From contig SLLG01000024.1 of assembly GCA_007134215.1 (NCBI GenBank), forward strand, positions 1-35,451: 35,451 nucleotides of DNA, written 5' to 3'. The position numbers and the translations under genes are program-made. The stretch is from Opitutales bacterium. GTDB lineage: Bacteria; Verrucomicrobiota; Verrucomicrobiia; Opitutales; Oceanipulchritudinaceae. Below the pieces are notes generated by a model. It was given only the letters and a program-made list of their open reading frames with translations. It did no database searches and was not told where the DNA came from. Shown here in pieces: positions 1 through 35,451 of the stretch; the first letter of the stretch is position 1; each line of letters begins with the position of its first letter.

Positions 1-1
1 G

Positions 2-3000
2 CGGATTTATGTGGACGAAGACCTCACGCTCTCCGCGGGCACGATTTACAGTGACTCCGGGCCGGGCAGCTGGTCACGCAACCTGTGGCTGCGCAACAGC
101 GGCACGACGCTCACGCTCGGCGCGGGGGCAACCCTGCGCGGGGGTCTGCTCGACGTCCGGCGCACGGGATCGGGCGAGCGCTTCTTCGTCAACGAAGGGC
201 TCGTCTCGGCGGACGAGGACGGCGAGGAGATCCGCTTCTACAGCGATGTCGAAGTCACCAATACAAGCACGCTCGAAGCGCGCGATGGCGGCCGCCTCAG
301 GATCGACAACATGGCCGCCAATACCGGCACCATATTCTCCGGCGCGGGATCACGCATCCTCATCGACGACGATTTCACAACCGGACCCTCGACGGAGCTG
401 CAGGCCGGAATCCCCGGCGCGCCGGTTCCGCTGCAAGTCAACGGCACCGCCTCGCTCGGCGGCACGCTGACGATTTCGACGCACGGGGACTACATTCCGA
501 GTCTCGGCGACAGCTTTGTTCTGCTGGAAGCCGACAACATCGACGGGGCCTTCGATACCATTGAGATCCCACTCGTCGACGGACAGCCTTTGTTTGAAGT
601 CGCGGTCAACGACACGCGCATCGAAGTGACGGTCGCCGATCTCGCACCGCTGGTCGTCGTTGGCCCGACCCCCGCCGACGGCGCGACGAACATCGTTATC
701 AACCCCACGCTCAGCTGGACGCGCGGCGCGTTCGCCGAGTCTTATGAGGTCTACCTCGGCACAAGTCCGTCCCCCGGCGGCGGCGACCTCGTGGCGACGA
801 CGACGGCCACGGAATTCGATCCCGATGTTCTCGATTGGGACACAACCTACCATTGGCGTGTCGACGCCGTGAACGAGTTCGGCACGAGCACCGGCACGGT
901 GTGGTCCTTCACGACCCGCCCGGAACCCGATCCGGATCTCGGCACGGTGTGGATTGCGGCTGACGGCCTGTGGACGGACGGCGCCAACTGGACTTCCGCT
1001 CCGCATTATCCTGACAACGACTCCCCCGATCCGGGCGTGACCTACGATGTCGTTATTGAAGCAAGCGGCGAATACACCGTCACGCTCGACGCCGATGTGA
1101 CTGTCGACCGGCTCATCATCGACGCGCCGGGGGCCACCCTGCGCCACACCTCCGGCACGCTCACCGTCCTCGACTCCGTTCAGGTCCTGCGCGGCACCTA
1201 CCAAATGGACGGCGGCACCCTGCGCGAGGCGACGCTCTCCGTCGGCGGCGAAGGCAACATCGCCATGACGGCCAACAGCCGCTTCCATGACGTGACACTG
1301 CATGAGTCGATTGATTTTTCGATACCTAACAGCCGCATCCTTTACGTTTCGGGCGACCTCACCCTCGACGGGGCCACGCTCATCCTCGCCAGCACGGGCT
1401 CAAACACCCGCCTGCGCTTCGACAACGGCGAGGAACAGAACATCCTCGGCAACGGCGACATCATCTACGACGGCAGCGGGTCCGACTCGAACAACCGCCT
1501 CGAGTCGTGGAACACGGGTACGCACGTCATCATTAGCGCCGGGATCACGGTGCGCACGGGTACCCGCGGCGGCTGGTTCGGTTCCTCGCGGATGGTGACG
1601 AACAACGGCACGATCATCGCCGATGCGCCAGGACGGGTCTTGGCCATCAACACGAACGAACCGTTCGCGAACTACGGCCTGCTCGAGGTTTCGGGCGGCT
1701 CGGCCATGGTCATCGAGGAACTGAGCGGCAACCTCAACACCGCGACGATCACCGGCGCGGAAACTTCCCTCGACATTGATGGCGACTACACGGTTAACGA
1801 GGCGCTCTCTGTCCCGACCGACGCCACGCTCTCGCTCTCCGGCGACTGGACCGCCGCCGCCGATATCACGGCGACCGGCGCGACGCTGCTCCTCAGCGGA
1901 TCTTGGATCAACACCGCCGTACTCTCCGCGACCGACAGCATGGTGCAGCTCGGCGGCAATTTTACGCTCGCCGACATCGGCACGTTCAACCGCGACGGAG
2001 GCACTGTGCGCCTCACCGGCACCCTCGAAAACGAGGGCACGTCGCTCACGCTCGACACCTCCACGGGCGACTGGGATCTCCACGGCGGGCGTATTCGCGG
2101 CGGGACCCTCGCCTACGACGACGCTTCTCTCGCCGTCACGGCGAACAGCACGCTCGCCGATGTCACCCTCGATTCCAGTGTCGACCTCGCCATCCCGAAC
2201 AGCCGCATCCTCACCATCGAAGGCGGCCTGACGCTGGACGACGCCGTCGTCCGCCTCGTGAGCACCGGCTCGAACACGCGCCTGCGCTTCAGCGACAACG
2301 ACGAGCAGAGCATTCTCGGCGAGGGCGAGATCGTCTTTGACGGCAGCGGCTCCGACAGCAACAACCGCATCGAGTCCTGGAACTCGGGCACGCACCTTTT
2401 CATCGCCGAAGGCATCACCGTGCGCACGGGTGAGCGTGGCGGCTGGCTGGGCTCCTCGCGCCGGGTGACCAATCTCGGGCGCATCCTCGCCGACGCGCCG
2501 GGGCGCACTCTTTCCATCAATCCCAATGAGCCGTTCCACAACGAGGGCAGCATCGAGGCGCTTGAGGGAGCGCGGATCGACATCGATAATTTCGAGGCCG
2601 ATACCGGCACGCTTCACGCCGACGCGGGCAGCCGCATTGTCGTCAGCGGCGATTACGCATCCGGTGAGTCGCTCACACTCCTTGTCGCCGGACCCGAATC
2701 CCCGGACTACGGGCGTCTCACCGTCAGCGGCGAATTCTCGCCCGCCGGCCACCTTGAGGTCGCTTTCGCGGGCGGCTACCTGCCGGATGTCGGCGAGCGC
2801 TACGACATCATCGACGCCGGCGCTGTCATCGGAGAATTCGAGACAGTGAGCCTTCCTTCCGTTCCCGGCGAAACGGAGCCGGAGATCATCTACGACGCCG
2901 ACCTCATCGCCGTTCTCGTCTCCGGTTCGCCGCCCGCCCCGGTGGTGAACCCGAGCCCCTCCGACGGTTCGGAGAACCGGCCCATCGACACCTTCCTCTC

Positions 3001-6000
3001 ATGGTCCGACGGCGGCCTCGCGAGCAGCTTCGACGTCTACTTCGGCACCAACTCGGTCCCCGGCGTCGACGAGTTCCGCGGCAACCAAGTGGGATCGTCC
3101 TACAGTCCGGGTACGCTTGATTACGCCACGACCTACTACTGGCGTGTCGACGCCCGCAACCAGAACGGAGTCATGGAGGGTCCGGTATGGTCCTTCACGA
3201 CCCGCCCCGAGCCCGCCTCTATTTCCGGCGTCGTGTGGCACGATGAAGACGGCAACGGCGAAATCGGTCCCGGTGAGGAGCCGCTCGAAAGCTGGACCGT
3301 GTATTTGGATCTCAACAACAACGGTGTGCGCAACGCGGGCGAGCCCCGCGTCTTCACCGATAGCAACGGCAGCTTCAGTTTCACTGACCTCATGCCGGGC
3401 GAATACGTCGTGCGGCAGATCGTGCAGAACACATGGGCGCAGACGTCTCCCCCAGACAATGCTGCGCAGGTCGTCACGATTGAAGCCGGCGAAGACCTTG
3501 CCGATGTCAACTTCGGTAACCGACAGACCGGCCCCGTCGTGACCAACGTCGCTCTCAGCCGCAGTCAGCCCGTCCCGGCCTCGGACAACCTGCGCATTAC
3601 CGTGCGCTTCGACCGCACGATGGACACAGGTGTCGAGCCGACGCTCGAGTTTCAGCCGCAGTCCGGGCAGGACGCACCGGTCGTTCCGGGGGGCGGTGAG
3701 TGGCTTTCGCAAAGCGGCTCCAACAACGCCTACCGCACACCCGCGATTTCGATCACGCCAGGTATGGACGGCGAACATGTACTCCACCTCACGGGGGCAA
3801 CCGATCCCGCGGGCCGCGTGGGCGATCCCGCCGATATTTTCAACGTCACCGTCAACGCCACGCCGCCGCCGGTCGTGACGCCGGTCGTCACCGAAATTGC
3901 GCCGAACTCACTCACCATCGGATGGGGCGACTACGAGGCACCGGACGATATCAACCTCTTCCGCATTTACCTTGAGGAGGTGCCCTTCACCAGCCTTTCC
4001 GGTCTCAACGCCTTCGACGGACGGGGCGCGTCGGCGCGTTCCTACACCTTTACCGGCTTGGATTTGGATACGGAATACCACGTCGCCGTGGGCGCGGTCG
4101 ACAGCGTCCTTAATATGGACCGCGACGTCGCCTCGGTCCCGGTCATCATCGAAAGCGACGTGCCGCCGGCGGTCGTGCCGGGCCTCTCCCGTCCCCGCAT
4201 CGGCGAAGCCATGCTTGACTGGGGTCACTACGCTACGGGCGATCTCATCGGATTCGCGGGCTACCGGGTCTACATGGAGGACGAGGCTTTCTCTGATGTC
4301 ACGGGCCTCGCACATGTGGCCGAAGCGGGCCCGGGCGAAACGGGCCTGCTCGTCAGCGGTCTCGACCGCTCGCAGGAGCTTCACATCGCGGTGGTTCCCT
4401 TCAACCGCCTCGGCGAATACGTCAGCGAAGTGACGACGGTCCTCTGGCGCGACATTCTGGCTGATCCAATTACGGAGGACCTTACGCTCGGCGCCGAGGG
4501 CGAAACGCTCGAAGTCCCGGCTCCGCTCATTGTGCAGGAGGGCGCCGTCCTCACCATACCCGCCGGGGCGACCCTCGTCTTCGCCGAAGAGGCGGGTATC
4601 GTTGTCGAGGACGGCGCGCTGCGCTCGCTCGGCACGGAGGCGAAGCCCGTGCACCTCACGACTGCGGACGAATCCGGACGCGGCAACTGGGCAGGCGTCA
4701 CGCTCGGTGAAAACGCGGGCGCTTCCGAACTCTACCACACTTGGATCCGCCACGGCGGCGGTCTCCTTCTCGACGGCGCCGTCAATCCCATGCTGCACGG
4801 CCTGCGCCTTGTCTGGAACGAGCCCTACGGCCTGCGCGTGCGCGACGGTGCCGTTGCAAGCGCGGACGCGCTCTTCGTCGCGCTCAACGAAACCGGCGTC
4901 TCCGTCGACGGCGGCAGCTCGCTCACTGTCTGGCAGTCCGTCATCAAAAACAACACGGCCAACGCCTCCGCCGGGACCGGCGGTTTCCTTGACGCCCGCG
5001 ACAACTGGTGGGGCTTCGACGATCCCGACGACATCGCGGACACCATCGTCGGTACGGTCGATATCTCCGATCCCCTCGACAACGAGCCCGTTCTTGCCGC
5101 TGTCGCCGCGCCCGCCGACGGCGCGACCCAGACCGGTTCGCAAGAGATCGAATTGATCCTCAACAGTCCCAACGCTTTGTCCCACCGGGCGAGCGAGGAC
5201 TCGACCTTCAGCTCCGTTTTCTTCGAGGACATGGATCCGGACGACGGCGCGGGCGACCTCTACCGCACAGGACCGTTTGCCTTCCCGTTCACTTTGTCCG
5301 ACGGCGGCGGCGTCAAGACGGTGTATATCGAGCTGCGGAGCGTGACCGGCGGGGTCTCCGATCCCATGGTTTTTGAAATCGAATACATCACCGAAGGTCC
5401 GGTGATCACCGCTTTCAGCCTCTCCGAGGGCGATGAATTCACGCGTCCTGTGGAGGTCTCCGGTTCCGCCGAGGCCGCGCTCGGGCTCGCCGAAGTCGGC
5501 TTCTATGTCGCCGATGAGCCGGTCCTCACTGGCGACGGCCCGGACCTCGCGGGCCAGTGGGACTTCCGCGGCATGTCGTCCGGTATCTACCGTGTCCGTT
5601 TCGAGGCCGTGGACACGGCAGGGAATCTCGCCACGCAGGAACTCAATGTCCGCCTAAGTCCCGAGCCTCCGCCCACGCCCACGCTCGACAGCCCGTCCGA
5701 CGGCGACCTCTTCGCCGACGCGGTGATTACCGTCTCCGGCACCGCCGAGCCGGGTATCGAAGTGCGCCTCACGCGCAACGGCAGTGTCGCGGGCAGCACC
5801 CACGCCGCGCCCGACGGCACCTATTCATTCCCGGACGTCACGCTGGCGGAGGGAAGCAACGCCCTCGTTGCCCGCGCCCGTGATGTAGTGGGATCCAGCC
5901 CGTCCAGCCCGGTCGTTGTCAACCTCGACACCGTGCCGCCCGCACCGCTTGTTATCGAATCCGCCGAATACCTTGTGCGGTGGGGCATCGAAGTGGTCTG

Positions 6001-9000
6001 GAGCCATCCCCCGGAGGGCAAACAAGCCGGGCGTTTCCGCGTCCTCTGGCACGACGAGCCGTTCACGAGCGCTTCCGAGGCGAGCGGGCAGGGCGACTTG
6101 GTCGAAGAATTCGACTACCGCATCACGGACATCCCTGACGGGGATTACTATGTCGCCGTGGTCGGTGTCGACGCAGCGGGGAACGTGAGCGAACTCTCCG
6201 ACCTGCTCGAGGTTACCTACGACAGCACGCCGCCCGCCTTCACGGTGGAATACGACTCGCCCATACCCGTCGGGCCGGGCGACCTCGGCATCACCCTCAC
6301 GGTGAGCGAGACCCTGCGCTCCACGCCGAGTCTCACCATCCAGCCGGCGAACTTTTCGGTGCCCGTCCACGTCTCCCTCAGCGAGACCGGGCCCAACACC
6401 TATTCCGGAACCTACGCGGTGTCGCCGCTCTCCGGCTCAACCGGCGTAGCTGCCGTGAAGGTGTCCGGACGCGACCTCGCGGGCAACAGCTACTCGGGCC
6501 CGCCCGACGGGCCGGAGCTGATCTTCGATGTCGAGCGCCCGACGGCCGCCATCGCGGTCGACCTCGCGCAGCCGATACAAGTCCTCGGCGGCAATGTCGT
6601 CGCAGGCATCACGCTGACGACGAGCAAATCCGTACCCGCCGCGCCCGAGCTGACGTTTGAGCCGCCGGAGGGTTCCAGTGTCGTCCCCACCCTGAGCGGG
6701 GAGGGCACCGAATGGCAGGGCGAACTCATTCTCACTCCAGATATGGGCACGGGCAAGGGGACGTTCGTCTTTTCCGCGACGGACGCCTTGGGCAATTCCG
6801 GCAACGCCATCACGGAGGGCGACGAGTTGGAAATCTACAACACCGAGGCCGCGCCGCCGCCGCCGCGGCCTACAGGCGTGGAGGCGACGACCCTGCCCGG
6901 CGGGGCCATCGCCGTGCAGTGGCAGCCCTCGGAGGGAGCGGAGGTCTACCACCTCTACCGGGCCGAAGGCGCGGTGGGCGGGACGCCGACCAACCGCGTG
7001 GCGACGCTCGACGATCTTTCCGAATTGATCCTCATCGACACGCCCCCCGGGGACGGGATCTACCGCTACGTCGTGACGGCGGAGCGCCTTGGCTCCGAGA
7101 GTGACCCCTCTGTCTCCCGTGCGGCGGAGTCGGACCGCACGCCGCCGGAGCCGCCGGAGAACCTCACGGTCGAACTCACGCTTTCCGGTCGCGTCGAGAT
7201 TTCATGGAACGCTCCCTCTTCCGGGGAGACGCCGGAGTTCTACTTCCTCTACCGCAGCACGACCGGCGAATCGCCGGAGGACCACCTGCGCGCTTACCGC
7301 AATGCCGGCACCGTGAACGACGCGCCGCCGCGCGGTTTGGTCACCTATTGGGTGTCGTCGTCCGACGCCGTGGGTAACGAAAACCTCAGCGAGCCCGCCA
7401 GCATCGAGATGTTTGTCGGTGCTGTCTCCGGCCTGCGCGCCGTGCGCCCGCACGGTTCCCAGGCGTTCCTCCAGTGGACGGGTGAAGACAGCGGGGCCGT
7501 CGGCTACAACGTCTACCAAAACGGCGATTCCCTTACGCCGGACGCCCCCGTGGCCGATGAGTTCCTGCCCCTCTCCATCGCCGCCGACGATCCGCCTGCC
7601 ACTTTTATCGTGCGGGCGGTGGACTCCGAGGGCCGCGAGAGCGCGGCGCGCGCCGTCACGCTCTTTCCCGTCGATGTGGGGATTGGATACAATCCCGACG
7701 GTGTCGGCGACGACCGCGACCTGATCCGCGATTATTTCGAGAATTACGAGGCGCGTGCCGTCAATAATGCGGAGGAGAACTGGCGCTTTGACGAGATCGA
7801 GATCACCCGGCGCGTTTCCGGTTCCGATCCCGTGAGCTTTACCCGCGCGCTAGGTGATGACGAGGACACGGTCGCGGCTGAAGACAGCGGTGCCTGGTCG
7901 ATCATCTTCCCCGGACCGACGCGGTCCGTCACGCAAACGGAGTTCGATGTCGAGCTGCGCCGTGTCGAGGAAGACGGCTCGACCGCCGTGCACCGCCGCA
8001 CCTTCACGGGTCCGGAGAGTGGCCGCGTTTCCGGTCAGGTAAGCGTCTCGGTCGACGCCGCCCCGCTCGCCGGCGGATTGAGTGACTTCACCGCGCGCTT
8101 TCACAACCGCGGATACGCTGACATGGATATTCTCCTCGTGCGGCGGGGGGGGCAGGATCCGGGCAACCTCATTCTCGAGGTCCGCGACGAGGTCGGCAAC
8201 GTCGTCAACTCCGTTGCTTTCGACCGGCCGCTCACCGGTATGTCGGTCGCGCCCGACGGCCGCGGCTTCTTCCGTCTCGCTCCGGGCGAATCGCGGGAGA
8301 TCGTCTTTGAGGACGTTCTCATTCCCGAGCAGTTGGGCGAGACCGGGTTCGCCCGCATTCGTGTCATATCCGGCGACATCTACCACAACCTCGGCGGAGC
8401 GGACGAACGCGTGTCCGGACCCTTGTCGGGTTCCATGTCGACGAATCTCACGGAGACGCCCTACTACGGTGTGCTCGAATCCACCGCACCGGGCTTTGCC
8501 GACGACCAGCCGGTTACCCTTACGGGCGAGGCGCGCGACCGCGACACCGATGCTCCCGTTCCGGATGCCGAACTCAACATCGGTATCCAGATCCGGGGCT
8601 ACCACTGGTTTGAAACTGTCACTACCGACGGCAGCGGGGCCTTCACCTTCGTCTTTGAGCCGCCGCCGGGTCTTGCTGGCAGCATCAATTTCTGGGCCGC
8701 GCACCCCGATGTCGTGGATATCCTCAACCAAGCGGAGGTGTCGCTCCTGCGCATGCTCTCCAATCCGAGCCGAGGTTCCATCCGCATGTCGAAGAACGAC
8801 ACGCTCGACTTCGACATCCAACTCATCAATCCGGCTGAGATCCCGCTCACCCTCGAGGATATCTCGGCCCAGGCCTACATCGTGGATATCGACGACGAGG
8901 GCGAAGAAATCCTTACGGAGATCGACACGCTCACCGCGTCCCTTGCACAGCCGATGCCCGACGTATTGGACGGCAACCGCCGACAGCGCGTGAATCTGCG

Positions 9001-10861
9001 CCTCCAGTCGGATCTTGACGCACCCAACTTCGCGCGTATTGAAATCCGCTTCTCCAGCGAGGAGGGCGCCGGGGTGACTTTCCGGGGCGACGTCACGCTC
9101 CTCGAGCCGGTACCCATTCTCCGCGTGCAGTCGCCTTCGCGCGGCTATGTAGACCGCTCGCTCGACCGCGGCGATATCCGTAGCCAGCGCGTCGTTATCG
9201 AAAACGCGGGTCTCCGCGCCCTCGAGGGCGTGGAATTGATCCCGCCGCAGGACGTCGACTGGATGCAGGTCAACCTGCCCGCCGACGAGGACGGTATCAT
9301 CCGGCTTCCGGACCTCGCCGTGGGCGACGACATCGAGTTCCAGGTGGTCTACACCCCTCCGCTGGACACCGGCCTCGGCTTTTACGACGATGTCATTATT
9401 GTGCGCGGCAGCAATGCCGTGGCGGACTTTGAGATGGGAGTCTTGGCCGAAATCACCTCGAACCTGTCGGGCGACGCCTTGTTTGCCGTCACCAACATCC
9501 TCGACCAAGAGGTGCCCAACGCGAGGTTGCGCTTGCGCAATACGACAAACCGCCTCGAGCGCGGGCCGTACCTCACCGATTCCGTCGGCGAAGTCCTCGT
9601 GGAGGATCTGCAGGAAGGCCGCTGGACGTGGCAGGTGACCGCTCCGGGCCATGCCGCCGCCACGGGCACGGTCGACATCGAGGCCGACCAGGTGACGCTC
9701 GTCGAGCCCGAGCTGAGCAAGAGCCTAGTCACGGTGACGTTCGACGTTGTACCCGTGCCTTTCACCGACCGCTACGACATCCGTCTCGAAATGACCTTCG
9801 AGACACGGGTGCCGCTGCCGGTGCTGGTCATGACACCGCCGAAGTACAGCTTCGAGAATGTCGAGCCGGGCTTCGAGACGACGGTCATGTTTGAAATCCG
9901 CAACGAGGGGCTCGTCAGTATCGACAACGTTGAGATCACGGGCAGCCGCACGGGACTCTCCATGAAGGAGCCGCTCATCGATTTCATTCCGGAGCTGCGG
10001 CCTGAGCAGATTGTGCAGATTCCCGCGCGCATCCGGCTGTTGACGGAAGAGGAGGCCGAGCAGGGTATCCAGCCCGCGGGCCTGCCGCCGCTTATTCCGG
10101 GGTGCGGCACCCCCGATCCACGGGCGTTCGCGCAGGGGCTCAATGAGATTCTCCGCCTCGCCGGCGAAGGCAATGCGATCAAGGCGTCCGGCGAAGGCGT
10201 CGATATCGCTACCGGGGCACTCTCTGTCATGATTGTCTACGCCGCCATCGCCAACTCCGGCTTGGGCAACTTCCTCGGCGAACTGATCAACTGTGCCACG
10301 GGCGGGCTCTCCTTCGGCAGCTCCCCCGCGCGGGGCACCGGCACGCGGGGCCGTCCCGGCCGCGCGCCGCCGCGCTTCGAGCCCTCCGGCAACGGTTGCT
10401 TCCTGCCCGATACGCCGGTGCGCCTTGCCGACGGCGGCATGAAGCCCATCGCGGAACTGCGGCCGGGTGACGTCGTGCGCTCCGGCGCAGCCGCAGAGGC
10501 TGTGTCCGAGGTGCGCAACCTTTTCGAGCTGGAGTCCGACGACCTGCGTCGGCTTGCCCTGCGTTGCCTCGACGGGCGGCGCGAGGCCCGCGAGCTGATG
10601 GTCACCGGCGCCCACCGCCTATGGGTCGACGGCAAGGGATGGACGCACGTGCGTGAAATCGAGGCCGGACATTGGCTTTCCGCCGAGGGCGGCGGGCACT
10701 GGGAGGTTGCCTCCACCGACAAGGTTGAAGGCACCCACACGGTCTACAACTTCCAACTCAAAGACGACCGCGGTTTCTACGCCGACGGGGTTCTCGCCGA
10801 GGATCTCTGCGGTGGCGCGTTTGTCGATCTGAGCACGGCACGGGAGGTGACGGCGAAATGA
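2..10861 (+). CDS. Giant secreted multidomain protein with C-terminal Hint domain (5' partial)
   Basis: The frame is open from base 2, so the gene begins upstream; the GTG at 11 is only the first in-window candidate start. Residues here count from that GTG. Visible in order: beta-helix/autotransporter-like repeats (1-210); FN3-like domain (about 214-306); a second, larger beta-helix block (about 310-970) containing a tandem duplication; FN3 (976-1069); an SdrD B-like domain (1071-1175, DxNxNG-type acidic motifs); FN3 pair (1290-1477); NosD-like beta-helix with an NWWG motif (1482-1695); Ig-like and FN3 modules to about 2550; carboxypeptidase-regulatory-like and CARDB-like modules (about 2830-3320); and a Hint domain from Cys3463 (motif CFLPDTPV, then TGAH at 3532-3535) to the end. 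Likely an extracellular or cell-surface adhesin or scaffold; the ligand is unknown. The stop overlaps the next start (ATGA), implying translational coupling. The Hint C-terminal HN pair appears replaced by Glu3597-Asp3598. Confidence 0.9.
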   Translation, partial: RIYVDEDLTLSAGTIYSDSGPGSWSRNLWLRNSGTTLTLGAGATLRGGLLDVRRTGSGERFFVNEGLVSADEDGEEIRFYSDVEVTNTSTLEARDGGRLRIDNMAANTGTIFSGAGSRILIDDDFTTGPSTELQAGIPGAPVPLQVNGTASLGGTLTISTHGDYIPSLGDSFVLLEADNIDGAFDTIEIPLVDGQPLFEVAVNDTRIEVTVADLAPLVVVGPTPADGATNIVINPTLSWTRGAFAESYEVYLGTSPSPGGGDLVATTTATEFDPDVLDWDTTYHWRVDAVNEFGTSTGTVWSFTTRPEPDPDLGTVWIAADGLWTDGANWTSAPHYPDNDSPDPGVTYDVVIEASGEYTVTLDADVTVDRLIIDAPGATLRHTSGTLTVLDSVQVLRGTYQMDGGTLREATLSVGGEGNIAMTANSRFHDVTLHESIDFSIPNSRILYVSGDLTLDGATLILASTGSNTRLRFDNGEEQNILGNGDIIYDGSGSDSNNRLESWNTGTHVIISAGITVRTGTRGGWFGSSRMVTNNGTIIADAPGRVLAINTNEPFANYGLLEVSGGSAMVIEELSGNLNTATITGAETSLDIDGDYTVNEALSVPTDATLSLSGDWTAAADITATGATLLLSGSWINTAVLSATDSMVQLGGNFTLADIGTFNRDGGTVRLTGTLENEGTSLTLDTSTGDWDLHGGRIRGGTLAYDDASLAVTANSTLADVTLDSSVDLAIPNSRILTIEGGLTLDDAVVRLVSTGSNTRLRFSDNDEQSILGEGEIVFDGSGSDSNNRIESWNSGTHLFIAEGITVRTGERGGWLGSSRRVTNLGRILADAPGRTLSINPNEPFHNEGSIEALEGARIDIDNFEADTGTLHADAGSRIVVSGDYASGESLTLLVAGPESPDYGRLTVSGEFSPAGHLEVAFAGGYLPDVGERYDIIDAGAVIGEFETVSLPSVPGETEPEIIYDADLIAVLVSGSPPAPVVNPSPSDGSENRPIDTFLSWSDGGLASSFDVYFGTNSVPGVDEFRGNQVGSSYSPGTLDYATTYYWRVDARNQNGVMEGPVWSFTTRPEPASISGVVWHDEDGNGEIGPGEEPLESWTVYLDLNNNGVRNAGEPRVFTDSNGSFSFTDLMPGEYVVRQIVQNTWAQTSPPDNAAQVVTIEAGEDLADVNFGNRQTGPVVTNVALSRSQPVPASDNLRITVRFDRTMDTGVEPTLEFQPQSGQDAPVVPGGGEWLSQSGSNNAYRTPAISITPGMDGEHVLHLTGATDPAGRVGDPADIFNVTVNATPPPVVTPVVTEIAPNSLTIGWGDYEAPDDINLFRIYLEEVPFTSLSGLNAFDGRGASARSYTFTGLDLDTEYHVAVGAVDSVLNMDRDVASVPVIIESDVPPAVVPGLSRPRIGEAMLDWGHYATGDLIGFAGYRVYMEDEAFSDVTGLAHVAEAGPGETGLLVSGLDRSQELHIAVVPFNRLGEYVSEVTTVLWRDILADPITEDLTLGAEGETLEVPAPLIVQEGAVLTIPAGATLVFAEEAGIVVEDGALRSLGTEAKPVHLTTADESGRGNWAGVTLGENAGASELYHTWIRHGGGLLLDGAVNPMLHGLRLVWNEPYGLRVRDGAVASADALFVALNETGVSVDGGSSLTVWQSVIKNNTANASAGTGGFLDARDNWWGFDDPDDIADTIVGTVDISDPLDNEPVLAAVAAPADGATQTGSQEIELILNSPNALSHRASEDSTFSSVFFEDMDPDDGAGDLYRTGPFAFPFTLSDGGGVKTVYIELRSVTGGVSDPMVFEIEYITEGPVITAFSLSEGDEFTRPVEVSGSAEAALGLAEVGFYVADEPVLTGDGPDLAGQWDFRGMSSGIYRVRFEAVDTAGNLATQELNVRLSPEPPPTPTLDSPSDGDLFADAVITVSGTAEPGIEVRLTRNGSVAGSTHAAPDGTYSFPDVTLAEGSNALVARARDVVGSSPSSPVVVNLDTVPPAPLVIESAEYLVRWGIEVVWSHPPEGKQAGRFRVLWHDEPFTSASEASGQGDLVEEFDYRITDIPDGDYYVAVVGVDAAGNVSELSDLLEVTYDSTPPAFTVEYDSPIPVGPGDLGITLTVSETLRSTPSLTIQPANFSVPVHVSLSETGPNTYSGTYAVSPLSGSTGVAAVKVSGRDLAGNSYSGPPDGPELIFDVERPTAAIAVDLAQPIQVLGGNVVAGITLTTSKSVPAAPELTFEPPEGSSVVPTLSGEGTEWQGELILTPDMGTGKGTFVFSATDALGNSGNAITEGDELEIYNTEAAPPPPRPTGVEATTLPGGAIAVQWQPSEGAEVYHLYRAEGAVGGTPTNRVATLDDLSELILIDTPPGDGIYRYVVTAERLGSESDPSVSRAAESDRTPPEPPENLTVELTLSGRVEISWNAPSSGETPEFYFLYRSTTGESPEDHLRAYRNAGTVNDAPPRGLVTYWVSSSDAVGNENLSEPASIEMFVGAVSGLRAVRPHGSQAFLQWTGEDSGAVGYNVYQNGDSLTPDAPVADEFLPLSIAADDPPATFIVRAVDSEGRESAARAVTLFPVDVGIGYNPDGVGDDRDLIRDYFENYEARAVNNAEENWRFDEIEITRRVSGSDPVSFTRALGDDEDTVAAEDSGAWSIIFPGPTRSVTQTEFDVELRRVEEDGSTAVHRRTFTGPESGRVSGQVSVSVDAAPLAGGLSDFTARFHNRGYADMDILLVRRGGQDPGNLILEVRDEVGNVVNSVAFDRPLTGMSVAPDGRGFFRLAPGESREIVFEDVLIPEQLGETGFARIRVISGDIYHNLGGADERVSGPLSGSMSTNLTETPYYGVLESTAPGFADDQPVTLTGEARDRDTDAPVPDAELNIGIQIRGYHWFETVTTDGSGAFTFVFEPPPGLAGSINFWAAHPDVVDILNQAEVSLLRMLSNPSRGSIRMSKNDTLDFDIQLINPAEIPLTLEDISAQAYIVDIDDEGEEILTEIDTLTASLAQPMPDVLDGNRRQRVNLRLQSDLDAPNFARIEIRFSSEEGAGVTFRGDVTLLEPVPILRVQSPSRGYVDRSLDRGDIRSQRVVIENAGLRALEGVELIPPQDVDWMQVNLPADEDGIIRLPDLAVGDDIEFQVVYTPPLDTGLGFYDDVIIVRGSNAVADFEMGVLAEITSNLSGDALFAVTNILDQEVPNARLRLRNTTNRLERGPYLTDSVGEVLVEDLQEGRWTWQVTAPGHAAATGTVDIEADQVTLVEPELSKSLVTVTFDVVPVPFTDRYDIRLEMTFETRVPLPVLVMTPPKYSFENVEPGFETTVMFEIRNEGLVSIDNVEITGSRTGLSMKEPLIDFIPELRPEQIVQIPARIRLLTEEEAEQGIQPAGLPPLIPGCGTPDPRAFAQGLNEILRLAGEGNAIKASGEGVDIATGALSVMIVYAAIANSGLGNFLGELINCATGGLSFGSSPARGTGTRGRPGRAPPRFEPSGNGCFLPDTPVRLADGGMKPIAELRPGDVVRSGAAAEAVSEVRNLFELESDDLRRLALRCLDGRREARELMVTGAHRLWVDGKGWTHVREIEAGHWLSAEGGGHWEVASTDKVEGTHTVYNFQLKDDRGFYADGVLAEDLCGGAFVDLSTAREVTAK
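1268..1690 (+). repeat. Internal tandem duplication, copy 1 (beta-helix module)
   Basis: Encodes residues from about 420 of the giant protein. It shares many blocks in the same order with copy 2, which starts 870 bases downstream: IPNSRIL, STGSNTRLRF, DGSGSDSNNR, ITVRTG and RGGW. The copies are clearly paralogous but diverged, so the duplication is not recent. Confidence 0.85.
2138..2560 (+). repeat. Internal tandem duplication, copy 2 (beta-helix module)
   Basis: Second copy of the module at 1268-1690, offset by exactly 290 codons. It is followed by an EALEGARIDIDN-type segment and an FN3 domain. That combination also recurs at the start of the window (residues about 85-306), so the larger evolutionary unit is beta-helix plus tail plus FN3. 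Confidence 0.85.
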
Positions 10862-13800
10862 ACATACTCTACGAAAGCAAACCCATGCGAGTTTTTCGAT
10901 ACATCCGCGAAGCAGTCCGTTCGCACGCTGGAGGGCGCGGTTCCACCTGCGCCGCGTCCGGCCCGGTCGGAGGCGCGCCCTCCAAGGAGACCGTTGGCGC
11001 ACCGGCCCGCGGCACCTGTCCACCGCATGGCCTCGCTGAAGCTTCAGCCTACGTCTGGCCGCCCGCGGCCACAGGAAGTAGTAGCGCGAAGCTTCATCGA
11101 GCGACGGCCGCGCTTCGCCCACGCTCGTGGCTCCTCGGCGCACTCGCGCTACTTCTCGGCAGCTCCGGTGCTCTCGCCCAGCAGCAGTTCGCGGGCTGGT
11201 GCGCGCGTGTCAAAATCGAGATCGAGCAGGAACTCACCCTCGAGCGCATCGGCTTTGAAGCCACCCTCACGGTCACGAACAACGACGGCGAGGACGCCAT
11301 CACCGATTTTTTCGCCGAGCTGACGTTCGAGGATCCGGAGCGCCCGGGCGAGGACGCCTCCGACCTCTTCTTCGTGCAGCCGCCCACCATCGAGTCGGTG
11401 AGCAGCGTGGACGGCGACGGCGTCATCCAGCCAACGCGTACCGCCGTTGTGCGGTGGTTTATCATCCCCAAAATCGCGGCCGGCGGCGAGGATCCGCGCG
11501 GCAAGGAATACCGCGTGGGCTGCCGTCTCGCGGGCAAGCTCGGGGGTGCGGACATCCCCGAGGACAACATGATCGTCATCCCCGCCACGATCACGGTGCG
11601 GCCCGAGCCGCAGTTGGAGATTACGTATTTCCTCCCCCGCGACGTGCAGGCGAACAACCCTTTCACGGAGACCATCGAGAGTCCGGTGCCCTTCACGCTC
11701 GGTGTTCTTGTGCGCAACGCCGGGTTCGGCACGGCACGTGACCTGCAAATTGATTCGCAGCAACCCCGCATCGTCGACAATGCGCAGGGGCTCAACCTTG
11801 TCGCCCAGCTCCTTGGTTCGCGCGTGCAGGATTCCCCGCTCGACCGCGCCAGCCTGCTCGTCGATCTCGGCGACATCGAGCCGGGGCAGACCCGCAAGGG
11901 CGCATGGGACATGATCACGACGCTCTCCGGCGAGTTCATCGATTTCAACGCCACTTACACCCACGCTTCCGAGCTGGGCGGGGAGGAGACCTCGGTCATC
12001 ACTTCGCTCGACGCGCACTTCTTCGTGCAGGAGGTCCTCAACGACCAGCCGGGCCGCGACGAGATTCTCGATTTTCTCGCCGTCACCGACCGCAACGAGG
12101 ACCTCATTCCCGACGCCCTCTACGAGAGCGAGGGGAATGTTCTGCCTGTCAACCACCTCACCCAGACGGAGGTCGTCGAGGGGCTCGACGGAACCCTCGA
12201 ATTTGTTCTCGGGGTCAACGCCGACTTCGAGGGGTGGGGCTACATCCGCATCGAGGATCCCGCGCAGGGCCGCTATGATATTGAGAGCGTGACGCGCTCA
12301 GACGGGCGCGAAATTCATCCGCGCAATGCGTGGACGAGCCTGCGCTACGACGAGATCACGAATCAGCGCCTCGACCGGTTCCACATCTTCGACCTCGTCG
12401 ACGTGGGCCAGTACTACGAGTACACGGTGGTCTTTGCTGCGCCGGAGGCAGACACCGATCCGCCGGAGACAGAGATTCACTTCGCAGGCGACTTCACGCG
12501 GGTAGGCGGCACCGTTTACGTCACGCGCGACACGCAGATCTATTTCATGGCCGAGGACGACAGCCCGGTGAGCATGTTCTATAAGATCGACGACGAAGAA
12601 GATTTCCGCCCCGCGCTGCCCTTCCAGTTGTCGGAACCGGGCAACTACACGATCACCTACTTCTCGCGCGACGCTTTCGGCAATGAAGAGGCGCCGAAGA
12701 CGCAGCTCGTCGTGCTCTCGGATGCGCCTCCCGGATTCGATGTCTTCGATACCGGCGATGTCCAGCTCGTGCAGGCGGGCGATACGCTCTCCGTGCGCCC
12801 CTCGGAGGCTGACCTCGGCTTCATCCTCGGCGCTTCGCCCTTCCCGGTTGAGGGAACGGTCGATGTCTTCCGCGGAGTTGTCGCGTGGCCGCAAGTCAGC
12901 GGAGTGCCGCCGTCGCCGACTTCCTCGGACGAGGCGACGCTCTTCGTGGGCGGCACGCACGCCGACTACTATCTCTACCGGCTCGACGGCGGTGCATGGT
13001 CGGCGGAGCGGCCCGTCGCCGAGCCCATTGAGCTGTCGGACCTCTCCGGCAATGTGTTGGTCGAGATCGCCGCACGCTCACGCCACGGCGGCTACGGCCC
13101 CGCCGGGGAGGGCGTCGCCGTTATCCCGGAGGAGCGCATCCTCGCCTTGGAGTGGACGGTCTCGGGTGGTGTGCCCGCTTTTGCTCTCGGCGGCATGCCG
13201 CCGATTCCCGCGCGGGAGACGGCGGCGGAAATCTTCGTCTCCGCGCCCGGCCTCGAACTTTACCGCTGGACGCTCGACGATAGCTTCTTCCGTCCCGAGG
13301 AAGATCCCTCTGTCCCCATTGTGCTCGACAATATTCCGCAGGGAGACCGCACTCTCAGTCTCGCCGGGCGTGTCGGCGGCGATTGGCAGGACACCGCCTC
13401 GCCCAGCAGCCTGCCGTTCCTCGCCGATCCCATGTATGGGGGCGATTTCTCGGAGTTGTCGGTGGTGCGCACGATCGCACTCGGCGAAGTGTCCGGTCCA
13501 GAGGTTCCGCTCACATGGAACGGGCTCGGCGATGATGACCGCCCCGTCCCGTCGGGCTGGTACACCGTCCGTGTGACCCTCTCCGATGACCTTGGCCGTG
13601 AGAGCTACCGCACCCGCCTCGTGGAAGTACGCAACATCGCGGAGAGTCCCGACCTCCTTGCCGCCGCTGAAGTCGGCCCGTCCCGTCCGTCGGCACGCGG
13701 TGACTGGGTGGTTTGGCAGCACCGCGAAGACGGTCCGTGGAACATCCGCGCGCGAAACCTTGCTTCCGGCGGCACCGCAGTGGCGGTGACCTCCGCTTCG

Positions 13801-15093
13801 CGCGACCAGACCCGCCCGCACACCGACGGCCGCCATGTCGTCTGGCAAGGCCGCAGCTCAAGCGGCACATGGGATGTCTGGGCGCGTGACCTCGCCGACG
13901 CCGGCGCCGTTCCGGTGCGCCTGGCCGAGGATGCCTCCGCCAATAACACCCGCCCGGTCGTGGATACACCGTGGGTGGTGTGGCGCGAGCGCGGCGTGGC
14001 TGATGCCGACGCCCCGTGGCAACTGGTCGCCCACAATATGGACACGGGTGAAACCTTTGCCGTGCACCCCGGTCCCGCCGACCAGGGAGAAGCCGCCATC
14101 CAGTCGGGCCGTGTCGTGTGGCGCGACCAACGTGATGTCGGTCCGGGCGAAATCTACTTTGCCGACCTCGAAACAAAGGCAGTCCGGCGCATCACCCAAA
14201 TGACCGAGGGGCAGTTCCATCCGGCGGTCTTCGGCCACTGGATTGTCTGGCAGGACACCCGCCATGGTGTGCTCGATATTTATGGGTACGACTTCCTGCG
14301 CGACGCTGAGGTCCGCTTGACGGACACGCCGGAAAACGAGGCCCTGCCCATCCTCGATGGCTACTGGATGGTCACGGAGGAAGACGGCGCGGGCTTCGGC
14401 ACGGGCAACTTCCGCCTCGTTAATCTGGAGGCCGGAGTGTCCGCGCCACTCACCAACGCGCCCACTCCGAAATCGCATCCCGGCATCGCAGCTGGCCACT
14501 TTGTCTGGCTCGAGGAAACGGCGCAGGGCCGCGAAATCCGCGCCGCGCGCCTGCCCGCCATGCAGGCCGTCTTCGCGGACAACAACGCCGTTGTCGTCAC
14601 GGAGGCATTGGTGGAGCGCTTCGACACCGCCTATGCGCTTCTCGAAGCGTGGGCCGCCGAAGCCAATGTGGGTGCCGTCGGCCGCTACGTGAGCCTTGCT
14701 CCCGAAGTCGAACGCGAGACCGCCGCTTGGGAAGGCGGCGCCGCCACCGGCGACGATTTCCCGCTGGAGGCGGGTGACTGGATCTGGGTGCGCTTCGACG
14801 GTGCCCGCCTCGTCGATCTCGGCGGGCGGGAGACGTCGCCGCTCGACCTCGCCGGCGGCGTGAATTCGATCGGCTATACCGCCTTTCCTTCCGGCTTCCG
14901 TGTTTCGCGCATGGTTGAACAACTGGGCGCCGCGAATGTCGCCGCCGTGCGAATGCTCGACTCCCGCTCCGGGCGCTGGATGGCCGTAACGGTCGACGAC
15001 GGTCGTCTCGTCGGCCCCGACTTCGCCATCCCGGAGACGGCATTGCTTTTGGTGGAAATGAATGCCCCGGTCACGGGCTGGACCCCTGAATGA
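10858..15093 (+). CDS. Secreted beta-sandwich / beta-propeller protein, translationally coupled to the giant
   Basis: 1,411 aa. The ATG overlaps the stop of the giant gene (ATGA), and a strong Shine-Dalgarno (GGAGGTGA, 10843-10850) lies 7 bases upstream. The signal-peptide hydrophobic core is at residues 91-105 with a likely cut after ALA (107). It is preceded by an abnormal n-region of about 90 residues translated from a palindromic repeat. The mature part begins with a CARDB-like region (WCARVKIEIEQ, about 114-380). Then come Ig-like modules, a FlgD-like Ig segment (LTWNGLGDDDRPVPSGWY, about 880), and a TolB/WD40-like propeller with recurring VVWQ/VVWR strands (about 935-1235). A C-terminal domain (about 1290-1411) follows. 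From memory, single-chain homologues carry this block downstream of modules like those at the end of the giant, so this looks like the detached C-terminal half. Function unknown; extracellular. Confidence 0.85.
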   Translation: MNILYESKPMRVFRYIREAVRSHAGGRGSTCAASGPVGGAPSKETVGAPARGTCPPHGLAEASAYVWPPAATGSSSAKLHRATAALRPRSWLLGALALLLGSSGALAQQQFAGWCARVKIEIEQELTLERIGFEATLTVTNNDGEDAITDFFAELTFEDPERPGEDASDLFFVQPPTIESVSSVDGDGVIQPTRTAVVRWFIIPKIAAGGEDPRGKEYRVGCRLAGKLGGADIPEDNMIVIPATITVRPEPQLEITYFLPRDVQANNPFTETIESPVPFTLGVLVRNAGFGTARDLQIDSQQPRIVDNAQGLNLVAQLLGSRVQDSPLDRASLLVDLGDIEPGQTRKGAWDMITTLSGEFIDFNATYTHASELGGEETSVITSLDAHFFVQEVLNDQPGRDEILDFLAVTDRNEDLIPDALYESEGNVLPVNHLTQTEVVEGLDGTLEFVLGVNADFEGWGYIRIEDPAQGRYDIESVTRSDGREIHPRNAWTSLRYDEITNQRLDRFHIFDLVDVGQYYEYTVVFAAPEADTDPPETEIHFAGDFTRVGGTVYVTRDTQIYFMAEDDSPVSMFYKIDDEEDFRPALPFQLSEPGNYTITYFSRDAFGNEEAPKTQLVVLSDAPPGFDVFDTGDVQLVQAGDTLSVRPSEADLGFILGASPFPVEGTVDVFRGVVAWPQVSGVPPSPTSSDEATLFVGGTHADYYLYRLDGGAWSAERPVAEPIELSDLSGNVLVEIAARSRHGGYGPAGEGVAVIPEERILALEWTVSGGVPAFALGGMPPIPARETAAEIFVSAPGLELYRWTLDDSFFRPEEDPSVPIVLDNIPQGDRTLSLAGRVGGDWQDTASPSSLPFLADPMYGGDFSELSVVRTIALGEVSGPEVPLTWNGLGDDDRPVPSGWYTVRVTLSDDLGRESYRTRLVEVRNIAESPDLLAAAEVGPSRPSARGDWVVWQHREDGPWNIRARNLASGGTAVAVTSASRDQTRPHTDGRHVVWQGRSSSGTWDVWARDLADAGAVPVRLAEDASANNTRPVVDTPWVVWRERGVADADAPWQLVAHNMDTGETFAVHPGPADQGEAAIQSGRVVWRDQRDVGPGEIYFADLETKAVRRITQMTEGQFHPAVFGHWIVWQDTRHGVLDIYGYDFLRDAEVRLTDTPENEALPILDGYWMVTEEDGAGFGTGNFRLVNLEAGVSAPLTNAPTPKSHPGIAAGHFVWLEETAQGREIRAARLPAMQAVFADNNAVVVTEALVERFDTAYALLEAWAAEANVGAVGRYVSLAPEVERETAAWEGGAATGDDFPLEAGDWIWVRFDGARLVDLGGRETSPLDLAGGVNSIGYTAFPSGFRVSRMVEQLGAANVAAVRMLDSRSGRWMAVTVDDGRLVGPDFAIPETALLLVEMNAPVTGWTPE
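10929..11072 (+). repeat. Palindromic element translated inside the signal-peptide n-region
   Basis: Contains an 11-bp perfect inverted repeat, TGGAGGGCGCG (10929-10939) and CGCGCCCTCCA (10974-10984). A second hairpin, TGGCCG-CCCG-CGGCCA, lies at 11057-11072. The stretch encodes low-complexity residues (about 24-72) unlike the rest of the protein. It resembles intergenic repeats I recall from Opitutae genomes, but no second copy of this element was found in the window. The limits of the element are approximate. Confidence 0.6.
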
Positions 15094-15106
15094 GGAGATT
15101 TGGACT

Positions 15107-15961
15107 ATGAAAATCTGGATACCATTGATTTTGGCAATCGCCTCGGCCCTGCCCGCGGCGGCGGCTGACGGCGTCTCCGCGCCCGACCTCGCCGCCCGTC
15201 TGGCGGAAGGGGAGGGCGTCGCCCTCATCGACATCCGCTCCAACGGCGAGTTCCGCGCGAACCATATCCCCGGTGCCTTGAATATGCCCGCGCGGGTGCT
15301 TGACGCACGGCGGCTGCCCTCGTCGCGGGCTGTGGTGGTCTATGACGACGGCCTCGGGCGGCACGACGCCCGTGCCGTGGCCGAAGCGCTCCGCGCCGAA
15401 GGCCGTGAGAACGCCGATTGGCTGCGCGGCGGCTTGGCGGCGTGGGAATCCGCCGCGCGGCCCACGACGAAGGAGGCCGGATTTGATGCCGACCACGTGC
15501 CCGGAATCACCTACAACAATCTCGTGCGCTCCGGCGGGCGCGACATGGTCGTGATGGACATTCGCACGCCGCGGACCGCCCCCGCGCCGGAGCCCGGTAC
15601 CTTTGGTGTCGCGGGCGACGGGGTGGCGCTCACCGACCTCGGCGCGCTCGTGCCGCAGGCCCGCGTGGTCCGGCCCGCCGACGGGGCGGAGGGCGGCGGC
15701 GGTTTCGCACCCCAGGCCGCAGGTGTCGGCGCGGGTGTGCCTCGCGTCCAGCCGGACGATGACCTCATTGTTATCGTCGACGATGGCGACGGATCGGGAG
15801 AGGACCTCGCGCGTTCCCTGCGCGCCGCGGGCAACCGCCGCGTTGTCGTCCTCACCGGCGGCGAGACCATTCTCCGCCGCGAGGGCCGCCCCGGACTCGA
15901 ACGTCGGGGTATGGGCGCGCAGGAAGTCGAAGAAGCCCCCGAACAAGGAGGGAACGAGTGA
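15107..15961 (+). CDS. Secreted tandem rhodanese-like protein lacking catalytic cysteines
   Basis: 284 aa. The start at 15107 is chosen because GAGGAG (15093-15098) lies 8 bases upstream and the product then begins with a clean signal peptide (residues 1-20, cut after AAAA). An earlier in-frame ATG at 15062 lies inside the previous gene. Residues about 24-116 are a rhodanese fold: LIDIRSNGEF, then HIPGALNMP, then the loop VVYDDGLGRHDA, and finally WLRGGLAAW. The cysteine that carries persulfide in true rhodaneses is absent (loop YDDGLG, 79-84). A second degenerate domain follows (VVMDIRT at 148-154; loop VDDGDGSG at 224-231; VVVLTGG), also without Cys. Enzymatic sulfurtransfer is therefore unlikely; a structural or binding role in the exported operon is more plausible. 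It overlaps the next gene at TGATG. Confidence 0.85.
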   Translation: MKIWIPLILAIASALPAAAADGVSAPDLAARLAEGEGVALIDIRSNGEFRANHIPGALNMPARVLDARRLPSSRAVVVYDDGLGRHDARAVAEALRAEGRENADWLRGGLAAWESAARPTTKEAGFDADHVPGITYNNLVRSGGRDMVVMDIRTPRTAPAPEPGTFGVAGDGVALTDLGALVPQARVVRPADGAEGGGGFAPQAAGVGAGVPRVQPDDDLIVIVDDGDGSGEDLARSLRAAGNRRVVVLTGGETILRREGRPGLERRGMGAQEVEEAPEQGGNE

Positions 15962-17877
15962 TGATTTGCATACGATCCATTTTTTCACGGACATCAACCG
16001 TCATCCAAGGCGGTGAAGAATCACCGCACTCCATGGCGGGTGCCGCCCGCTGCGCTTTCCTTTCCCTCTCCGTCTTTCTCTTCTTCTCTGTTTCTCTCGC
16101 CGCCACCCCGAAAGCCGTCAACGTCGGAGCTGCGGAGTTCACCGTCTTCTGGGAGAGCGAAGTCTCCGGCGAGCCCGAGGTGCGCCTCTACACCGACGCC
16201 GGAGGCGCCGAAGACATCACCGCCGACCTGCGCCGCGAGGCCTTCCCGCTCGCCGCGCCGCTCTCGCTCTATGCCACAGGCGCGGAGCGGTTGGCCGCCG
16301 GGGATTTCAAGGATTCCATTCGCGGGCGCGGACTTATGACGGTTCGTGTCTCCGGGGTTTCCCCGGACACCAGCTACTTTATCGAAGCCGGTGTGCGCGA
16401 CGGGGAGGGGGCTTTCCATACCGCCGGAGACGATCTTGTCGAGGTGCACACGGCCGCCTCGACACCCTTCGTGCCCGATTTCCGGATCGCTGCTTTCACT
16501 TTCGAAGACGCCGCCGAGACGGGCTCCATCGCTGTTCTTTCGGCAGTCGGCGCGCGCTCGCCGCTCCTCGCCGTCGTGGGCGATGCCTCCGGAGGTTTGC
16601 CGCACGCCGTCTTTCCGCTCGGCGCGCTGGTGGACGACGCCACGGGCGAGCCCATGCCGCTCGACGGCACCCTGTCGTTCGAGGTTTCCCACTACCGCGG
16701 GGTCGACGACCGCGCCCTCATGGCCGATGCCGTGACGACCGACGGTGATTTCCGCGTCGCCGCGCTGACTACCCGCGCCTTCGAGATGGCGGTCGATGTG
16801 GATGTCGCCTATTTCCAGTTCGACCCCGTCGATGACCAGATGGCGGGTCAGCCTTTCATGGTGCGGGTGACGGCGCGCACGGGCGAGGGGTCCATCGCGG
16901 CGGACTTCGGGGGCACGCTCACGCTCGATTCCGACGGCCGCCTTGAAGCGGGCGCAACGAGTGCTGCTTTCGCCGCCGGTGTGCTGGAAGACCACGAGGT
17001 CATCATCGGCAACACGGGCGACTTCCGCCTCTTCGCCGCGACGACCGCTGTCGCCGCGACCGGTGAGAGTGATGTTTTCCGCGTCGCCACCGACTGGGAG
17101 AACTACGCCTCATTCTACAGCGATCCCGCGGCGGAGACCCGGAGCGAGCAGCGCCTCGCGGATCCGGACGAATCCGGCGTGCCCGCCCTCATGCGTTACG
17201 GCTTCGATATCGATCCCGGGACGGTCGGTCTCGGCGATGCCGTCGAGGTCGATGAGATTGTGGACGGCGACGAACGCTACGCTAGCATCACTTTCCGCCG
17301 CCTTCAGTATGCCCCCGACGTGCGCTATGTCGTGCATGGCACAAGCGAACTCAACGACTGGGAGACCCTCGCCGTCGTCGAGCCGGGCACGCCCGAATGG
17401 GTCACCGTCGAGGACGGTGTGCCCCTCGCCAACAGCGGCGACGGCCGCTTCCTGCGCGTCGGCGTGGTCGGCGACGGTGTCTACGAGTATTGGCGCGTCG
17501 GTGAATTCGCCCCCGCGCAGATTGACGACCCCGCTGTATCCGGGCCGGGGGCCGACCCGGGCGACCTCGGCGTCGACAACCGCACCCGCTATGCCCTCGG
17601 CATGAGTGGAATCGATCCGGACCTCGGCCTGCTTCCCTCCCGCACCGTCGTCACAGAAAACGGCGAATCCTACTACCGCCTGGACTTCAATCGCCTTCCG
17701 GTCGCCGACGATATCCTCTATGTCGTTGAAGCGACCTCGGACTATCCGAATTGGGACGAAATCGCCGTCATCGAGCCGGGCGAACCGGCGGAAGTTTCCG
17801 TGGTTGATTCCACGCCTATTCCTGAGCAAGGATACCGCATCATCCGCATGCGCATTGAACCCGTGCCCGAACCATGA
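15961..17877 (+). CDS. Secreted repeat protein with duplicated C-terminal module
   Basis: 638 aa from the ATG at 15961. A strong Shine-Dalgarno (AAGGAGG, 15945-15951) lies 9 bases upstream; a GTG at 15958 and an ATG at 16033 are alternatives. The hydrophobic signal core (residues about 32-46, ending SLAA) comes after about 30 residues that include a translated hairpin repeat. The middle contains Ig-like beta segments. The C-terminal 220 residues carry a duplicated module: a YGFDIDP / YALGMSGIDP segment, then YASITFRRL / YYRLDFNRL, then YVVHGTSELNDWE / YVVEATSDYPNWDE, then AVVEPGTPEWVTV / AVIEPGEPAEVSV. Modules of this style are common near the C-terminus of secreted Verrucomicrobia proteins. 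No catalytic motif was recognised. The stop overlaps the next start (ATGA). Confidence 0.85.
   Translation: MICIRSIFSRTSTVIQGGEESPHSMAGAARCAFLSLSVFLFFSVSLAATPKAVNVGAAEFTVFWESEVSGEPEVRLYTDAGGAEDITADLRREAFPLAAPLSLYATGAERLAAGDFKDSIRGRGLMTVRVSGVSPDTSYFIEAGVRDGEGAFHTAGDDLVEVHTAASTPFVPDFRIAAFTFEDAAETGSIAVLSAVGARSPLLAVVGDASGGLPHAVFPLGALVDDATGEPMPLDGTLSFEVSHYRGVDDRALMADAVTTDGDFRVAALTTRAFEMAVDVDVAYFQFDPVDDQMAGQPFMVRVTARTGEGSIAADFGGTLTLDSDGRLEAGATSAAFAAGVLEDHEVIIGNTGDFRLFAATTAVAATGESDVFRVATDWENYASFYSDPAAETRSEQRLADPDESGVPALMRYGFDIDPGTVGLGDAVEVDEIVDGDERYASITFRRLQYAPDVRYVVHGTSELNDWETLAVVEPGTPEWVTVEDGVPLANSGDGRFLRVGVVGDGVYEYWRVGEFAPAQIDDPAVSGPGADPGDLGVDNRTRYALGMSGIDPDLGLLPSRTVVTENGESYYRLDFNRLPVADDILYVVEATSDYPNWDEIAVIEPGEPAEVSVVDSTPIPEQGYRIIRMRIEPVPEP
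16010..16027 (+). repeat. Hairpin repeat GCGGTGA-AGAA-TCACCGC inside a signal-peptide n-region
   Basis: A perfect 7-bp stem (16010-16016 with 16021-16027) and 4-base loop lies in frame between the start codon and the hydrophobic signal core of the 638-aa protein. Read on the other strand it gives GCGGTGATTC-TTCACCGC; a similar GCGGTGATTCACC occurs at 22544. It resembles a dispersed REP-like family. Confidence 0.55.
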
Positions 17878-18650
17878 AGATCCAATCCGTTTTCCGTATC
17901 GTCGCCGCCCTGCTGCTTCTCATTGGCGCTCCCTGCCTCGCGGGCGGCGTCATTGATATAAAGATCGCCGGCGATACCGCTGATTTCGAGGCCCAGCGCG
18001 AAAGTTCTATCGGCGGCTCGCCGGTCACCGAAGCGACGCGCGGCGAAGCCGACAGCCTGCGCGTCTTTGGGGATGAATTCATAACGGATTTCGCCGTCGA
18101 CGAGGGGCGCCCGGTCTTCCAGTTCAACCTCGCCGACATCGGCGCGGCGGCCGCGGATAACCCGATTGTGCAGAATGCCACGCTCCGCCTCACGCTCCTC
18201 TCCGTGAGCCCGGAGCCCGAGTTCGGGGTCGAGGCATGGGGCCGCGGTGAAAACCTCGATGCCCCGGTTCTCTTCACCGACAGCGGGGCCGGCGCCCACT
18301 ATGGTTCCGCCGCCTACGCGCGGGTCCACGACGCGGGCTTCACATGGGTGCCCGCGACCGCCGCCGAGCCGACGCCCGTCTCCCTAGACGTCACCACCTT
18401 CCTCAACGCCCGTTACAGTGAGTTTCTCGATACGGGTGATCCGTGGGTCTTCTTCCGTCTCCAGGCCGACAAATCGATAGCCCTCGGCGACGGTGCCGAC
18501 ACGACCTTTGCCTTCGCCAGTGCCGACCACCCGGACCCGGACATCCGCCCGGAACTGGAGTTGACCCTCATCCCCGAGCCCCGCCTCATCGCCCTCGCCG
18601 CCGGCGTCCTTGCCCTCACCCTCGTCCTCCGCCGCCGCCGCAACGCCTGA
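17874..18650 (+). CDS. PEP-CTERM sorting-domain protein, DNRLRE-like
   Basis: 258 aa. The start overlaps the preceding stop (ATGA). There is a signal peptide at residues 1-23 (MKIQSVFRI then a hydrophobic core, cut near LAG). The body looks like a DNRLRE/CBM96-type beta-sandwich: FQFNLADIG and NATLRLTLL strands, VSLDVTTFLNA, and FASADHPDPDIRPEL near the end. The C-terminus is a textbook PEP-CTERM tail: IPEP, a hydrophobic helix, then RRRRNA. This predicts export, exosortase/archaeosortase-type processing and surface or matrix retention; no exosortase gene lies in the window. It closes the five-gene secreted operon. No clear terminator hairpin was found downstream. Confidence 0.88.
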   Translation: MKIQSVFRIVAALLLLIGAPCLAGGVIDIKIAGDTADFEAQRESSIGGSPVTEATRGEADSLRVFGDEFITDFAVDEGRPVFQFNLADIGAAAADNPIVQNATLRLTLLSVSPEPEFGVEAWGRGENLDAPVLFTDSGAGAHYGSAAYARVHDAGFTWVPATAAEPTPVSLDVTTFLNARYSEFLDTGDPWVFFRLQADKSIALGDGADTTFAFASADHPDPDIRPELELTLIPEPRLIALAAGVLALTLVLRRRRNA

Positions 18651-18741
18651 GGTCCGGCGACGCTTAGGGATCTGCGCTGGGGCCGATTTATGCGGTCTGC
18701 GAAGGAAATCCGGCCACCTGTTTTCAGGGAAAATACCGTCT

Positions 18742-19569
18742 TTAGGCGGAAGGGATCTCCACGGTGGCGGAGGCGGAATCTCCGGTGTCCTCGGTCCATG
18801 TGAGTTCAAGTGTTCCGCCGCCGGTACGTGGGTCGACGTGGAAGAGAAGATAGGGGTTGGCGGCGACCGCCCTGTGGAAGCGCGCGGAGAGGATAGTTTC
18901 GCCGTTCAAGCGGGCTTCGAAGGATTGGATGATTCGTTCGGGCACGACGGTTCCGTCGTCGCGTTCCCGCAGACCGGTTTCCATGGGGTGGCGTAGAAGC
19001 GTCCGCACATCGACCAACTGTCCGGGGCGCACGCGGTTGTTGGCGCGCGCGCGCGGCTCCATGGCGTTTTCGCCGTTGTTTTGGTTGGCCGTTATGCAAC
19101 CGCTGACGGTGACCCGGACTTCGCGGGTTCCGGCGAGCCAGTCGCCGGACCGGGTGCGGGCGAGGGCCACGACGGTTTGGGTTTGGTTGAGGCGGATCCG
19201 GGTGCTGAGTTCGCCGTTGCCGAGGGCCGGGGTGAGGGAAAATTCCGCGATTTCGGGCGAGGGGTTGCCGGGGGCGAAGAGGTAGAGGGCTTCGACGGTT
19301 TGCTCCACCGCGCGGCTCCCCGGAAATTTCACGGTGAGGGGCACCGAACTGCCGTTTTGCGTGACGGTGGGCAGATCGAGTTCGAGCGCGTCCGCGCGCG
19401 GCTCCGCTCCGTCCAGCAGCGCAACGGCCTCGGGGATCCGCTCCCAGCGGGCTTCCGCGGCCGTGGTTCCGAGAAAGAGGACGGCCGCGAAAAGGCCGAT
19501 AATGCGCCGGAGCGGATGCGACGAGCCGGATGGCGGCGCGGAGAGACGGGTTTTGTGCGGATGTGTCAT
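18742..19569 (-). CDS. soxYZ: SoxY-SoxZ fusion sulfur carrier protein
   Basis: 275 aa. The signal peptide core is at residues 22-40. The SoxY half (about 45-160) contains VKFPGSRAVEQTVEALYLFA and ends with SGC at 156-158; Cys158 is in the position of the SoxY carrier cysteine, which covalently holds sulfur intermediates. The SoxZ half (about 168-275) shows VRPGQLVDVRTLLRHPMETG, ANPYLLFHVD and LELTWTEDTG, all typical of SoxZ. Separate SoxY and SoxZ form a heterodimer in the periplasmic Sox pathway; fused versions are known, including the family called quinoprotein dehydrogenase-associated SoxYZ-like carrier. The usual terminal GGCGG is not seen; Cys158 sits at the linker. It is the last gene of the - strand sulfur cluster, 56 bases after the YeeE gene. 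Confidence 0.9.
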   Translation of the reverse strand: MTHPHKTRLSAPPSGSSHPLRRIIGLFAAVLFLGTTAAEARWERIPEAVALLDGAEPRADALELDLPTVTQNGSSVPLTVKFPGSRAVEQTVEALYLFAPGNPSPEIAEFSLTPALGNGELSTRIRLNQTQTVVALARTRSGDWLAGTREVRVTVSGCITANQNNGENAMEPRARANNRVRPGQLVDVRTLLRHPMETGLRERDDGTVVPERIIQSFEARLNGETILSARFHRAVAANPYLLFHVDPRTGGGTLELTWTEDTGDSASATVEIPSA

Positions 19570-19580
19570 GCTGTGGGAAG

Positions 19581-19609
19581 AGGATACCTTTGTGGGCGGT
19601 TTATTTCAA
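19581..19609 (-). promoter_or_regulatory. Candidate promoter for the SoxYZ gene
   Basis: On the - strand, TTGAAA (19609-19604), a 17-base spacer and TATCCT (19586-19581) lie upstream of the SoxYZ ATG. The expected transcript start would leave only a very short leader, and no Shine-Dalgarno is seen before the start codon. SoxYZ may therefore be expressed from its own near-leaderless transcript as well as from the upstream operon. Confidence 0.3.
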
Positions 19610-19625
19610 CCGGCCGGTGTCGTGT

Positions 19626-20681
19626 TCACGCAGTGTCCCGCAGGCGCACGGGGCCCCGGACGGCGAGAAACGCGCCCGCGAATATGCCCGCGACGGCGAG
19701 GAGGGAGGCCACGGCGAGGGTGGAGAGGCCGCTCAAACCTTGTCCGACGGAACACCCTATGGCGAGGGCGCCGCCGATGCCCATGAACATTCCGCCGTAA
19801 ATGGCGCGGAGCATTTCGCGGGGATTCTCGAAGCCGCGCAGCTCAAAGTCGCGGGCCGCGAGGGAGGCCGCGAGAGCACCGGCCAGAACGCCGCCGACAA
19901 CGGCCACGCCGAACTGCATGGAGATGCCGGTGGCGAGCATGAGGTATTGGATGCTGTCGCCTATGGGAGCGACAAAGGTGAGGCTTTCGACGGGAACGGG
20001 ATCGAAGTCGTCGGCCCCGAAGTGGCCCGTGACGATCCAGCCGGCGGGGACGAGCAGGCCGATCAAGACGCCGCCCAGCACTTGTCCGGGTGCCTTGCGC
20101 AGGCCGAGGGGGCCGAGGGCGAAGGCGGCAAGACCGAACCCGATGGCGAGGCCCGGCACGAGGCGCGCGGGCGCTTCCGCCCATCCGGCGCTGAGCAGCG
20201 CGCCATCCAGGCCCGGTGTGGCCCATTGCGGGGAAACGGCGCCGAATTCGCTGAGCCAGAGTCGGGCGGGCGCGAGAATCCCCGTGAGGGCGGCGAAGGC
20301 GCTCACGCCAAGGCAGAGCAGCACAAGGAGGGAGCGCAGGTTGCCGTCGGCGAGCAGGACGAGGGCGCGCGACCCGCATCCCCGCGCGGCCACCATCCCG
20401 TATCCGAAAAGCACGCCCCCCGCCGGGACCGCCGACCATGAAAAGGTCGGTTGAAGGTAAATGGAGTCCCGGGGCGCGAACCCTCCGCCGATCGCCGCCG
20501 CCTGCGTGGCGGTTACGGCGGTGCCCATGGCGAGGAGAAATCCCGCCGCGCGGCGTGGCCGGCCTTCGCCCCACCATTCCCGCAGACCGCCCGAGAGACA
20601 GAATTCCATGCGTTGCGCGATGACGCCGAAAAGGAGACCAATAGCGAATCCGGCCCACAAGATGACGGTGGTGTGTTCCAC
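19626..20681 (-). CDS. YeeE/YedE (TsuA-like) sulfur transporter
   Basis: 351 aa from a GTG at 20681. The frame continues upstream, but the extra 89 residues are arginine-rich and overlap the sulfide dehydrogenase gene; an ATG at 20780 is a less likely alternative. It is an integral membrane protein with about ten hydrophobic segments. Family signatures are Cys28 (RMEFCLSGG), Cys102 in GCGSRALVLLADGNLRSLLV, and Cys310 in GCSVGQGLSG. In the thiosulfate importer TsuA (YeeE), conserved cysteines like these line the pore and hand thiosulfate across the membrane. It lies 47 bases downstream of the flavocytochrome gene and upstream of SoxYZ, consistent with moving reduced sulfur for the same pathway. 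Whether it carries thiosulfate or another sulfur compound cannot be told here. Confidence 0.88.
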   Translation of the reverse strand: MEHTTVILWAGFAIGLLFGVIAQRMEFCLSGGLREWWGEGRPRRAAGFLLAMGTAVTATQAAAIGGGFAPRDSIYLQPTFSWSAVPAGGVLFGYGMVAARGCGSRALVLLADGNLRSLLVLLCLGVSAFAALTGILAPARLWLSEFGAVSPQWATPGLDGALLSAGWAEAPARLVPGLAIGFGLAAFALGPLGLRKAPGQVLGGVLIGLLVPAGWIVTGHFGADDFDPVPVESLTFVAPIGDSIQYLMLATGISMQFGVAVVGGVLAGALAASLAARDFELRGFENPREMLRAIYGGMFMGIGGALAIGCSVGQGLSGLSTLAVASLLAVAGIFAGAFLAVRGPVRLRDTA

Positions 20682-20728
20682 GGGGCTGCCGATCGTCTGG
20701 AAAGTCCGGGACTTTCGAAATTCGATGG

Positions 20729-22048
20729 TTACGAGGCCGGCCGGGTGCCCCAGGTATCCTGGGCGATAGCCGCGTACCATGACTCGGCGTATGCGGCTTC
20801 CCGGCTGCGGAAAGCGGGGGTCGCCTCCATCGGGCTCACGCCGCCGGAACCGGGGACCTCGCGCAGTTCGCCGTCGTGGACCTCGTAGACGTTGGCGACG
20901 GTGATCCCGTAGTCGGGGGCGATCACGCTGTAGCAGGTGTTGGCCCATCCGGGTTCTTCGACCGGGTCGAGCCCGGCAAGCTCGGCGGCGATCGCGCGCG
21001 CGACCGCTTTTGCCTGGCTGTTGGCGACAAATCCGGACTTCGGCATGGGCGCCGCCTCGGTGGCGTCGCCGATCACATAAATGCCCTCGGCCCGGCGGGC
21101 GCGGAAGGTTCCCGGATCGACCGGAACCCAGCCGGTTTCGTCCGTGACTCCGGCCCGTTCGGCGATGGCCCCCGCCTTCTGCGGCGGAACCACGTTGAGG
21201 ACGTCGGCCTTGTGGATGGTGCCGAACTCGGTTTCGACCTCCAGCTTGTCCGCGTCCACGCGCACGACGCGTCCATCATCGGAGCGGCCCACCCATTCGA
21301 TCCGGTCGCCGTAGTTTTCCCGCCATCCTTGCTGGAAAAGCCCCTGCTTGGAAAAAGTGTCCTTGGCGTCGAGCACGAGCACTTTAGAGCGGGGTTTGTG
21401 CGTTTCCATGTAGTGGGCGATCATGCTCACGCGCTCGTAGGGTCCGGGCGGGCAGCGGTAGGGATTCGCTGGCGCGACGAGGATGAATGTGCCCCCGTCT
21501 TCCATGGCCTCCAACTGGCGGCGCAGCAGATGGGTTTGGGGGCCGGCTTTCCATGCATGGGGGGCTTTTTGCGAGGCCGCTTTGTCGTAGCCTTCCAGCT
21601 CTCCCCAGCGGAAATCGATTCCGGGCGACAGCACGAGGCGGTCCCACGGCAGCTCGCTGCCGTCTTCCAGAACCACTTTTTTGCCGGAGACATTGACATC
21701 CTTGGCCATGGCGTGGACCACCCGCACGCCGTAGCGGCCGCGCAACTCGTTGTAGCCGTGTCCGAGTGACTCAAACTCGCGCAGGCCCGCCAAATAGAGA
21801 TTGGTGAACGGGCAAGTGTAGTAGCGCTTCGCGGGCTCCACAAGCGTGACCTCCAGGCCGGGCGAAATCCGTTTCAGGTATTTCGCCGCCGTGGCGCCGC
21901 CGAACCCGCCGCCCACGACGACCACCCGGCCGGACCGGGAGGATGGGGATGGGGAACCGCGGACGGCGGCACCGCCGAAGAGGAGGCCAAGGCCTCCCGT
22001 TCCCATGAGTTTGAGTGCGTTTCTACGGTTGAAGGCGCTGTTTTTCAT
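20729..22048 (-). CDS. fccB: Flavocytochrome c sulfide dehydrogenase, flavoprotein subunit
   Basis: 439 aa. A twin-arginine-type leader (NRRNALKLMGTGGLGLLFGG, residues 7-26) is followed by an FAD-binding motif VVVVGGGFGGATAAKYL (42-58). Cys79 in YYTCPFTNLY matches the cysteine that binds FAD covalently in Allochromatium FCSD. Cys199 (NPYRCPPGPYER) and Cys372 (ANTCYS) match the redox-active disulfide pair that oxidises sulfide. The second nucleotide motif GIYVIGDAT (322-330) is present. The enzyme oxidises sulfide to sulfur or polysulfide in the periplasm and passes electrons to cytochrome c. Its start overlaps the stop of the cytochrome gene (ATGA), as expected for two subunits of one complex. 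All catalytic cysteines are present, so it is likely active. Confidence 0.93.
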   Translation of the reverse strand: MKNSAFNRRNALKLMGTGGLGLLFGGAAVRGSPSPSSRSGRVVVVGGGFGGATAAKYLKRISPGLEVTLVEPAKRYYTCPFTNLYLAGLREFESLGHGYNELRGRYGVRVVHAMAKDVNVSGKKVVLEDGSELPWDRLVLSPGIDFRWGELEGYDKAASQKAPHAWKAGPQTHLLRRQLEAMEDGGTFILVAPANPYRCPPGPYERVSMIAHYMETHKPRSKVLVLDAKDTFSKQGLFQQGWRENYGDRIEWVGRSDDGRVVRVDADKLEVETEFGTIHKADVLNVVPPQKAGAIAERAGVTDETGWVPVDPGTFRARRAEGIYVIGDATEAAPMPKSGFVANSQAKAVARAIAAELAGLDPVEEPGWANTCYSVIAPDYGITVANVYEVHDGELREVPGSGGVSPMEATPAFRSREAAYAESWYAAIAQDTWGTRPAS

Positions 22049-22461
22049 CGTTCGTCCTTTCCTGGGCTGTCGTCTTCCGGGCTCAGGCTGGCGAAATACC
22101 CGGCCAGGGCTTCGAGTTCCTCATCGGTGTAGCCTTTGACGAGCCGGGGCATCACCGTTGCGTGCGGCATCTCTCCTTCCTTGAACGCCAGCAATTGGAA
22201 CCGCAGCACCGGTTCGGGCCGCCCCGCGATCGGGGGAATGCCCGTGCCGAGCCGGCCGTCCGTGCCGTGGCAGTTGGCGCATGTCATGGCCAGAAGCTCA
22301 ACGCGGTCCGCAAACGCCGAACCGCCGCGGGAGGGCGCCTTTGCCGCCGCCTCCTCGCCGGTAGCGCCGCTCCACGGAACCATCGCAAGGATCAACGCCG
22401 CCGCCAAGGCGCCGCCCGCAAGGACCAAGGCCCCCGGCCATTTCCATTTTCCGGTCTTCAT
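22045..22461 (-). CDS. fccA: Class I c-type cytochrome, FCSD electron acceptor subunit
   Basis: 138 aa. N-terminal signal or anchor segment (residues 10-30, strongly hydrophobic). Single haem-binding motif CANCH (61-65) and a likely methionine ligand Met104 in ATVMPRLVKGYTDEELEALAGYFA. Overall it matches the small monohaem cytochrome that partners FCSD flavoprotein, rather than the dihaem FccA of Allochromatium. It takes electrons from the flavoprotein in the periplasm. It is the first gene of the - strand cluster. In the upstream 70 bases a TTGACG (22535-22530) could be a -35 element, but no convincing -10 follows at the right distance. Confidence 0.9.
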   Translation of the reverse strand: MKTGKWKWPGALVLAGGALAAALILAMVPWSGATGEEAAAKAPSRGGSAFADRVELLAMTCANCHGTDGRLGTGIPPIAGRPEPVLRFQLLAFKEGEMPHATVMPRLVKGYTDEELEALAGYFASLSPEDDSPGKDER

Positions 22462-22531
22462 GGTTTAATCTAAGGTTTTCGGGGTTGAATACCAAATATT
22501 CGACCGAATCTCAGCGGTATTTCCCCGTCCG

Positions 22532-23167
22532 TCAAGTGGATTTGCGGTGATTCACCCCTGTGGCAGCATCCCGGCGCAGAACCCAGGTCCATGATTCAAG
22601 GCCGTCGGATGTCTCGCCCACAATCTCCAGCGCGGGATTGTCGACGCGTAGCGCGAACCGTATTTCGAGAGCATCGCCCGCCTTCGGCGGCGGTCTTTTG
22701 GCTTCGAGAACTTCCTCGATCCAATCCTCGATGCGTCCTTCGGCAAGTCCGTGTCCGTGCATCTTGCGGAAAAAATGGGCGGCATGCTGAGGTGCTGTTC
22801 GATCCACGCGCAGGCATATTGAGGGCGCAGAATGTAGAAGGGTTTCTTGATACCGATAGCATCGGTAACGAGGTGTTGTCCGGCGATCCTGGTCGCCATG
22901 TTTGCGTAGTGGTGAAAGGCTTTGCCGGGATTGAAGGAGGTCGGCACTCTGGCGGTGATCTGCCCACGGAGCGGACTGGTCTCGCGGTAGACGAGGAGAC
23001 TGCCGAGCCATTCGTTGAGCGGCAGGTTGCAGGTGGCAAAGAGACCAAGAGACCGAGGGCTTTGCGCCGATCCAGCCGCCGAAGTCTAGGTCGCCGGGGG
23101 CCATCTTTTCGATAGTGTCGGGGTACTTCGCGATGCGTAGGTAGGCGGCGAGGGGACGTTGAGCGAT
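22532..23167 (-). pseudogene. RlaP/YcgL-type nucleotidyltransferase remnant (frameshifted)
   Basis: Conserved pieces of the RNA-ligase-associated predicted nucleotidyltransferase family (PF10127) can be read only by switching between three frames. From high to low coordinates: RPLAAYLRIAKYPDTIEK and LDFGGW in one frame; DRRKALGL in a second after about 23072; NLPLNEWLGSLLVYRET, FNPGKAFHHYANMA and FYILRPQYACAWIEQH in a third after about 23045; and RIEDWIEEVLEAKR back in the first after an A6 run at 22770-22775. An in-frame stop lies at 23170-23168, and the N-terminal nucleotide-binding part (family GSxxxG...D.D.R) is missing. This is a decayed gene beside a transposase. The assignment rests on motif order recalled from the family. 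Confidence 0.7.
22544..22557. repeat. Possible degenerate copy of the GCGGTGATTC hairpin family
   Basis: GCGGTGATTCACCC contains GGTGA-T-TCACC arms and shares GCGGTGATTC with the reverse complement of the hairpin at 16010-16027. It sits at the end of the pseudogene. Two short matches may be chance. Confidence 0.3.
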
Positions 23168-23334
23168 TCAGGTATAGCAAGGATGTTGAGGCACCGACGG
23201 TGGTGGTGCAAACCGTTTACAGACTGTCGGGGCGCGGAGGATGATTGCGAACGTGTTGAACGTGTTCGATTCTCTTGGAATAACGAAGGTCGGTTCGCTG
23301 CAAAGGGCGAGGAAGCACGGCATCCGAAGGAGAA

Positions 23335-24342
23335 TCACCTGCGCGGATCCTCGACCGCACGGTGCCTCGTCCGTGAGCGCGCCACTGCGAGATCTACATT
23401 TTCGAAGATCTCCACCGGTCGGCTCGGCGGCGGGCGCTTCAGCTTTGCAAGGACGCTTGCGCCGTCGCCGCATTCCAGCCACTCGCTCGAACCCAGCGCC
23501 CGCCCTTCCGTGAGATACCGCACGCGCAGCCGCAGCAGCTCGTGCGGCTCCAGCTCCCCGCCGTTCTTCACCGCTTCCAGCAGCGCCGCGGGGTCGATCC
23601 GCGCGCCCGTGCCGTCGCCCTTTGCCGCCGCCCCCTTCCCGAGCATGAGCAGGCGGTAGCGCGCTAGCGCTTCGGCGGTTCCTTTCGCTGCCGGAAAACA
23701 GGCGGCCAGTGCATGGCAGAGGGTCTCCCTCCCCGCGAGCGCCTCCGTGTAGCCGCACCAGCGGTAGTTCTCCGGCAGGTCCGCGAGGCCCGCCCGCACC
23801 GCGTTCAGGTCGATGTAGGCCGCGATCAGGCCGACAAGCCACGGGGTGTCCTGCACGAGCACGCTGCCGAAGCGCTCCGCCCACATTGTGCCTGCCGTCT
23901 CGTGCGCGCGGTTGAACCAGCGCGTGTAGCGTTGCCGCAGCGTGCGCATGAACTCCGAGATGTCGCCCATGCGGCGCCGCAGCCGCTCCCGCAGCGCCTC
24001 CGCCGCTTCCGGCGGACCGTTTGCGAGGGCGCGCTTCAGCTCATCCGCGTTGATCCCGCTCCACTGCGCGCGCGATTCGCCGTAGAGGGCGCGGTAGCGC
24101 CGCACCAGCGTGGCGTCGTCGCACAACCGCGCCGCCGGATCGATGCGCACAAGAATGTGGAAGTGCGTCTCCAGCACACAGTAGGTGATCACCTCCACAC
24201 CGCTGAACTCCGCCGCTCGGTGCAGCGCCGCGACCCACACCTCCCGTTGACCTTCCGCCAGCAACCGCCGCTTCTGGATCACCCGCGAAGTCACATGATA
24301 AACTGCCGGACCGTCCTCACGCTTAATACGAATCTCACCCAT
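23335..24342 (-). CDS. REP-associated Y1 transposase (RAYT)
   Basis: 335 aa from the ATG at 24342; the frame runs upstream to 24645, but that extension has no family similarity. The Y1 transposase domain shows VYHVTSRVIQKRRLL at the N-terminus, then YCVLETHFHILVRI with the HxH metal motif, and DLNAVRAGLADLPENYRWCGY. RAYTs are domesticated IS200/IS605-like single-strand transposases linked to REP palindromes. The C-terminal tail keeps GGELEPHELLRLRVRYLTEG, which I recall from Opitutae copies, but after about residue 285 it departs from that pattern (LECGDGASVLAKLKRPP onward), perhaps by frameshift. Lies beside a pseudogene and small hairpins. Confidence 0.8.
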   Translation of the reverse strand: MGEIRIKREDGPAVYHVTSRVIQKRRLLAEGQREVWVAALHRAAEFSGVEVITYCVLETHFHILVRIDPAARLCDDATLVRRYRALYGESRAQWSGINADELKRALANGPPEAAEALRERLRRRMGDISEFMRTLRQRYTRWFNRAHETAGTMWAERFGSVLVQDTPWLVGLIAAYIDLNAVRAGLADLPENYRWCGYTEALAGRETLCHALAACFPAAKGTAEALARYRLLMLGKGAAAKGDGTGARIDPAALLEAVKNGGELEPHELLRLRVRYLTEGRALGSSEWLECGDGASVLAKLKRPPPSRPVEIFENVDLAVARSRTRHRAVEDPRR

Positions 24343-24415
24343 AATGAGACTAGGAATGGGGCATCCAGACGCAGAGCACAAGCATATTTTCTTCAAGAAA
24401 TTAAATCGGGATTTC

Positions 24416-24444
24416 TTGACATGGGGGGTGCCGTGCCCTACACA
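24416..24444 (+). promoter_or_regulatory. Likely promoter upstream of the cupin gene
   Basis: TTGACA (24416-24421) is a perfect -35 box, followed by a 17-base spacer and TACACA (24439-24444) as a weak -10. It is preceded by an AT-rich stretch. Transcription to the right would give a leader of about 160 bases before the cupin start at 24613; no known riboswitch was recognised in it. Confidence 0.45.
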
Positions 24445-24453
24445 CGCTCCGTC

Positions 24454-24467
24454 CGTCCCATTGGACG
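24454..24467. repeat. Small perfect hairpin CGTCC-CATT-GGACG
   Basis: A 5-bp stem and 4-base loop in the 270-base gap between the divergent RAYT and cupin genes. It would fall in the cupin leader. It may be a REP-like remnant, since RAYT genes are often flanked by such palindromes, or a leader structure. Confidence 0.35.
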
Positions 24468-24612
24468 ACTGAACCAACTTGGGAGTGGGATGGTGCTGTG
24501 CTTTCGGCATTCCGGTGTCGATCAGTTGCCGCGCCGAACGGGTCTCACGGCCAGAGTGGTCAAGGCCTCCGCCCTGACTCCCGCATGACACACAACCCAT
24601 ACGATACGAGCC

Positions 24613-25005
24613 ATGAAAATAGCAAAAAACGACATTCCCGCCCAAATTGACATCCCCGGAGCGACCGCGCGCATGACCCTCGATTTCGGTGATGCGACCG
24701 GTTATGGAACGATGTCCGGAGAATACTTCTCGCTAGCGCAGGGCACGGATATCGCGCCGCTTCTCAAGGGGCTCGAGACGGATCTCTGCCAATCCCCGCA
24801 TTGGGGATACATGATCGAAGGCGAGGTAACGGTGACCTACGCGGACGGATCGGAGGAGACGGCTGCGGGCGGAGACCTGTTTTACTGGCCGCCTGGGCAC
24901 TCCATCCGGGTGGGGGCCGACGCGGAGATCATTCTCTTCAGCCCGCAGGCGGAGCACTGCACCGTCGTGGAACACCTGCGCAAGCAGCTCGCCGCCGGTT
25001 CCTGA
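24613..25005 (+). CDS. Small cupin-domain protein
   Basis: 130 aa, no signal peptide, so cytoplasmic. A single cupin barrel. Motif 1 region is PHWGYMIEGEVTVTYADGSE (residues 62-81). Motif 2 region is GDLFYWPPGHSIRVGADAE (about 87-105). Only part of the usual histidine/glutamate metal set is visible, so metal binding is uncertain. It ends with a short helix (VVEHLRKQLAAGS). The reaction or ligand cannot be named. The neighbours do not form an operon with it: the RAYT gene is divergent and the HAF-repeat gene convergent. Confidence 0.75.
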   Translation: MKIAKNDIPAQIDIPGATARMTLDFGDATGYGTMSGEYFSLAQGTDIAPLLKGLETDLCQSPHWGYMIEGEVTVTYADGSEETAAGGDLFYWPPGHSIRVGADAEIILFSPQAEHCTVVEHLRKQLAAGS

Positions 25006-25171
25006 GCGGTTACGCACCCGTTGGGTTCCCACCGCCTCAGCCGACTGCCCTCCCGGCGGTCGACCGTGCGCGCCCAAGGCCCGTCCCTTTGCGATCCCCC
25101 GGCTGAACCACCATTCGGGGCAAGCTGACGCGTGGGCCGGTCGTGACGTTAACGAATCCGGTTCCTGTGCC

Positions 25172-27733
25172 TCAGGGGGCGAGGGTGTCGTCGGTGGTCC
25201 AGACACCGGCGGCGACATCGTAGAACGAGCGGGGGGAGACGGTGCCCGGTGAGTAGTAGTACCATGCCTGGCTGCCGTCGCCGCGGAGGATCTGTAGGTA
25301 GGGATAGGTGCCGCGGTCGATGTGCATCCATCCGAGTCGGGGATCGTGGGCGTAGCCGCCGTCTTCGCCCCATGCGGCGAGGGTGAGCCAGCCGTGTTCG
25401 GCGTGGTGGACGACGGGGAAAAGCGTGTCTTCGATGAGGCCCAACCATGTCTGCCGGAAAGCGCTGCCGCCGACGCGCGTGGCGTCGTCGAAGTAGTCGT
25501 CGAGGGTGTTGGCGGGGACTTTGACGCGGAAGGGCAGGCGGCTGCCGACGACCGCGGGGTTGGGGAGGTCGCCCGCGATCCACGTGCCGCCGGGAGAGAG
25601 GTGGAGGATGCGCGGGGTGACGCCGCGCTCGATGATGCGCCCGTGCCGTTGGAGCATGTAGTCGGCGAGGTTGAGGGTACCGAGGTCGCGGTGGTGGATG
25701 AACCCTTCGGAGGTGGAACCGTCCGTCGGGAGGACTTGACCGCCGATCCATGCGGCGTCGTCGGTGATGCTGAAGGCGGTGGAGCGCGGTCCCGACGGCA
25801 GGGCAGGGATGGCGACGGGGGCGCCCCCGTTCTCCCAGTATACGGCTTGCTGGACCTGCGGCCCGTCGGTCAGGTTTCCGACGACGACGGATCCGTCGAG
25901 TGAGGCGGCGTAGACGGAACCCGCGGTGTAGCCGCCGGTGACGGGGAGGAGGGAGTAGGCGCGGGAGGCGGTGTCCCACAGCGCCGGGTGGCGGAGACCG
26001 CTGCGAACGATCCAGCCGACGGCGGTGGAGCCGTCGCCGGAGATACTGTAGGCCCAGCTGGCTTCGGCATCTGCGGGGATGTCGAGCCACTGCATTCCGG
26101 TTGCGGCCGACCAAAGAAAGGCGTGGTTTTGTTGCCCGCCCCCGTCGGTGTCGAGGGTGGCGTCGCCTACGACGAGGTCGCCCGCATTGGCGATACCTGT
26201 GGCGCGGCTGAGGGCGGCGGGTGCGGCGGAGGCATAGCCGAAGGAGGTGAGGCCTTCCCCGGCGGTATGGACGAAGGCGACCGGAGTGCCGCGCGGTCCC
26301 GGAGTGCGGCCCGCGATGGTGCGCCCGTCGGGAGTGATGTCGTTGGCGGGGAGGAAAACGGGTGTGTAGTCCGCGCCATCGGGGAAGGGGAGCTGCTCCC
26401 AGCCGCCGCCGACGGACCAGCGGAAGGGTACTTCGCCGCTCATCCCGCCCGCAACGCCCGCGATGTCGCCGGTGTCGGCGATGGCGCGCGCCTCGCCGTA
26501 AGTTGTCGAACCGGAGGGATGCCCGAGTAGCTGGAAGCCGTTGGCGCGGGCGCGCACGTGGAGGACGAAGGGCGCGATGGTGCCGTCCGGCATGTCGACT
26601 GCGCCGTAGAGCGTGGGGCCGCGTTCGTCGCGGTTGGCGGTGCGGAAGCTGCCCTCTGCAAGGGCGAGGCCGTATTCGCGCATAACGTGTTCGGCAATGT
26701 ATTCGACGGAGCGGTCGGCATCCCAGACGACGGCGTGCCACTCGTCGTCGGCCTCCGGATTCTCCAAATCGCGACGCAGGACCGATCCGAATATCTGCGA
26801 GCCGTCGGCGGACATGCTGCCGACGTTGCCGGAGAGGAATTCGAACTCAAACGCATCGTCCTCCGGAAAGGGAAGGATCGTGTGGGCGTAGCCGTTGTCA
26901 CGGTCCCATACTGTGGGAGCGTTGACGCCCCCCGGGCCGCGGGAGTCACCGAGTATAAAGCGGCCGTCGCGGCTGATGAAGAGTAGCCCGGTGCTCTCTG
27001 TCTGGTGTGGGTCGGGAAGAGCGACCATGCCTGCCCCTGGAGTCCATCGCGCGGGCACGGCGCGGGTGAATCTTCCCTCGTCGTCCGCGAGGCTGATGAA
27101 CCCGGCCCCGTGTTCGGCGGCATCATCCAGAGCGTAGAGCCAGCCGCCCCGCGCGCCTTGTGGCAGCGGCACCTCTTCGAGCGCCTCGCCCCAGCGCGAG
27201 ATCACCGGCACATTCCAACCGCTGGCGTGCAATGCGCTGCCCGAGAATATGTCGCCCGTCGCATTCACGCCCGTGAAGCGGCTCGCGATGTCGACATCGG
27301 CGGAGACGCCGGGAAGGCGCCCGCCCCAGTGCGTCGACCGTGCGACGTAGTTGTAGGCGACGCCCTCGACGCGGCCCTCGCGGCGCGCCCGCCCGACCAT
27401 GAAGAAGGCATTGCCCGAATTGATGGCGGAGAGCGTTTGGAATCCTTCCGCGAAGACGGGCGTGCCCGGCAGACTGCGGATTTCCCATCCGCCCGGAGCA
27501 CGCACCCAGTAGACGGCCGTCGAGGTGCCCTCCTGAGTGAGAAGGTCGACCGACTGGAAATTGCCGAGAAGGAGCGAACCGTCGGCATTCATGGCGCGGA
27601 CCTCCCAGCGCTGCGCGCCGAAGTCCCCGGCGGGGATCAGTTCGAGGCTGGCCGTGAAGGTCTGCGCGGCGGCGGGCGGAAGAACCACGGCTGCGAGTAA
27701 GGCGGACAAAAGGCGGCGATAAGGCGAATTCAT
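25172..27733 (-). CDS. Large secreted HAF-repeat protein
   Basis: 853 aa. The signal peptide is residues 1-23 (MNSPYRRLLSALLAAVVLPP, cut after AAAQ or AAA). The body is a chain of HAF-type extracellular repeats of about 50 residues, recognisable as SxDGSxxxG followed by an aromatic W strand (examples: MSADGSQIFGSV, ISRDGRFILGDS, ISGDGSTAVGW with ALWD, ASLDGSVVVGN with AVYWENGG). They should form a beta-propeller-like fold. The last 80 residues (HGWLTLAAW, LGWMHIDRG, YPYLQIL, AWYYYSPG, RSFYD) form an aromatic C-terminal domain that I associate with secreted Opitutae proteins. No PEP-CTERM tail or cell-wall anchor is seen. Monocistronic; divergent from the P-type ATPase. Function unknown. Confidence 0.85.
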   Translation of the reverse strand: MNSPYRRLLSALLAAVVLPPAAAQTFTASLELIPAGDFGAQRWEVRAMNADGSLLLGNFQSVDLLTQEGTSTAVYWVRAPGGWEIRSLPGTPVFAEGFQTLSAINSGNAFFMVGRARREGRVEGVAYNYVARSTHWGGRLPGVSADVDIASRFTGVNATGDIFSGSALHASGWNVPVISRWGEALEEVPLPQGARGGWLYALDDAAEHGAGFISLADDEGRFTRAVPARWTPGAGMVALPDPHQTESTGLLFISRDGRFILGDSRGPGGVNAPTVWDRDNGYAHTILPFPEDDAFEFEFLSGNVGSMSADGSQIFGSVLRRDLENPEADDEWHAVVWDADRSVEYIAEHVMREYGLALAEGSFRTANRDERGPTLYGAVDMPDGTIAPFVLHVRARANGFQLLGHPSGSTTYGEARAIADTGDIAGVAGGMSGEVPFRWSVGGGWEQLPFPDGADYTPVFLPANDITPDGRTIAGRTPGPRGTPVAFVHTAGEGLTSFGYASAAPAALSRATGIANAGDLVVGDATLDTDGGGQQNHAFLWSAATGMQWLDIPADAEASWAYSISGDGSTAVGWIVRSGLRHPALWDTASRAYSLLPVTGGYTAGSVYAASLDGSVVVGNLTDGPQVQQAVYWENGGAPVAIPALPSGPRSTAFSITDDAAWIGGQVLPTDGSTSEGFIHHRDLGTLNLADYMLQRHGRIIERGVTPRILHLSPGGTWIAGDLPNPAVVGSRLPFRVKVPANTLDDYFDDATRVGGSAFRQTWLGLIEDTLFPVVHHAEHGWLTLAAWGEDGGYAHDPRLGWMHIDRGTYPYLQILRGDGSQAWYYYSPGTVSPRSFYDVAAGVWTTDDTLAP

Positions 27734-27796
27734 AGGCGTGATGAAGATATCTGATCATCTTTCATTCGCACGGGGCGGGCAAGCCGGGAATCGCCG

Positions 27797-27816
27797 CCTA
27801 CGCGCATTTACGTAGG
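27797..27816. repeat. Inverted repeat CCTACG-N8-CGTAGG between divergent genes
   Basis: Perfect 6-bp arms (27797-27802 and 27811-27816) separated by 8 AT-rich bases, in the 113-base gap between the divergent HAF-repeat and P-type ATPase genes. It could be a small operator or a chance palindrome. Confidence 0.25.
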
Positions 27817-27846
27817 GCGGGAGGGCGTAAGGGATCTCCGGGCGGC

Positions 27847-30636
27847 ATGCTTCCGGCGAAAAATCGGACGGTTTTTCTCGCGAATGACGACAGAACCTTT
27901 CACATAGACCGCATGGACGCAGGGAAACAACCGACAGGCGCGGAGGGCGCGCCATGGCATGCTCTCACCGTGGAGGACTGTTTTGAGCGGCTGGAGGCGG
28001 GCAAGGACGGCCTCGGTTCGGACGACGTTCGGAGGCGGCTGGAGACGTATGGGCCGAATAAATTGCCGGAGGGACGCAAGACGCCCGCGTGGATGCGGTT
28101 TCTCCTGCAATTCCACAACATTTTGATCTACGTGCTCATTGTCGCGGCGGGCGTGACGGCGCTGCTCGGGCACTGGATCGACACGGCGGTGATCGCGGCG
28201 GTCGTCATCGTCAACGCGCTCATTGGCTTTATCCAGGAGGGCAAGGCGGAGCAGGCGCTCGAATCCATCCGCAACATGCTTTCGCTGGAGGCGACCGTTA
28301 CACGCGATGGAAAGAAGCAACGCATCCCCGCCGAGGAGCTGGTGCCCGGCGATGTCGTGCACCTGGAGTCCGGTGCGAAGGTGCCCGCCGACCTCCGGCT
28401 CTTTGCGGTGCGTTCGCTGCGTGTGGACGAGGCCGCCCTGACGGGGGAGTCGGTTCCGGTGGAGAAGTCGGACGATTCTTCGGACGAGAACGCGCCCCTC
28501 GGTGACCGCACATGTATGGGCTTTTCGGGAACACTTGTCGCCTACGGGCAGGCGAGAGGGGTGGTCGTATCGACCGGCGCGAAGACCGAGCTGGGCAAGA
28601 TCAACGAGATGACCGCCACGGCCAAGGGCATGACGACTCCGCTCTTGCGCCAGATCGCGCAGTTCGGGCGAATCCTCACGGTGGTCATCATCGCAGCGGC
28701 GGCGCTCACTTATCTCTTCGGCACCTTCGTGCGCGACAACCCTTGGGACGAAATCTTTCTTGCCGTGGTGGGCTTGGCGGTGGCGGCGATCCCCGAGGGT
28801 CTGCCCGCCATCCTCACAATCACGCTCGCCATTGGCGTGCAGCGCATGGCCGGGCGCAAGGCGATCATCCGGCGCCTCCCCGCCGTCGAAACGCTCGGCT
28901 CCGTGAGTGTGATCTGCTCGGATAAAACGGGTACACTCACCGTCGGCGATATGACGGCTACGCACGTGGTCACGGGCACATACGTCTATTCGGTGTCGGG
29001 CACCGGCTATGATCCGGAAGGCGAAATAGCGCGCGAGAGTGATGACGGAGACGGATCGAATACGGCTGAGGACCCCTTGCTGCGGGAGATCGCGGTAGCC
29101 GGGGTTCTATGCAATGATTCCACTCTGCGTCAGAAGGACCGGCGCTGGACCGTCGAGGGCGACCCGACGGAGGGAGCTTTGCTTGCCTTCGGGCGCAAAG
29201 CGGGCCTCGACCCGGAGGAACTCGGGCGCAAATGGCCGCGCCGCTCCTCCATCCCGTTCGAGTCGCACCACAAATACATGGCGTCGCTCAACGAGAGCCC
29301 GGACAGCGGGATGAAGGTATTTCTCAAAGGCGCGCCTGAGATCGTTATGGGCTTCTGCGCCAAGCAGCGCGGTGCCGAAGGCGATGAAGATCTGGATACA
29401 GACAAGTGGCGCGAGGCCATGGACCGGCTTGCCAATGAGGGGGAGCGCCTCCTCGCGGTCGCCGTGAAGAACGTGCCCGGTGACACGGCCAACATTGAGC
29501 ACGAGGATGTGGAGGAGGGGTTTGTCTTTCTCGGGCTGTTCGGGCTCATGGACCCGCCCCGTGACGAGGCGGTTGACGCCGTGCAGACCTGCCACGAGGC
29601 GGGTGTCGAAGTAAAGATGATCACGGGCGACCATGCGACGACGGCTGCTGCCATCGGAAGGAAGCTCGGCCTCGGCGGCAAGGGCAAGGCGCTCACTGGC
29701 GCGGATCTGGAGGCGATGTCCGACGAGGAGTTGCGCAAGGCGGTTGTCGAGACCGATGTCTTTGCGCGCACCAGCCCGGAGCACAAGCTGCGCCTCGTCA
29801 AAGCCCTCCAGGCCGAGGGCCGTATCGTCGCGATGACGGGCGACGGCGTGAACGACGCGCCCGCCCTGAAGTCGGCGGATGTCGGCGTGGCCATGGGAAT
29901 CAAGGGCACCGAGGCGGCCAAGGAGGCCGCCGAGATGGTCCTTGCCGACGATAATTTTTCTTCCATCGAGCACGCCGTGGAGGAGGGGCGGCAGGTCTAC
30001 GACAATATACGCAAATCAATTCTCTTTATCCTACCTACCAACGGGGCGCAGGCCGGTGTTGTCATCGCCTCCGTCCTCGGCGGGCTCACGCTGCCGCTTA
30101 CACCCGTGCAGATTCTCTGGGTCAACATGATCACGGCGGTCACCCTCGCCCTTGCGCTCATCTTCGAGCCGGCGGAGGAAAACCTCATGAAGCGCCCGCC
30201 GCGCGACGCCGGTGAAGCCATCATGCCCGCCTTCTTCCTCTGGCGCATCGGCTTCGTCTCCATCCTCATTATGTGCGGCTCGCTCGGCCTGTTTCTTTGG
30301 AAGCAGGGGTTGGGGCTCGGCCTCGAGCAATCGCGCACGGCTGCCGTCAACGCTCTCATCGCCGGGCAGATTTTCTACCTGCTCAACAGCCGGTTCATGT
30401 ATGCCTCGTCCCTGCGCTTCGACATCCTTTTTGGCAATCCCAAGGTGGCGTATTCCATTCTGCTGATCTTCGGGGCGCAGCTCCTCTTTACCTACCTGCC
30501 GCTCATGAATCTGTGGTTTGGGACGCAGCCGATTTCTGCGATGGCGTCCATGCCGATCCTCGCGGTGGGTGTCACGGTATTTTTCGCCGTGGAGCTGGAA
30601 AAGGCTGTCGTGCGCAAGTGGTTCGGCAAGGGCTGA
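27847..30636 (+). CDS. P-type cation-transporting ATPase (P2-like)
   Basis: 929 aa from the ATG at 27847 (AAGGGA 12 bases upstream). An ATG at 27913 (MDAGKQPTG) is equally plausible, since the family usually starts near WHALTVEDCFERLE (residue 37). Cation-ATPase N domain; M1-M2 (about 88-128); actuator loop with LTGES (198-202); M3-M4 with IPEGLP (315-320); phosphorylated Asp359 in CSDKTGTLT; nucleotide-binding domain; hinge TGDGVNDAPAL (from 664); M5-M10 (about 720-925). ATP-driven ion transport in the inner membrane. Compared with SERCA, the M5 motif reads N732-G-A-Q735 and M6 reads N760-M-I-T-A764, so two Ca2+-binding acidic residues are absent. The ion is therefore uncertain; Ca2+ should not be assumed. 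Converges with the FNT gene 7 bases downstream. Confidence 0.9.
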   Translation: MLPAKNRTVFLANDDRTFHIDRMDAGKQPTGAEGAPWHALTVEDCFERLEAGKDGLGSDDVRRRLETYGPNKLPEGRKTPAWMRFLLQFHNILIYVLIVAAGVTALLGHWIDTAVIAAVVIVNALIGFIQEGKAEQALESIRNMLSLEATVTRDGKKQRIPAEELVPGDVVHLESGAKVPADLRLFAVRSLRVDEAALTGESVPVEKSDDSSDENAPLGDRTCMGFSGTLVAYGQARGVVVSTGAKTELGKINEMTATAKGMTTPLLRQIAQFGRILTVVIIAAAALTYLFGTFVRDNPWDEIFLAVVGLAVAAIPEGLPAILTITLAIGVQRMAGRKAIIRRLPAVETLGSVSVICSDKTGTLTVGDMTATHVVTGTYVYSVSGTGYDPEGEIARESDDGDGSNTAEDPLLREIAVAGVLCNDSTLRQKDRRWTVEGDPTEGALLAFGRKAGLDPEELGRKWPRRSSIPFESHHKYMASLNESPDSGMKVFLKGAPEIVMGFCAKQRGAEGDEDLDTDKWREAMDRLANEGERLLAVAVKNVPGDTANIEHEDVEEGFVFLGLFGLMDPPRDEAVDAVQTCHEAGVEVKMITGDHATTAAAIGRKLGLGGKGKALTGADLEAMSDEELRKAVVETDVFARTSPEHKLRLVKALQAEGRIVAMTGDGVNDAPALKSADVGVAMGIKGTEAAKEAAEMVLADDNFSSIEHAVEEGRQVYDNIRKSILFILPTNGAQAGVVIASVLGGLTLPLTPVQILWVNMITAVTLALALIFEPAEENLMKRPPRDAGEAIMPAFFLWRIGFVSILIMCGSLGLFLWKQGLGLGLEQSRTAAVNALIAGQIFYLLNSRFMYASSLRFDILFGNPKVAYSILLIFGAQLLFTYLPLMNLWFGTQPISAMASMPILAVGVTVFFAVELEKAVVRKWFGKG

Positions 30637-30643
30637 GGGGGCG

Positions 30644-31501
30644 TTAGTTGTCGCCGTTTTCCCCTTCCGGTTGATGATCGTACGGCTGCCAGCGGCGGTA
30701 GATGATGTGGTAAACCGTTGCGACCATCAGGCTGCCGCCAACGATGTTTCCGAGAACAACGGGGACGGCGTTTTTCCACAGGCCGGTCCATGAGAGCACA
30801 ACGCCCGGCGGTACGAGTTCCGGGTGAAGTATGCCGACAAGGATACCGCGCGGGATGAAATACATCGTTGCCACGATGTGTTCCAGCCCGATGGCGCCGA
30901 GGGCGGTGAGCGGGAGGATGACGGCGACGACGGAATCTGTCACACTACGGCCCGCGAGGGACATCCAAACGGCAATGCACACGAAAAGGTTGCCGAGAAT
31001 TCCGAGGACAAAAGCTTCGCGGAAAGAGAGCTGCGATTTGGCGTGGGCGATGAGAACGGCGGCTTCGCCGACGGCGCCCGTGCCATGCGTGGCCAATCCG
31101 GAGAAGGCGAACAACAGAGCCAGTCCACCGGCGCCGATGGCATTGGCAATCAGGACAATGGACCAGTTGCGGAGCAATTCGCGGAGCGTGATCTTGCGCG
31201 CCGCGTAGGTCATAGCGAGGAGGTTGTTGCTCGTGAATACCTCGGCGCCCGCCAGTATGGCGATGATGTAGCCGGTGGCGAAGGCCACGCCGCCAAGGAC
31301 GCGGAGCACGGAGAGGGGAAGGTCGGGATCACATATCACGACGGTGTGGAAGAGGCCGCCCAGACCGATGAAGCCGCCCGCGAGAATACCGAGCATGAAC
31401 GTCTGCAGGAAGGGGGCGCGTGCTTTCACCAAGCCTACACGTTCCACCTTCTGCGCGATTTCCCGCGGAGAATACGCCTCCGAGCCGTAAATGGCAGCCA
31501 T
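30644..31501 (-). CDS. Formate/nitrite transporter (FNT) family channel
   Basis: 285 aa. Six membrane segments are expected. First FNT signature ILAGAEVFTSNNLLAMTY (82-99); second signature GNLFVCIAVWMSLAGRS (170-186). The central pore histidine is His208 in GLEHIVATMYFIPRG, where the usual EHxxANM reads EHIVATM (Asn replaced by Thr212). FNT proteins are pentamers that pass formate, nitrite, or hydrosulfide (HSC subfamily). Given the sulfide-oxidation genes 8 kb away, hydrosulfide is possible but not shown. Ends 7 bases from the convergent ATPase stop, with no obvious shared terminator. Confidence 0.9.
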   Translation of the reverse strand: MAAIYGSEAYSPREIAQKVERVGLVKARAPFLQTFMLGILAGGFIGLGGLFHTVVICDPDLPLSVLRVLGGVAFATGYIIAILAGAEVFTSNNLLAMTYAARKITLRELLRNWSIVLIANAIGAGGLALLFAFSGLATHGTGAVGEAAVLIAHAKSQLSFREAFVLGILGNLFVCIAVWMSLAGRSVTDSVVAVILPLTALGAIGLEHIVATMYFIPRGILVGILHPELVPPGVVLSWTGLWKNAVPVVLGNIVGGSLMVATVYHIIYRRWQPYDHQPEGENGDN

Positions 31502-31592
31502 TGCGGATTAGAGAATGCCGGGGCGTTTTCCTGCGGTCAAGTGAACCCGGACGCCTTCGTTCCGAAACGCGCGTTACGTTCCGTGTCCGCTT

Positions 31593-32624
31593 TCAGGCTT
31601 GCTGCGACAGAGCCGGTGGCCGGGCGATGCCGCGCAGGAGCCGTCCGAGGATGTCCGTGCCGGTGACGACTCTGGGCTTGTCCGACCAGAGGAGGATGAC
31701 GTCGTCCTCCACAATGTCGTCACCGCCTGCGGTGCCCCTCCGCGTCCGGTAGCGCTGAATCAGGTCGCCGAGCCGGGCCGCCGGGTCGCGCGCGACGATG
31801 GGGCGGTGGCAGTGCCGGTGGGGGTGGAACCGCTCCGGCGCGAAGAGCGCCTCGCGCAGAAATCCGGCCGTCTGCAGGACGAGGCGCGGCTCGTCCGCTT
31901 CGTCCACAAGCACCACCCAGCTCTTACCCGGGCGGCTGATTTTGCGCAGAAACGGGTCGTCCGGGCTTGGCGTAATCTCCGGAAAGCGCGGACGCGGCCC
32001 CTCGAATTCCAGCGTGACGACGCTTTCCGGGTCGACGGGTTCGCCCTCTTCGTCCATCGGGACGTCGTCGAGTTCGAGGAAGTTCAACGCACCCTGGCCC
32101 TCCACGCGCGCGATTTCGCTGCCTTCGGTCTCCATGTGCAGCTCGATGACGCGGCGTAGGTCGCGTTCGCGGTAGAAGCGGATCTCCTCGCCGCCGAGCC
32201 AGCGGTCGAGGACCCATGCCGTGGGGCGGGCGACGGGGTAGAGGACGACTTGGTAGACGCGCAGCACCGGGGCGAGCAACGCCGCCATGCGCAGCGCGTT
32301 GCGCGTGAAATACGACTGCGGCAGGATCTCCGCGAAGATCGTGATGATCACCGTGGAAAAGAGAAACGCCGCTACGCCGCCCATGACCGACCCCGAGAGG
32401 AGCGCGAGGAGCACATTCACCCCCACGTTGCCCCAGAGGATCGTGACGAGCGCGAAATTGGCGTCCTTGCGCAACTCGCGCACACGCCTGGCCCGCGCGT
32501 TGCCCTTCTTTGCCTCCACCTCCAGCTCCAGCTTGCCCACCGAAAAAAGCCCGAGGTTCAGGCCCGAGAGCATGCCCGACTGCGTCAGGCACACCAAGAT
32601 CCCCGCCCAAGTCAAAAGTGTCAT
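31593..32624 (-). CDS. CNNM/DUF21 transmembrane-domain protein (CorC/HlyC family)
   Basis: 343 aa. The N-terminal about 145 residues form the CNNM transmembrane domain: SGMLSGLNLGLFSV, GNVGVNVLLALLSG, FAEILPQSYFTRNALRMAALLAPVL and VLYPVARPTAWVLDRWLGGEE. The rest is cytoplasmic. It occupies the place of the CBS pair but is poorly conserved (VVLVDEADEPRLVLQTAGFLREALF; LWSDKPRVVTGTDILGRLL near the end still looks CBS-like). Family members are linked to Mg2+/Co2+ efflux or homeostasis; the exact role is unproven. It lies 91 bases upstream of the FNT gene on the same strand, possibly co-transcribed. Confidence 0.85.
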   Translation of the reverse strand: MTLLTWAGILVCLTQSGMLSGLNLGLFSVGKLELEVEAKKGNARARRVRELRKDANFALVTILWGNVGVNVLLALLSGSVMGGVAAFLFSTVIITIFAEILPQSYFTRNALRMAALLAPVLRVYQVVLYPVARPTAWVLDRWLGGEEIRFYRERDLRRVIELHMETEGSEIARVEGQGALNFLELDDVPMDEEGEPVDPESVVTLEFEGPRPRFPEITPSPDDPFLRKISRPGKSWVVLVDEADEPRLVLQTAGFLREALFAPERFHPHRHCHRPIVARDPAARLGDLIQRYRTRRGTAGGDDIVEDDVILLWSDKPRVVTGTDILGRLLRGIARPPALSQQA

Positions 32625-32715
32625 GGGCGGAGCTTGGGGCAGCGGCGGGGTGGCGTCAGCTTGAATCGGTACGTGTGTCCGGTCCGCAGGAAATTTATGA
32701 GAGGCTCCGGTCCCG

Positions 32716-33117
32716 CTACCATGTAATTTGGTGAGGTTCCTTCGCAGGAACGCGCGAGTGTTTGAAGTCGGGCAGATTCCGTGTCGCTATGATATCCACT
32801 TTCGTCTCTAAAGCGACCGCTTCGATCACAGCATCTTCAAAATCTCCGATTTTGCTTTTGAGCGCGATCTCGATCCCGGATCTATGAAGTGATCCTATTT
32901 CGCAGATGCTTAGAAGGCTCTGTAAGAGACTCCGTGCTTTGTTATCACCTTTCTCTTTTATTACCAAATAATGCAGTGTCGTGACCGTTGTTGGGCAAAT
33001 GAATCCGCAGATCAGCCGGTTTTCCGCAGCGGAGAGGATCCGGGCTGAATCCATCAGAAATGGCTCCCTCGCCAGCCAGACATCCAGAATGACGTTGGTG
33101 TCAATGAGAACCCTCAC
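32716..33117 (-). CDS. PIN-domain toxin (VapC-type)
   Basis: 133 aa. PIN-fold ribonuclease features: MRVLIDTNVILD with Asp6, a TTVTTLHYLV helix, GDFEDAVIEAVA with acidic residues near 91-94, and DIIATRNLPDF near 108-118. This pattern fits the PIN_3-type VapC family, Mg2+-dependent RNases that cut tRNA or other structured RNA when freed from antitoxin. Its ATG overlaps the stop of the antitoxin gene (ATGA), the standard order antitoxin then toxin. The base composition is visibly more AT-rich than both flanks. Confidence 0.88.
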   Translation of the reverse strand: MRVLIDTNVILDVWLAREPFLMDSARILSAAENRLICGFICPTTVTTLHYLVIKEKGDNKARSLLQSLLSICEIGSLHRSGIEIALKSKIGDFEDAVIEAVALETKVDIIATRNLPDFKHSRVPAKEPHQITW

Positions 33118-33356
33118 AGATACTTGTCCTCAAGGTGGTCATGAAAAGCGTCTTTCTCGTTCGGAATCTCGGCTTTCCCCAAGACGCCAACCATCGATGC
33201 CGTTATGCTCCCGAGAGACTCAAGTTCCTGATCGTCCTCCTCTTCGGCAATAAAATCACTGAAGATCTTCGAAACGGAACGACCTCGTTTCTGTGCCAGT
33301 CGTTTCGCTTTCCTTACCACCGAATCCTCCACCCGCAATGTCAGCTTTGTCTGCAT
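33114..33356 (-). CDS. Ribbon-helix-helix antitoxin (DUF6364-like)
   Basis: 80 aa from the ATG at 33356. The N-terminus MQTKLTLRVEDSVVRKAKRL fits a ribbon-helix-helix DNA-binding fold: the beta strand is KLTLRV and the helix pair is RKAKRLAQKRG then SVSKIFSDFIAE. The acidic C-terminal half (EEEDDQEL ... DHLEDKYL) would wrap the toxin. A TTG start at 33413 would add 19 residues encoded across the operator palindrome and is less likely. No Shine-Dalgarno is visible before the ATG, so the message may be leaderless or nearly so. Confidence 0.82.
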   Translation of the reverse strand: MQTKLTLRVEDSVVRKAKRLAQKRGRSVSKIFSDFIAEEEDDQELESLGSITASMVGVLGKAEIPNEKDAFHDHLEDKYL

Positions 33357-33359
33357 GCC

Positions 33360-33380
33360 GTATAGATTCCGAATATATAC
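33360..33380 (-). promoter_or_regulatory. Operator palindrome of the toxin-antitoxin operon
   Basis: GTATAGATTC-C-GAATATATAC: two 10-base arms with one mismatch around a central base, starting 3 bases upstream of the antitoxin ATG. A TTGACT (33391-33386, - strand) could be the -35 box, with the -10 lying within the palindrome. This layout fits autorepression by the antitoxin/toxin complex, as is standard for VapBC operons. Confidence 0.6.
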
Positions 33381-33455
33381 GTCCGAGTCAAGCTCTCTCG
33401 GAAGTGCGTCCAAGTGGAGGGTTTCCGGCTGCGCATGCCTCCGCGCGCGGCTCCG

Positions 33456-34220
33456 TCACGCCCAGAGTCCGAGGTCGCGCATTTGGCGGAGGGGGCGGCC
33501 GGGCCATTCGCGGTTGGCGACGGGGCTGGCTGGGCTGGGGTGGAGGAGGGTGCCGACGTTAACGCCGAGTCCGCGCGCTTCGTTGACGCGCGCTGCGCAG
33601 CGCGCGGCGAAGGCGCCGACGCCGATGATCCAGGCGGGCCGGAGGGCGGTGGCGAGATCGGCGAGGTGGCGGTCGCAGGCGGCTTCGAGGGGGGCGCGTT
33701 CGGCGGCGGGGAGTTTGTCGGGGGTGATGTTGGCACCGGACTCGGCCATGAAGACGAGGGGGCAGTAGTTGGCGACGAAGTGGTTGGCGAAAAAGGCGTC
33801 CGCCGTGCCGAAGCGTTCCGCGAAGAGGCCCCAGAGGCGCCGCCCGCTCACTTCGGAGCGCTTGCAGGCGAAGCCCTCGACGGGGCGCTTTGGGTGCTCG
33901 CGGGGTGGTTTGCCGACGGTTGCGCCGATGCCCATCCAGTCCCGCACGGCGGGGATTTCGCCGAAGGGCACGCCGGTCTGCGCCATGCCCCACGGGCCGG
34001 GGTTCATGCCGAGGAAGACGACCCGCTTCGGCGCCGCGCCGTAGGTGTGGATGTATTGGCGGTGGGCCGGCCACGCGTAGCGCAGCGGGTTGTAGACGGT
34101 GTGCACGGGCGCGGCGAAGCGGCAGGCGTCGACGGCGTCGGCGAGGCATTCCGCGGCTTCGGCAAGGGCGCGCGCGGCGGGCGGCGGAGGCGCGGGTTTT
34201 TTGTCAGGATTTGATTTCAT
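33456..34220 (-). CDS. SMUG1-type uracil-DNA glycosylase
   Basis: 254 aa, close to the 270 aa of human SMUG1. Motif 1 is GMNPGPWGMAQTGVPFGE (71-88) with catalytic-type Asn73. NYCPL (151-155) corresponds to the uracil-recognition segment. Motif 2 is HPSPASPVANREW (227-239) with His227. The enzyme removes uracil and related oxidised pyrimidines from DNA as the first step of base excision repair. An Ala/Pro-rich N-terminus (8-20) is probably disordered. Divergent from rodA; the 178-base gap between them shows no recognisable element. Confidence 0.9.
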   Translation of the reverse strand: MKSNPDKKPAPPPPAARALAEAAECLADAVDACRFAAPVHTVYNPLRYAWPAHRQYIHTYGAAPKRVVFLGMNPGPWGMAQTGVPFGEIPAVRDWMGIGATVGKPPREHPKRPVEGFACKRSEVSGRRLWGLFAERFGTADAFFANHFVANYCPLVFMAESGANITPDKLPAAERAPLEAACDRHLADLATALRPAWIIGVGAFAARCAARVNEARGLGVNVGTLLHPSPASPVANREWPGRPLRQMRDLGLWA

Positions 34221-34398
34221 GGGCGGAACACGGTTTTCGCATTTGCGCTGAACGGGGGGGAGCGTGCAGGGTCCAAGGCTTCAGGCAAGCGCCGGGGCGG
34301 GGAGGGTCATTCGGATGCCTTCCGCTTCCGGGGCCGCCTCGACGGTATTTCATACATATCCAGGCAATGTCCATGGTAAGGAGAGCGAGGACGGAAGG

Positions 34399-35451
34399 AT
34401 GATCCGGGCACGCCGCATGCATGCGCCGCGGCGGCTCGACAGCGCGCGCCTGCTCGACACGACGCGCCGGATCATCGACCGCACGCGCTCGGGCCGGACA
34501 GACTGGATCGGGCCGGTGTGCATGGTCCTGCTGGCGGTGACCGGCGTGTTTTTCATTTATTCGTCGCAGGCGTATGCGGCGAGTTCGTTCTGGTCGCGGC
34601 AGCTGGTGTGGATGGTCCTCGGCGGCGTGGTTTACGTCGTGGTCTCCCGCATCGACTACAAGATTTTCCTTGAGAACGCCTTTTGGTGCTACCTTGGCGC
34701 GCTCGTGCTGCTCATGGCGGTGCTGGCCTTCGGCGACGTGCGCGAGGGGGCGCGGCGCTGGCTGAACTTCGGTTTTTTCAGCTTCCAGCCCTCGGAGGCG
34801 GCGAAGATCGGGGCGCTCATCATGGTTTCGAGCATCCTCGCGCGCTCCGAGCTGCGCAATCTGCGCGAGTCCGTGTGGGTGTTGCTTAAGGTTATGGGTA
34901 TCACGGCCTTGCCAATATTCTTGATTTTGCTCCAACCGGACCTAGGGTCTTCCCTAATCATCCCTCCTATGGTCCTCGCCCTTTTATATGTTTCCCGGCT
35001 TTCGGAGCGCTTCTTTTACGCGTTCTTCGGGGTGGTGGTGCTGCTGGGAACGGTCCTCACGGTCGACCTCTACCGCTACGCGGCGTTTCTGGAGGCCAAC
35101 CAGCTCACGGCGCTGGAGGCGCGCAACCTCTACCAGAAGGAGTCGTGGGTTCCCGGCCTGCGGGACTACCAGCGCGAGCGCATCATGACCTTCATCGCGC
35201 CGGAAGTGGTGGACCCGCGCGGCACGGGCTCGGCGTGGAACGCCATCCAGGCGCAGCAGGCGGTGGGCACGGGGGGATTCCTCGGCAAAGGCTGGGGCGA
35301 AGGTTTGCAGGCGCGGCTGGGCTATTTGCCCCGGTCGGTCGCCCACAATGATTTCATCTTCGCCGTCCTGGCGGAGGAAAAAGGTTTTCTCGGCGGAATG
35401 CTCGTGATCGGGCTATACGCGGTTCTACTGGGCAACGGGGTTCGGATTGCC
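34399..35451 (+). CDS. rodA: RodA, SEDS-family peptidoglycan glycosyltransferase (3' partial)
   Basis: Open to the window end, with 351 codons visible. The ATG at 34399 has GAGG (34387-34390) 8 bases upstream. An unusual basic N-terminus of about 35 residues (MIRARRMHAPRRLDSARLLD) precedes the first membrane segment. SEDS features are RRWLNFGFFSFQPSEAAKI, LLQPDLGSSLI, the long periplasmic loop YQRERIMTFIAPEVVDPRG followed by AIQAQQAVGTGGFLGKGWGEG, and the signature SVAHNDFIFAVLAEEKGFLGG. It polymerises lipid II with a class B PBP during cell elongation. The partner and mre genes, if present, would lie beyond the edge. The final membrane helices are missing only because of truncation. Codons at about 34885-34992 are unusually AT-rich. 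Confidence 0.93.
   Translation, partial: MIRARRMHAPRRLDSARLLDTTRRIIDRTRSGRTDWIGPVCMVLLAVTGVFFIYSSQAYAASSFWSRQLVWMVLGGVVYVVVSRIDYKIFLENAFWCYLGALVLLMAVLAFGDVREGARRWLNFGFFSFQPSEAAKIGALIMVSSILARSELRNLRESVWVLLKVMGITALPIFLILLQPDLGSSLIIPPMVLALLYVSRLSERFFYAFFGVVVLLGTVLTVDLYRYAAFLEANQLTALEARNLYQKESWVPGLRDYQRERIMTFIAPEVVDPRGTGSAWNAIQAQQAVGTGGFLGKGWGEGLQARLGYLPRSVAHNDFIFAVLAEEKGFLGGMLVIGLYAVLLGNGVRIA

Follow-up and report, generated by a model that had tools for sequence, protein, structure and literature searches.

Putative one-sided Hint domains at the C-terminal ends of giant Verrucomicrobiota proteins

Known Hint domains serve as splicers (inteins), as BILs, as toxin-releasing domains or as Hedgehog autoprocessors. 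The Hint of Hedgehog carries out an N–S acyl shift followed by intermolecular transfer to an outside nucleophile, cholesterol, without splicing (PMC9163320). Its Cys400 seems to be disulfide-bonded to Cys258, the catalytic residue, and mutation of Cys400 blocks both steps (PMC4695875). Type-B BILs are without block G and uncouple cleavage from splicing, and inteins that end in Asp, Gln or Glu can splice (PMC4031507). BIL2 moves a ubiquitin-like protein onto acceptor lysines through isopeptide bonds in an ATP-free reaction (PMC8616854). Elsewhere, Hints of the PT-HINT type precede toxin domains (PMC3482391).

Here we describe a Hint domain that lacks the terminal His-Asn pair, encoded on a 35,451-nt contig of a draft genome (4.44 Mb, 374 contigs, 97% complete); this whole stretch, which is one complete contig, is called the window. 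In the open-access literature, to which the survey was confined, no description of this family or its operon in Verrucomicrobiota was found. The explanation we consider likely is that the Hint belongs to a clade that caps giant Verrucomicrobiota exoproteins and performs chemistry at its N-terminal edge only, leading to release or transfer of the exoprotein.

A Hint domain at the end of a giant protein

The Hint occupies the final ~155 codons of an ORF that runs off the 5' end of the contig (Table 1). As the ORF is open at this edge, residue numbers are arbitrary and the full protein is longer than the 3619 aa visible; counted from the GTG at nt 11, the key residues named in a preliminary description of this DNA (Cys3463, TxxH at 3532–3535, and Glu3597-Asp3598) are correctly placed.

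Table 1. Features of the giant-protein gene and of the genes that follow it in the window
Feature	Position (nt)	Strand	Remarks
Giant secreted protein, 5'-truncated ORF	2..10861	+	SdrD_B, Fn3, Big and CarboxypepD_reg domains, then helical region, linker and Hint
Pre-Hint hydrophobic/helical region	10085..10300	+	Low AF2 confidence
Cys pair of the pre-Hint region	10103-10105 and 10292-10294	+	-98 and -35 relative to Cys1
Gly/Pro/Arg-rich linker, last residue Gly(-1)	10301..10396	+	Gly-rich linker in most relatives
Hint domain, Cys1 through Asp (canonical Asn position)	10397..10804	+	Profile, AF2 model and fold matches
Cys1, predicted N–S acyl shift nucleophile	10397..10399	+	Cys3463; conserved in 25/25 members with complete N-side
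Block B TGAH (TxxH)	10604..10615	+	Residues 3532-3535; [TS]xxH in 26/26
Glu-Asp (GAG GAT) replacing His-Asn	10799..10804	+	Glu3597-Asp3598; then Leu-Cys to 10810
Cys at +2	10808..10810	+	26/26 in the clade; next residue Gly in 25/26
Short post-Hint tail	10811..10858	+	Codons hold Shine-Dalgarno-like GGGAGGTG (10842-10849) for gene 2
Gene 2, 1411-aa secreted protein	10858..15093	+	Beta-propeller repeats and FlgD Ig-like domain; ATGA overlap with the Hint gene
Gene 3, secreted rhodanese-like protein	15062..15961	+	Tyr at the active-site-loop Cys position
Gene 4, 639-aa secreted protein	15958..17877	+	Fn3-like in relatives

Taken as a single sequence, the domain gives only weak Pfam matches (Vint 3.6e-4, Hint 1.8e-3, PT-HINT 0.014, Hint_2 0.019), all four of which fall under the gathering cut-offs; for PT-HINT (PF07591) the scores were 16.1 and 22.9 bits against a family cut-off of 27.7. 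A profile built from the family finds CthBIL4 (2lwy) at E = 5e-24, with inteins and Hedgehog lower in the list. The AF2 model has a mean pLDDT of 88.7, reaching ~95 across the Hint domain, and the solved folds nearest to it are the BIL2 of the Tetrahymena BUBL locus, the gp41-1 intein, DnaB inteins and CthBIL4, with Hedgehog again lower. Foldseek comparisons with BIL2, inteins and Hedgehog gave TMq values up to 0.69 and TMt values up to 0.83 at a probability of 1.0. Profile and model together place the C-terminal domain of the window protein in the Hint superfamily, an identity well beyond chance, in agreement with the preliminary description. The altered C-terminal junction that it reported is equally borne out. 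In the profile alignment the dipeptide site of the clade (VHD or AED) falls on the VHN of 2lwy, so that Glu-Asp aligns to the His-Asn of that structure, and an alignment check found no true His-Asn elsewhere at the C-terminal end, the window protein having neither His nor Asn beyond Glu-Asp. Block G is altered, with its register still alignable.

A scan of species genomes together with 905 genome look-ups brought the family to 26 members, namely the window protein and 25 more. One of these, a paralogue, is encoded on another contig (C213) of the same genome; its Hint terminates in VQD-QCGG, and the same partner gene comes after it. All members come from the phylum of the window or from records titled Verrucomicrobia, Verrucomicrobiota, Pedosphaera or Akkermansia. 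One relative, the Verrucomicrobia record L005, turned up a second time (as G599) when the class of the window was searched, which assigns the window to Verrucomicrobiota. The trait is patchy; of 388 genomes sampled from the phylum, 22 have any Hint that matches the profile, and seven of those 22 have the giant type. The members are the C-terminal ends of long ORFs of up to 7,111 aa, lengths for which truncation at a contig edge was checked in some of the shorter members, and two full-length relatives (the G134 and G160 copies) have signal-peptide-like N-termini. The Hint is always C-terminal, with the stop codon 18–35 aa past its end in every member. In a maximum-likelihood tree, a single branch (support 99/97) splits the 26 members from 14 other Hints, which were taken from the same phylum, Planctomycetota, Actinomycetota and Bacillota and all of which end in VHN. 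Bearing on a phage origin, a tblastn search with the Hint gave no match in 50,697 phage records.

Conserved N-side and dismantled C-side

Across the clade, Cys1 and the TxxH motif are invariant (counts in Table 1) at an identity of 25–40%, and the dN/dS of the Hint is 0.17–0.33 in the five close pairs with unsaturated dS, a range from which a sixth pair with saturated dS was left out. The C-terminal side has fared differently. Among the 26 members the terminal residue is Asp in 20, His in four, Glu in two and Asn in none, and the penultimate residue is His in 12, Arg in seven, Gln in six and Glu in the window protein, so that the penultimate His is gone in 14. The block-F His is kept in 4/26 members of the clade versus 11/14 of the Asn-bearing outgroup Hints. 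Collectively, these patterns indicate that the N-side apparatus is under selection and the C-side apparatus dismantled across the clade; the simplest history is a single loss of the C-side in the common ancestor of the members. The case for a one-sided domain is built on the joint loss of the Asn, the penultimate His and the block-F His, which is more than a lone Glu-Asp. Indeed, the exact Glu-Asp pair is confined to the window protein, and what had been described as a trait of one giant protein is a real junction change that extends to the whole family.

The preliminary description had argued from the terminal residues. It took a terminal Asp or Glu by itself to preclude splicing, which does not hold in view of the inteins with such endings that splice (PMC4031507). 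Those inteins lend some credence to a Hint that still splices, or cleaves at its C-side, through cyclisation of Asp or Glu, as do the 20 members ending in Asp and the 12 that keep the penultimate His. However, the His losses at the penultimate (14/26) and block-F (22/26) positions weigh against such activity, as do the four members that end in His and the scarcity of a +1 nucleophile, which is Ser or Thr in just 5/26 and Leu in the window. The short tail of 18–35 aa means that there is no substantial C-extein, and splicing would merely rejoin this tail. We regard retained C-side activity as very unlikely.

A different concern is that the Hint could be a chemically silent remnant or a structural cap, for example a polymorphic toxin minus its toxin cassette. 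The decay of block G fits such a remnant, and Hints of this type stand before toxin domains elsewhere (PMC3482391), but a silent domain would hardly be expected to hold Cys1 and TxxH invariant at such low identity under the dN/dS values given above, and not one member has toxin-sized sequence beyond the Hint. A silent remnant is therefore doubtful, and by the same lack of downstream sequence the toxin-release reading was rejected. What the sequences describe is instead a real, conserved and functional-looking one-sided Hint. The best reading of it, by analogy with Hedgehog or type-B BILs, is autoprocessing limited to the N-side. Cleavage or thioester formation without splicing, as anticipated in the preliminary description, accordingly stands as the preferred interpretation on the strength of an intact N-side and purifying selection throughout the clade, while the Glu-Asp pair from which it had been deduced is insufficient on its own. 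A point against this interpretation is that the site expected to match Asp F:4 of inteins is occupied by Asn in the window protein and varies across the clade.

The invariant +2 Cys may add a further layer of control. A Cys lies 29–44 residues ahead of Cys1 in 25/25 members examined, and nearly all have one near -98. Four relatives (L019, L021, L040 and L060) contain exactly four Cys in their last ~300 residues, two ahead of the linker plus Cys1 and the +2 Cys. By parity alone this set fits two disulfides, one of them between Cys1 and the +2 Cys. By analogy with Cys400 and Cys258 of Hedgehog, the +2 Cys would probably set the timing of the reaction through a bond with Cys1. Several Asn-bearing Hints of the polymorphic-toxin type also have a Cys at +2 or +3, so this residue does not by itself mark a one-sided Hint. 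The residues at the old Asn site (Asp, Glu or His) are all capable general bases, which is suggestive, and they may act on the attacking nucleophile.

Partner genes, acceptors and the fate of the exoprotein

A homologue of gene 2 (~1330–1420 aa) lies immediately downstream of the Hint gene in every relative inspected. The same four-gene order recurs in seven relatives (L005, L006, L008, L009, G160, G260 and G322), and gene 2 is also present beside the G134, L007 and C213 copies. Of eight gene-3 proteins, six carry Tyr or Phe in the active-site loop of the rhodanese and two carry Cys. Since those six are without the active-site Cys, a general role of the rhodanese as a sulfur donor that turns the thioester into a thiocarboxylate was rejected as unlikely. 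The tail of the giant protein was likewise considered as a conserved sorting signal. Its recurring motifs in relatives, EV.. and KGGA., coincide with the Shine-Dalgarno of gene 2; they probably reflect the constraint of that site and so give no evidence of a function in the protein, and the sorting signal was dropped.

The sequence of events that we propose would begin with export of the giant protein, in keeping with the signal-peptide-like N-termini of relatives. Cys1, activated by TxxH, would then convert the preceding peptide bond (Gly-Cys in the window) into a thioester. Neither splicing nor C-terminal release would follow, the Asn needed for cyclisation being absent and both supporting His positions eroded. 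Most likely, water or a small thiol would open the thioester and free the exoprotein from a Hint stub of ~17 kDa. Possibly, an acceptor nucleophile would open it instead, and the exoprotein would become joined to the acceptor via its C-terminus. Release is the first choice because it requires no acceptor and makes fewer assumptions.

The transfer branch standing alone would be a conjugation system, in which the Hint thioester passes the C-terminus of the giant protein to a specific acceptor (a Lys, a hydroxyl or a lipid), leaving it anchored or polymerised. Precedents exist in BIL2, the top structural match, whose isopeptide bonds to lysines form in an ATP-free reaction (PMC8616854), and in the transfer of Hedgehog to cholesterol (PMC9163320), and the tightly coupled partner gene, overlapping through ATGA in the window, is conserved. 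However, the Hint is followed only by the tail of 18–35 aa, which holds neither a sterol-recognition-like nor any other acceptor domain and whose sequence reflects in part the Shine-Dalgarno of the next gene. Further, BIL2 itself has Asn at its C-terminus (its structure was solved as C1A-N143A), nothing points to an acceptor, and the -1 residue is not conserved, being Gly in 16/25 and Ala, Pro, Glu or Val in the remainder. The chemistry is therefore independent of a C-terminal Gly, and of the two fates named in the preliminary description, attachment and release, release is the more economical. Conjugation on its own appears unlikely. A more elaborate version would be a bacterial Hedgehog-like system, in which an ATP-free C-terminal thioester on a secreted protein several thousand residues long is transferred to a dedicated acceptor (possibly the conserved partner from the adjacent gene, or else a lipid of the surface), the former Asn site serving as the general base and a Cys1/+2-Cys disulfide as the safety catch; we hold this to be improbable.

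Under N-edge chemistry ending in release or transfer, the reading preferred here, the clade would be a natural experiment in how a splicing domain becomes an enzyme that processes on one side only. The same chemistry would hint at the way in which some of the largest proteins exported by Verrucomicrobiota are finished or anchored, and the clade may be a source of new N-cleaving Hints for protein chemistry.

Relation to known Hint systems

By profile and fold, the clade is closest to the type-A BIL CthBIL4 (2lwy) and to Tetrahymena BIL2 (6y75/6tmm). Both of these have His-Asn or Asn as their ending and are able to splice or conjugate, whereas 0/26 members of the clade have the Asn. Similarly, inteins differ from the clade in their terminal His-Asn, in a +1 Cys, Ser or Thr, which the clade mostly lacks, and in having a C-extein to ligate. 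Kinship with PT-HINT (PF07591) is detectable in sequence, and the VHNxCG-type ending seen in some members differs chiefly by the Asn; nevertheless, the clade scores below the Pfam gathering threshold, has lost the Asn and has no toxin after the Hint.

Type-B BILs, which were compared by their description, resemble the clade as bacterial Hints without a normal block G, for which cleavage is expected without obligatory splicing. What sets the clade apart is its constant place at the C-terminal end of giant proteins, within an operon that is conserved. The Hog domain of Hedgehog (e.g. 1at0) shares with the clade the Hint fold, Cys1, TxxH, the absence of His-Asn, a conserved Cys close to where the Hint ends, a secreted host and, as predicted for the clade, processing of the part N-terminal to the Hint, but the clade has only a short tail in place of a sterol-recognition region. 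By analogy with these two systems, the Hint of the giant Verrucomicrobiota proteins probably works like that of Hedgehog or of a type-B BIL.

A repeat and other reading frames

The giant gene carries a 300-nt direct repeat whose copies are 74% identical and lie 870 nt apart, as part of a duplicated beta-rich module. The 853-aa ORF listed below had no match in Pfam or NCBIfam.

Repeat copies and further coding features of the window
Feature	Position	Strand	Remark
Direct repeat, copy 1	1322-1621		within giant gene
Direct repeat, copy 2	2192-2491		within giant gene
Secreted protein	17874-18650		PEP-CTERM-like sorting end (PEPRLIALAAGVLALTLVLRRRRNA); immediately 3' of the four-gene operon
436-aa protein	23335-24645	minus	match to REP-associated tyrosine transposases
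853-aa ORF	25172-27733	minus	

Other Hint proteins of Verrucomicrobiota

One short, non-giant Hint from the same phylum (L035, genome G101) also ends in VHD, not VHN. A family separate from the giant-protein Hints, likewise from Verrucomicrobiota (members L027-L032, L042 and L044), carries two or three Hint domains in tandem, every one of them ending in VHN and separated from the next Cys by only Lys-Gly or Lys-Gly-Gly-Gly, with a Gly/Ser-rich stretch and then a transmembrane helix following the Hints. If these tandem domains are spliced, the exteins left would be two to four residues long.
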